The notes beneath the pieces are model-generated. The model worked only from the letters and a program-made list of their open reading frames with translations. It was not told the DNA's origin and searched no databases. A stretch of 64,000 bases of DNA from Tetracentron sinense (taxonomy: Eukaryota > Streptophyta > Magnoliopsida > Trochodendrales > Trochodendraceae): contig CM026570.1 in NCBI GenBank assembly GCA_015143295.1, positions 27,101,250 through 27,165,249 of the forward strand, given 5' to 3'. This document shows positions 1 to 64,000 of the stretch, piece after piece. A program made the translations under genes and the position numbers. Each line of letters opens with the position of its first letter. Position 1 is the first letter of the stretch.

Positions 1-351
1 TAAAATATAAAACATTAAACCTTCCTAGAGAGTCTTCATTCCACTTGATCTTGGATCTTCAATTTGACTTTGTCTTTATGATCCTTCAATCTTCATGATG
101 ATCCGACTTCAACTTTGGCTTTTAATATGATCTTCAATGTCATCCAAATGCTTTCTTGTGGCTTGATGGAGGAAGCATCTTTAAGCTTGGTTCAATTTTC
201 ATCTTTTTGCCTTGGATGACGTGCTAATGCTCTTCATAAGCTGAATTATACTTAAACTCAATAGAACATTAGTAACACAAAATTCATTCTATTATTGTGT
301 TATTATCAAAATCAAAGATGTTACCTTAGGTCAAAAACCTAAAGGCTAACA
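1..351 (+). mobile_element. 3' portion of a family-2 LTR (5' LTR of a decayed Ty3-type element)
   Basis: The window opens inside an LTR whose last bases are ...AAAGGCTAACA at 351. The stretch with TAATGCTCTT, ACATTAGTAACACAA, TATTGTGTTAT and ATCAAAATCA recurs before 2228, 10516 and 12682, and inverted at 10690, so this is the 3' end of a repeated LTR family. It is followed at once by a gag remnant, which fits a 5' LTR. The sequence after it (TTGGTACCTCCACCA) should hold the primer-binding site, but I cannot assign the tRNA. Confidence 0.6.
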
Positions 352-451
352 GTTGGTACCTCCACCATTAGGGGACCACACAACTGCTTCCAAATCTTAA
401 CTCAGATACAAAGATAATGAAATCATGGCCATCATAACTCAAATGTAAGAA

Positions 452-1453
452 TTGGTCGTGCGACTGTCAGCTCTAAAGTCCGCAACGGCTTCCCCCATCG
501 GCACCAGATCATCATTTCTCTTATCAAGGACAGAGCCACGCACTCGAGGCGTAGCCCCTGCACCTCCAACTCGCCCGACTGTAACTCCTACACCAAAAAA
601 AGGGTCAGTCCCAGACATGACCTCGCTCATAGGAGGAGTTTTACCATCTCTTCTTGCTGTAATTGAACAGACCGTTTGCAGTCAAATGCAGAGGGCCAAA
701 GAAAAGGAAGAAGATGTTCGGATGATTGTGAAGCCCTATCCAACTATCATGGATGCGGTTCTGTTCCCGCCAAACTTCATTCACCCGACATTCAAAATGT
801 TTGATGGTACCGGAGACCCAAGGCAACATCTCTCTCATTTTTTATCAAGATATGGACCATCATCTAAAACTGGAGCTCACCGTCTCCAACTCTTTGTGCA
901 ATCCCTAGAAGGTGTTATTTTCACATGGTATACCAAGCTCCCAGAGGCTTCAATCCCAGATTGGAATACAATGGTATCTGAATTTAGTAAATAATTCTAC
1001 AATACACAAAGAAGAGTGGGTGTTCCAAAATTGATTGAGACCAAACAGAGGGACAATGAATCTGTAACAGTGTTCATTGCTCAATGGAGAGCCTTAACCT
1101 TCTTCTGTCCTCAGAAGTTTACTCAGTTGAAACTCATCCGGATGTGCCTAAACAACTTCAGACATTATCTGTCAATTGCCCTCATGGCTCAAACCTTTGT
1201 AGGTTTTGAAGACATGTGCACAAAAGCACATGACATGAAAATCCACATCAGAAAAAGGAGGCGTGGTCAAGGCACTGATCGCCTTGAATCTTCAACAGCC
1301 GCAGTAGTCAAAACCGAAAGGACCACACAGCCAGCGGGTCATCCTAAAAGAGGAAAGCAACCATTTCAGGTTGGTGCCAAACCGGCTCAGGGTAGTGCCA
1401 GAAGGCCACAACAGCAAGATAAGCGTGACAAGTTGTTTGATGTTCATAAATGA
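452..1453 (+). pseudogene. Ty3/gypsy gag remnant (Retrotrans_gag domain)
   Basis: The reading frame encodes a retrotransposon capsid domain. Visible signature pieces are KMFDGTGDPRQHLSHF, LFVQSLEGVIFTWY and, after the break, TQRRVGVPKL, FIAQWRALTFFCPQ and KAHDMKIHI, followed by a basic tail (RKRRRG). A single in-frame TAA at 992-994 splits the domain while the frame continues unchanged on both sides, so this is one gag gene killed by a nonsense change. No protease, RT, RNase H or integrase follows. Near 1440 the frame runs straight into LTR sequence, so pol has been deleted. The start is uncertain because nothing distinguishes the first codon. The family is Ty3/gypsy gag by motif; the lineage within it (Tat/Athila side) is inferred only from the DGTGDP-type motif. 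Confidence 0.75.
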
Positions 1454-2228
1454 ACTCAATTTATAGTTTTTGGCAATATAGCCGCTGAGAACTCATTTAA
1501 TGCGAATTTAGTTGTTAAAAAACTAGTTGTTACTTGGTTCTCGCAAGCAGTCGTAGACGAGTGCACTGAAGCACTCTCCAGTTTTTAACGAGTGAAGTTG
1601 CTGAAATAAAATTCAACTATTGTTTCTTCCACTCGTCGACGAGTGCAGAGACCACTTTCTCACTCGTCCACAAGTCCTCTATTTTTCAACAGAAAACTCA
1701 TCTTTTTAAGACCAAGATGATGAGAATGAATTCCTATGTCTTTTAGTATCCCTTTATCATGATTTTAACAATATTTTAAGATAGGCTTTGACATGATTCG
1801 CAATTAAGTCATAGCTTCATAAGGTCAATCTAGGCTTTGAGCATTTCAACTTTCCAAATTATTGAGGACTTTTACATAAGTCCTACACTCTTTCAAATAA
1901 ATAATAATTACTTTGAATTTTCTTGAATGATAGTCTTCAACTTGATCTTGGATATTCCAACTTGAATAAGTCTTCATGATCTTTAATGTTGTTGGTGATT
2001 CGACTTGGACTTTGGAATTAATCTTGATTTAAACTTTGAATATGGATGCTTCATCTTGGACATGTGAAGTCTTTTCCATATATCATGCTTTGAGTGTTGG
2101 GCTAATGTTCTTGTAATTTGAATTTTACATAAACTTTATAGAAACATTAGTACCAAAATGATCATTTCATTATTATGTTATCATCAAAATTTTTAGGGGT
2201 ACATATGATTGCAACCTTTAGGCTAACA
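1441..2228 (+). mobile_element. 5'-truncated family-2 LTR fused to gag
   Basis: From GTTCATAAATGAACTC (about 1441) the sequence matches the middle of the complete copy at 10854-12682 (GTTCATAAATCATCTC, then GCATTTAATGC, then GAGGACTTCTTAC). It ends ...TTAGGCTAACA at 2228 like the other copies. The first half of the LTR and all of pol are missing, so this is a deletion derivative. The slot at 1545-1680 carries short palindromic ACTCGTCGACGAGTGC-type motifs. Confidence 0.6.
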
Positions 2229-2744
2229 GGAGAAACGAATTATCTCATCCTACCCCTAGCGAACCGGCTTTACTCTAGAGTAGCGAACTGTGAACTATGA
2301 ACCATGAACCTGAATTCGAACCAAAGAACCAGGTACATTGTGCCAAACCCTAGTTTTTTGAAACTATCACAAAACCCAAACCATAGGAGGAAGCAAAGTA
2401 GGGGTGATCCAAGAGTCAGAAATGAGTCTTGGGACAGCCCCATATTTTGAAAGGGCAGTGAGCCCACCACGCATTTGACTATGTAGTCAAATTACAAGGA
2501 GGTTGACACGAAGGAGCACTATCATCGATAGTCATGACCAGTGGTGTGAGAAAGATGCTCCAATTTACTAGTAGGAAACCCCTTATGAAGGTTGACTGAT
2601 AAACCAAATGCCCTATGTAAATCAATCTCTAATTAACTAATTAATTAATTCCAATTGGTTTCACTTGCACAAAATGGTTAAGTAATAGTGATATAATTGC
2701 TAGATCGCTAGAGTCACGGTCCATAGATAAATGAAAGTGTTAAC

Positions 2745-2905
2745 AACTTTCGATAATAATATGTATTACCGATAGTGATTGGGCTGCCCGATTGAAAATC
2801 CAACGGGCTAAGGCTCGTATTCATTGAATAGTGGACCCAATTAATATTTGGTGTCATTGGATTTTCAAATAGGCAGCCCAGTCGATAGTATCGAAGAGTT
2901 TTTAA
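2745..2905. repeat. MITE-like inverted repeat
   Basis: The left arm (TTCGATAATA...GATTGGGCTGCCCGATTGAAAATCC) is inverted on the right (GGATTTTCAAATAGGCAGCCCAGTCGATAGTATCGAAG), with arms of about 50 bp. Similar sequence (CACGGTCCATAGATAAAT and CACGTCCCATAGATAAAT) lies in direct orientation just outside both arms. That is longer than a usual target duplication, so the class is not assigned. Confidence 0.5.
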
Positions 2906-3399
2906 TCACGTCCCATAGATAAATCCGGATCTTGGTCGTTGGATGTAAACAGCCATTGTGCATGCACTTTAATGCAGCACACACTCCATATCATACCTGT
3001 AATTTTCTTTTATTATGTTATAACAAAATAATTATTTAATCAAAATCGTGTGCATTGCATGATAATATTATTGAATATTTAACTATGGATCTTTTTGATC
3101 GAATAGATTCCTATAGTGGTGTGAAACAATTTAGCTGAATAAAATCCACTTAAAAGTAGTTATATTTACTTGACTACATGAAGAGCAGGATGAGACATAC
3201 ATCTTAATCCAGATGACACATCTCCATCTAATCTCCATAATATAGGGATATTTTGTGGGTGGTTTATTAGTAGTTGGTGGGCCGAAATTCCAAAATTAAT
3301 TTTGATCAAAATATTGCTGATTTATTTTTATTAGTTCTTAAATTAAAGGTTAGAAAAAATATGGGGTTTTTGCATTCAGCTGCTAGGTTTATCTTACTG

Positions 3400-3830
3400 T
3401 CCTTGAACTAAGGTAAACAAGTTCTAATCCTAGTGGTTAAATTAAAAAAAAAAACATTCTAAAAACCAAGGTTAGATGCTTAAACCATAATAAGTAGTAA
3501 ATCTTAACCATAGTTAAAGGGAGTAAAAAGAGGACACCTCTTTAACTGTCCTTGAACTATAGTTAACAAGTTTTAACCCCTATGATTAATTTTTTTATAA
3601 AAACCAAGGCTAAACATTTAATCCTAAGGTTTAGTGAATATTAACCATAGTTAAAGGGAATGGAAAGGGGGCATCCCTTTAACTGCCCTCGAATTATGGT
3701 TAATAAGTTTTAACCCGTGTGATTAATTTTTTTCTTCTGAAAACCAAAAGTTAGATGCTTCAACCTTAAGAGTAAGTAATCTTAACCATAGTTAAAGAGA
3801 ATTGTAAGGGATAGTCCATTAAATATGACA
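3400..3830. repeat. Degenerate tandem repeat, about 140-bp period
   Basis: Three units each carry TTAACCATAGTTAAAGGGA, then CTTTAACTG(T/C)CCT(T/C)GAA, then TTAA(C/T)AAGTT(T/C)TAA and AAAACCAA. The TTAACCATAGTTAAGGG core resembles the MITE family at 7113-7480 and 54525-55250, so this may be an old tandem of the same family. Confidence 0.5.
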
Positions 3831-4187
3831 AGGGTATTATAGTCACTTTCAAAACTGTTTTTAATGCAATTAAACGGAAGTGGGAGAATGAGGTTTTTTG
3901 TCTAACATTTGAAGAATGATGAGTTAATTTGTAAATCTATTATTCATAACAGTATTTACAAACTAATGATAAACCTAGCACCTGATATGCAAAAACCCCC
4001 TAAAATTATTAGGGCAAAGTGATCCCAGTTGTAAAGTGGAAGCTTTTAAAGGAAAGAAAACAAAAAAGATTGAAGAAGGCTCCAAGATGATTTTTCAAGC
4101 TCTATACATTTACACATATACCTACCATCACGACAATCATCATTCATTAACTATAATAATCATCATCACCATCATATCACAATCATT

Positions 4188-5217
4188 TCAACTAAGCTTA
4201 GAGGTACAAATAACAAGAGGCTCATTAACCTGAGCAGCCATGGCAAGCTCAAATTGCCTCAGAGAAATAGAAGGAATAGAGAGCAATTCAGGAGCTTGGA
4301 GATTATCCCACCCCTTTATGGGGTTGGTAGTTGTAGACCCATCCCAACCAATGTGTGTCACATGCTTCACATCTGTCGGCAACCCTATCTCCATCTCCAT
4401 CTCTTCCACCTCTTCCTTGTAAACTAAAAGAACAAAAGAAAATAAAATAATATAAAATAAATCCTTTTTTCATATAGAAAAAAAATTGGAATCACAATTG
4501 TCAATGAATAATTTTTCAGTATAGCGGGCCACTTTGGGGTGAAGCCTCCACTTTTTACCTATGAGGGTGACAATCTTATATTTATGGAGAGAACTTATTT
4601 TACAAAACTACCCCTGGACTCTCTCTATAACTACAAAATTGTAACAACCTTTACACTAAGTAGAGCTCCGCCTCAAAATTATTCATAAATTCTCTAGAAA
4701 GAATATAATTAAAGAAAAATGAATGGTTAAATTGGGGGATATATTATTTCTCTTAATTCTAAATTGCTAAACAAGGCAAAGGACTATGTGGGCAAAGCAT
4801 GTATCTGGTGTTGGAAAATTGGTACAGAAAAGAAATTAAAATGGCATCTTAATCACCCACTTACCAAAGAAGTGAGAGAAGCTCTTGAAATTCTTGATCA
4901 ACCTCTGTAACCCAGTGGAGATGTTAGGTTTTGGGAGAGCCAAGAACCCAAATGAATTCTTCATTTTTTCAACTGATAAGCTCTCTTCTCCTTTTTGTCC
5001 TCCTTCACATGAATAGCAGAAACAAAAGCCATTTAGCCTTCAGAGAAAGAAACTACAAAAATAAGAGAGAGAGAGAGAGAGAGATCATACTTATTACTGA
5101 TGGATTTGATTCTGGTTTTGTTTTCTTAGGATGGTTTCCGATTACAGCGACGCTTGATTGAGAAACACAGCCGATGGAGAAGGGAAGAACAACAAGTCTT
5201 TCCATACGATCTTTCAT
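4188..5217 (-). CDS. CRIB-domain ROP-interactive protein, RIC4/RIC2-like (three exons)
   Basis: The product is a plant RIC protein that binds active ROP GTPases through a CRIB motif and acts at the cell cortex on actin, vesicle traffic and polar growth. I infer three exons: 5091-5217, 4865-4972 and 4188-4423. Donors are ATAA|GTATGA and TTTG|GTAAGT, acceptors ATCAG|TTG and TTTTAG|TTT, and the phases agree, giving about 156 residues. Exon 1 opens [20 protein letters not shown], the conserved N-terminus of RIC2/RIC4. Exon 2 has the basic block [20 protein letters not shown], probably membrane-binding. Exon 3 has the CRIB core [18 protein letters not shown] with the required I..P..H..H.G pattern, then [22 protein letters not shown] 5215-5217 is chosen because the family N-terminus starts there. 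Intron 1 contains a GA microsatellite. The frame is uninterrupted, and I see no sign of decay. Confidence 0.85.
5064..5084. repeat. GA microsatellite in intron 1 of the RIC4-like gene
   Basis: A run of GAGAGA repeats lies just inside the donor of exon 1. It reads as CT-rich on the coding strand. Length variation here could affect splicing of the donor GTATGATC. Confidence 0.8.
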
Positions 5218-6810
5218 GGCTTCATTAACAAAAAAAGGTAAAAAAGAAAGAGAAAAGGAGAGGAGCTGCTGGTAAAGGGTATGCAACCATGGAAATGAAT
5301 ATGGTTTGTTATATTGGGTGTTGTTGGCTTTGTTAGCAAGTTAGAATGATTTTACGTAAGAAAATATACTAAGATCCACCCAAGTTTGGTGTGTGTGTGT
5401 GCGCGCGCTTATGAGAGAGAGAGAGAGAGCACTATTCTGGAGTGGGTTGGAGCGGTTAGTTGGTTAAACTGTGCAATTCAACCTACTATTGCTGATTAGA
5501 AGTCCAATTTGTAGGTCAGTTTGAGCCCCCACAAACAACTCTCTCTTTAAATTAACTCTTTGCTCTTTCATTCTCTCTTGTGGGCTCCTCAATTTACATG
5601 CCTCTCTTGTAGACCAAGCCACCATTTTCACATCTTTCTTTTCCTCATCTACTTTTCTTCATTTGGACTCCTACCCATTAATGAGGAACGGGACATGGAT
5701 CGTAGAGTAAACTGCAAGGGATTTCGTGTATTAAGACACGAATTTTCGCATATGGAGACTGAATCAAGTATTTCTTGGTTTTTAAGATGTGGGTTGTGAG
5801 AACAGTGAGCATCAATATATGAAGGTTAAGCTGGGTTGTGGGGTGTTTGATTCTTCTGATACAGACTAACAGATCTGGTGGGGATAATGAAATGATGTTT
5901 TTTGCAGGTAACTAGATTTCACTTTTATTACATTTCTTTTTCAACCTGGTGCTGCCTCAAAAAGCTATCAGACTTTTTGTGTGGCTTGAGAATTTGAGAT
6001 TGTTTTGATTGCATTTTCATTTAACTAAGCTTGCACGACAGTTGTCTCTTTTTTTTTTTGAGACATCAGGTACAAGATGAGCTTTCCTTTCCCTTGACTC
6101 CAGAATGCGAATCCCCATCTGACTATATTGTGATTGAGAACTACAGGGGATGCCTTGTAGGATTTTAGATGTATGATGATATCCACACAATAGTTACTGA
6201 ATCAGTTTTCTTTTAGACTTAAACTACAATTTCTTTCCCTCAGCTTGCCTTCCAAAAAAACACAATTTCTTTAACTTTACATTTCCTTCATTTTACATCC
6301 TTGAAATCTCCCCAGATGGGATTTCCAACACTTTTGCAGTAGATAATTTAATAGATGTTTTTCTTTGATATTCATATTTCTTTCTGTTTAAGCATTATTA
6401 GTTCGAGGGTAAAGTTAACTGTTTCTCAGTTTTGTTCCATCTACAGCTGTGAATGAAACGTATTTTTCGATGTGTCCAGACTCCAGAGGCATTGATTGTT
6501 TGTAGTCTGAGGCTACAAAAACTGTTGATACTAAGTTTCACTCTACAAAAGGCATAGTCACTAACAAAATATGATTTGGCAGCATTCCTATTGGTTGGTT
6601 GCAGCCCGGGGGGACCTCAACATTCGTTACTGCCAAGTTTGGTTTGAAATAAAGGGAGGAGAAGTGGAAAGAGATTATACAAAAGGAATGGTGGCCTTAC
6701 TCTCCCCCAAAGGACTTGTGGTGGGCCCCACAAGTGTCCCGAGTCCTGACACAAAGTGGGAAAATAATCACCTCCTCGGTCAGTGACGGGAGGGGTGGCT
6801 CCTATTTTCT
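5218..6810. other. Promoter-side intergenic DNA of the RIC4-like gene
   Basis: This is the upstream flank of the minus-strand gene. It is pyrimidine-rich near 5540-5660, with CTCTCT runs typical of plant leaders and promoters. I see no open frame with family features and no clear TATA position that I would defend. Confidence 0.4.
5388..5429. repeat. Compound microsatellite (GT)n(GC)n ... (GA)n
   Basis: GTGTGTGTGTGTGCGCGCGC is followed by ATGAGAGAGAGAGAGAG. It sits about 170-210 bp upstream of the RIC4-like start codon, in the expected 5' UTR/promoter area. Confidence 0.85.
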
Positions 6811-6935
6811 TGCCACGTGTCCCCCTTCTAACCCCATTTAACTGTGGTTAAGATTCATCCTTAGGGTTCACCTATCTACCCTTAGAAAAATAAAATAAAA
6901 TAAAAATTAACTAAAGGGTTAAAAAAACTAACCCA
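6811..6935. repeat. Half copy of the TTAACC-type MITE
   Basis: The segment CCACGTGTCCCCCTTCTAAC, TTAACTGTGGTTAAGATTCA, TAGGGTTCACCTAT matches one arm of the complete MITE at 7113-7480. No opposite arm follows, so this appears to be a truncated copy. Confidence 0.5.
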
Positions 6936-7112
6936 CTAATGGGAGTTCAAGGGTCGGCTTAGCAATGTGAGAGCAAGGAGCAATAGTTTGCTCCTCGCCA
7001 GTGGAGCAAACTATTGCTCTTATCTTATTCCCAAAAAAGGGAGAGTAAGGAAATTTTTTGAATTTGGAGAATACGGAAAGCATTCCTCTTATAGAAAAGG
7101 GAGAATTAAACA

Positions 7113-7480
7113 GGAGCCAAATCATCTACGGTGATAACCGGATTTGGCAAATCCGGTTATCACCCCTAGAGGTCACCACGTGTCTCTTTTGACACCCCTT
7201 AACCGTGGGTAAGGCTCACCCATCTATTTTTGGTTTTTTTTTTAAATATTAATTCTTTTTTTAAAAAACTGTTTTTAATATTAAAAAAACTTTAAAAACA
7301 GTTTTTTAATTTTAAAAATAGAATTAATATTTTTAAAAAAACCCAAAAATAGGTGGGTGAACCCTAGGGGTGGGTGAACATTACTCACGGTTAATGGGTG
7401 TCAAAGGAGACACGTGGCAACCTCTAGGGGTGATAACCGGTTTTACCAAATCCAGTTATCCCTGTAGAGGATTTGACTCC
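7113..7480. mobile_element. MITE with long inverted arms and a 9-bp target duplication (Mutator-type)
   Basis: The termini GGAGCCAAATCATCTACGG and (reverse) GGAGTCAAATCCTCTACAGG form the inverted repeat. The arms continue inward through GGTGATAACCGG, CCACGTGTCTC and TTAACCGTGGGTAAG to an AT-rich centre of poly-T/poly-A. Immediately outside are identical 9-bp copies AATTAAACA at 7104-7112 and 7481-7489. A 9-bp duplication is the hallmark of the Mutator superfamily. There is no coding capacity in 368 bp. Related copies are at 6811 and 54525-55250. Confidence 0.85.
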
Positions 7481-7569
7481 AATTAAACATAGTTACTCAT
7501 GAGAGAAGAAATGGTACAAATTTTGAGAAATAACATTGAAGAATAGTTCTAAAAATATGATAGTTGAAC

Positions 7570-9840
7570 TATATTTCTAACACACCATGGGCTTGTCCTA
7601 GGGGTTGTGCGTGGTTTAGGGTTTGGCCCCGGAGGCCAAGGTTTAAGCTCGAAGGCTTGGGATTGGGTCTCGAGGCTAAGGTATGGGTTCGGAGGCCTAG
7701 GTTGAGCACGAAGGCTAAGATATGGGCCTGGAGGCCAAAGCATAGGTCCGGAGGCCAAGGGTTGAGCCCGAAGGCTAAGGCATGGGCCCGGAGGCTAAGG
7801 TATGAGACCGAAAGCCAAAGGATGCTTAACCAGAGTTAAGTGATGATTTAACCATGGTTAGAGTTGTTAACCATGGTTAAAAAGGTCCAATAGCAGATTT
7901 TTGGTCCATTCTGCATTTTTATATTTTTAAAAATTTTCTAGATTTTTTCCAAGGTTAACTGGTTTTAACCATGGTTAAAAGTTAATCGGGATTAAGTTTA
8001 ACCTCAGTTAAGGTTTTGATCAGATCAGGGGTGAGCCCAGATAGCATGGCAGGGCCTATACTGCTCTCCTACCTGGTCTAGGCCCTGTACAAGACCCATT
8101 CAAATAGAAACTGGAATTGACAGTACCACCACTTCTAGTTCTTCACAAAACTGGAATGGTGGTAGACTACTTACCGCCACTTCCAGTTTCCTCTAAAAAT
8201 AGTTTTGCTGGCCTGGGGGAAGGTTGAGGGTGATACCCAGAGGGCCTTGGACCCTTAGGATTAATTAGAGGACTTTGGGGCAAGTCATTGGCCTTTGGTC
8301 TGGTCTCATCTGGATTAGGCCCACAGAGGTCATTATTAGCAATCAAAAGAAAACTCAGAATGTCGATGAATTGTTCACCGATCTGTATGTTTTTTTATTA
8401 AATGGATTTAACTATAGTTAGAGGGGTCTGGTAAGCCTAGAAGGGCCAGGGATAATAGAGGGAGGTCTCAGGGACCTAAACCATGCCCTGAAATGGACCA
8501 GGGGCCCACAAAATGAGGCCTAGAGCCACTTAAATAGGAAAGTCAAAAAATGGCGGTACTATTACCGCCATTTCTAGAGTTTACCAGAAATCAAATTTTC
8601 CCTTGCGACAGTGCATTGCCATGCTTCTGGGTGCTTCCTCATGGATTGGAGGTTCCCCAGAAGCTTAGGAGAAGGGCCTTAAGCATTGTCAAGCTTAGTA
8701 GGCCACATTGCCAAAGAATCTACCATTGAGAGGGTCCCCATGCCTATGAAGGAGGCAAGGGGACCTCTGTCCTTGGGTTAGTACTGAAATATAGTCCCCT
8801 GGAGTAGGACCAGGGGCTCACAATGCTTTATAGAAAGAAAATAGGGGTAGTAGAAGTCCCTACCCTGCTAGAAAACTCTAGAGAATGGCGGTGGTGGTCA
8901 CAACGGTGGCACGACTAGGAGGGGCCTCTCTACAATGAGGATAGCCTGGGGTGATCCTGAGGGATCAACTCGGCAAGCACAGGACTCAGGGAGGTCTGGG
9001 AATCCAAGTTTGGGGAGGGTTACTCTACCCAGAATTTGGCCTCTTGAGCTTGAGGGGATGGGCTTGGATTTATAGGAGAGGGGACTAGGGATACCTTGGA
9101 GATTAGTACTAGGGTTGTTGAGGGTCTCAAAGGTGAGAGGGGGTGGCTAGAAGGCGTGCTTGGTGCATTGGGGGAGCAAGCGGAGTCTGATTTTATGCAA
9201 ACTGGGAATGACGGTAATTCCAGTACCGCCATTCCCTACAAGGGCAATTTGATAATGATGGTAGAATAATTATCATAATTTTTGAATTTTTCCAAAAATG
9301 AGTCTGCCCAGAATTAAATGCTCATGCACGCAGTACCTTTCATACCAAAATTGGAATGTCAGTAGATGATCTACATTCCTAAGATTTTTGAATATTAGGG
9401 TCTGAGCACCCTCCTAGGGCTTGACTAGGGTTTGTGGGCCCTATACAGGCCAAGGGTTGTTTGTCTAGAGGTTTAGGCCCTAGGGGCCTTGGTTTGGTCA
9501 CCTATTGGTCTTAGGTTTAGCTAGGGCTAGGTTAGGGCTACCTAGGGTTGGATCTAGGGTTGACTCAGGGTTTAGCTAGGGTTTAACTGAGGTTTTCATA
9601 GGGTTGCCTTAGGGTTGGATCTGGGGTTGGACCTAGGGTTGACCTAGGATTTAGCTAGGGTTTAATTGGGGTTGTCATAGGGTTATCTTAAGGTTGAACC
9701 TAGGGTTTAATTAGGGTTGTCATAGGGTTGGAGCTAGGGTTTAACTGGGGTTGGACCTAGGGTTTAATTGGTGTTAACCATGGTTAAAGAGCTTAACCAT
9801 GATTAAGGAGGGGTACAAAAATTGGGTGCTTATAGACTGG
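7570..9840 (-). mobile_element. Tat-like LTR fragment, inverted copy of the 39590-42330 family
   Basis: Read on the minus strand, the block matches 39590-42330. Its end (9780-9840: AAGGAGGGGTACAAAAATTGGGTGCTTATA) mirrors the start of that copy (TATAAGCACCCGATTTTTACACCCCT). Both carry degenerate CCCTAG/AACCCTAGG runs, TTAACCATGGTTAA palindromes, GGCC-rich minisatellite and CGGTA...TACCGCCATT hairpins. There is no open reading frame of interest. Both ends of the element are unclear, so the boundaries are approximate. Confidence 0.55.
7625..7820. repeat. 20-bp minisatellite, about 10 copies
   Basis: Units such as TTCGGAGGCCTAGGTTGAGC, ACGAAGGCTAAGATATGGGC and CCGGAGGCCAAGGGTTGAGC follow each other at exactly 20-bp spacing, with GGAGGC(C/T)AAGG as the shared core. 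The same motif in looser form (CCTACCGGGCCT) is present in the other copy near 41680-41880. The open frame across it is an effect of the repeat, not a gene. Confidence 0.8.
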
Positions 9841-10516
9841 TTTTTGAAATAGTGTCTATTCATGAATACATGGCATGAATCAGTCGACTGGTTTTGATAA
9901 GCCTCAGGAATTAGTCGACTGGTTTTCTGTTTTCACAGAAATCTTCTTCCAATCATTCCTAGTTGATGAGTATGATTAAATTGGTCAACTAGCTTTTCTT
10001 TATCAAGATTAGGCCTATATAGATTGATGTCCTAGGACCTTAGAATGATATGCAAATATGTTCTTAAGGTTCTTAAGGTCATTCTAGGTTATTGAGCTTT
10101 TAAACTTCAAACTTTGAGAACTTTTTACAAAAGCCCTAAGAACTCTCAAACTTGAAATATAGAACCTTTGATCTTCTAGTTGGAAGGTCTTCAGTGTCTG
10201 TCAAATTTGATCTTGATTTGCCTTCTTTGATTTCATCTTCATGACCAAGATTGCTTCTTAGTGGATCTTCTTCTTCATGTCATGAATTTGACTATTTTGC
10301 TTTGGATCTTCAATTTGATTAGATGACTTACTTTGTGGATCTTTTTTATGTTTGGTGTTATTTTCATGCTTTGTGCCTTGGATGGTTTGCTAATGCTCTT
10401 TATAAACTGGATTTCACATGAACTCGATAGAGGCATTAGTGACACAATGGTCATTTCATTATTGTGTTATCATCAAAATTATTAAGGGTACTTATGGTTG
10501 TAACCTTTAGGCTAAT
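9841..10516 (+). mobile_element. 5'-truncated family-2 LTR
   Basis: This matches the 3' part of the family-2 LTR: CTTTTTACAAAAGCCCTAAG, GGTTTGCTAATGCTCTTTAT, TAGAGGCATTAGTGACACAA, TATTGTGTTATCATCAAAAT, ending CCTTTAGGCTAATA near 10516. Its variable slot (9875-10005) contains repeated CAGTCGACTGG palindromes. Confidence 0.6.
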
Positions 10517-10689
10517 AATCTCTCTATTTTTCATGATGACATAATAATAGAATGAAATGAGAATAAGCTCCACCTCAATATATAAATTCAATAAAAATTT
10601 TGAGGTAAGCTCCCCCTAAACATATGCATTAATGAATTTTAATAAATTCAATATATAAATTCAATTCATTTGCATAAGTCATTCATGTT

Positions 10690-10853
10690 AGCTTCAAGGT
10701 TACAACCTTGGGTACCCTTAATAATTTTGATAATAACACAGTAATGAAATGAAACTAATGGTACTAATAATTCTGTTTAGTACTTGATCATTTCAGATTA
10801 TAAGAAAATCAGCACCTCCTCAAGGCAAAAAGAATGAAAGTTATTCAAGAAAG
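10690..10853 (-). mobile_element. Inverted 3' end of a family-2 LTR
   Basis: Reverse-complemented, this reads TATTATCAAAATTATTAAGG and ends TAACCTTGAAGCTAAC, the family-2 LTR terminus. It forms an inverted repeat with 10440-10516, about 175 bp apart. Confidence 0.6.
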
Positions 10854-12682
10854 TGTTGCCCAAGTATTGACCCTATAAGGGGGGGGGGGGTGATTAGGGT
10901 CTATGGAAAAATTAAAATTTATTCTACTTCCCTAAGCGAAATTTCAACTTAAGCAAGTTAAAGAGAAATAGAGACTATATAATTCTATTCAAGCATTCAA
11001 GACAATAAAGTAAGAGATAGAGTTAGAGAGATGCAAACACAAAGACATCAAGGATTTGTTCACAAGGTTCAACCACTTGTCTACGTCACCGTCTTTCAAC
11101 TTCCCACTTCAAGGATTCCCATGATTTTATTCCCAAATTGTATAGACTTCTTGTAGGTGAGTCCTAACCTTGCTAAGGAACAATCCTCCTTAGACTTAGT
11201 CCCCCTTTCCAGGTAGAGGCCAGACCTTTACAATCTTATTCACGTGTGAGATCAAGCCTTTACAAAGCTCTCCAACTTCACAGACAAGAGTCCCTCGGAC
11301 CTCTTGGTTTGAACACACTTAGACAAGTGGTTTTACAAACTTTAGAGGCTCCTTACACGAGCTGATTAGTCCCTCTTAGCTCACTTGAAGATCTCCCAAA
11401 GATTGGAGTTGAATAGCTCAACAATTGGGAGTTGGGAATTCTAGGTTCAACTTTGATAGATTTAGAAATCTATGCTTGGAGTGAATAATTGAATGATCTA
11501 GATTGATTGGAGTCCTTATTTTGTTCATAAATCATCTCATTTTATAGACCAAGAAGTTTCATGGAAGTTGGAGTAGCATTTAATGCAAAAAGAGCTGTTG
11601 AAAAATAGCCATTTACAAAGTCAAAATGCTCTGTCCCAAACCATTCGGTCGACCTAATGGTGATCCCATTTTGTTGGTCGTCCAAATGCTCCGTTTTTGC
11701 CTCGCGGTATTTTGACCATAACTTTTGATTGACTTATCAGAATTAGGTGACTCAAATTGCAAAGGGGAACAATTTTGTGTCTAATGTAAAAATCTTAATT
11801 ATACTTTATTTTTAGTATAAGTGGGTCCCAACGTTGACTGGTCCATCCAATCGTCTGGATGGTGCACTGTTTTGTCTCCTTCTATATTTTGACCATCGCT
11901 TTTGATTGTCTCAATGAAATTAGGTGATTCAACTTTCTATTCTACTTAAAATCTAAAGGGGAATAATTTTGTGTCTAATGATCAAATCCTAATTCTGCTT
12001 TATTCATGGTTAAATTGGGTTCCAAAGTTGATTGGTTTTTGGAACACATAGCCAGACGGATTTTGGATTCTTGATTCAGTTGACCGAGTGAACCTTTCGG
12101 TCGTCCGAATGGCCAAATTTCACTAGAAAATCCATTTTCTTATTCTGATATGATGGGAGTGATTTCCTTGGTCTTTTCCTTTATCTTTAAAGAGATAATT
12201 ATAATGTTTAGGTCCTTAGATTGATATCATAATGGATCTTAAGGAACCTATATAAGTCAATCTAAGTAATTTGAGCATTCAACTTGACCAAACTATGAGG
12301 ACTTCTTACAAAAGTCACTCTAGACTCAATAAACATAAACCATTAAACCTTCATGAGTCTTCATTCTTGACCTTGAACTTGATTTGGCTTTAAGCTTCAT
12401 GATCTTCTTTCTTCTTTGATCCAACTTTGGACTATGGCTTGGGATCTACAAGATCTTCAATTCGACTTCAAAGTGATCCAATGGCTTGCCTTTGACTTGC
12501 TTGATGAATCTTATTCATAGATGGTCTTTTCATGCTTTTTCCATTGAATGGTTTACTAATGCTCTTGGTTAACTGAAGTTCACTTAAACTCATAGAGACA
12601 TTGGTAGCACAAATATCCTTTCATTATTGTGTTATCATCAAAATCAAGATAGAGGCTATAGGTAGAAACCTAAAAGTTAACA
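10854..12682 (+). mobile_element. Complete family-2 LTR (probable solo LTR)
   Basis: It begins TGTTGCCCAAGTATTGACCC followed by a G run and ends AAAGTTAACA, giving a TG...CA-bounded LTR of about 1.83 kb. It is the longest copy of this family in the window. I do not see a convincing 5-bp duplication (GAAAG before, CATAG after), so it may be the product of a rearrangement rather than simple LTR-LTR recombination. Slots at 11640-11700 and 12060-12120 carry CGGTCGACC-type motifs. Confidence 0.55.
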
Positions 12683-14739
12683 CATAGTCCAAGTCGAGTC
12701 TCTTGAAGACAAAGCCAAATCACAAGACCCAAGATCAAGTCGAAGATCAGCTCTCAAGAGGCTTATGAATGTATTTTTATGAGAGTGTCTAAGACTTATG
12801 TAAGAAGTCCTCAAAATATGGTAAGTTGAATGCTCAAAATACCTAGATTGACCATAGGAGCCTAGGACATATAGTGGACATCATTCTAAGGCCCTAAAAA
12901 TTCTTAAAAATCATGTTAAAGGAAAGTCAAATGACCTAGGAATTCATTCCTATCATTAAGGTCTGATTCAAAAAAGAAAAACAATTTTTTACTCTAAATT
13001 CGTCGATGAAATCACAAGGGTGATTTGACTTCGACGACGAAATGGAGATAGGAAAAATTCTTGTGATTTTTGTTCTTGGATTCGGTGACGAATTGAACCG
13101 GTGACCCAGATTTGTCGACGAAATGAAGCTTGAATCAGAAAAACGTTGTAACGTCTATTTTTCAACGACCTTATTTGCATTTAATGCTTCACCAACGGTA
13201 AAATTGGATCATGAGCTATAAAAGAAGTTCATTTATGAACAAAATAAAAAAACTTGATCAATGTAATAACTCCAATCATCTACTCTTTCACTTACATTGA
13301 TTTCATCATCAATCATACACTTAGAAATTGTAGCGCCCTAGAACTTTTCGTACCTAATGAATAGTGTTCTCCTAGTCATTGGCCTTTCACGTAGTCCAAT
13401 TAATAAATAAAAGAGAACTTGAAAATTATAAAACATCAGAAATGTTCCCCTTCGAATGACAAACCCAACACAAGTTGAATCGTCAAAATCCGACGAGCGA
13501 GTCAAAAGAAATGACCGAAATACCAAAATAAGGTAAAACATCAAAAATCTGAAGAGCGCCAATCGCTAGAAATCAATCGATCCACAACTAATCACTCGAT
13601 CTAAATTAGTGATCGATCAGTCCACAACCGATCGATCGGTATCTGTCGACTGGTCCAAAATTTTGTATGGGAAAAACTTCCAGAGAGGCTGTTTTCAACC
13701 GATCACTCAGTCATAAACACTGGGTCACCGATCGCTCGGTCTTCGCGTTTTGCTGAAATTTCATTAAGGGTTTTTTCGTCTTTTGGGCATTCTACACTTG
13801 CCTATAAGGGCTTGCTTGAGCCATAAGGGTTCATAAACCCTAAGACCTCATATTTTGAGAGAGAGTGAGAGAGGAGAAAGAGGTTTTCTCCTAGGGTTTC
13901 AACTAGAGAGAAATCAAGGGTTTGAGAACCCTAGATCATCCCAATAGCTTGGATTTCTCAAATCTACCCTCAAGCACGTGTGGAGTTCCTTCTCCAAGCT
14001 CGGGCAGCGTTTTTCCATGGTATTTCTCAAAAGACTTCTTCCCCAATCAAGCATCCTTCAAGCAAGGGTTCTCCTTTTCCAACTTGGAGCTTCAATCAAG
14101 GGTTTCCATCCAAGATCAAGCTTTGGTTTCAAGGTTAGTACACCCTACTAACTCACTTAGCAATCCTAAGATTCCTCTCTATTGTAAATGATGATTTCTA
14201 TCATGTGTGCTCCTCTTTCTTTGGAATATGCTTATCCCCTAAATGTGAGCAAGATAAATGGAATAATGGATGTAGATGTGTGGGGTGAATGTTGGAGGCG
14301 ATGGATACCGTGTAGATGTGATGAATGTTATGTGATGGAAATGGTGGAAGGGCATCTTACAAATAACGAACACACTTGATGTTGATGAAATGTATGCATT
14401 AAGAAATTGAAATGAAATGACTATAAATGTGATGCACACCATGTGTTTGGTAAAAGACCTAAATGAGAATTAAATGGAATTAATGAAGAACACTAAAATA
14501 TGATCTATGTGCTTTTCTTAAAGTAGTAAATTGTCCAATGTTATACATGCCAATCTAAATTCTCACATGTTTATACTATGAATCGAAATGCTATGCACTA
14601 TCCTCCATGTCATATATGTCATCATGATTATTACCACAAGTGCTACACATACTCATGTATGCATGCTTGAACCAATGTTTTTAAAGTACAAGTTGGAAGA
14701 AACAAACAAGAACAAGAATTGTGATTCACGAAACGAATG

Positions 14740-14985
14740 AAAAGGTCGGACATCGGGCCGATTAAGGGTAAGGCATATCCCTATGATATGTCATACCTGG
14801 CTCACAAGGAAACAAGCATGAATGATAAAGTCAGACATCGGGCCAGTCAAGGGTAGGGCATATCCCTAGGATATGTCATACCTGGCTCACAAGGAAACAA
14901 GCATGAATGATAAAGCCGGACATCGGGCCGGTCAAGGGTAGGGCATATCGCAAGATATGTCATACCTGACTCACAAGAAAACAAG
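14740..14985. repeat. Tandem 85-bp repeat in the solo LTR, three copies
   Basis: Each unit carries GACATCGGGCC, AAGGGTAGGGCATATCCCTA, GGATATGTCATACCTG and CTCACAAGGAAACAAGCATG. The CATATCC(C)TAGGATATG part is a near-perfect palindrome. Element A has a related ACATATCCTACGATATGT palindrome in the equivalent LTR position. Confidence 0.8.
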
Positions 14986-15466
14986 ACAAGGAGGTTGGTG
15001 TACCTTTTCTATATATATATATATATTTCGCTGAAGGGAATTTACATTCCCGGCTCATAAGTTGCCTCAAGGGCACTAACCTCTGGCTCACAAGTATACA
15101 AGTCAAGAACAAACAACATATGTGATTCCAAACAAGACAAGACACGCATGCATGATTTTCACAAGCAAGACCAAGACAAGAAACAGGTTTTTAAATATGA
15201 CAAGTAAGGTTTGAAAAACACGAAAGACTATTTTCAAGAACAAGTCCAGGTTTCTAAAAATGAGTTTTATCGGAGTTTTCGCATTCATGCACGCATGTCA
15301 AGATTATCATATTGTTTTATTTCCAATGCTATAAATGTCACATGTTGCTAGTGTTGCTTAAAATTGATTATTGTATATTATGGTTCATTGTTGTTGTGTG
15401 AAGGTTATTGCTATGGTTAGCTAGTAGCTTGTACTCGCTGAGTATTCCATACTCACCCGTACTTTT

Positions 15467-15604
15467 ATGTCGATAGGTACCGAGGAAGCCCTCAACCCTG
15501 AGCCTTGGGTTGAGGAAGAGTATGTTGAGGAGAGGGAGCCTCCTATCCCGATGCAGTCGCAGGAGGATAAGGATCGCAACGTCTGGCCATACCTAGATTA
15601 CTGA
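15467..15604 (+). CDS. LTR-embedded acidic short ORF (45 aa), PW-EEEY family
   Basis: This is an open frame from ATG (ATGTCGATAGGT) to TGA. It contains EPWVEEEYVEE, the core shared with the short ORFs in elements A, B and the other LTRs. The C-terminus is longer than in A and B and ends WPYLDY. It lies 3' of the conserved CTGAGTATTCCAT hairpin and directly spans a GATAG|GT acceptor-like site. No known domain is recognised. The evidence for coding is conservation with synonymous codon differences. Whether it is translated is unknown. Confidence 0.5.
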   Translation: MSIGTEEALNPEPWVEEEYVEEREPPIPMQSQEDKDRNVWPYLDY

Positions 15605-15990
15605 TGAGCATAGTAGGCACAATAGTTCTTTTTGTATTTGGATATTTTGATAGGTGGGCCTGTCCACCTTCACTCTGATTATGTTATGTATATTTTCACT
15701 TGGAATATAGACTACCTTATAAAGAAAAGAAAATTTTGGGTTAACACTTCCTCACTCATGTTTAGCTTCCGCACTTTGATTATTGTTGTTATTATATCAT
15801 GTTAGCCTTGTTCATTATAGGATGGTTTGAAAGGTACGAATAGTCACCTCTAAAGTATCCCTTAACTCCTAGGGGGTATTTTGGGGCGCGACAGAAATCC
15901 TCAAAATCTCTTTTGAGCTATTCAACTCCATTCATTTGAGAGATTTCATTAGAGTTTGTTGTCCACTCTTATTCAACCAATATTAGAAGC

Positions 15991-17147
15991 ATTCAATTCG
16001 GAGGGGGTGAGACCATGGGTCTCACCCACGGTCTGGGTTAGGTCCAAAGCCTATTTGGGTTGCGGACTAGGGTCTAACCTTAGTCAATCTGCGGACCAAG
16101 ATAGGGTGGGATTCATAGAGTCTATTTGCAAAGCTTATGTGGGGCTCTGCTCGTAAAAGCAAACCCTAATCACATGTCAGTCCCCTCAGGACTAACAAAA
16201 ATGGGTATCTGTGGGGCATTATTGCCTTGCTGTCAACATTAAATGCTAGGCGGGTTGGCGATGAGCCAGCCCTTGGCCAGCTGGTGCGCGTGACTTTGTC
16301 ATGCGCGAAGCCCAATCGTCCATTTTATGGGTGGTAATCAGGTGTAAGCAGGTGCATCATACACCAGCCTTACGAGCAGTGAGATTTCACTGCCCCCAAT
16401 AACTTAATCATAGAAATTAAAGAATTACTTGGAAGTATTTCTTCTTACTAATATTTGCGAATCAGTCCCTCCAATTAATATTGCACATGAGAATACAAGA
16501 CAATTTTTCTACATTGTCAAGTCCCCAACTTATGTAGAGAATTGTTTTAATTGATATTTTTCATCAAATTAAATTCCCAAAAATAAATTTGAAATTCATT
16601 AGAAGAATTAATAAAATAATTACTTCTTTATGTTTAGAAAATAATCATTATGATAATGCCATTTCTTTGATAAACATCAGCTAAATTTCTAAGCCTAGTT
16701 CGATAAATTTCATTCTCCATTTAAGGAATTGTGGAATCCTTGTTAACTGTTCACACACTCCCCTAAGTATTGTGTACATAACCTAATAGCCAAGACAAGG
16801 AAAGGGATGAGTCCTTTGTTTATTTCAAAAGAAGGAATTACATAGATAGATACTTGAGAAGATGTTGATCTATCGGGTTAAGGATAATCTGTCAAATAAA
16901 TCACCCTAATATAAGTAGACAATGTATTACATAGGATATCTAAAAATAGTCAATGCAGTTCAGTACAAGTACACCACATGTTAAGAGACTCTTCTATTCA
17001 TAATTGAAATTCACCTCACCATCTTATGGAACAAACCCTGCATGTGAAAGCCAAATAGAAATACAATGCCCATTTGTATTAAAATGGCTTGGAACAATTG
17101 TACGCCTACAGGAACTAGAAAACCATGTCTCATTTGTCTTTGGTTCT
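15991..17147 (+). repeat. Dispersed 1.2-kb repeat (copy 1)
   Basis: From the palindrome TGAGACCATGGGTCTCA to about GTCTTTGGTTCTTA, this block is closely similar to 42761-43990 in the same orientation. Shared landmarks are ATGTCAGTCCCC, AGGCGGG, GCCAGCTGGTG and CAGGAACTAGAAAACCATG. It holds no gene. The flanks differ at both ends, so it behaves as a dispersed repeat, class unknown. Confidence 0.7.
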
Positions 17148-17976
17148 TATTCCGGGTCCGTACTTGTTCGGCTCCAGAACGGACTAACATCTCTGGACGG
17201 AGGTCGTCGATGTTGATGACAAACAGTTGCCATAATTGTTGTGAAGGTCGTCGGATTAACACCTCTGAATGCATTTGTGCCCAACTTGAAGAACAAGTTC
17301 CTGTCTTCTTGTGCTGAGTCTATGTCAGTCTTTGCCTTAATAGCCGGGTGACTTTGATCACGATTGTTAATGCCCCTTGCATAATTCGAAGAAACACGCA
17401 AGTTCACCTTTTCTTTTCTTGATCCGATAACATCATTGATGATGTCATCAGGTGTTGAGTTTTATCTCAGGAGGACCCTATTTCAGTTGGCCTTCAGTTG
17501 CCAACATATCTCTTTCTTGGAAAGGGAATTGATTGTGGATGAATATATGTCCATCTCCTGCTCCTTCTCCTTCTCCCTCCTGAGATGGTCTTGTCTGTGG
17601 ACTTTTATTTCCGCAGACTCAGGTATGTTTCTAGACCTGTCCGTGGAGTTAGATACAACTCTACCCACCAAGTAACCTTGGGCTGGACCCTTGGGTCTAG
17701 CTGAGCTTTGGGTCCGTGGACCCTGATTGGTGTCCGTGGGTGGGCATTGCCCCTTGCCCATGGAGTGGCCTTGGCCACTTCTCCTTCTGTCCATAGGATT
17801 AGCCTACCGACTAGCCTTCTGATTTTGAGCACGGGTCTGCGGACTCAAACTCCTGTCTGCAGACTTCTCCTGCAGGTCGGTTCCCTATACTTGGTTATTT
17901 TTGTTATTTTTAACCAATTTTGTTGGGAAAGTTCTTGTCAGTCCCTTAGGCCAATGGCCTTGTTCTTTTGCCGTGA
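17148..17976. other. Unassigned repeat-like DNA hosting element A
   Basis: No gene is recognised. The stretch contains recurring GTCCGTGGAC and CTGCGGACT/CTGCAGAC motifs, which continue on the other side of element A (27849-28446). Joining the flanks at the GAGAA duplication gives one uninterrupted host sequence. Confidence 0.4.
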
Positions 17977-18237
17977 GAGAATGTAGAACCCCGAAACTTT
18001 TGTATATGCCTTGGGATGTGTGTCAAGGCATGGTGTCTTGTAATCTCAATTTCATGAAATGAGAATTTGATACTTCGATGGAATTGTGTCAAGAATGCTA
18101 TAATTAATTAGATAAATTATTTAATAAAGCCTATAAGCTTTAAAGAGGTCCTAGTAAAGTTTAAAAAATATTAGAATAGAAGTAGAATGGGTCCAAATAG
18201 TAGGAATGGGTGAAAAATGGACTCAGTGTCAAAACCT

Positions 18238-18435
18238 GCAGACCACCGATCGCTCGGTCCATTGTAGCGATCGATCGGTCCATAACCGATCGATCGGAGG
18301 CTATCGACTGGTTAAACTTTTTGTATGGGAAAATTTTCCAGAGAGCTTGTTTTTGACCGTTCGCTCGGTCAAAAACACCGATCACTCGGTAGGCAACCGA
18401 TCGATCGGTCATAACCACCGATCGCTTGGTCCCCC
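18238..18435. repeat. Palindromic CGATCGATCG cluster in the 5' LTR of A
   Basis: Repeated ACCGATCGCTCGGTC, GCGATCGATCGGTC and ACCGATCGATCGG motifs are spaced by short unique words. They lie just 5' of GCGTTTTGCAGAAATTTCA and the probable start region. The 3' LTR has one unit fewer (25770-25945). Confidence 0.85.
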
Positions 18436-19299
18436 GCGTTTTGCAGAAATTTCAATAAGGGTGTTTTCGTCTTTTGGGCATTTCACTCATGCCTTAAAGG
18501 CTTTGCCCGAGAGTTTGAGGGTTCATAAACCCTAAGTAGAGACCTTGAGAGATAGACAGAAAGGAGAAAGAGATTTCTAACCTAGGGTTTTAAGAACCCT
18601 AAATCATCACAAGCTCGTTTTCCTTCAAGATGAAGGCTCAAACACTTGTGGAGCACGTTCTCCAAGCTAGGGCAGCAACTCACGCACGTTTTTGCAAGGG
18701 GTTTCTTCCCTCATTTGTCAAGGTCGGTACCTTTTGCTACCCTCCTAATTCATACCTCTTTTCTTTCCTTCTTCTTTATAGTTTCCCTAATATATGAACC
18801 TAATGGGATGAATAGATGGTTGTTAGATGTGAATGGGCGATTGGATGCCGTGTGTATGGTTGTGATGAATGAAATGGGGAGGGCATTGTATCCATAATAA
18901 ACATACATGTGTGATGTGAACATTAATCCACGTAGAAAAGCATGATGTAGGTTTAATACATAACGAACACACCCCTTGTATGATGAAATGCCAAGGTGAA
19001 TAAAATGAGTTGGTAATTAAGAGATGCATGCTTAATTAATTATGAAAATTCCTAGGACCTATGATAGTGTGTTTCCTTGCTTTCCCTAAATTGCATGAAT
19101 ATTGACTTGCTCAAATTATCGATGTCATATGTATTGTGAATTACCCAATTGTCATATTTAAATTCAAATGCAAGTATGCACACGATTCCACGAGTACGGC
19201 ATGCATGACATGATTTACCGAAGTTTTTCAAGAACGAGAATTAGAGGTGGGACATATCCTACGATATGTTTTACCTCACTTTTGATAAGAACAAGACAA

Positions 19300-19600
19300 G
19301 CATGAGCATTAAGGAAGAAAGGTCTCCCTTCCCTCACAAGTAGTTTATTTTTCAAGCAAGCAAGATACATGGCATGGCAAGCATGAGCATTTAGGAAGAA
19401 GGGTCTCCCTTCCTTCACAAGTAGTTTATTTTCAAAGTAAGCAAGATACATGGCATGGCAAGCATGAGCATTTAGGAAGAAGGGTATCCCTTCCCTCGCA
19501 AGTAGTTTATTTTCCAAGCAAGCAAGATACATGTCATGGCAAGCATGAGCAATTAGGAAGAAGGGTCTCCCTTCCCTCACAAGTAGCATGAGCACGTTTA
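19300..19600. repeat. 81-bp tandem repeat in the LTR of A, 3.6 copies
   Basis: Each unit has GCATGAGCATTTAGGAAGAA, GGGTCTCCCTTCC, CACAAGTAGTTTATTTT and CAAGATACATGGCATGGCAA. The GGAAGAAGGGTCTCCCTTCC part can fold on itself. Because 81 is divisible by three, a long but spurious open frame appears on the minus strand. Confidence 0.85.
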
Positions 19601-19894
19601 TTTCCAAGTAAGCATGGCATGGCATGACATGTGTGACATGACATGATACGACAAGACAAGACAGACAAGACAAGTTTTCAAACACGAAATGGGCAATTTG
19701 AGTCAAGTGAAGTGCACGATGTTTTCAAGGGTTTTATCGGCTTCTACGAAAATACAAGCTTGATTATAAACTGCTTTACTTTCCTGTTATGAGATTATCT
19801 GCTTCCTGCTTATATATATATCATCGTTGCTGTACTATGACTATTGGTTAGCATTTGGTACACGCTGAGTATTCCATGCTCAGCTGTACTTCTT

Positions 19895-20014
19895 ATGTCG
19901 GCAGGTGATAGCGGAGCGGCTGCTCCTTTTGACATCTGTGCTCCGAGCCCATGGGGGGAGGAGGAGTATGTCGAGGAACCTGTGGAGGAACCTCCGGTAG
20001 AGGGCTACTATTAG
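19895..20014 (+). CDS. LTR-embedded acidic short ORF (39 aa), 5' LTR of A
   Basis: An open frame of 40 codons runs from ATGTCGGCAGGT to TAG. The core reads PFDICAPSPWGEEEYVEEP, followed by EEPPVEGYY. The same frame is open in the 3' LTR of A and in both LTRs of B, and the core recurs in three other LTR types. The peptide is strongly acidic, without a signal peptide or membrane segment. An acceptor-like GGCAG|GT lies inside codons 3-4, so the ATG would be lost if an LTR intron from 18723 were spliced there. Function unknown. Confidence 0.55.
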   Translation: MSAGDSGAAAPFDICAPSPWGEEEYVEEPVEEPPVEGYY

Positions 20015-20324
20015 GTGGTGGTAGATTCTGAGTGAGTGAGCTATGGGTGAGTTGAGAGAGATGTATTCATGTATTTTGGCGGGCCTGTCCGCACTTTCTT
20101 TTGTGTATTTTTTTGTATAAACTTGGATCACATATATATATACATAGAGGTTTGGTTAAGTCTTCCGCTGTGCTATGTTAGAGTATGTTTCCGCTATTAT
20201 GTCCTCTATTGTATATGCTCCAGGTCTTTTACAGGTTATTTTGGTCAAGCAAGTCATGCAAGTTATGATGAGTCGTCCAAGATTCATTCTAACTCCTAGG
20301 ATGGGTTTTGGGGCGCGACAGAAG

Positions 20325-20336
20325 TGGTATCAGAGC
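20325..20336 (+). other. Primer-binding site of element A (initiator tRNA-Met)
   Basis: TGGTATCAGAGC, complementary to the 3' end of plant initiator methionine tRNA, lies four bases after the 5' LTR. This is the usual primer for chromoviruses. Confidence 0.9.
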
Positions 20337-20675
20337 TTAGGCTTTAGGTCTCTAGGGTCACTTAGAATCTAATACCACGGCTTGACAAGAGCATATGTTA
20401 GGAAATAAGTTAGGAAGGAAGTAAGTCGGAAGCGAGTCATGTTCCAACCGTAAGACTAAACTTTAGTCTTAGTCAAAATGGTTGTTTCAACCAAGTACGG
20501 GTCTTAGAGACGCTAGAACACCAAAGTATAATATGATAAATACTCTGATGACTTGATGTGATGTATGCTAGTGTTATACAATTTGTGCAATTGAATTATG
20601 ATGAATTGAACCAATACGATAAATTGTGGTTTCAAGTTAGACTCATGTAGTGCTATTATTCACAGGACTTTAGTC

Positions 20676-21939
20676 ATGAGAGGGGGCACATGGGGTCGTG
20701 GACCACATACCAGAGCTTCATCTTCTTCTCGAGATGAGGTTGAACAGCCGAACCTCTCACAGGTCTTAGGCTCTATTGCTGAGACACTCGCCATACTAGC
20801 GGCTCGGCAGGCTATACCATCATCAGCGGCACCTACTCCACCGCCTACGGCTCTAGTACATCGTACAGCTGGGGTTGAGGCGTTCAGGAGAATGAGGCCT
20901 CCATCATTCCATGGGAGTGTGGACCCTCTTGCCTCGGAGGCTTGGATCCTCCAGTTGGAGAAGATCTTTGCGGTCCTCTCACCTTCAGAGGAGGATAGAG
21001 TAGCATGGGCAGTTTTCATGCTTGAGGGTGAGACACACCATTGGTGGTTGTCCGCCTTAAGGACTTGAGATTTGATCATGCATGGTCAACCTTGGACTTG
21101 GGAGGAGTTCAAGGATACTTTTTTACAAAAAGTACTTTCCCGTTGGAGCACGGGAAAAGAAAAAAAAAGAGTTCATCAACCTAGAGCAAGGTTCGATGAC
21201 TGTGGCCGCTTATGAGGCTAAGTTCTCGGAGCTTTCTAGATTTGCGCCTCACATGGTTGCTACTGAGGCAAGGAAGGCGAGGAGATTTGAGCAAGGGCTC
21301 AAGGATGTCATTATGGAGAAAGTATCGGCTTTCAGGCACGCTACTTATCTGGAAGTAGTAGACAATGCCTTATTGATCGAGGCAAATTCTGAGGCGGTGT
21401 CCAAGAAGAGGGAGTTGGCGAGAGGCCAAGCTAGTAGTTCAGCACCTTTAGAGAGGCGGGCTCGTACCAACCCTTATCAGTACACGTGGCTAGCACCACC
21501 TCAGTATGCGTGGCCATCACCACCGATGAGGCCATCTTATGCACCCCCAGTTCCACGGTTGTACGTGCCTCAAGCGCCACGGCCTCAGGCTCTTCCAGCT
21601 CCACGGCCAGTTGCACCTCAGACGGCGAGGTATGCTCCACCTCCAGCCCCTCCGACTTACACATATGAGGTCTGCACTTTATGCGATCAAAGGCATCTGG
21701 CAGGAGATTACCGAAGAGCATCGAGTGGATGTTATCATTGCGGTCGCCAGGGCCATATGATCAAGGATTGCCCGAGTCGGCATTTGCCTGGCCAGTCTCA
21801 GGGGATTAGTCCCCGAGCACGCCCAGTAAGATCATACCAGGCGTCACCCAGCCTACACCTCCGCCTCGCCAGGCGAACTAGGGGCGAGTCTTTGCCTTGA
21901 CAGAGGGCGATGCACTTGCATCGGATGATGTGGTACAAG
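20676..21939 (+). pseudogene. gag of element A (capsid and zinc knuckle), broken
   Basis: Gag starts at ATG 20676 (MRGGTWGRGPHTRASSSSRD), matched by the start of gag in element B. The capsid region (AWILQLEKIFAVLSPSEEDR, WWLSALRT) is cut by TGA 21066-21068 where B has CGA. An extra T in a T run near 21120 then shifts the frame. The capsid resumes as EFINLEQGSMTVAAYEAKFS. A proline-rich spacer precedes the CCHC knuckle CYHCGRQGHMIKDC. A further indel and a TAG disturb the tail. The last gag codons (GDALASDDVVQ) end at the donor of the gag-pol intron at 21940. Nucleic-acid-binding and particle-forming functions are family knowledge. Confidence 0.85.
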
Positions 21940-22080
21940 GTACGCGTTTAGAGTTATTCATTGTCCACGATTTCATGTTATGCCTTATTCCTTGTGTACA
22001 TATATGACATGTTATATATCTATGTATCTATATGTATACACTGTTGATACATGGATTGACTTAGCTAGCTAAAATTTCAG
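21940..22080 (+). other. Predicted gag-pol intron of element A (141 bp)
   Basis: It begins GTACGCG after CAAG and ends ATTTCAG before GAACCC. Removing it joins GTA CAA G to GA ACC CTA in frame, giving continuous VVQ-GTLLVN. Retained, it ends the frame at an in-frame TGA about 25 codons in. The equivalent in B (34503-34650) has the same borders and a conserved TTGACTTAGCTAGCTAA stretch near the 3' end that could hold the branch point. Confidence 0.7.
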
Positions 22081-25000
22081 GAACCCTATTAGTCAATGAA
22101 TGTTTGGCTCGAGTATTAATCGACACCGGGTCTACTCATTCATTCGTATCGTCGAGTTTCTCTCAAGGTTTTTCCTCCGAGCCTATTCAGTTGGAACAGG
22201 AGTTGGCCATTTCGACTCCTCTCGGCAAGACAGTACTGGCAGATAAAGTGTGTAGAAATAGTGTGGTTCAAGTGGGGAGCCACTAATTGGCGGTTGATCT
22301 AATCATCCTCGGATTTCAAGACTTCGACGTCATCTTGGGAATGGATTGGTTAGCAACACATCATGGACATGTGGCTTGTTTTGAAAAGATGGTACTCTTC
22401 CGGCTAGTGGAAGGCAAGCCATTTCATTTTCGGGGGTTGAGAAGTATAGATATTGCCTGTTTTATGACGTTGAGCCTAGCGAACCCTAAGGCAAAGGACT
22501 CTTCGACTATTCCAGTCGTGAGTGAATTCCTGGATGTATTCCCAGAGGAGTTGCCTGGATTGCCTCCAGACAGGGAGATTGAGTTTGTGATCAAGCTTGC
22601 ACCAGGCACAGCTCCTATTTTCAGGGCTCCGTATAGAATGGCCCCTATTGAACTCAAGGAGTTGAAGACTCAGTTGGAGGAATTGCAAGGCCTTGGTTTC
22701 ATTCGACTAAGTGTCTCACCGTGGGGTGCCCCGGTGTTATTTGTTAAGAAGAAGGATGGCTCGATGCGGATGTGCGTCGATTACCGACAGTTGAACAAGG
22801 TCACTATAAAGAATAGGTACCCGTTGCCTAGGATTGATGACTTGTTCGATCAGTTGAAGGGAGTAAAATTTTTCTCTAAGATCGATCTTCGGTCCGGTTA
22901 CCACCAGTTGAAGATCAAGGCCAAGGATGTGCCCAAAACTGCTTTTCGGACTCGATACGGACACTACAAGTTCTTGGTGATGCCTTTTGGTCTCACAAAT
23001 GCGCCGGCAGCCTTTATGGATTTAATAAACCGGGTGTTCCGGCCATACCTGGATCGATGGGTGATCGTGTTTGTCGACGATATCTTGGTGTATTCCCAGA
23101 CACGGGAAGATCACATGCGAGACCTTCGTCTTGCTTTGGAAATGCTGAGAGAGCACAAGCTGTACGCCAAACTTAGCAAGTGTGAGTTTTGGTTGGAAGA
23201 GGTGGCATTCCTAGGCCACGTTGTATCCGCGGAAGGTATTTCGGTAGATCCAAAGAAGATAGAGGCAGTCATGAGTTGGGCGAGGCCCAGGAGTGTCACA
23301 GAGATACGCAGTTTCCTTGGGTTGGCAGGTTATTATCAGAGATTCGTAGAGGGTTTCTTTAGCCTTGCTGCACCGCTCACTTACCTGACAAAGAAGAACG
23401 CCAAGTTTGTATGGAGTGACAAGTGTGAGATCAGTTTCACGGAACTGAAGAAGAGGGTTACTACAGCCTCCCTCCTTACAGTGTCATCCGGACATGGCGG
23501 GTATGAGGTGTACAGTGATGCCTCGCACGTTGGACTTGGGTGCGTTCTCATGCAGCACAAGAAGGTCATTGCCTATGCATCGAGGTAATTGAAGGAGCAT
23601 GAAAAGAATTACCCCACGCACGACTTGGAACTTGCCGCAGTCGTGTTTGAACTCAAGATTTGGCGATATTACCTTTATCGGGTAGAATTCTATGTGTATA
23701 CGGATCACAAGAGCCTCAAGTACCTCTTTTCCCAAAAGGAATTGAATCTAAGGCAACGGCGTTGGATGAAATTTTTGAAAGATTATGACTGCACCATCCA
23801 ATACCACTCGGGCAAAGCAAACATTGTAGTAGAAGCTTTGAGTAGAAGACCTCCGGGTTTGTTGGCTCACATGTTGGTGCAAGAATGGAAGCTATTGGAA
23901 GATTTGGCAAATCTGGACATCAATGTGAATGATTCTGTCCGCAGTCCTATTTTGGCAAATGTCACGGTCCGGCCGTATATTATAGATTTGATCCAAGAGT
24001 ATCAAGCCACGGATGTTGACTTGTTGGCTTTCCGGGACAAGGAAGTTGCCAAGGGTAGTGAGGACTTCTCTCTCACTAGCCGAGGTGCTATCACATTCAA
24101 GGGAAGGCTTTGTGTTCCAGCCAATGCGGATCTTCGACGAGAGATTATGGATGAAGCCCACCGGGCAAAGTACACGGTGCATCCAGGGGGTACAAAGATG
24201 TACCGGAACCTCAAGAATCACTTTTGGTGGTGGAATATGAAGAGGGATGTTGCGGAATATGTGGCACGGTGTTTGGTGTGCCAGCAGGTGAAAGCAGAGC
24301 ACATGCGGCCCGCAGGTCTATTACAGTCTCTCCCTATTCCCGAGTGGAAATGGGAGCACATATCCATGGACTTCATTGTTGGCTTGCCAAAAAGGGCAAA
24401 GGGCTTAGATGCGATTTGGGTTGTGGTGGACCGTTTGACAAAGTCCTCGCATTTCTTACCTTACCGGACCACGTTTAATTCTAGCCAGTTGGCCGCCCTA
24501 TATATCAAGGAAGTGGTTAGGTTACACGGGGTACCAGTCAGCATTGTGTCAGATCGGGATCCGAGATTCACGTCCAGGTTCTGAAAGAGTTTTTAGGATG
24601 CTATGGGTTCCGGACTTGATTTCAGCACCGCCTTTCATCCACAAACGGATGGACAAATCAAGAGGGTGAACAAAGTCATCGAAGACATGCTTCGGGCATG
24701 TATGTTGGATTTCAAGGGCAGTTGGGAAGAACACTTACCTTTCGTTGAATTCGCCTATAACAATAGCTATCAGGCAAGCATCCAAATGGTGCCATTTGAG
24801 GCATTGTATGGGCGAAGCTGCAGGTCTCCTCTCTATTGGGATGAGGTAGGAGAAAGAAAGGTGTTAGGTCCGGAGTTGATCGAGCAAACTGCTAGTATAG
24901 TCAAGATCATCCAGGATCGGTTGAAAGCCTCTCAAGATCATCAGAAGAGCTATGCGGACACGCGCCGTAAGGACTTGGAATTCCAGGTTGGGGATCAAGT

Positions 25001-25406
25001 CTTTGTGAAGGTATCTCCTAGCAAGGGGATTATGAGATTTGGCAAGCGAGGCAAGCTTAGTCCTCGGTATGTTGGCCCGTTTGAGATCATCACGCGAGTT
25101 AGTGAAGTTGCTTACAGGGTAGCTCTTCCACCTTATATGGCCGCGGTTCACAACGTTTTCCATGTGTCTATGCTTCGGAAGTACATTGCGGATCCTTCGC
25201 ATGTCATAGACTTGGAGCCGTTGGAAATACGGGAGGATCTCACTTTAGTTGAGCAGCCGGTTCACATATTGGATCAGAGAGATCAAGTTCTTCGCAATAA
25301 AACTATCCCATTGGTTCTTGTGCAATGACAGCATCATGCTCGAGAAGAGGCTACATGGGAACGTGAGGCCGAAGTCAAAGCGAAGTACCAGGAATTGTTT
25401 GAATGA
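22081..25406 (+). pseudogene. pol of element A: protease, RT, RNase H, integrase, chromodomain
   Basis: The whole region is one reading frame without frameshifts but with in-frame stops at 22284, 23586, 24582, 24594 and 25326. Protease has an intact DTG (22122-22130, LIDTGSTHSF). RT has [26 protein letters not shown] and the catalytic FVDD at 23070-23081. RNase H carries [13 protein letters not shown]. Integrase has the HHCC zinc region (VHPGG ... CLVCQQVK), [15 protein letters not shown] and FHPQTDG. The C-terminus has the GPF..I motif (YVGPFEIITR) and a chromodomain-like end (EEATWE). Element B reads sense at every stop position. Most of the differences are C-to-T or G-to-A, as expected for methylated, silenced DNA. 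Confidence 0.9.
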
Positions 25407-25493
25407 GTTTTGTATAGGTTTTGTATATGACTTGTAAATTTGTTTTGGTTTGTAGCGCATGTGCTGTCCAAATTTTGAGGATGAAATTTTTGT

Positions 25494-25509
25494 AAGGGGG
25501 GGGGGGAGA
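25494..25509 (+). other. Polypurine tract of element A
   Basis: AAGGGGGGGGGGGAGA lies directly before the TG of the 3' LTR. It is the usual primer site for plus-strand synthesis. Confidence 0.85.
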
Positions 25510-27843
25510 TGTAGAACTCAGAAAATTTTGTATATGCCTTGGGATGTGTGTCAAGGCATGGTGTCTTGTAATCTCAATTTCTTGAAATGAGAATTTGATA
25601 CTTCGATGGAATTGTGTCAAGAATACTATAATTAATTAGACAAATTATTTAATAAAGCATATAAGCTTTAAAGAGGTCCTAGTAAAGTTTAGAAGATGTT
25701 AGAATAGAAGTAGAATTGGTCCAAATAGTAGGAATTGGTGAAAAATGGACTCAGTGTCAAAACCTGCAGACCACCGATCGCTCGGCCCATTGTAGCGATC
25801 GATCGGTCCACAACCGATCGATCGGAGGCTATCGACTGGTTAAACTTTTTGTATGGAAAAATTTTCCAGAGAGCTTGTTTTTGACCGATCACTAGGTCAA
25901 GAACACCAATCGCTCGGTAGGCAACCGATCGATCGGTCCCCCGCGTTTTGCAGAAATTTTAGTAAGGGTGTTTCATCTTTTGGACGTTTCACTCATGCCT
26001 TAAAGGTTTTGCCCAAGCATTTGAGGGTTCATAAACCCTAAGTAGAGACCTTGAGTGATAGAGAGAAAGGAGAAGGAGATTTCTAACCTAGGGTTTGCTT
26101 TTGGGGAGAAATCAAAGGGGTTTTAAGAACCTTAGATCATCACAAGCTCGTTTTCCTTCAAAATGAAGGTTCAAACACTCGTGGAGCACGTTCTCCAAGC
26201 TAGGGCAGCAACTCACGCATGTTTTTACAAGGGGTTTCTTCCCTCATTTTTCAAGGTCGGTACCTTTTGCTACCCTCCTAGTTCATACCTCTTTTCTTTC
26301 TTTCTTCTTTATAGTTTCCCTAATGTATGAACCTAATGGGATGAATGGATGGTTGTTGGATGTGAATGGGTGATTGGATGCCGTGTGTATGGTTGTAATG
26401 AATGAAATGAGGAGGGCATTGTATCCATAATAAACATACATGTGTGATGTGAACATTAATCCACCTAGAAAAGCATGATGTAAGTTTAATACATAACGAA
26501 CACACCCCTTGTATGATGAAATGTCAAGGTGAATAAAATGAGTTGGAAATTAAGAGATGCATGCTTAATTAATTATGAAAATTCTTAGGGCCTATGATAG
26601 TGTGTTTCCTTGCTTTCCCTAAATTGCATGAATATTGACTTGCTCAAATTATCGATGTCATATCTATTGTGAATTACCCAATTGTCATATTTAAATTCAA
26701 ATGCAAGTATGCACACGATTCCACGAGCACGGCATGCATGACATGATTTACCGAGGTTTTTCAAGAATGAGAATTAGAGGTGGGACATATCCTACTATAT
26801 GTTTTACCTCGCTTTTGACAAGAACAAGACAAGCATGAGCATTTAGGAAGAAGGGTCTCGCTTCCCTCACAACTAGTTTATTTTTCAAGCAAGCAAAATA
26901 CATGGCATGGAAATCATGAGCATTTAGGAAGAAGGGTCTCCGTTCCCTCACAAGTAATTTATTTTTCAAGCAAGCAAGATACATGGCATGGCAAGTATGA
27001 GCATTTAGGAAGAAGGGTCTCCCTTCCCTCACAAGTAGTTTATTTTCCAAGCAAGCAAGATACATGGCATGGCAAGCATGAACAATTAGGAAGAAGGGTC
27101 TCCCTTCCCTCACAAGTAGCATGAACACATTTATTTCCAAGCAAGTATAACATGGCATGACACGACATGATACGACAAGACAAGACAGACAAGACAAGGT
27201 TTCAAACACGAAATGGGCAATTTGAGTCAAGTGAAGTGCATGATATTTTCAAGGGTTTTATCGGCTTCTACGAAAATGCAAACATGATTATAAATTGTTT
27301 TACTTTCCTGTTTGAGATTAACTACTTCCTGCTTATATATATATCATCGTTGCTGTACTATGACTGTTGGTTAGCATTTGGTACACGCTGAGTATTCCAT
27401 GCTCAACCGTACTTCTTATGTCGGTAGGTGATAGCGGAGCGGCTGTTCCTTTTGACATCTGTGCTTCGAGCCCATGGGTGGAGGAGGAGTATGTCGAGGA
27501 ACCTATGGAGGAACCTCCGGTAGAGGGCTACTATTAGGTGGTGGTAAATTCTAAGTGAGTGAGCTGTGGGTGAGTTGAGAGAGATGTATTCATATATTTT
27601 GGCAGGCCTGTCCGCACTTTCTTTTGTGTATTTTTTTGTATAAACTTGGATCACATATATATATACATAGAGGTTTGGTTAAGTCTTCCGCTGTGCTATG
27701 TTAGAGTATGTTTCCGCTATTATGTCCTCTATTGTATATGCTCCAGGTCTTTTGCAGGTTATTTTGGTCAAGCAAGTCATGCAAATTATGATGAGTCGTC
27801 CAAGATTCACTCTAACTCCTAGGGTGGGTTTTGGGGCGCGACA
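25510..27843 (+). repeat. 3' LTR of element A
   Basis: It runs TGTAGAACTCAGAAAA to GGGGCGCGACA and is followed by the duplication GAGAA. Relative to the 5' LTR it lacks one CGATCGATCGG unit (near 25935) and has about 25 extra bases (near 26095). The donor-like TCAAG|GTCGGT, tandem repeats (26836-27120), hairpin and short ORF are all present. Confidence 0.9.
27418..27537 (+). CDS. LTR-embedded acidic short ORF (39 aa), 3' LTR of A
   Basis: This is the same 40-codon frame as in the 5' LTR, from ATGTCGGTAGGT to TAG. The core is FDICASSPWVEEEYVEEP. A few residues differ from the 5' copy, but the frame, the PW and the EEEYVEEP block are kept. Confidence 0.5.
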   Translation: MSVGDSGAAVPFDICASSPWVEEEYVEEPMEEPPVEGYY

Positions 27844-27848
27844 GAGAA

Positions 27849-28446
27849 TTTGGGTAGCATCTCCCCTCTGTTGATAAACTCTTGAGAGGTGAGTTCCAAT
27901 AACCAACTTGGGCTGAGGGCTCTCAACAGTCTGTCTTAGGATCAATCCATAGGTTTTCTCTCGTTTAGACCTTGTCTGGATCATGATTTGTGTCTGAACA
28001 AGCTTGCTCCATTAGTTGACCCCGAAGGGCCAATAATTTTGGAATCCCCTCTCAGGATTTACGGTGACATAGGTCTGCCTTTTGGACTGATCTATCACGA
28101 AGTGGTTACGCCACTTTGCCTTGTGTGCACTCAGTTGGGTACGTCCTCGGTTTCCGTAGATAGGGATGTCTGCGGATGGGCATTTCTTTTATGAGGTACC
28201 CACGGACTGGTGACCTACTGTTGGCAAAACAATATGCCTTTGATTTTAGAGGGCAGTATGCCTTTGATTTTGGCGGGCAGCCTGCCTTTCCAACCCTGAG
28301 TTGAAGGGGTGGGTCCTGCTCCTACTACAGGTAGGGGCCTCCTCAACTGAGACCTAGTCTGGTGACCGTGACCACTTGGCAGGGGTCTGACCAATTGGTC
28401 AAACCCTCCTTGCTGGGGCTACTACTACCTCAGCCCATTTGAGTGG
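27849..28446. other. Host DNA between elements A and B, no gene
   Basis: This continues the host sequence of 17148-17976. It contains GTCTGCGGATGGGC and CCCACGGACTGG motifs and a short duplication of ATGCCTTTGATTTT with GGCAGTATG/GGCAGCCTG (28230-28285). No coding features are recognised. Confidence 0.4.
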
Positions 28447-28750
28447 CTAAGAGTCGCGACCCAAAACCCACCCTAGGAGTTAGAGTGAACTTTGGACGAC
28501 TAATCATGGCTTACATGACTTATTTTACAAACCAACCTTCAAAAACCCACGGAGCATATACAATAGAGGATATAAACAGCGGAAACATATTCTAACATAG
28601 CACAGCGGAAGTCTAAACAAACCTCTATGTATATACGAATCCAAGTTTACACAAAAGAATCCAAAAGAAAGTGCAGAAAGACTCGCCAAAATACCTGAAT
28701 GTATATCTCTCATCTCACCCACAGCTAATCCACTCAAAATCTAACACCAC

Positions 28751-28870
28751 CTACTGATAACCCTCTATGGGAGGTTCCTCCAAAGGCTCCTCGACGTACT
28801 CCTCTTCCACCCATGGACCAGGAGCACAAACATCAAATGGAGCAGCAGTTCCCTCAGAACCTGCCGACAT
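28751..28870 (-). CDS. LTR-embedded acidic short ORF (39 aa), 3' LTR of B
   Basis: From ATGTCGGCAGGT to TAG in 40 codons. The core is PFDVCAPGPWVEEEYVEEP, then EEPPIEGYQ. Length and frame are identical to element A, although many third codon positions differ (GAT GTT TGT against GAC ATC TGT). That pattern suggests selection on the peptide. Confidence 0.55.
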   Translation of the reverse strand: MSAGSEGTAAPFDVCAPGPWVEEEYVEEPLEEPPIEGYQ

Positions 28871-30298
28871 AAGAAGTACGGCTGAGCATGGAATACTCAG
28901 CGGGTACTAAATACTAACCAACAGTCATAGTATAGAGATAGCATACATAAAGTAGGAAACAAATTTCATATATAGAACAGGAACAATTTATATCATACAA
29001 GGAAGTAAAGCAATTTATAATCATGCTTGTATTTCGTAGAAAGCCGATAAAACCTCTTGAAAACATCGTGCACTTGACTTGGCTTGAAATATCTTTTCGT
29101 ACTTGAAAGCTTGTCGTGTTTGTCTTACTTGATCTTGTCGAGCATGTCGTACGTGTCATTTCATGCATGTCATGCGTGCTTGCTTGTGATCATGTAACTT
29201 GTGAGATACACTTGTGAGATATCCTTGTGAGATGCACTTGAGAGATGCCTTGAGAGGGAATGGAGACCCTTCTTTATGCCATGCACTTGCGAGGGAAGGG
29301 AGACCCTTCTTCATGATATGTATGTACTTGCGAGGGAAGGGAGGCCCTTCTTCATGATATGCACTTGTGAGTGAGGGGAGACCCCTCATGGAATGTTGGT
29401 TCTTGTTTTCTTGTGAAAATCGAGGTAAAACATATCGTAGGATATGTCCCACCTCTAACCATGTTCTTGAAAACCTCGATAAATCATGTCATACATGCCG
29501 TGCTCGTGGGAACCGTGTACATACTTGCATTTAAATTTAAAGATGACATTTGGGTAATTTCACAACACATATAACATCAATGATTGAGCAATGTAATATT
29601 CATATCATTTAGGGAAAGCAAGAAAACACACTATCATAGGCCCTAGCAATATCCATAATTTATTAGGCATGCATTTCCTAATTTACAACTCACTTTATTC
29701 ACCTTGCATTTCATCAAACATGGTGTGTTCATTATTCATTATTCTTTTAAACCTAAATCATGCTTTTCTAGGTAGGTTAAGCTCACATCACACTTGAATG
29801 TTCATTATTAGTACAATCCCCTTTCCCATTCATTCATCACCTCATCCACACGGCATCCATTCGCCAACATCCACCTCCATTCACCATTCATACCCCCAAT
29901 CTCATAACACATGTATAAGTGAAGGAAAACAAGAAGAAAATAAAGGAAAAGAGAAGCTATAACTAGGAGGGTAGTAAGAAGTACCGACCTTGATCAAGTG
30001 AGGAAGAAATCCCCTTCCAAAAACAACCGTGAGTTGCTGCCCTAGCTTGAGGAGATGCTCCTCACGAGTTTGTGCCTCGATCTTGAAGAAAAATGGGCTT
30101 GAGTGGAGTGTGGGTTCACAAACCCCTTGATTTCTCTCCAAAATGGAAACCCTAGATTGGAATCGCCTTCTCCCCTTTCTCCTATTCTCTCAAACTCTCT
30201 AAGTGTCAAATGATGCCCTAAAGGCTCAGGTTAAACTCTTAAGGTAAGAGTAAACCGACCAAAAGACCATAATACCCTTACTGAAATTTTTGTAAAAA

Positions 30299-30617
30299 CG
30301 CGAGTACTGAACACGTTGAGCTGTGAATAGTGCCAAACACGTTGTGTTGTGAACAGTGCTGAACACGTTGTGCTGTGAACAGTGCCAAACACGTTGTGCT
30401 GTGAACAGTGCCAAACACGTTGTGCTGTGAACAGTGGTGAACACGTTGTGCTGTGAACAGTGCTGAACACGTTGTGCTGTGAACAGTGCCAAACACGTTG
30501 TGCTGTGAATAGTGCTGAACACGTTGTGCTGTGAACAGTGCCAAACACGTTGTGCTGTGAATAGTGCTGAACACGTTGTGCTGTGAACAGTGCCAAACAC
30601 GTTGTGCTGTGAAGGGT
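30299..30617. repeat. 26-bp minisatellite in the 3' LTR of B, about 12 copies
   Basis: The unit contains CACGTTGTGCTGTGAACAGT followed by GCCAAA or GCTGAA. The unit is not a multiple of three, so all three minus-strand frames stay open and give repeated spurious peptides. Confidence 0.9.
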
Positions 30618-31074
30618 GCCGAACCCGTTGTCACGTTGTGTTGTGCATAGTGCTGAGCTCGTTGTCCGTTGTCTTATGTACAACGTACCCGTTGTGAGCT
30701 GTACAACGTACTCGTTGTTTGCTGTACAACGCACACGTTGTTTACTGCACGACGTACCCGTTGTCTGTTGCACAACGGATGCACAATGTACACGTTGTCA
30801 GAGCTAGAGCTACGTCCTTAGTGCCTTCCGAGCTACGTCCTTAGTGCCTTCCGAGCTACGATTGCCTACAGGTCCAGACTGTTTTGGCCATATCTTTTGA
30901 CTCATTCGTCCGATTTTGACGATTCAACTTGCGTTGGGTTTGTACTTTGAAAAGGAACATTTCTGCCGTTTCAGAATTTCCAATTTCTTCCTTATTTATT
31001 AATTATACATCTTTAAAGGCAAAATGACAACGAAAGTGCCATGTATTAAGCATGAAAAAGTCTGGGGCTCTACA

Positions 31075-31090
31075 TCCTCCCCCCCTTACA
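31075..31090 (-). other. Polypurine tract of element B
   Basis: On the minus strand, TGTAAGGGGGGGAGGA lies directly before the TG of the 3' LTR, in the same place as in element A. Confidence 0.85.
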
Positions 31091-31176
31091 AAAATTTCAT
31101 CCTCGAAATTTGGACGGGACATGCATTACAGAATCAAAACAAAATACAAGCCACATATACAAAACCTATACAAAAC

Positions 31177-34100
31177 TCATTCAATTAATTCTGGGTACTT
31201 TGCTTTGACTTCGGCTTCACGCTCCCATGTAGCTTCTTCCCGAGCATGGTGTTGCCATTGCACAAGAACCAATGAGATTGTCTTGTTGCGAAGCACCTGA
31301 TCTCTTCGATCCAAAATCTGAACCGGCTTTTCAATCAAGGTGAGGTCCTCTCGAATCTCCAACTGTTCCAAGTCTATGACATGCGAAGGATCCGCAATGT
31401 ACTTCCGAAGCATAGACACATGGAAGACGTTGTGAACTGCTGCCATGTGAGGTGGGAGAGCTACCCGGTAAGCAACCTCGCCAACTCGTGTGATAATCTC
31501 AAAAGGCCCAACATACCGAGGACTGAGCTTGCCTCGCTTTCCAAATCTCATGATCCATTTGCTAGGAGATACTTTCACAAAAACTTGATCCCCTACTTGA
31601 AATTCCAAGTCCCTACGGCGCGTGTCCGCATAACTTTTCTGGCGATCTTGAGCGGCTTTCAATCGATCCCGAATGATCTTAACTGTGCCTGCAGTTTGCT
31701 CAATCAACTCCGGACCAAGTACTTTCCTTTCTCCTACCTCATCCCAATAGAGATGAGACCTACAACTTCACCCATACAAGGCCTCAAATGGTGCCATTTG
31801 GATACTTGCCTGATAGCTGTTATTATAGGCGAATTCAACCAAAGGCAAGTGCTCTTCCCAACTGCCTTTGAAATCCAACATACAAGCCCGAAGCATGTCT
31901 TCAATGACTTGGTTCACTCTCTCGGTTTGTCCATCCGTCTGTGGATGAAAAGCGGTGCTGAAATCAAGTCGGGAACCCATAGCCTCCTGGAAGCTTTTCC
32001 AGAATCGTGATGTGAATCTTGGATCCCAATCTGACACAATACTAACGGGCACTCCGTGTAACCTCACCACTTCCTTGATGTACAAAGCGGCTAACTGACT
32101 AGAGTTGAAAGTAGTTCGATAAGGTAAGAAGTGAGCGGACTTCGTCAAACGATCCACTACTACCCATATCACATCTGAGCCCCTTGCCGTCTTTGGCAAG
32201 CCAACTATGAAATCCATGGATATGTTCTCCCATTTCCACTCGAGAATCGGAAGGGACTGTAATAGACCTGCTGGCCGCATGGGTTCTGCTTTTACCTGTT
32301 GACACACCAAGCACCGTGCCATATATTCCGCAACCTCCCTCTTCATATTCCGCCACCAAAAGTGACTCTTGAGGTTCCGGTACATCTTTGTACCCCCTGG
32401 ATGCACTGTGTACTTCGAACGGTGTGTTTCATCCAAAATCTCTGTTCGAAGATCTGCATTGGCTGGGATGCACAGCCTTCCCTTGAATGTGATAGCACCC
32501 CGACTAGTGAGAGAAAAGTGTTCACTACCCTTGGCAACTTCCTTGTCCCGAAAAGCCAACAATTCCGCATCTATGGCTTGATATTCTTGGATAAAATCTA
32601 TAATGTACGGCCGAACCGTAACATTTGCCAAGGTAGGACTACGGACAGAGTCATTCATACTGATGTCCAGATTTGCCAAGTCTTCAAGTAGCTTCCATTC
32701 CTGCACTAACATGCATGCTAATAACCCCGGAGGTCTTCTACTCAAAGCATCAGCCACTACATTTGCTTTACCCGGGTGGTATTGAATGGTACAATCATAG
32801 TCTTTCAAAAATTACATCCAACGCCGTTGCCTTAGATTCAATTCCTTTTGGGAAAAGAGGTACTTGAGGCTCTTGTGGTCCGTATACACATAGAATTCCA
32901 CCCCGTATAAGTAATGTCGCCAGATCTTGAGAGCAAACACGACTGCGGCAAGCTCTAAGTCGTGCGTGGGGGAATTCTTCTCATGCTCCTTCAATTGCCT
33001 TGATGCATAGGCAATGACTTTCTTGTGCTGCATGAGTACACACCCAAGTCCAACGTGTGAGGCATCACTATACACCTCATACCCATAAGGTCCAGATGGC
33101 ACAGTAAGGACAGGGGCTGTAGTAAGCCTCTTCTTCAGTTCCGTGAAACTGATCTCGCACTTATCACTCCCTACAAACTTGGCGTTCTTCCTTGTCAGGT
33201 AAGTGAGCGGTGCTGCAAGGCTAGAGAAACCCTCTACGAATCTCCTGTAGTAGCCTGCCAACCCAAGAAAGCTGCGTATCTCGGTAACACTCTTGGGCCT
33301 CGCCCAACTCATAACTGCTTCGATCTTCTTTGGATCTACCGAGATACCTTCGGCAGAAACAACGTGGCCTAGGAATGCCACCTCTTCCAACCAAAACTCA
33401 CACTTGCTAAGTTTGGCGTATAGCTTGTGCTCTCTTAGCATTTCCAAAGCAAGGCGTAGGTCGCGTGTGTGATCTTCCCGTGTCTGGGAATAGACCAAAA
33501 TGTCATCAACAAATACAATCACGCACCTATCAAGATATGGCTGGAACAGCCGGTTCATCAAATCCATAAAGGCTGCCAGCGCGTTCGTGAGTCCAAAAGG
33601 CATCACCAAGAACTCGTAGTGTCCATACCGAGTCCTGAAAGCAGTTTTGGGAACATCTTCCACCTTAATCTTCAACTGGTGATAACCCGATCGAAGGTCT
33701 ATCTTCGAGAAAAATCTCGCTCCCTTCAACTGATCGAACAAGTCATCAATCCTAGGCAAGGGATACCTATCCTTTATAGTGAGTTTGTTCAATTGCCTGT
33801 AATCGACGCACATCCGCATCAAGCCATCTTTCTTCTTAACAAACAACACCGGGGCACCCCACGGTGAGACACTTGGTCGAATGAAACCAAGACCTTGTAA
33901 TTCTTCCAACTGGGTCTTTAACTCTTTGAGTTCAATAGGGGCCATTCTATAAGGAGCCCTGAAAACAGGAGCTGTGCCTGGTGCAAGCTCGATCACAAAC
34001 TCAATCTCCCTGTCTGGAGGCAATCCTGGCAACTCCTCTGGAAATACATCCAGGAACTCACTCACAACTGGAATAGTCGATGAGTCCTTTGCCTCGGGGT

Positions 34101-34502
34101 TAGCTAAGCTCAACGCCGCAAAACGAGCAATATATCTACTTTTCAACCCACGAAAGTGGAATGGTTTTCCTTCTACTGGCTTGAAGAGTACCATTTTCTC
34201 AAAGCAAGCTACATGCCCATGATGTGCTGCTAACCAATCCATTCCCAATATAACATCAAAGTCTTGGAATCCAAGGACGATGAGATCAACCGCCAACTCG
34301 TGGCTTCCAACTTGGACCACACTATTTCTATACACTTTATCTGCCAATACTGTTTTGCTGAGAGGAGTCGAAATGGCTAACTCCGGTTCTAGCTGTCTAG
34401 GCTCCTCAGAAAAACCTTCTGAAAAACTCGGCGAGACAAACGAATGAGTAGACTCGGTATCAATCAACACTCGAGCCAAACACTCATTGACTAGTAGGGT
34501 TC
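31177..34502 (-). pseudogene. pol of element B, one frame with two nonsense codons
   Basis: Minus-strand pol begins at the intron acceptor ([18 protein letters not shown]). The protease motif is [10 protein letters not shown], with the catalytic glycine changed to E (GGG to GAG). RT is intact, with [25 protein letters not shown] and FVDDILVYS near 33500. RNase H ([13 protein letters not shown]) is intact. Stops lie at 32812-32814 (AAA to TAA) just after RNase H and 31768-31770 (CGA to TGA) in the integrase. Integrase shows [29 protein letters not shown]. The C-terminus has YVGPFEIITR and the chromodomain end WQHHAREEATWERE, ending near 31177. No frameshift exists in pol, so only point changes separate it from an open frame. 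Confidence 0.9.
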
Positions 34503-34650
34503 CTGAAATTTTAGCTAGCTAAGTCAATCCATGCATCAACAACGTATACATATAGGTATGTGTACATATATAACATGCCAAGTACGTACACAATCAATTA
34601 ATACTTAACAGTTTAATTTACGGAAAATTAAATAAGCTACAACTGCGTAC
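34503..34650 (-). other. Predicted gag-pol intron of element B (148 bp)
   Basis: On the minus strand it starts CAAG|GTACGCAG and ends ATTTCAG|GAACCC, the same borders and phase as in A. Unspliced, the frame ends at TAG four codons after CAA. The 3' third, including TTGACTTAGCTAGCTAAAAT, is almost identical in A and B, although the 5' part has diverged. Confidence 0.7.
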
Positions 34651-35852
34651 CTTGCACTACATCGTCAGATGCAAGTGCATCACCCTCTGTTAAGGCAAAA
34701 ACTCGCCCCTGGTTCGCTTGGCGAGACTGAGGTGTAGACCGGGTAGTCTGAGATGACGCCTGATATGATCCTGCTGGGCGTGCTGGTGGCCTAATCCCTT
34801 GAGACTGGCCTGGTAAATGCCGACTGGGGCAATCCCCTGATCATATGGCCCTGGCAACCACAATGAAAGCATCCACCCGATGCTCTTCGGCAATCTCCTG
34901 CCGGGTGCCTTCGGTCGCATAAAGTGCAGACCTCGTGTGTATAAGTCGGAGGGGCCGGAAGAGCCTGAGGTCGCGGTGCCCGAGGCACATACTGCCGTGG
35001 AGCTGGAGGCGCATAAGATGGCCTCATCGGTGGTGCTGGCCACGCATACTGATAAGGGCCGGTATGAGCCTGCCTCTCTAGAGGTGCTGAACTACTGGAT
35101 TGGCCTCTCGTCAATTCCCTCTTTTTGGACACCGCCTCAGAGTTGGTCTCAACCAACAAGGCTTTATCCACCACTTCAGCGTAAGTGGCGTGACTAAAGA
35201 CCGATACTTTCTCCATGATGACATCCTTGAGTCCTTGCTCAAACCTCCTCGCCTTCATTGCCTCGGTGGCAATCACATGCGTCGCGAAGCGTGATAGCTC
35301 CGAGAACTTGGCCTCATAAGCGGCCACAGACATCGAACCTTGCTCAAGGTTGATGAATTCTCTCTCTTTCTTTTCCCGTGCTCCAATCGGAAAATACTTC
35401 TTGTAAAAAGTATCTTTGAACTCCTCCCAAGTCCAAGGTTGACCCTGCATGGTCAAATCTCGCGTCCTCAATGCGGACAACCACCAATGGTGGGCTTCAC
35501 CTTCTAGCATGAAAACTGCCCATGCTACTCTATCCTCCTCTGTAGGCGAGAGGACCGCAAAGATCTTCTCCATCTGGAGGATCCATGCCTCCTCAGCAAG
35601 AGGGTCCACACTCCCATGGAAGGGTGGAGGCCTCAATCTCCTGAATGCCTCAACTCCAGCGGTACGATGTACTGGAGCTGCGGGCGGTGGAGTAGGTGCC
35701 CCTGATGATGGTATAGCCTGCCGAGCCGCCAGTATGGCGAGTGTCTCAGCAATAGAGCCTAAGACCTGAGAGAGGTCCGGCTGCTCATCCTCATCTCTGG
35801 AAGAAGATGAAGCTCTGGCGTGTGGTCCACGACCCCGTGTGTTCCGTCTCAT
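34651..35852 (-). pseudogene. gag of element B (capsid and zinc knuckle), frameshifted near the end
   Basis: Starts at ATG 35850-35852 (MRRNTRGRGPHARASSSSRD). The capsid is open through AWILQMEKIFAVLSPTEEDR, EEFKDTFYKKYFPIG and EFINLEQGSMSVAAYEAKFS for more than 300 codons. In the zinc knuckle (CFHCGCQGHMIRG) an extra base shifts the frame before the last cysteine, so the CCHC box is lost. The original tail (EGDALASDDVVQ) remains readable in the next frame up to the intron donor. The proline-rich spacer is shorter than in A. Confidence 0.85.
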
Positions 35853-36196
35853 GACTAAAGTCCTAAGAATAATAACACCACCTGAGTCTAACTTGAAACC
35901 ACAGTTTATTTCAATGTCATTTCACAATAATTCAATTTGTATTAGTTGTATAATACTAATATACATCACATCAAGTCATCAGAGTATTCATCACATTATA
36001 CTTATACTTTGGTGTTCTGGCGTACCTAGGACCGTACTTGGTTAAAGCAACCATTTTAGACTAAGACTAAAGTTTAGTCTTAAACTTGGAACCAGACTCG
36101 TTCCCGACTCACTTCCTTCCTAACTTGTTTCCTAACATATGCTCTTGTCAAGCCGTGGTATAAGATTCTAAGTGACCCTAGAGACCTAAAGCCTAG

Positions 36197-36208
36197 GCTT
36201 TGATACCA
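36197..36208 (-). other. Primer-binding site of element B (initiator tRNA-Met, one mismatch)
   Basis: On the minus strand TGGTATCAAAGC follows the 5' LTR by four bases. Element A and the consensus have TGGTATCAGAGC, so one G has become A. Confidence 0.85.
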
Positions 36209-36511
36209 CTTCAGTCGCGACCCAAAACCCACCCTAGGAGTTAGAGTGAACTTTGGACGACTAATCATGGCTTACATGACTTGCTTGACAAACCAACCTG
36301 CAAAAACCCACGGAGCATATACAATAGAGGATATAAACAGCGGAAACATATTTTAACATAGCACAGCGGAAGTCTAAACAAACCTCTATGTATATACAAA
36401 TCCAAGTTTACACAAAAGAATCCAAAAGAAAGTACGGACAGACCCGCCAAAATACATGAATGTATATCTCTCATCTCACCCACAGCTAATCCACTCAAAA
36501 TCTAACACCAC

Positions 36512-36631
36512 CTACTGATAACCCTCTACGGGAGGTTCCTCCAAAGGCTCCTCGACGTACTCCTCTTCCACCCATGGACCAGGAGCACAAACATCAAATG
36601 GAGCAGCAGTTCCCTCAGAACCTGCCGACAT
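36512..36631 (-). CDS. LTR-embedded acidic short ORF (39 aa), 5' LTR of B
   Basis: The 40-codon frame is the same as in the 3' LTR of B, with the core FDVCAPGPWVEEEYVEEP; one residue differs (PVEGYQ against PIEGYQ). It is open from ATG to TAG. Confidence 0.5.
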   Translation of the reverse strand: MSAGSEGTAAPFDVCAPGPWVEEEYVEEPLEEPPVEGYQ

Positions 36632-38096
36632 AAGAAGTACGGCTGAGCATGGAATACTCAGCGGATACTAAATACTAACCAAGAGTCATAGTATACAGAT
36701 AGCATACATAAAGTAGGAAACAAATTTCATATATAGAACAGGAACAATTTATATCATACAAGGAAGTAAAGCAATTTATAATCATGCTTGTATTTCGTAG
36801 AAAGCCGATAAAACCTCTTGAAAACATCGTGCACTTGACTTGGCTTGAAATATCTTTTCGTACTTGAAAGCTTGTCGTGTTTGTCTTACTTGATCTTGTC
36901 GAGCATGTCGTACGTGTCATTTCATGCATGTCATGCGTGCTTGCTTGTGATCATGTAACTTGTGAGATACACTTGTGAGATATCCTTGTGAGATGCGCTT
37001 GAGAGATGCCTTGAGAGGGAAGGGAGACCCTTCTTTATGCCATGCACTTGCGAGGGAAGGGAGACCCTTCTTCATGATATGTATGTACTTGCGAGGGAAG
37101 GGAGGCCCTTCTTCATGATATGCACTTGTGAGTGAGGGGAGACCCCTCATGGAATGTTGGTTCTTGTTTTCTTGTGAAAAGCGAGGTAAAACATATCGTA
37201 GGATATGTCCCACCTCTAACCATGTTCTTGAAAACCTCGATAAATCATGTCATGCATGCCGTGTTCGTGGGAACCGTGTACATACTTGCATTTAAATTTA
37301 AAGATGACATTTGGGTAATTTCACAACACATATAACATCAATGATTGAGCAATGTAATATTCATATCATTTAGGGAAAGTAAGAAAACACACTATCATAG
37401 GCCCTAGCAATATCCATAATTTATTAGGCATGCATTTCCTAATTTACAACTCACTTTATTCACCTTGGCATTTCATCAAACATGGTGTGTTCATTATTCA
37501 TTATTCTTTTAAACCTAAATCATGCTTTTCTAGGTAGGTTATGCTCACATCACACTTGTATGTTCATTATTAGTACAATGCCCTTTCCCATTCATTCATC
37601 ACCTCATCCACACGGCATCCATTCGCCAACATCCACCTCCATTCACCATTCATACCCCCAATCTCATAACACATGTATAAGTGAAGGAAAACAAGAAGAA
37701 AATAAAGGAAAAGAGAAGCTATAACTAGGAGGGCTAGTAAGAAGTACCGACCTTGATCAAGTGAGGAAGAAATCCCCTTCCAAAAACAACCGTGAGGAAG
37801 AAATCCCCTTCCAAAAACAACCGTGAGTTGCTGCCCTAGCTTGAGGAGATGCTCCTCACGAGTTTGTGCCTTGATCTTGAAGAAAAATGGGCTTGAGTGG
37901 AGTGTGGGTTCACAAACCCCTTGATTTCTCTCCAAAATGGAAACCCTAGGTTGGAATCGCCTTCTCCCCTTTCTCCTATTCTCTCAAACTCTCTAAGTGT
38001 CGAATGATGCCCTAAAGGCTCGGGTTAAACTCTTAAGGTAAGAGTAAACCGACCAAAAGACCATAATACCTTTACTGAAATTTCTGTAAAAACGCG

Positions 38097-38487
38097 AGTA
38101 CTGAACACGTTGAGCTGTGAATAGTGCCAAACACGTTGTGCTGTGAACAGTGCTGAACACGTTGTGCTGTGAACAGTGCCAAACACGTTGTGCTGTGAAT
38201 AGTACCAAACACGTTGTGCTGTGAATAGTGCCGAACACGTTGTGCTGTGAACAGTGCCAAACACGTTGTGCTGTGAACAGTGGTGAACACGTTGTGCTGT
38301 GAACAGTGCTGAACACGTTGTGCTGTGAACAGTGCCAAACACGTTGTGCTGTGAATAGTACTGAACACGTTGTGTTGTGAACAGTGCCAAACATGTTGTG
38401 CTGTGAACAGTGCCAAACACGTTGTGCTGTGAATAGTGCTGAACACGTTATGCTGTGAACAGTGCCAAACACGTTGTGCTGTGAAGG
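38097..38487. repeat. 26-bp minisatellite in the 5' LTR of B, about 15 copies
   Basis: Same unit as at 30299-30617. The copy number differs between the two LTRs of one element although they were identical at insertion, so the array has changed length since. Confidence 0.9.
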
Positions 38488-38928
38488 GTGCCGAACCCGT
38501 TGTCACGTTGTGTTGTGCATAGTGCTGAGCTCGTTGTCCGTTGTCTTATGTACAACGTACCCGTTGTGAGCTGTACAACGTACTCGTTGTTTGCTGTACA
38601 ACGCACACGTTGTCTGCTGTACGACGTACCCGTTGTCTGTTGCACAACGGATGCACAATGTACACGTTGTCAGAGCTAGAGCTACGTCCTTAGTGCCTTC
38701 CGAGCTACGATTGCCTACAGGTCCAGACTGTTTTGGCCATATCTTTTGACTCGTTCGTCCAATTTTGACGATTGAACTTGCGTTGGGTTTGTACTTCGAA
38801 AAGGAACATTTCTGCCATTTCGGAATTTCCAATTTCTTCCTTATTTATTAATTATACCTCTTTAAAGGCAAAATGGCAACGAAAGTGCCATGTATTAAGC
38901 ATGAAAAAGTCTGGGGCACTACACTAAG

Positions 38929-39590
38929 TTACTGGAATCGGCATCGGGGGTACATACACCCATCGGTTAATCGTCAGAACGTAAGCCGACGCACGCATAC
39001 AGTCTCAATTATCCTGCACAAAACCGATAAGAAAATAGAGGAAAGGATTACTCACTTTCCTTTTTTTTGTTCTTCTTTTATTTTTTATTCTTCATCAAAG
39101 ATGAGAGGAGAAGAAAGTCCAACCGAACGTGCCAAAAATTTGTAACCCGTAAAATTCGTTGAGTGTCAAATTACCTCAATTGTTGTATAGAGTTTATTAT
39201 TTTGTGTAGGGTATTATCCTTCCAATCTGAGTAAACCTGGATTGTTAATTACCTCCCCGATTTGGAAAAGAACCTCTGGTTAAGAAGAAGAATAAAAGAC
39301 AAATATTTGAATAAAGTATTTTTATTTATTCAAAGGGGTTGCCCGGATCCCATGTACGTGTTACAGGATACCTCATAGAGGTCTTTGAATTCAAAAAGAA
39401 AAAAAAGAAAGAGAGGTGACCATATTGGGGTTCACCTGATATTCTTCATTGATAGGAGATCCTTCTTCTTCCTCCTTGGTTGTTGTTTTTTCTGCCAAAG
39501 AAGGGAAAGCTCATTATGCTTTTTGCTTGGTATTCGTCCTTGATCGTTTCGTGCTTCGTGGGAGTTTCTTGTGAGAAACTCCTATAAGCA
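38929..39590. other. Unassigned DNA right of element B
   Basis: No gene is recognised. It includes GGAGTTTCTTGTGAGAAACTCC at 39561-39582, a perfect 8-bp stem with a 6-base loop just before the Tat-like LTR. Confidence 0.35.
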
Positions 39591-42330
39591 CCCGATTTTT
39601 ACACCCCTACCTTAACCAGGGTTAACACTATTAACCCTTATTATCCTCAGCTGAGCCTCAGTCAAATCTCAGCCTTAGTCAAATCCTAGGCAAACCCTAG
39701 GTCAAACCTGGTCAAACTTTATCCTAACCCTAAGCAAACCCTAAGTCAAACCTGAGCAAACCCTAAACCCTAAGTCTGACCCTAGGTGCACCCCAGTTAA
39801 ACCCTAGGACAAACCCGAACCCTAGGTAAACCCTGGTCAAACCCTAGTCAAGCCCTAAGCCTGACCCTAGGACAAACCCTAATCCTAGGTAAACCCTAGC
39901 CAAACTCCGGTCAAACCCTAGCCAAGCCCAAGGCCAAACCCTAGGACAAACCCTAACCCTAGTAAAACTTGGTCAAACCCTAATTCAGCCCTAAGGCCCA
40001 AAAAACCCTCAAAAATCAGACCTAGAACCCCTATAGGCCGAAATATGGGCCCATAAGCCTTTAGAACCCAGTACAGTGGGGCCCACTGCTTTATTTTGAA
40101 AATTCAAAATAATGACGGTAATAATTTTACCTGTCATTATTGAAAATAGCAAAATGAACAGTAATCCAGGCCAATTGTGTGAGGGTTTGGCCTGTTTTAG
40201 CATAAAATAGGAAATTGTAGTAATTTTATTACCGTCATTCTTGATTCAGGCTAAATCAGGAATGGCGGTAATAACTTTACCGTCATTTCTGGGTTTCTGG
40301 AAATTCGTAGCTGGCTCCCCCCTGCACTCCTCCAGCTCCTCTCTCTTGTGTTTTCCACGCCTAGATTAATCCTCAAGTTGACCCTAGGTCTGCCCCAACT
40401 CTATAAATAGTCCCCCCATTCCTTGGTTCAAAGGACTCCAAAAAAAAAAACCAGATGCCAAACTACTATTGGAATTCGGCCAGCCCTAGTTCTAGGTTCC
40501 TCAACCTCTTGCCTTCACCTGAGACCACTTCCAGGCACCTCTGAGACCACCCTCAGCCTGTCCTAGCCTCTCACCACCGTGCACAAACCCCTCCACCACT
40601 GTGGAGGTCGTAGCAACTAGGTAGCACTTCTATCTCTTGTTCCCCTTTTGTTAAAGCATTGTAAGGGACCCCTGGTCCTATTTCAAGGGTCCTCTATTTT
40701 TGTTCTCTCCCTTGTATAGTAGATGCAAAACCAAGGACAGGGGTCTACTACCTTCCTCATAGGTATGGGGAACCCCTTGAGGTTTCCAAGCTTGGCATCA
40801 ATGCCCCCTAGTGCACAGCACTCCCCTTAACCTTCTAGGGGTCCCTTATGCCATGAGGAAACCCCTGGAATGCTCTGGTGCAGCCCCCAGAGGGGAATAA
40901 TCGATTTTCTGTAAAACTTCAGGAATTGTGGTAAACTCAGTATTGTCATTTCTGATCCTCTGTGTTTCAATAGCTTTACACCCATTTGGGTAGGGACCTG
41001 GTCCATTCCAGGGCCATGGTTGGGCCCCCTGGTATTCCACTACTTGGCCTGGCCCTTCCAGGCTCAACCCTGTTGCTTAACCATGGTTACCATGGCCTAA
41101 ACCAGACCCTGTCCAGAATGGCGGTAGTCCATCTACCTCCATTTTGTTATTTCATGTGCAGCATGTTCAGGCCTACTTTGGGCCCACTCCAAACCATCTC
41201 CTGAGCCCACCAAAGGCCTAGGACCTTGCTGACACTTCTCTCTTCAATCCTATGGGTCCAGCACCCCTTAGGTTAACCCCTAACCCAACCTCCAAACCTG
41301 TAAACCACGGTAAAAAATGCTTCTGTAATGGCAGTAATCCATTTACCGCCATTATTGAACTTCTAATTTTTGGGCTTTTGCACAAGACTCAGACCTGGTA
41401 GGAGGCCATTCTAGGCCGTGCCATACTCTTTGGACCCACCCTGATTTGCCTAGACCTCTTAACCAGGGTTAACCTAAACCTAGTTAGTATTTAACCATAG
41501 TTAAGCAAGCCTTAATCATTGGAAAATTCTGAAAAAATACTGTAAAATTCCAAAATATTGCAAAGTATCCAAAATGTTCTGCTTTGGCCCTTTTGACCAA
41601 GGTTTGTAACCCTAACCATGGTTAACTCCCCTTTTGAATTTGATTAGCAATCTTAACCTCGGTTAAAACATCTTTGAAACTACCGGGCCTTATCTTACAG
41701 CCTACCGGGCCTCACCTTGGTTACCCTTAACTGTAGTTAGCAACCCTAACTACGGTTAGTTTGACCCTTAACCCCGATTAGCAAACTTAACCTCGGTTAA
41801 ATCAACCGTTGGCCTACCTGGCCTTTCTTTTAGTCTACCAGACTAAACCTTGGCCTACCGGGCCTAATACCTTGCACTTGACCAACCCGGTCAACCAAAC
41901 CCTAGTCTACTAGACTAGTCCATTAGCCACCCTCGGTGCACACACACACACCCACTAGCCTTGGCACGGGTTCATGTGCTAGAACTACACTCAATTTGAT
42001 CTCACTATTGTGAGTACGTAGGCAACCCAACCTGGGTTCGACCCTGTTAGCTTTTCTTTCTTAAATTAGTATTATCTTAAATACTTAGGCTTTTGAACAA
42101 AATCGACTTTAAATTGACTTACACCTAGCAAGTAGGGAACCATATTGAAAAATGGAAGTCTCGGGGTGCCTAACCCTTTCCCCGGACTTAACCGAACCTC
42201 TTACCTAGACCTCTACCGTAGACCAAGACCTTATCCACTACCAGGCGACTTATTCATTCTGAATGAATAGGTAGCGACTCTAACATACCTCCATCAGTAA
42301 AATCCCGTGCTCACAACTCCCTTTTTATAT
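39590..42330 (+). mobile_element. Tat/Ogre-like LTR
   Basis: From TATAAGCACCCGATTTTTAC the block carries degenerate CAAACCCTAGG runs, TTAACCATGGTTA palindromes and CGGTAA...TTACCG hairpins. It ends with the sequence order typical of plant Tat-type LTR 3' ends: GTGAGTACGTAGGCAACCC, TCTCGGGGTGCCTAACCC, GAATGAATAGGTAGCGACTC. No internal protein region follows, so it is a lone or truncated LTR. An inverted copy is at 7570-9840. The exact ends are uncertain. Confidence 0.55.
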
Positions 42331-42760
42331 CTTTTGGAGAGTCCTTTTTGGACTCCTCTTTGACTTCCTACTTTTGTGGAGGTCAAAAAGGTTCTCTCCT
42401 TTTAGAGAGAGTCATCTGTCATTTGATAGTTGGTTTCCCTTATCTTGGGGAAACCTGCTATGCATTGGAGTCCTCTTTTTTGAATGACTTCAAATTGAAT
42501 TATCTTTTTAGAGAATCCTGAGAGGATAAGGCTTCCCTTCAAAAGAGGAAAGAGTCTTATCTTCCAAGAAAATGGGAGAGATTACTCCCCCTTTCGAATG
42601 GGGTGTTATCTGGCACTCTATTATTGGAGGAAAAGAGAGGATCTCTATCTTGGGATGCCCTAAAGCTGACAGAGAATCCTTTTTTATCAGGGATTCTTTG
42701 CTACTTGGCAATCAGTATCTGACCGTCAACTGGGAAAGGACTGATCTTGGTCAGTCATGA
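42331..42760. other. Unassigned, no gene seen
   Basis: It contains short inverted words (GGAGAGTCC...GGACTCC, AAAAGGTTCTCTCCTTTT) but no gene features. A 62-codon open frame at 42572 has no recognisable motif. Confidence 0.35.
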
Positions 42761-43990
42761 GACCATGGGTCTCACCCGCGGTCTAGGTCAGGTCCAAAGC
42801 CTATTTGGGCTGCGGACCAGGGTCTGATCTTAGACAGTCCGTGGACCAAGATAAGGTGGGATCATGGGTCCGGCCCTTGCTCTGGGTTGAGTCCTTGGTC
42901 ATTTATGGTCACGGATTGGGCTAGTCATTGACTAGCCCACGGATCAACTTATAGAGTCTATCTGTAAAGCTTAAGTGGGGTCTGCCGCAAAGGAAAACCA
43001 TAACCATGTGTCAGTCCCCTAAGGACTGACACAAAGGAGTATACGTGGAGCATTATTGCCCTGCTGCCAGCATTTAATGCTAGGCGGGCTAGCGGTGAAC
43101 CAGTCCTTGGCCAGCTGGTGTGCGTGACTTTGACATGCACGAAGCCCAACTATCCATTTTATGGGTGGTGATTAGGTGTAGGCAGGTGCACCATACACCC
43201 GCCTTGTGGACGGTGAGATTTCATTGCCCACAATAACACAGTCATAAAAATTAAAGAATTACTTGAAAGTATTTCTTCTTACTATTATGTACGAATTAGT
43301 CCCTCCAATTAATATTGCACATGAGAATACAAGACAATTTTTCTACATTGTCAAGTCCCCAACTTATGTAGAGAATTTTTTTAGTTGATATTTTTCATCA
43401 AACTGAATTCCCAAAAATAAATTTGAAATTCATTAGAAGATCAATAAACTAATTACTTCTTTATGTTTAGAAAATAATCATTGTGATAAAGCCATTTCTT
43501 CGATAAACATCAACTAGATTTCTAAGCCTAGTTCGATAAATATCATTCTCCATTTAAGGAATTGTGGAATCCTTGTTAATTGTTCACACTCCCCTAAGTA
43601 TTGTGTACATAACCTAATGGCCAAGACAAGAAAATGGATGAGTCCTTTGTTTATTTCAAAAGGAGTTTCATAGACAGATACTTGAGAAGATGTTGATCTA
43701 TCGGGTTAAGGATAATCTGTCAAATAAATCACCCTAATATAAGTAGGCAATGCATTACCTAGGATATCTAAAAGTAGTTAATGTAGTTCAGTACAAGTAC
43801 TTATTACTTTTACCACATGTTCAGAGACTCTTCTATTCATAATTGAGATTCACCACACCATCTTATGGAACAAACCCTGCATGTGTAAGCCAAAGAGAAA
43901 TACAATGCCCATTTGTATTCAAATGGCTTGGAAACATTGTACGCCTACAGGAACTAGAAAACCATGTCTCATTTGTCTTTGGTTCTTAAC
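42761..43990 (+). repeat. Dispersed 1.2-kb repeat (copy 2)
   Basis: This is the copy of 15991-17147. It starts at the same palindrome TGAGACCATGGGTCTCA, carries an extra roughly 90 bp near 42870-42950, and ends at GTCTTTGGTTCTTA. Confidence 0.7.
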
Positions 43991-45103
43991 CAATTGCATG
44001 GTTTTCCTATAGTTTTAGCTAAGAGCAAAGTGTTATCATTTAATGAGACACTCATAAGTAAAGTAACCACGAAAGAAGACAATGCGTGAAACTGAAATTT
44101 TATTTAAATAAATACAAATATGAGTCCAAAATAGCTTCTGAGGGCATATATGGCTAAGGTGCATGCGTAAGCCCTTTGTAATCTCCTAAGGCATCTCATT
44201 CAAAGCCCTTGATACCCCCAAGGCACCTCTTGTGTAAGTCCTTGATAATCCTCCAAGGCATCTCATCCAAAGCCCTTGGCCCCAAGACACCTCTTGTGTA
44301 AGCCTTTGGCAATCCACATGACATTGTGTATGAAGGCATTGATTGCTAGCTCTAACTAACTACAGACCCTAGGAAAAGGTTATGAATAGGGTATGATCCC
44401 TCATTATTTGGGGATCAAACGATTGAGAGCTTAAACCTAGAATCTGCCATTTATAGCCATCTTGTTCTTTAGATCATCATCCTCTTCCTCTGCACTACCA
44501 ACTTTATTCCCCAATAATCTTGTCTCTTTAGTCTCTTTACTCTCCATCACTCTTCTCAGTTTAGTGGGTTTACGCCACACATACATCAAACCCTGACCCA
44601 CAACACATTGTATTGTATTGTTAATAAATTATGGGTGGTGCTACGAGAACCCTTTTATTTACTTATATGCACCAATATTAAAAAATCTCTATTAAACACA
44701 AAAGAAAGAAGTTTTTGTGTGTGGGCATGAGTGCGTGTGTGGTCTTCTTTCTCATGACTGTAGCTTTGCCTTGTGGTGTTGTTACCTTAACCAAAAAAAA
44801 AACACCTTAGAAAGAAGTTGAAAAGACGAAAAAAAAGCCCCTTTCTTAAACCTTCTACAACATCTCCTCTATTGCCATTGCATCTGCAACATCCATCTTC
44901 ACATACCTTCATCGTCTCCAACTCCAACCAAATACCCAGATTGATCAACACGGGCAGATTGAAGAGATGGTGAGGTTTACAGATAGACCATTGAAGAAGG
45001 AATTGTAAAAAAGTGAAGGGTCACGTCATGTGGGATTGGGAGCTTTGGGAACAGAGGATGATGTTCGGATGAAATGAAAAAAAATTGAGAGAAATTCTTC
45101 ATA
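43991..45103. other. Intergenic, with a small tandem duplication
   Basis: Between 44185 and 44310 the words CAAGGCATCTCATCCAAAGCCC and CCTCTTGTGTAAG(T/C)C are repeated about twice. No coding sequence is recognised. Confidence 0.35.
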
Positions 45104-45347
45104 GCAGCAACGATGAAGAATCCGATCAGTACTCCTTCGACGATGAGTTTCGAATGTACGAAGTCAAGGTGCGTATATGCAATAGTAATTCCGGGCAGGT
45201 CTGTACGGATTTCCGGCGGCGATGCTTGTGAATTCGCTCATGGTGAATGTTGCTTTCATGCACCTTGCTCGGTACCAGGCTCAATCGTGTAAAGATGGGA
45301 AGAATTGTAAGAGAATGGTCTGTTTATTTGCTCATGCAACTCGTTAG
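45104..45347 (+). pseudogene. Decayed tandem CCCH zinc-finger (RR-TZF) protein copy
   Basis: Three frames carry consecutive pieces of a plant RR-TZF RNA-binding protein. DDEFRMYEVKV (from 45139) matches the start of the RR domain. VCTDFRRR and then GDACEFAHGE match the second half of the first CCCH region. ARYQAQSCKDGKNCKRMVCL with FAHATR matches the second finger, C-x5-C-x4-C-x3-H, and ends at TAG 45345-45347. The segment between KVR and GQVC, which holds the first cysteines and the basic PGEKARRR stretch in the family, is missing, and at least two frameshifts separate the pieces. It cannot make a functional protein. In living relatives these proteins control mRNA stability in stress and hormone responses. 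Confidence 0.8.
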
Positions 45348-48035
45348 CTTGTGTGTTGCCTTCCCATTTTCAGTCTCTTCCTCTAGAATTGTCCCCTCGT
45401 TCTTCTTCTAATCACTGCCGTGTTTTCTGTCACTTTGTTGCTTTGCTTTTTCTCCATTGGACATCTCGCCGACATCATTATCTCCTTCGTCTGATCTTCA
45501 TTCATTAATTGAATTATCGATCTCTTTATATAAGTTTGAAGCTATGATTAATTAAGTGCAGTTAGTTGTTAACTACAATGATATGTAGCATGGGATGGAT
45601 GTGAATTCTTTTTTTTTTTTTTAAACACTGATTTGCATGGTATTTCTAAACAAACGGTAGGGAGAAGAAGGGGGGCTTTTTGTCATTTTAACTTATTGTT
45701 GGTGTTTAAGTTATTTTTTTGGTTAACTCAACTACACCACAAGGGAGGAGTGTTGCAGTCTTTTCGTAAAACTCTGGCAGGAGGTTCAGCCCGCCGTGCA
45801 GAAGTGGAAGCCATTAGTCTTAGCCTTCTTTTGACGGCTTCTCACAAGTGGAGATCCATGTCTCACAAGCGGATGATCGAAACATCACCATTGCCTGTGG
45901 AGTCATACTGGTCTTTTACGGAACAGTACATTGAAGATCCACAAACCATCTGTACCATTGAACTCGTATTAACCTTCTCTTCGAATGAAGGTACTATCGG
46001 CCCTACTTCTAACATACCATGTGGGTCCCACAATACTCGCCCACATGTGTCCGATCAAGCACCAAACTCAAGCTTCACTTCATAACTCTTCGTGTGTACT
46101 TCACCCAAACCATAGTACCTCGTACACAATATCAAGACACCTGCATGTCCCTTCACTTCGGTACCCAACACTAAGGCACCAACCTTGCACCACACTACGC
46201 TATCGCTTGCATAGTGTCTCGCCTATCTCCTAGGCATCGCATTGGCATCCTTTGCCCATGCTCAGGCCATCCCGGCCCAGTATCATGGTCATAGTAGTAC
46301 TTGACAACTTTTGACCGTGACACTCTCCTCCACCTGATTAGGTCGATGTCCTCATCGAGTCTCACCGAGTATTCATCAGCTCCACAGCACAGCTTGCACA
46401 CCTGTGCCTTCCACAAATTAGAACTCACTTCTGACGGCCTAACATATCAATTACTGTTTCAAACTTTCCATTCTCACGAATTTTGTCTGAAACATTCATC
46501 ACACTTCGCCCAATTTCACACTGAACTTGGCCTTAGAGACTCTGTACACTGCCTTTGTCTTCAACCCGTTGTCTGAACTTCTGAGAGGGATAGTTTTCCT
46601 CGAATTTCTTCAAGTGCACATCTCCATGCGCATGTTTGGTCCTCGCAGGACCATCACTTGGCTGTCCCAAGCATTACGCTGACACTGATTGTCACCATGA
46701 ACTTCGATCTTTGATCTCACCACCCTGATCTTCAGTTTCCACTAGGCATTTTGTTGTCATCCACTTCGCTCTTGAAGCTTCATCCATTACAGTTCACTCC
46801 GTCGAACTACACTCATCGTCCACCTTGAACATGAAGTATGTCAACCATGACGAGGCTCGCAAGCCAACCGCATCTCATACGGTAATTCCTCCGCGGTCTA
46901 CTTCCTTAGTTTACACATGCGAGCATCGGCGTGCTGTCCCACTACAACACTAAAGTCATCCCATAATAGCACCGACATCCACATCCTTTACCCCAAGTAA
47001 CAAACACACATCAAGCATCTTCCAATGCAACACAGCCAGCAACCCTAGACATTACTCAAAACCACAATAGCGTTCACTACGCCAAATCTCTGTGAAACTC
47101 TCCATTGGTGCATCACATCCTTGACGCACAAATCTTGTTTATTCCATTCATTGGTGCAAAACCATTTTGCACGTCTTCCTTGGTTGTGTACCAATCCATT
47201 GGCACACTTCTTCTTGTGATCCTTCACTCAATCACTTGTGTTGAACTCAATCCGTCGAGCTCAATTTTTTGTAGCCAACAACCTATGAAGTCTGAAGCCA
47301 TTGCATCATTTCAACCCTTAACAACTTGCCTCACTCATGAGGACTTCCCTCATACTCTTGATATTCTGCCCAAGTGTTCCCCTACTTAAGCTTACATTGC
47401 ATCTTGTATTCTTGTTGTGCCTCTCTAGTACCCCAACTCCTTGCATACCCTGAGATAGCACTCATCTACTCCATTGCATCCTCTCATACAATTGAGCTAC
47501 CAACCTTGACTAGAGTATTTGATTACTCAAGTCTTTGGCACCTTGCCAACATAGTTGTGTTACTCTTGTACCTCAACATCTTGTGTCTTCAACTGAGAGA
47601 ACACTTCACCTGATCTTCGCAACACTGTGCTATTTCACTACGTGAGGTCTTGATACATCAACTCCAAGAGTCTTCATCTTGAACCAACATTGTGCTCCTC
47701 AAGTCCCAACACTGCCTTCACCCTGAGTACACATTCGATCCTGAATTTCCCTTCGACCACTATCCACTTGTAGCCTTGCTCCAACACACCACTGCATTAG
47801 AGACCAACACCTATATTGTTGTCGAACTTATCTCGATCCTGGACAAGTCTCTCCCGTAACAAGTCCACTCTCTAGAAGCCAACAAACTCTGTATCCAGTA
47901 GCACTCCCACTACTCGGAAGAAACATCTTGTGCATTCCAACTGATCACCTGTTGCAAACTATAGCTTCAGGCTCTCGCGAGCAACCATGCTCCCACGAGC
48001 AACCATGCTCTTAAGAGCAACTGTGCTCTGATACC
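45348..48035. other. Unassigned, probably repeat-derived
   Basis: A 150-codon frame at 45633-46085 lacks any motif I recognise. From 46080 the sequence is rich in CTTCG/CACTTCG words without codon structure. At 48027-48037 GCTCTGATACC is the complement of a tRNA-Met primer-binding site, but no LTR end or gag adjoins it. I see no gene that I can support. Confidence 0.35.
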
Positions 48036-49621
48036 GAGCTTTAAGAACCAAGTGCGGGCTTGTGGAGTTCCACTTTATCCCCCGTGAGGCCAATTTCTTG
48101 TCCCACCAATTTGCTCAGCAGGATCTGAACGATTGTATCAAGCAGATTAATCTTGTTGTAGGATCGCCTGCCCATAGAATTGGGATCCCTTTTGTTACTC
48201 TATTTTATAGACCCCCGAATTTATCATTCTTGATATTCGTGATGTTTATTAACTTCTACGGAAACCTGTATTTAAAATTTAAATATGATTAAGCCTATAA
48301 GTTTTATGTGAAATGCATGCATTTTAACACCCAAATAAATCACTTAATTTAAGACATTTTTAGAGTTAAATTGCATGAAAAGAAAGATAGTCAAAAAGTA
48401 GCAAAAGACTTTTTAAAAAAATAAAAAAAATGATTGGCGCTCTGCCCGATCGATCGCCCCTAACGGGGATCGATTGCCCAAAACACTGTTTTGTCTCGAT
48501 TTACGCGATTTTTCGATTTTTTGAGTCCCTAGGGCCCCCAACACTATAAATAATTCTTATGTTCGTGGGTTGAGGGTTTCTAAGGCTTTCTAAACCTAAA
48601 AGAGAGAGAGAAAATGTGATTTTGAAAGATCTAAGATGAGAGATCAAAGGTTTTGCAAGGAAAATGGTGTAAAAACTTAGATCAGTCTCATTCGCAAGCG
48701 CTTGATCGTAGTGAAGCGATCGGAAAAGGTAAATATAAATTTCTTCTTACCAATATGAGGATTTTAATATAAACAATAAGAAATAGTTAGATTTAAAGTA
48801 AGAAAAAATAAGATTAAGCATGATTATGATATATCAATCCCTTATGAAAAATAAATATGATGTTTAAAGATATTTCATTATGATTTTATTATGAAAGATA
48901 TTTATAATGTTAAAGATGTCTCTTATGATTTTTATTATTCATATCAACAATGAGAAAGGGAATGATTTTGTGGCGTATGTATGATGGAGAATGGAGGAAG
49001 GGATGATGGTTGGATTTGATGGAATGATTATGAGTTTGATTTGAAATTGTGATGCGTTATAAAACTAGGGTTTTATGAGACTAATTCTATCAAAACTATA
49101 TACTGAAAGTTGATGCATGATAAATATAATTGTTTCATTATTTTATTGTTGAAAACATGATAGACATATATTTTTATGTTGATCAACTATGAGAAATTTT
49201 GTATGTTTAAATTAGTGAATGATTGACAAATTGCATAATGATATATGTTGATTTAATTGAACCATGAATTATGGTGGTGTGACTTAAGGGTATTATCATG
49301 ACGGCATTAGTCGTTATGATGATCTTCCGAGAGCCTTAATCCAATAATTCTGATGCGATTTAATTAACAGTTATTATTGTTTCACTCACACTCATTCATG
49401 AAAATAAATATGTACAAGCATGATAATAAGTAAGATAATAAGTATTATGTAAATATACAAGAACATGAGCATGAATTTATGATTGAGTTTTGCAATATCC
49501 GAGCACCAATAAGCCTAAGATCAAAGCAAGACAAGCCGTATACACCGAATAATGTGTAGACGAGCTATATACATCAGATAATGTGTAAACAAATTGTATA
49601 CACCGGATAATGTGTAGACAA

Positions 49622-51498
49622 TGTAGAGCCCCGAAATTTCATTTCACTAAGAATGAATAGTGTGTGAATAGTGCCCAAGTGTGCTTTTGTACACTTATGG
49701 GTCTTATGTTAATATATGTGTTTGGAATTATGGCGTATATGTTCCAATGGGTCTATATGTCCTTAGGGAATGTGTTGAAAGCATAAAAGAGTGTTGGAAG
49801 TGCATTGGGGAAGATTCGAGTGGTGTAAACAAGGTTTTTCAGCAAAGCAGGGGTCGACCGATCGCTCGGTCATTACCTGCGATCGATCGGTCAACTACCG
49901 ATCGCTCGATAGCTGTCACACGGTCAACTTTTTTGTATGGGGAAAAATTTCAGAGAGTGTGTTTTTGACCGATCTCTCTGTCATAACACCGATCGACCGG
50001 TAAGCCACCGATCGCTCGGTCCAGACCACCGATCGATCGGTCATACGCAGATTTTCTTCATTAAGGGTATTTAAGACTTTAACCATCACCTTTTGCCTAT
50101 AAAAGGGCTGGGTTCGTGCCTTAGGGTTTCACAAACCCTTTGTGGATTGTTTTTGATGGATTTGAAGAAGAGAAGGAGGAGAGGACCTTGGTGATCGTTC
50201 AAGCTTGTGGAAGATCAAGTTCTTCCTTTCCATTTGGTGTTTTCCAACCAAGAACTCACTGTTCTTGCTTGTTCCAGCCATTGGGAGTCAAACTCATTGA
50301 TTTCTCCAAGGTAGATACACTCTACTACAATCTTGCAATCCTACTAGTTACTAATTATGATTCTTCTTATCTATGCCCTATCTATATGTATTGATTTTAT
50401 GTATGAAAAGGTGTGATTATATACTTGGATGAAGGTTACTATTATGATGCACTCTAAGTGTTTGATAAAATACCTCTAAGGGATTCTATGCTTAAATACG
50501 ATGATTTCTCTTATTAAGTGCATATGCTCGCATGTCTCGCATAAACCGATGGTTTCCATGGATTTCTCCAAGTACAAACAAAGGTTTTTCACGAAAAGAC
50601 GAATAATGAATTATTCTAAGTAACTCTATGATTTCTCTAAGATCGTTTCACAAAGCTCTAAGGATCATACCATGCTCACAAGGAAACTCTATGATAATGC
50701 TCTAAGATCGTCTCACAAGCTCCACGGATCACAATGAAATGCTCTAAGATCTCTAAGGTTATGCTCTATGGAAATGCTCTAAGGTTATTGCTCTATGCTC
50801 TATGTCTCTACGGATCATAATGACTCTAAGTAACTCCATCAACTCACAAGAACTCATAAGGCTATGATTATCGATTGACTCACACGGTTACAGATTTGGT
50901 TTCGACTATTATCTCACATACGTTTCACGGTTTCCATGCTTTAAGGAATTTACAGATTTCATTCTCCATGTCTTGTATGCTCCATGCCTAACCGCTTTAT
51001 TGTTATTAGTTTGTATACAATGAGTATTCCATGCTCAGTCGATATTGTTATGATCGGCAGGTGCTCGGGTTCCATTCGATTTGTGTGGCGAAGAACCTTG
51101 GGTCGAGGAAGAGTACCGTGACCCGGAGCCTTCCATGGATCACTATCATGACGATGGTGCTTTAGATAGGAGTCGTGACTTCGATTTCTGTTGATCGACC
51201 GACTTAGAACTTGTGTCTTTTTGTTATGTGAGTGTGGGGTTTGTCCACTCCACTTTTGAGTTTCTCACACATGTATACTTGTTGGTTCTTACTTGAGCCA
51301 AGTTATAGGAGTATTCATTTTGCTTCCGCTATGTTTAGTATTTTGTTTTCCGCTGTGCATTGTATTTCGTTTCCGCTATGTATATTCAGGTACTCTGACA
51401 GGTTTCCACGTGTGCCTTATGTATCATACTAGAGGTATGATATGGCGGTCACGAGTCAAAGTACCCTTAACTCCTAGGGGGTATTTTGGGTCGCGACA
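49622..51498 (+). mobile_element. Solo LTR nested in the LTR 48206-52259, duplication GACAA
   Basis: The 1877-bp LTR runs TGTAGAGCCCCGAAATTTCA to TTTTGGGTCGCGACA. GACAA is found at 49617-49621 and 51499-51503. It has the CGATCGATCGG cluster (49855-50045), a strong TATA box TATAAAAGG at 50098, a donor-like CCAAG|GTAGAT at 50311, the TGAGTATTCCATGCTCA hairpin near 51020, a GGCAG|GT acceptor at 51060 and the acidic frame at 51054. It is younger than the LTR it splits. Confidence 0.9.
51054..51194 (+). CDS. LTR-embedded acidic frame in the nested solo LTR
   Basis: Open to TGA 51192-51194 with the core PFDLCGEEPWVEEEYRDPEP and then SMDHYHDDGALD. The ATG found in A and B is shifted one base out of frame here (ATGATCGGCAG instead of ATGTCGGCAG). 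It therefore has no own start unless it is joined by splicing at GGCAG|GT. The core is nevertheless kept in frame over about 45 codons. Confidence 0.4.
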   Translation, partial: SAGARVPFDLCGEEPWVEEEYRDPEPSMDHYHDDGALDRSRDFDFC

Positions 51499-51826
51499 GA
51501 CAAGTTGTATACACCGGATAATGTGTAAATTGTATGGTACCTCGGTAAGTATGGTATATGTTAGTCTCTATCCAATATATGGGGTAGAGTTATTTTAAGT
51601 TATTACACTACGCATGTTGTTGGATACATTCACAAATAAGAAAGATAAGTAAGAAAAATAAGTACAAGTGAGCACATACAAGAATTAAATTGAAATTATG
51701 CTTTCGCACTCTGAATTGTTTATATGTTTACATGTAATGTTAAATTTTAATTTATACTTATATTAAATGTTGTTATATTATTAGCTAGGAGTTTATATAT
51801 ACACGGGGTAACTTGTTACTCAGCCG

Positions 51827-51940
51827 ATGACTTTGTTGTTGGCAAGTTTTAGGTTTGATATATGTGCCCCAGGACCTTGGGAAGAGGAAAAGTATGAGAA
51901 AAAAGAAGATCCAGCAGGTGATCATCCCGATGGTAAATGA
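51827..51940 (+). CDS. LTR-embedded acidic short ORF (37 aa) in the outer LTR
   Basis: From ATGACTTTGTTG to TGA in 38 codons, containing RFDICAPGPWEEEKYEKKED and ending DGK. It is the most divergent family member, with no EEP repeats, but FDICAPGPW is identical in sense to A and B. The preceding TTTTAG|GTTTGAT could serve as an acceptor. Confidence 0.5.
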   Translation: MTLLLASFRFDICAPGPWEEEKYEKKEDPAGDHPDGK

Positions 51941-52312
51941 AATTTGGATCATTGGTCATTTCCTGGAAATTAAATTATTAGTATTTAGATTTAGAGTTTA
52001 AGACATTGTAATAGACTTAATGTTGGATTTATGGTAAGATTGAATTGATAGTTGGGAATCAGGATGGATGATTCGAATTATTGATTTTGTTTTAGTTTTT
52101 AAATTGAGGTATTAGACTTGATCATGATTAATTAAAAAAAAATTTAAGTTCATGTTTTAGATTGCCTTAATGCTTTATGACAGAAAGTTATGAAAGTTTA
52201 ATGGTCAAGTCACGTGCCAAAGTCTCACAGTAACTTAAGTGGGATTTTGGGGCGCGACATTTTCCTACTCAATGAAGTTATCACATTACCAAAAGAACAA
52301 AAAAAAAACTAC

Positions 52313-53034
52313 ATCACAAGGCAATAGCTGAAGGCAAGACAAAGGAAACTTTTTTTTCTTTTGGTGTTTAAGTTGGGAGTTTCTTAAGATTGGTGTTTAT
52401 AAGTAGGACAATAGTTAACGTAAATTGATATCGGGTACGCCTCCGAAAACGAACCAATTATCCATCGGATGAAAACCCCAACCCAAAACTTATACATGAG
52501 TCCAAAATCCAAATCTCAAACCTAACCCATATAAAGCCAGGAGGGAATGGGCATGTTGAAAGATTAATTGGATCACCAATTCTCCCTATTTTGACCTATC
52601 ATAGTTAGTAACTACGCGTGTCACAAAATCACAAGGTATATCAGCCTTAATGCTAGCTCCTTGGCACACCATAACAGGCACTAGATTACTAGTTAGGGCT
52701 GAGTTGTCTATTTGATAGGGAGCGATTAAGGGCATGATCATCTAAGTCAACTACTTGCGCAATCAGACTCGCACTGGTCGATCTACATGTTTTGTTAAGG
52801 CAATGCAAACCCGTGGAAGAACGACTATGGGATGTTATTACTCATGAGTTGGGCTATCAATTTGGCCTTTCAGTAAGGGTATCTGGCCCGGTCTGGTCCT
52901 TTGTAGGCCTTAAAAATGAGGTTTTTTTTTTTTGTCTCTTAAGCTCGAGGGTTGGGTTGGGCCTGATTTTATAAAGCCGCTTACTAGAGGATCAGGCTTG
53001 GTAAAGACCATGTAGAGCCCGGCCCTCATGCATA

Positions 53035-53047
<13 letters not shown>
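52313..53047. other. Intergenic, no gene seen
   Basis: There is a short region of GGCCCGG/GGGCCTG words (52880-53030), like a degenerate transposon end, followed by a (CT)n(AT)n microsatellite at 53034-53072. Confidence 0.4.
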
Positions 53048-53069
<22 letters not shown>

Positions 53070-55575
53070 CTAGTGGGCCACACATGCATCGCACGTGAGA
53101 AAGAGGGAAGGAAGGGGGACAGAGTTTGAGAAGAGGGACCCTAGTGAAGGGCATTTTTGAAAAAAGAAATTATAGAATATTTTGAGTATATAAACTTGAG
53201 AAACATTTGGATAAAAAAATGTGACACATTTATAGAAACATGACGTAGAGACATTTTGAGAACCAAAAAACATTAGGGGCAATTTGGGCATAGAAAACAT
53301 TGTGGGCATTTTGGGTATATAAACTTAAAGGACATTTTAGAAATAAAGAAAATAAAATGGGCAAACTTGAGGAGAATTCTAGGTTAAAAATGTTTGGCAT
53401 TTTGGGTATAGAAATTTGACTTAGGAACATTTTGGAAATTAAACGGGACATTTTGACTACAAAAAAAAATTGAGGGCATTGTGGATATAAAAACCTAACT
53501 TAAGGGCATTTTGAGAATAAATTTTTTTAGAGACTTTCTGGCCAAAAAAAATAAATTAATAATTAATAATAAAATGACATCCAACTTGACCGATCGAATC
53601 GAGAACCGGTCATCCGACCGGTTTGACGGCCGGTCCAGTTATAAAAACATTGTTTTATATATTAATAAAGAGTAGTTTTAAAACTAAATTAAAGGTCAAT
53701 CATCAAGTCTCCTATATTAATAAAAGATAATTTTAAATTGAATCAACTTTTTTTAATATCATTCTCTCTATATATTAGTAATTAGGTAGTTTTAGCATTA
53801 AAGTAAACCTTTTAAATACCAATATTTACAGGGTAGTTTTGAAATTAAGTAAAATTCAGTCAACCTTTTGAACTCATATGTGTAACAGTTCTGATTAGAG
53901 GACCGTAAGGTCTTCTTCCAAGCTCACCACACCAATCAACCAATCAAATTTCAACGCATTGGGAGAAAGAAATAAATTTATAATAAAATAATAGTTTCAT
54001 TGTCAAGTGTCAATTTGTAAATGGGTGGTCAATTTGGAAGAAGACCCCATGACCCGTTTTCCATTTTCCTTTGTAAAGGGCAATTTTGAAATTAAGTAAA
54101 ATGTATTAACATTTTGAATCATATGAGTAAGGATAGTTTTGGAATTAATGTAATCTACCTTTTGAACATGCCATTCCTCTTTAGATATATTACTATTATA
54201 ATTGGGATGGGAGTGTTAAAAACGTAGATGGAAATTTTGCTTATTTCTAAAACTGTCATTTGCCATATTTAAAGGCAAAACCTTACTTTTTGATTGGTTT
54301 TAATTCCAAAACTATCCCTACCATTTGAGTTTTATCTTCTCTTCCCTTTCTTCTTCTTCTTTTCTCTATATATTTACTTCTATCTTTTCTTTCTTATATA
54401 GGGAGAATTTTTCTCTCAAACTACCCTTATCATAATCCTTCTATAAGACAAACACTTGATTAAATATTTTGCTTGATTCCAATACTACCCTTATTCTCTA
54501 CAGTCTTGGAGTCCGTTTATGCGAGAACACGCCATGTGTCTCTTTTAACACTCCTTAACTACGGTTAAAATTTACCCACCCCTAGGGTTCACCCATTTAC
54601 CCTTGGATTTTAGAAAAAAATATAATAAAGAAATTAATCTTGGGAATTAAAGAATTTTAACTAGGTTTTAAAAAATTAATATTTTTTCCTAAAAACCAAG
54701 GAGAGGTTGGTGAACTCTATGGGTTGATGAATCTTAACCACAGTTAAGGGGTGTCAAAAGAGACACATGGCAACTTCAAGGGCAGAAGTGTGATTAAGAT
54801 TCACCCACCCCTAGGGTTCAACCACTTATTCTTGGTTTTTAGAAAAATATTAATTTTTTTTAACTCCGGTTAAAATTCACCAACTCCAAAGGTTTTTAAA
54901 AATCATATTTAAAAAAAAAAACCAAAGATAGGCGGGTGAACTCTAGGGTGGGTGAATCTTAACCATAGTTAAGGGGTTTCAAAAGAGACACATGGTAACC
55001 TCAAGGGCATAACTGGACTCCAACCGTAGTTAAGATTCACCCACTCTTATGGTTCACCCACTTATCTTGGTCTTTAGAAAAAAAAATTTATGTTTTTAAA
55101 ACCGTGATTAAAATTCAATAACTCTTAGGGTTAAATTTTTTTCCCGAAAACCAAGGATAAGTCTGTGAAATTTGGGGGTGGGTGAGTCTTAACCAAAGTT
55201 AAGGAGTGTTAAAAGGGACACATTGCGACCTTAGTGGCATAACTGGACTCGCTCTCTTGGCAAAACGCTCCAAAAGAAGGTCTCACCAAGGCCCAGTCTA
55301 CCCCTTTCTTTGCTATACCCAAATTACCCCTAAAGGTTTTTAGTTCTCAAAATGTCTCTACATCTCATTTCTATAACAAACATGTCCCTCACATTTTTTT
55401 AATCCAAAATATACCTTAAATTTTTATACCCAAAATATTCCAAAAAATACACTTTTTTTTAGCTTACTTGAAAAATACACTTACTAGGTCCCTCTTCCCA
55501 GTCTCTCCTCTCTTCCCCTCTCTCTCTCATGTGCATCGCACGTGCCACTCACGTGCCACCCATATATATATATAT
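53048..55575. mobile_element. Long-TIR element (about 2.5 kb), non-autonomous, MULE-like
   Basis: The left end TATATATATATACTAGTGGG, GCATCGCACGTGAGA, AGAGGGACCCTAGTGAAG, TAGAGACATTTTGAGAACCA, GGGGCAATTTGGGCATAG is repeated inverted at the right end (55310-55575) over roughly 250 bp. No transposase frame is present. The interior carries GACCGGTT-type motifs and the MITE array. Long inverted ends suggest a Mutator-like class. The target duplication is hidden in TA repeats. Confidence 0.65.
54525..55250. repeat. Array of about three TTAACC-type MITEs inside the long-TIR element
   Basis: Each unit is an inverted repeat: ACACGTGTCTC-like, TTAACTACGGTTAAAATT, CCACCCCTAGGGTTCACCCA, AT-rich centre, then the reverse. 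Units end GGGCATAACTGGACTC and the next begins at once. It is the same family as the single copy at 7113-7480. Confidence 0.7.
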
Positions 55576-56122
55576 AGATTTTATTGTATATATTAAATCG
55601 TTCTCCATATATGCTTGATCTATTATCAAATTTACATACCACGTTCAATGTGAATGTACAAGGATGGGTTCTAATTCCTAAAGGCACCGACACCGTGCTA
55701 TTTACCAACAAAAATGACAGCAGATAATTCATGTAAAAAGAAACTACACACCATAACTTTCGTATTTTCAAGTTGTTTATTTTCTTAAACTTGTAATGCG
55801 ATCATTTAAAAAAACTGTTATATATTATGATTAAAAAAAAATGATCTTCTTTCGGCCCCTAGCCCTTGAAGTTAGGGCTTGGGCCTAGCCATTTAGGCCC
55901 TCCGAAGGCTTGGGCCAGCCTACGTCTTCTTCCTTATAAGTGAGGGCTCGGCTTGAGAGACCCACGGTCCATTCACAACCCTACTTACGAGTCTCTTAAA
56001 ACCATTCCCCATTTGCAAGGCGGATTGCTAAATAGTCAGGAAACAGAGTGAGTACTCTAAATGTCAAAGAACCGTGTGGACTTTCCTTGAGGGGAATGGT
56101 CTCCTGCAACAACTCAAACTAA
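55576..56122. other. Intergenic, no gene seen
   Basis: Contains a GGGCTTGGGCC/GGCCTAGCC block (55850-56000), a common degenerate transposon-end sequence. No coding features. Confidence 0.4.
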
Positions 56123-56334
56123 GAGAGCGTTTGGCAACACTATTATTATTTATTTACTTATTCATGAAAATAAATAAGTTTGTTTGATAAAAATAATAAG
56201 CAATAAATAAAAGTGATTAGGAGCCCAAAAAACGTACTTGTAAATAAGTAGCTCCATACCTATTTACAAAATAAGTAAGTGCTTACTTTTAAAAAGTACT
56301 TATTAAGCTTATAGTAGTTTTGGCAAACGCCCTC
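56123..56334. mobile_element. MITE flanked by TAA (PIF/Harbinger-like)
   Basis: The ends GAGAGCGTTTGGCAA and (reverse) GAGGGCGTTTGCCAA are inverted repeats, and the interior repeats AATAAGTA/TACTTATT palindromes. TAA stands at both borders (56120-56122, 56335-56337), as expected for the TWA target sites of PIF/Harbinger MITEs. Confidence 0.65.
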
Positions 56335-56833
56335 TAAATCTTATTTGTCAGCATCACCTAATTGGCAAATGGTTATACTTTAGTGGATGTTGTTGACCAA
56401 TATAAATTAGGCCACCTCAAAGTATAACAAGAAGGTCCGAAATTTTTGGTTTTGAGTCCATTCAGGAGACCATATTCACTCCCCGGTCCATTCAAGAAAA
56501 AACCTATTAAAAAAAGCACTTAAAAGCTCAATGAAAATTGCAATTCCATTGCTCCTACGGGAAAAAAGCTTCTTACAATGCTATGTAATGTTTTAGCAAC
56601 TCAAAAATAATAGAACCTAGAAATCTGGACCCAAAATGTAGTAGTGATATTAACGTTTCATCACTGCCATAAGGTGTGAGGAAAGCCATCAACATACTAT
56701 ACAAAAGAATAAGTGGGCAAAAGTAGCATTGATATCTAAGTTTTGTGTATTTTGACAAAAAAGGCAGAGAAAAAAAAATGGAGGACGAGCGTATCTGCTC
56801 CTAAAGAATCAGGTTAGCCTACAAATATCATAC

Positions 56834-59445
56834 TCATAGTGGAGGATAGAAGTATGAAGATAAAGAAAATCCAAGGAAGAGCAGGCCCCCAACTGTCGCG
56901 ACTGTACCTTGTGAGATCTTGGATGCCAGCATGCTTCCTCCCACCACCGCAATCGATGTACAAATCGTGTGTCCTATTGTGGCCCCCACAGCAACTCCAA
57001 GTGCATTTTTGTGCGTTGCCAACTGCAGGATCAAAAGTCCTCAGTTTTTGAAAAATAAATAGGAAACATTGTGTCCTGCTGAGTCCATGTGTGAGAAAAT
57101 GAGTAAGAGAAAGCACGTGTGATAGCTCTGCGCATACATGCAGGAATTTTTTGTTATGCATCAGATGTTGCACAATTGTCTCGGGTCTGCTTCACCATTC
57201 ATGGATGACATGAGCAAGTCAGGCATTTACAAGTACAGTTTAATATCTGATAAATATACAAAACCTTCTACAGATTATATATAGCAATTAGAAGCACCAT
57301 AGATGGCGCTGTAGCCCAATAGCATTAGTTGTTTCAAAAATTAAGGTACCAAAATCATCAATATTGAAAAGAGAAATATGTAGTGGTTTACTGATTCTTT
57401 GTTATATCTTTATTTTGTGTACATATTCTTTATCTTAACTCATTCTTTGTAAATAAAATTTTAAGCTGGAAAGTATAAAAATATAATATTGAGGTTTTCT
57501 TAATTTTTCCATTCAACTCAAAAATCCAAAATATCATAATTAACTTTAGTGTAAATGCATCAGAGATTCATAAATCTGATTTATTACATGTAATCAAGCT
57601 AAATAGGCTTACTTATATGGGGAAAAAAGAAAGTAATGAACCATAGGTTGAAAATAGCAGATAACACTTTTTGATTTCTCCCAAATTTCGAGTATTACCC
57701 TCCAATAGAATTATTGATTCTCATTAGAAAAAACGGATGAGCTCTTAATAGAATTCTTACCAGAAATAGATGCTTCGTTGAAACTTCGCAATATTTTGAC
57801 TACAGTTCAGGGGAAATTGTGATTTTACAACAGGAACTAAGCAAAATGTTGTAAGATATGAAATCAGCACATGTTTTGGAAATTTTTGCTCGGAAAAAAT
57901 TGTTAAGTTTGGGAATGCCTTTAGATTTTGTTTCACCGAGGGAAATTATGATATTTCTGTGGAAGTTTTCATTGTGTTGGAAATTCAGAGCCATGATTAA
58001 GACCATCTAGCTGATGACCACCTCTTAGATGGAGTCTCCAAAAATCACCGTTCCCAGTAACCACATACGTCATGAAAAAATTATGGCAAATAAATAAATG
58101 GAAAGAGTGATCAGAGTTCAGCTTACAGCAATTGTTGCTATTTGGCTACGATCCCCCCATTCTGCTAGGAAGGTTAATACAAACGACTGCATGCAAAGTA
58201 GTGAAAAATTAATCATTAAGATGAAATCATTTTTTAACCAGTATGAACTTTTAGATGCATGACTGCATGTAATGTAATAAAAAATTAACCCTTAAGATCA
58301 AATCAGTTTTAACCATTATGAATTTTTGGATTCACATGCAATGAAGGATATCAGGAAAAAAAATTAGTAATGACTAACAGCTCCAATCTATCAATCACTT
58401 CAGCATATCGAGCATAAAGGGCATGATTGTTAAATCCTTGCGATTTGCAATTCAAATCCTATGATTCGATTCGATTCGAATCCCAAGCAAAACAATTCAT
58501 ATTGGAGCTAAAAATCTTAATTGGGTAAATCTCATTTGATTTGCGATTCTCATTACGATTTGTGATTCAAATCGTACGATTTGTGCAATTCGGGTGATTC
58601 GAGCACGAAACCTCTTTTACGGACCAATACTTCAAAAATATTTTTATTCTTTTGATTTTCTAAAAGTGCTTTATGAGTTTTAAGAAGAGAGAAGAAACAA
58701 GAAAACCCCTGTTACGGACATGCCAAGACCCGTATTTGGGTTCTCTTTGTTGTTGACATGCTGTAAAACGGGAAAAAAAAATAATAAAAAAAAGGGAAGA
58801 AAGGAGGAAGAAGAATGATTATAGAGTTGGATTTTGGGAAAACTTGATAGTTTATTTTATTAGTCTTTTCATTTGTACAAGTCTTTTGATACTTGATCTC
58901 ATACAACATAATTATATGAGTTTACTTTTGTTGATTTATCTTTAATGATATTAGTTTTTCTATTCATTTTATGGAGTTCATTCGTGTTTTTTGCAGTGTT
59001 TTTTGTAGTGTATGCAAAGAAATGTTCATTACTTTTTTTTATCAATAGATATGAATGAAATCTTTTGGATAATAGATTAGTCTATTTTTCTGATTTATTA
59101 AATAATTTTTTGTATTTTTAAACAATTTTTTTTAAATGGATTGAATCTTACGATTTAGGATTTGAATCCCGATTTGAATCGAATTGGTCCTAAAATGATT
59201 GTACGATTCGATTACGATTTAACAACCTTGATAAAGGGTAAGAGCGGGAATCTAATGTATTTAACATGTTCTACAAATTTCTGAATGTTTGTGACAAAGG
59301 AGGTCTTACTAGCTTTCATAAATCCATATTGTTGAAATGAATACATATAAACAAGGCTAACCTCCAAAAAGATCGGTGTACAAAATCTTGAAAAGAAACG
59401 GCGGCAAATTGTTTTCCCTTGCCCTGCCTCAAGTTTCTCTTCTAC
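56834..59445 (-). CDS. PML3: GDT1-like protein 3/PML3-type cation transporter, last three exons (partial)
   Basis: UPF0016/GDT1 proteins move Mn2+ and Ca2+ across Golgi or plastid membranes; the PML3 type is Golgi-localised in Arabidopsis. Three exons are visible: 59362-59445 (VEEKLEAGQGKTICRRFFSR, ending CTPIFLE), 58127-58186 (SFVLTFLAEWGDRSQIATIA) and 56834-57022 (LATHKNALGVAVGATIGHTI to the C-terminus SSYFYPPL). All junctions are phase 0, with GTTAGC and GTAAGC donors and CAG acceptors. EWGDRS is the second E-x-G-D signature that binds the metal. Two membrane helices follow. The C-terminal FYPPL end distinguishes the PML3 type from the plastid forms. The first half, with the other EGD motif, is not seen before 64000 and probably lies beyond the window. 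One intron carries a TIR element. Confidence 0.85.
58425..59228. mobile_element. TIR element with GATTCGATTCG-rich ends, in an intron of the PML3-like gene
   Basis: Left end TTGTTAAATCCTTGCGATTT and right end GATTACGATTTAACAA are inverted. Both sides are filled with AATCGNACGATT/GATTCGATTCGA words for about 150 bp. The centre is AT-rich and has no transposase. It lies between two coding exons. Confidence 0.6.
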
Positions 59446-60427
59446 CTGGATACATGTGATGACAGGCAATTCACTTACAATTAAATCATTTCAAGTAAGA
59501 TGAGAACACATTGTATGCTCATGAGAAATAGCTAATGTGAACCTCTTGTCAATGTTGGGAATGGATGCAGATCGAGATACACATACTGGTAATAAGCACA
59601 AATTTCAGACCTCAAAGGGTTTAACATGTTGCTATAATTTAGAAAATAGGCATTAAATAGTTTTTCTTTTCAATCTTCTTAAATATAGAAAGCAGCATGG
59701 CTAAACTTCTAATAAAATGTCAACTATGTGACAAGGCCACTTCATGTACCAAAAATTGTATTAAAAAAAAGGATAGGGACCCAGACACTATCAGCTACGA
59801 ATGCAATTTCAGCTGGGCCCAACCCAAAACCAAATTTACCCAACCTAACTTTTACGTCATGTTGGTTTCAATTGTCACTATCTTGAAGTGGACTGGTATT
59901 AGGAAATCTAACCTGAGCCAAGGTCGAGTCGGGCTCTGGTTGAAGCCTCAGAACTGAACCCAACCTGCATTACATATATGTATTGTATATCATATAGTAG
60001 TGTAAAATATGAACTTGGTTAGTATATACTATATCCTGACCATAGATCGTGTTTTTACTTTCTATTACTTTTTCAACTTTTTATGTGATGCAACCCCATC
60101 TCATAAACTCAAACTAGATCCAAAATGAGGGCAGAGTCATTGAAACTTGCAGGTGCATCTTGACTGATGGTGAGCCCCTTTCCATCAAATCTGATCAAAG
60201 ACATATCTATTCAAATCCGATCAGTCTAACATCCTCGTCCTTCAAGTTTGAAGGATAACCATGACAACGTACTTTTTTCCTTTTTTTTTGTATTTTGGTC
60301 CCTATTTTGCTTTGATTTTGTTTTATTACTCATTCTTTTTGTTGCTGAAAATCAATAGCACTTGGTTTATGTTATGAAAATGACTGCTTTAGACTTGTAG
60401 AACTACTGCTTCTGTTGTGCTTCACTA

Positions 60428-61266
60428 GGTTCTAAATGTCGATATCGTGGGATATATCGCACCTTAGAAAAAATATACTTTGCAGTATATATCGTTATGC
60501 GGGGATATCGCACGTCGAGGGAAAATTTTGGGGGGATTGGGAAAAAATATTTTTTAAAAATGAAATTTCAGGAAATATTAAAATAGATGTCAAATGTTAA
60601 TACACATTTAATATTTTTAAAAAAAACAATGTACATAAGAGATGCAATGAGAAGGCAAAGATGCGCGTTGACAACAATGCATGATCGACTAATATTGAAA
60701 AAACTTGCATCAACCCACCCCAGGAACTACAATCAAAGCCACATTAAGTTAAGCTAATTTTTTATTTTTTTTAATTGAGTTCCCCCAATTTCCCGTCCCT
60801 AGAGTAAGAAATTTAAATTTTGAACTTTGAACTCTAGTAAATGCATAAAATGATACATTTGCACTAATTATGCAAAACCCCATTCTAATTTGAAAAAAAA
60901 AAAAAAAAGTACTTACCTTTGATGAAAATTTTGGCAAAAGGTGTGCAAATGGGTCACTTCAACTCCGAATGAAAAATGTAGGTAAACGTGGATACAAAAT
61001 GAGTGATTTCTCAAGAAGATGAAAAAATTCATCAAACTCCTTCAAAATCTTTCATATCTCTCCTCTTGGTCAATAGTACCTCATTTTATAGAATAAGGGG
61101 CAAAATATCCCCAACTTATAAGAGATAATATATCGGAAATGTCGGTAATATTTTGGAATATTTTGTAAAAAAATTACATCTAAGGGATATTTTTTACCCC
61201 GCAATATCGGGAATATATCAAGAATATCAGGGATATATAAAAAGTATCTAGATATTTCAAACCATG
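60428..61266. mobile_element. TIR element with GATATATCG-rich ends
   Basis: Left end GGTTCTAAATGTCGATATCG, GGGATATATCGC; right end GCAATATCGGGAATATATC, ATCTAGATATTTCAAACC, which is the inverse. The design is the same as the 58425 element with a different motif. No open frame of interest. Confidence 0.55.
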
Positions 61267-61389
61267 GTGCTTTATATAACGAAGAATTCGGGTAGGGTCA
61301 AGTTATATAGCATTTGTTTGGGCTAAAGTTAAGCACCTTGAAAAAATTATGTCAACAGATAGAACAAATCATATAATTATAGTAGAACC

Positions 61390-61475
61390 ATAGTTACCAG
61401 AGCGAGAAGCGAAAACGAAAGCGAGAAGCGAGGCTAAAAAAAATAAATTTGAAAGGGGAAGCGAGAAATGAGATA
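61390..61475. repeat. GCGAGAAGCG-motif fragment
   Basis: CGAGAAGCGAAAACGAAAGC and GCGAGAAGCGAGGC repeats follow ACCATAGTTACCAG. It looks like one end of another motif-rich TIR element; the other end is not evident. Confidence 0.4.
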
Positions 61476-61855
61476 TAGGCTCCTCGTCATTCCTATTGTG
61501 TTATTATGAGTAACTTCATCTTTGATTATATCTTACATGAGATTTTTGTGGAAAAGTAAATGCCTTAGGTTCCAAACTGACGATACTTGCTTAGAGTCTA
61601 CACCCTATGCTATAAACTGTAGTCTACCCCATTACTTCACACATACAACTACCTTTGACTACTAAATGAGACGTGATGGAAGCAAGCTTCCTAGGAAGCA
61701 AGTCTGTCTGAGGAAGTGAGCTCCCCACCCTGTACATAGCTTCCCTGCATCTATGAGTAGAACAAAGATTTTACCAAGTAAATCAAAAGCCTGAAGAACA
61801 AGTCATATGCAATGGAAAAAACCGGTCCCTGCAATGTGCTTTTTTATTTCAAATC

Positions 61856-62041
61856 TCACCTTCTATGAAAAAGATGAAGAAGCTCTTGACAAACCTTCAA
61901 AGCATCAAGGTAATTCCTCTCAATTACTTTAATTTGTGCATCTAACAATTTGAAATCCCTAAAATCCTCACCCTTATTCTCTTTCTTGCACAACTCCATC
62001 ATGTTCTCTTCAACAAGTCGAACCGAGTCGAGCTCATGCAC
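61856..62041 (-). pseudogene. Possible TPR-protein exon (SLOW GREEN1-like), fragment
   Basis: A minus-strand frame contains EDFRDFKLLDAQIKVIERNY and LDALKVCQELLHLF, with the helix-turn-helix spacing of a tetratricopeptide repeat. The wording resembles the TPR region of plastid SLOW GREEN1-type proteins, but I rely on memory and a single short exon. It ends at a donor-like AG|GTGAGA and the TGA follows directly. The upstream side abuts a GAGCTCGGCTCG-type repeat at 62045-62150. No other exon of such a gene is seen nearby, so it is probably an isolated exon copy or a captured fragment. Confidence 0.35.
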
Positions 62042-62044
62042 GAT

Positions 62045-62150
62045 GATTTGTGGACGAGCCGAGCTTGAGCCGGCCTTTCAGAGCTCGAGCCGAGCCTGAG
62101 AAAGCCGAGCTCAAGCAATGCCAAGCTCGGCTCATTTACACCCCTAACCG
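62045..62150. repeat. GAGCCGAGCT-rich repeat
   Basis: GAGCCGAGCTTGAGCCGGCC, GAGCTCGAGCCGAGCC and CCAAGCTCGGCTCATTTACA form a motif-rich block ending ACACCCC, a common plant transposon-end sequence. No partner end was found. Confidence 0.45.
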
Positions 62151-63434
62151 ACACCCATGTCCATGTCTATGCAACTTTGTTACCCATACAAGTGCCCAAA
62201 CTCTTCAAGCATCATAAAGACACTATCAGAGCTGAAAACTAGTCAAGAAGCAAAAACATGAATGTTCATACAAAAGATTATTCTACTGAAAGCAAGCTAA
62301 TAGAAAATCCCAATGAAAAACCTAAAATTGCAATAGAAAACTTGAGTATCATATGCAACAATACAATTGAACATATGTAATAGATTCAAAATAGTTGCAA
62401 TTGTAGATTGATCAATTTAATTTATTTTAAAGTAGATATGATTCAGAAAGGTAATGAAAATCCTAATCACAAAAAAGGTAAACATCACTCAACTCCCTCA
62501 TTAGGAGGAGTGAGAGGGTTCAATTCTTAAGAGGTAAACTCCCAACAGATTGGTAGAAATTCCCTTTGGGCAACGTGATTGGTGGTTCCAGTTACCTCAC
62601 TAACAACTAGTCGTAGACATGCACTAAAACATCGAGTGATACCTATCAATATTTGGCGTTACCAAAATGAAAGAGCCATGTGCAGAATTTTTACACTAGT
62701 ATTTTATCATATCGGTCGCATTGGTATCGATTCGACCAATATGTTTTGGTACATATCAAGTGTACTGAAATTATTAGAACCTAGTCTTAAAAGCCTTCTT
62801 TTGATCTCAAAAACCCACAGTTCTCCTTGTTTGAATCGAAACTCCAAACCAAAGATTCCTACAACAAAAAAAAAATCCAAATCAAATGATTGCAAAAAGA
62901 GTCAAAACTGAATTGAAATGGGTTTCACTATTCGAGGTATGAAAATCCTCTTTTCTTTTTTTTTCCTTTTTTGGGTGTTAAATCCTCCCAACTGCGTGAA
63001 AATATGTTTTCAGATTATAGATCTATGATTTGTGGCCAATTCTGTAGATCTATGATCTACATCGAGGAGATTTAAAGTTGGATAAGTAGGATTTTTTAAT
63101 TAAATCTGAAAATACATAACATTGACTACTCTAAGCCAGTTATATTAGTTATTTAGACGTTATTTAAGTATAGGTTAGTGTATAGAGGGTGATTTATCAG
63201 ATCTGCACACTAACCCTATTTTTTTTAAATGATTAATTTTAAACATGATTAATTTTCAGTTATAAAAGTCAACATTTTTGTTTGAAATACATATGCGATA
63301 TTACTCTATGGATGATCTATTAGGTTATTTATCTTAATTAATGATATTTTAATTATTTTAAAATAGAAAAATTGAATTTATTCATTTGGATTCTTATTTT
63401 GTTATTGTTTAGTAGCATTGCTTAGATTCAGTTT
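62151..63434. other. Intergenic, no supported gene
   Basis: AT-rich. Near 62640-62760, words such as ATCGGTCGCATTGGTATCGA suggest a further degenerate motif-rich element. A 110-codon frame at 62579 has no recognisable motif. Confidence 0.4.
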
Positions 63435-63895
63435 GAATCATAGTTCGAAAACTCGGCGAGTCACCCGAGTAACTCGGCCGAGTTACTTGACTCGGCTGAA
63501 TTTCGAGTCAAGTCGCCTCAAAACTCGAAGGAGACACTATTAACCGAGTTACTCAGGTGACTCGATCGAGTCTAGCCGAGTTTTTCGGTTCTCCATACTA
63601 GGTCGAGTCATAGAGGGGTATTTCTATCATTTTTTAAAACCTAAAATAAAATGTCACACTATTTTTGCATCAAATTTTTTAGGGTCTACAAAGACAACTT
63701 ACTGTGGGTTTTGTTAAACCTTATTTTGATGTTTGAAACTGTAAAACCAGCATACTTTGAGTTCTTTTAACGCAAAATTTTTAAGTTATTACATATATAT
63801 TCCGAGTTGGACCGATTTTTTTTTCGAGTTTTCCGAGTTACTCGACCCGGCTAACTTTCGAGTCGAGCGGAGTTTTCGGGTTTTTGAACTACGGT
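63435..63895. mobile_element. TIR element with ACTCGGCGAGT-rich ends
   Basis: Left GTTCGAAAACTCGGCGAGTC, CCGAGTAACTCGGCCGAGTT; right GAGTTACTCGACCCGGC, GAGTTTTCGGGTTTTTGAAC, inverted. AT-rich interior, no frame. Third complete member of the motif-rich design after 58425 and 60428. Confidence 0.6.
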
Positions 63896-64000
63896 TTGAA
63901 TCATTCATGTTAATCATTCTCTATGTTAATTAGATATATACTTTAATTATTTTATTAAAAGGGTAATACTTTTTTCTTTATTTTGTTTAATCTTATAAGT

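What the first reader, a model, noticed from the sequence alone, without database searches (positions are those of the whole stretch)
19895..20014. Conserved acidic micropeptide frame inside Tekay-type LTRs (seven copies, five LTR types)
Frames at 15467-15604, 19895-20014, 27418-27537, 28751-28870(-), 36512-36631(-), 51054-51194 and 51827-51940 share the core FD-[IVL]-C-..-PW-x-EE-x-Y. The codons differ at many third positions (GAC ATC TGT, GAT GTT TGT, GAT TTG TGT, GAT ATA TGT) while the residues hold, although the surrounding LTR DNA has diverged. LTRs are normally thought non-coding, so a selected peptide (or a spliced exon) here would be a new component of these elements. I know of no description of it, but I cannot search.
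Basis: seen in the sequence. Interest (0 to 1): 0.88.

Follow-up and report, generated by a model that had tools for sequence, protein, structure and literature searches.

The report
Hidden coding exon inside retrotransposon LTRs
A stretch of these plant jumping genes' repeat ends, normally thought non-coding, keeps a short protein sequence under selection and looks like a spliced last exon rather than a free-standing tiny gene, possibly a tail for the particle-forming Gag protein.

Summary
In detail: the seven frames exist, in five LTR types (four of the seven form two LTR pairs). The protein sequence is selected. Over 35 copies pN/pS is 0.35 in this frame and 0.73-1.13 in eight control frames; LTRs met by chance, not fetched through the peptide, agree. 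The free-standing 'micropeptide' reading fits less well. The ATG is present in 27 of 35 copies, but is absent from the young c51a family and its older relative L039b, whose comparison still gives pN/pS 0.20. Codon-like variation begins exactly after [C/T]AG|GT (28 of 35 copies); the MSAG codons before it hardly vary at third positions, as a 3' splice site would. The LTR also has a conserved AAG|GT donor, an AUG-poor leader exon and an AUG-rich intron. I read the frame as a coding exon without its own start. The best donor candidate is gag's: a phase-1 intron separates gag from protease, and the LTR exon is phase 1 too. Splicing gag to the 3' LTR exon would make a Gag-only mRNA with an acidic PWVEEEY..WPY tail. 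The exon is well supported; the gag partner is inferred. No transcripts were available, and exact searches for genomic copies of the joint found none.

The parts
19905..20014 (+). LTR coding exon 2, element A 5' LTR (junction G|GT to stop)
18723..19904 (+). inferred LTR intron, A 5' LTR (CAAG|GTCGGTAC ... TCGGCAG|GT), 55 ATG
18521..18722 (+). inferred leader exon 1, A 5' LTR (start taken as TATA-like box +30), 1 ATG
   Evidence: transcript start not shown
27428..27537 (+). LTR coding exon 2, element A 3' LTR
36512..36621 (-). LTR coding exon 2, element B 5' LTR
36622..37751 (-). inferred LTR intron, B 5' LTR
28751..28860 (-). LTR coding exon 2, element B 3' LTR
15477..15604 (+). LTR coding exon 2, c15 LTR (acceptor CGATAG|GT)
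14134..15476 (+). inferred LTR intron, c15
51061..51194 (+). LTR coding exon 2, c51a single LTR (no ATG; TGA just before the acceptor)
50311..51060 (+). inferred LTR intron, c51a (CCAAG|GTAGATAC ... CGGCAG|GT)
51846..51940 (+). LTR exon 2, c51b, damaged (GGCAAGT at the junction, early stop)
21940..22080 (+). gag-protease intron of element A (CAAG|GTACGC ... TTTCAG|GA), phase 1; its donor is the proposed partner of the 3' LTR exon
34503..34650 (-). gag-protease intron of element B, phase 1
20656..20678 (+). acceptor-like TTATTCACAG|GACTTTAGTC directly before the gag ATG of A; same arrangement in B and in L042 (c51a family)

Best explanation
The frame is a protein-coding exon in the LTR without a start codon of its own. 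Shown by sequence: codon selection that begins after a [C/T]AG|GT junction and ends at a stop; a conserved donor and an AUG-poor leader exon further upstream in the LTR; a phase-1 intron between gag and protease. Inferred: in full-length transcripts the gag donor (CAA G|GT) can be joined to the protease acceptor 141-148 nt away, giving Gag-Pol, or to the acceptor in the 3' LTR about 5.5-5.8 kb away, giving a short mRNA in which pol is the intron. Gag then ends in an acidic tail of about 36-45 residues (G-xFDICxPxPWVEEDYxEEEP..DRNLDRWPYPGYY in most families). Unspliced RNA serves as genome. What the tail does (particle assembly, RNA export) is a guess.
For: Coding selection. Switch from nucleotide-type to codon-type variation at the junction: third-position differences 0.26, 0.21, 0.06, 0.00 for ATG-TCG-GCA-GGT, then 0.64, 0.57, 0.50, 0.64. 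No ATG in c51a and L039b, and none in the LLLLAG-type copies L052, L064 and L037b, yet the frame is kept. Phase: in all 10 LTRs the PW codon lies in the same phase to the junction; the gag-protease intron is phase 1 as well in A, B and L042, and, read by eye, in L074 and L075. 6,214 exact DDVVQ|GTACG sites in the genome against 0 for the reversed pattern. Protease frame of B starts at position 22 of RVP_2, as if its beginning lay before the intron. Unspliced Gag ends differ between A, B and L042, so read-through into the intron gives no conserved Gag end. Exon 1 supplies no conserved in-frame start.
Against: No transcript or peptide data. Exact genomic patterns for the gag|exon-2 joint found 0 (c51a type, major type), and the positive control did not complete. 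No longer protein carrying the tail in the protein database (limited lengths and words). 27 of 35 copies do have an ATG three codons before the junction, and 7 of 35 have lost the AG there. Phase agreement by chance has odds of 1 in 3. The gag-protease intron is known only from sequence.
Confidence: 0.5

Rival explanations
1. uORF micropeptide: the LTR transcript is translated from ATG-TCG-GCA-GGT, giving a free MSAG..PWVEEEY.. peptide upstream of gag that acts in trans or controls gag translation.
For: ATG at that position in 27 of 35 copies; frame ends before gag in A and B.
Against: c51a and L039b have no ATG and still show pN/pS 0.20. Low third-position variation over MSAG. In unspliced RNA 35-66 ATGs would precede it in each of four LTRs, if transcription starts near the TATA-like box.
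Confidence: 0.2
2. LTR mini-gene: exon 1 is spliced to exon 2 in the same LTR and the frame is translated from a non-AUG codon or a start upstream of a different acceptor.
For: Conserved donor and AUG-poor exon 1 (3 ATG in 948 nt against 211 in 4,405 nt of intron). In 1 of 10 joined copies (A3) exon 1 offers an open in-frame ATG; its LTR partner A5 has ACG there.
Against: No conserved in-frame start in exon 1; in c51a a TGA lies 3 codons before the junction. No genomic exon1|exon2 copy of c51a type (0).
Confidence: 0.15
3. The exon is real but its upstream partner is another donor, for example within pol.
For: Pol donors were not surveyed; only the end of pol in A and B was read.
Against: Pol of B ends in its own stop before the LTR with no phase-1 donor seen by eye just before it.
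Confidence: 0.12
4. No coding: conserved DNA or RNA signals in the LTR give the look of a frame.
For: The 40 nt upstream (GAGTATTCCATGCTCA stretch) are conserved as nucleotides.
Against: Third-position excess confined to one frame between junction and stop.
Confidence: 0.03

Closest known systems
CRM group A chromoviruses, polyprotein extending into the 3' LTR (PMC3059260, passages)
   Same: Coding sequence in the 3' LTR of a plant chromovirus; C-terminal extension of an element protein.
   Different: There the polyprotein reads on into the LTR and encodes the CR motif of the integrase end. Here pol stops before the LTR and the coding part lies far inside the LTR behind an acceptor.
Short-Gag splicing of EVADE and BARE1; Ogre intron (PMC12786077 passages; PMC6317226 passages; PMC7730604 passages)
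   Same: Alternative splicing of a plant LTR element that separates Gag from Gag-Pol products.
   Different: EVADE splicing removes protease and meets an early stop; Ogre's intron lies between GAG-PROT and RT. Here the intron lies between gag and protease and the proposed Gag end is a selected exon in the LTR.
Tekay 5' aORF / ORF0 of sunflower group 2, RIRE3, RIRE8, Retrosat2 (PMC11728184 passages; PMC3485330 passages)
   Same: Extra coding part near the 5' end of elements of the same clade.
   Different: Those are separate ORFs upstream of gag (about 400 aa in sunflower). Here about 40 residues inside the LTR.
CERV of C. elegans Cer1 (PMC10309623, abstract and outline); MMTV Sag and HIV Nef coding in LTRs (recalled)
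   Same: A spliced mRNA, or LTR sequence, encodes an accessory protein of a retroelement.
   Different: No sequence relation was tested; hosts, positions and sizes differ.

Membership tests
Tekay clade chromovirus (the host element) | chromodomain at the integrase end; Ty3-type gag and pol | tested here: met
   Retrotrans_gag, Ty3_capsid, RVP_2, RVT_1, RT_RNaseH, SH3_Tf2-1 and Chromo above cut-off in three frames of B
Tekay clade chromovirus (the host element) | position in the RT tree among Tekay | not tested
CRM group A LTR-coded polyprotein end | pol reading frame continues into the 3' LTR | tested here: not met
   pol of B stops about 100 nt before the LTR
Tekay 5' aORF / ORF0 | separate ORF between the 5' LTR and gag | tested here: not met
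   in A and B no ORF of 150 aa or more other than gag's starts there; the frame is inside the LTR
conserved-peptide uORF | conserved own start codon | tested here: not met
   27 of 35 have ATG; c51a and L039b lack it
conserved-peptide uORF | peptide-level selection | tested here: met
short-Gag (shGAG) splicing strategy | donor at the gag end with competing acceptors | tested here: inconclusive
   donor and both acceptors are present in sequence and in matching phase
short-Gag (shGAG) splicing strategy | short gag transcript observed | not testable with these tools
   no RNA data

The most novel reading that the evidence does not exclude
One gag splice donor chooses between two acceptors: protease next door (Gag-Pol) or a coding terminal exon in the 3' LTR (Gag with a selected acidic tail, pol removed as intron). 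Because each LTR carries that exon with its acceptor, insertions and single LTRs also scatter a ready phase-1 terminal exon that host genes could trap.
Probability: 0.45. Interest if true: 0.85.

Novelty: new variant of a known kind. Interest (0 to 1): 0.72.

Why it matters
It would show that LTRs of an abundant plant retrotransposon group code for protein, offer a splicing answer to how these elements make more Gag than Gag-Pol, and mean that annotation and LTR-based dating treat a selected exon as neutral DNA. Very many copies (27,749 first-look candidates, of which 150 were scored) could act as trapped exons in genes.

Tried and rejected
A uORF with its own ATG, a two-exon LTR mini-gene and a pol donor were considered and rated lower (see rivals). 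No confirmed relative in GTDB genome contigs (20 stretches matched the pattern, none confirmed) and no exact pattern match in viral contigs (0). Protein database: P0008 (the one hit at E<=10 among 15 candidates) and P0009 (two hits with P0008 itself), 47-48 aa from ENA contigs of 743-753 bp, organism unknown; their readings include residues on the intron side of the junction, so those contigs look unspliced there. No Pfam family for five tail proteins. No structure job was run. A scan of the fetched DNA for joined copies gave 0. In one search the A row was off by one base; one search repeats it correctly. No paper describing an LTR-encoded spliced exon in Tekay appeared in the ten library searches, of which I saw listings only, plus passages or an outline of nine papers; the library lacks most subscription papers.

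Full report
What is there. The window is a piece of a 1.16 Gb genome in 1,479 contigs. It holds two chromovirus elements with long LTRs: A (+, LTRs about 17981-20321 and 25509-27843) and B (-, LTRs about 36213-38923 and 28452-31074), and single LTRs or LTR pieces c15 (about 13329-15893), c51a (49622-51498) and c51b (ending 52259). Three frames of B carry gag, protease, RT, RNase H, SH3_Tf2-1 and chromodomain families. The seven frames of the finding exist; they are five LTR types, since four of the seven form two LTR pairs.

Is the peptide selected? Between window types the differences fall mostly on third codon positions. A search with P0008, a relative from another data set, gave 30 diverse loci (150 of 30,340 candidates scored). 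They share a unit of about 40-45 residues, xFDICxPxPWVEE[DE]YxEEEPxExxPExDRNLDRWPYPGYY*. Over 35 copies (the 30 loci and A5, B5, c15, c51a, c51b) pN/pS is 0.35 in this frame, 1.13 and 1.08 in its other two frames, and 0.73-1.01 in six frames of flanking LTR DNA. Stops are not rare: 20 in 1,388 codons against 26 and 137 in 1,342 for the other two frames; 12 of 35 copies have one within codons +1 to +38, a count that includes the natural, earlier ends of A5 and B5. Five loci share a TAG where others have a glutamine codon (L044, L045, L057, L061, L068).

Sampling bias. Those 30 loci were fetched by protein similarity, which favours conserved residues. I therefore scanned the DNA in hand for the LTR 3' end (77 distinct ends) and looked at the 7 that lay away from the fetching peptide. 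Six carry the frame (L003b, L004b, L009b, L017b, L037b, L039b; L009b with damage) and one does not (L006b). The script flagged five of the seven; L009b was recognised by eye. With five of these (L003b left out as close to A and B) and the five window types, the third position is the most variable in 12 of 15 codons (p=0.0003). Pairs give pN/pS 0.20 (c51a/L039b), 0.25 (c15/L017b), 0.33 (A5/B5; some codons past their stop are included) and 0.45 (c51b/L037b), with Fisher p of 6e-7, 2e-7, 0.003 and 0.047 on rounded counts. The pooled value for the ten is 0.54; their C-terminal ends align poorly.

Where does the coding part begin? Third-position difference is 0.26, 0.21, 0.06 and 0.00 for the codons ATG-TCG-GCA-GGT and then 0.64, 0.57, 0.50, 0.64. 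The bases at the junction are GCAGGT in 22, ACAGGT in 4 and ATAGGT in 2 copies; the other 7 of 35 lack the AG there. Constraint on nucleotides before, on codons after, is the picture of a 3' splice site YAG|GT followed by an exon. The ATG is present in 27 of 35. It is absent in c51a, whose 150 scored copies (of 26,003 candidates) have identical peptides, with a TGA directly before TCG-GCA-GGT, and in its relative L039b, although that pair shows the strongest constraint of the four. L004b, L037b, L052 and L064 also lack it. So an own start codon is not what is conserved.

The LTR intron. Upstream in the LTR lies a TATA-like box, a stretch poor in ATG and a donor AAG|GT, in A, B, c15 and c51a. 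Of the 30 diverse loci 12 had a recognisable exon 1 in the fetched flank, and 8 of these show a donor of the same kind. With the transcript start taken as TATA+30, exon 1 has 3 ATG in 948 nt and the intron 211 ATG in 4,405 nt, summed over the four LTRs. Joining exon 1 to exon 2 in ten copies gives an open in-frame ATG in one, A3; its LTR partner A5 has ACG there, and c51a has a stop three codons before the joint. Hence exon 1 looks like a leader. An acceptor-like TTATTCACAG, TTATTCTTAG or TTGATCTCAG lies 10-11 nt before the gag ATG in A, B and L042, a likely target of the exon 1 donor.

The gag donor. In A, B and L042 (a c51a-family element with long open gag and pol frames) gag and protease are separated by a GT..AG stretch with CAA G|GTACGC as donor; reading across it gives ..DDVVQG[TS]LLVNECLARVLIDTG. 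Four more pieces were fetched: L074 and L075 show the same arrangement by eye, L075 with a stop after the joint; L073 and L076 did not reach gag. The protease frame of B starts at position 22 of RVP_2. The genome holds 6,214 exact DDVVQ|GTACG sites against 0 for the reversed pattern. This intron is phase 1, as is the LTR exon. Joining the gag donor to the 3' LTR exon would yield Gag with the selected tail and remove pol: 5,488 nt in A (21939 to 27427) and 5,790 nt in B (34651 to 28861). That accounts for the missing start, the stop, the phase and the position late in the transcript, and gives a Gag-only mRNA. It is an inference.

Results against. No genomic copy of the gag|LTR-exon joint or of exon1|exon2 of c51a type was found, by exact patterns; the control for how often spliced RNAs of these elements leave copies did not complete. 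No longer protein with the tail turned up. The two database relatives look unspliced at the junction. No RNA data were available.

Known relatives. CRM group A elements code into the 3' LTR by read-through (PMC3059260, passages). Splicing to make short Gag is described for EVADE and BARE1, and an intron for Ogre (PMC12786077 passages; PMC6317226 passages; PMC7730604 passages, for sunflower). The review passage says that plant LTR elements generally lack introns, with Ogre and EVADE as notable exceptions, so the gag-protease intron of this group may itself be little described. Tekay ORF0 lies elsewhere (PMC11728184 passages; PMC3485330 passages). A term search of a review on additional ORFs found no mention of Tekay or of ORFs in the LTR (PMC7264820). 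In what it works like, short Gag and the LTR-coded tail of CRM are closest; it meets the definition of neither. I found no description of the LTR exon in the ten searches listed under Tried and rejected.

Noticed in passing
window 21940-22080 (+) and 34503-34650 (-): Phase-1 intron between gag and protease in Tekay-like elements, with 6,214 exact donor-site matches genome-wide; it may deserve its own study.
   Followed up: partly
window 15457-15950 and L001-L072, about 30-70 nt before the frame: Conserved hairpin-like TGAGTAT-TCC-ATRCTCA upstream of the exon, with GC and GU variants.
   Followed up: no
window 18242-18378, 25770-25906, 13584-13720, 49854-49990: GATCGATCGGT-rich repeat blocks shared by LTRs of otherwise diverged types, just upstream of the promoter.
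   Followed up: no
window 30173-30758 and 37967-38630: 26-nt tandem repeats inside the B LTRs, open in one frame of the minus strand for 188 and 169 residues.
   Followed up: no
window 16008-17149 and 42758-43988: Another direct repeat pair about 26.8 kb apart, about 90% alike, flanking the Tekay-type elements.
   Followed up: no
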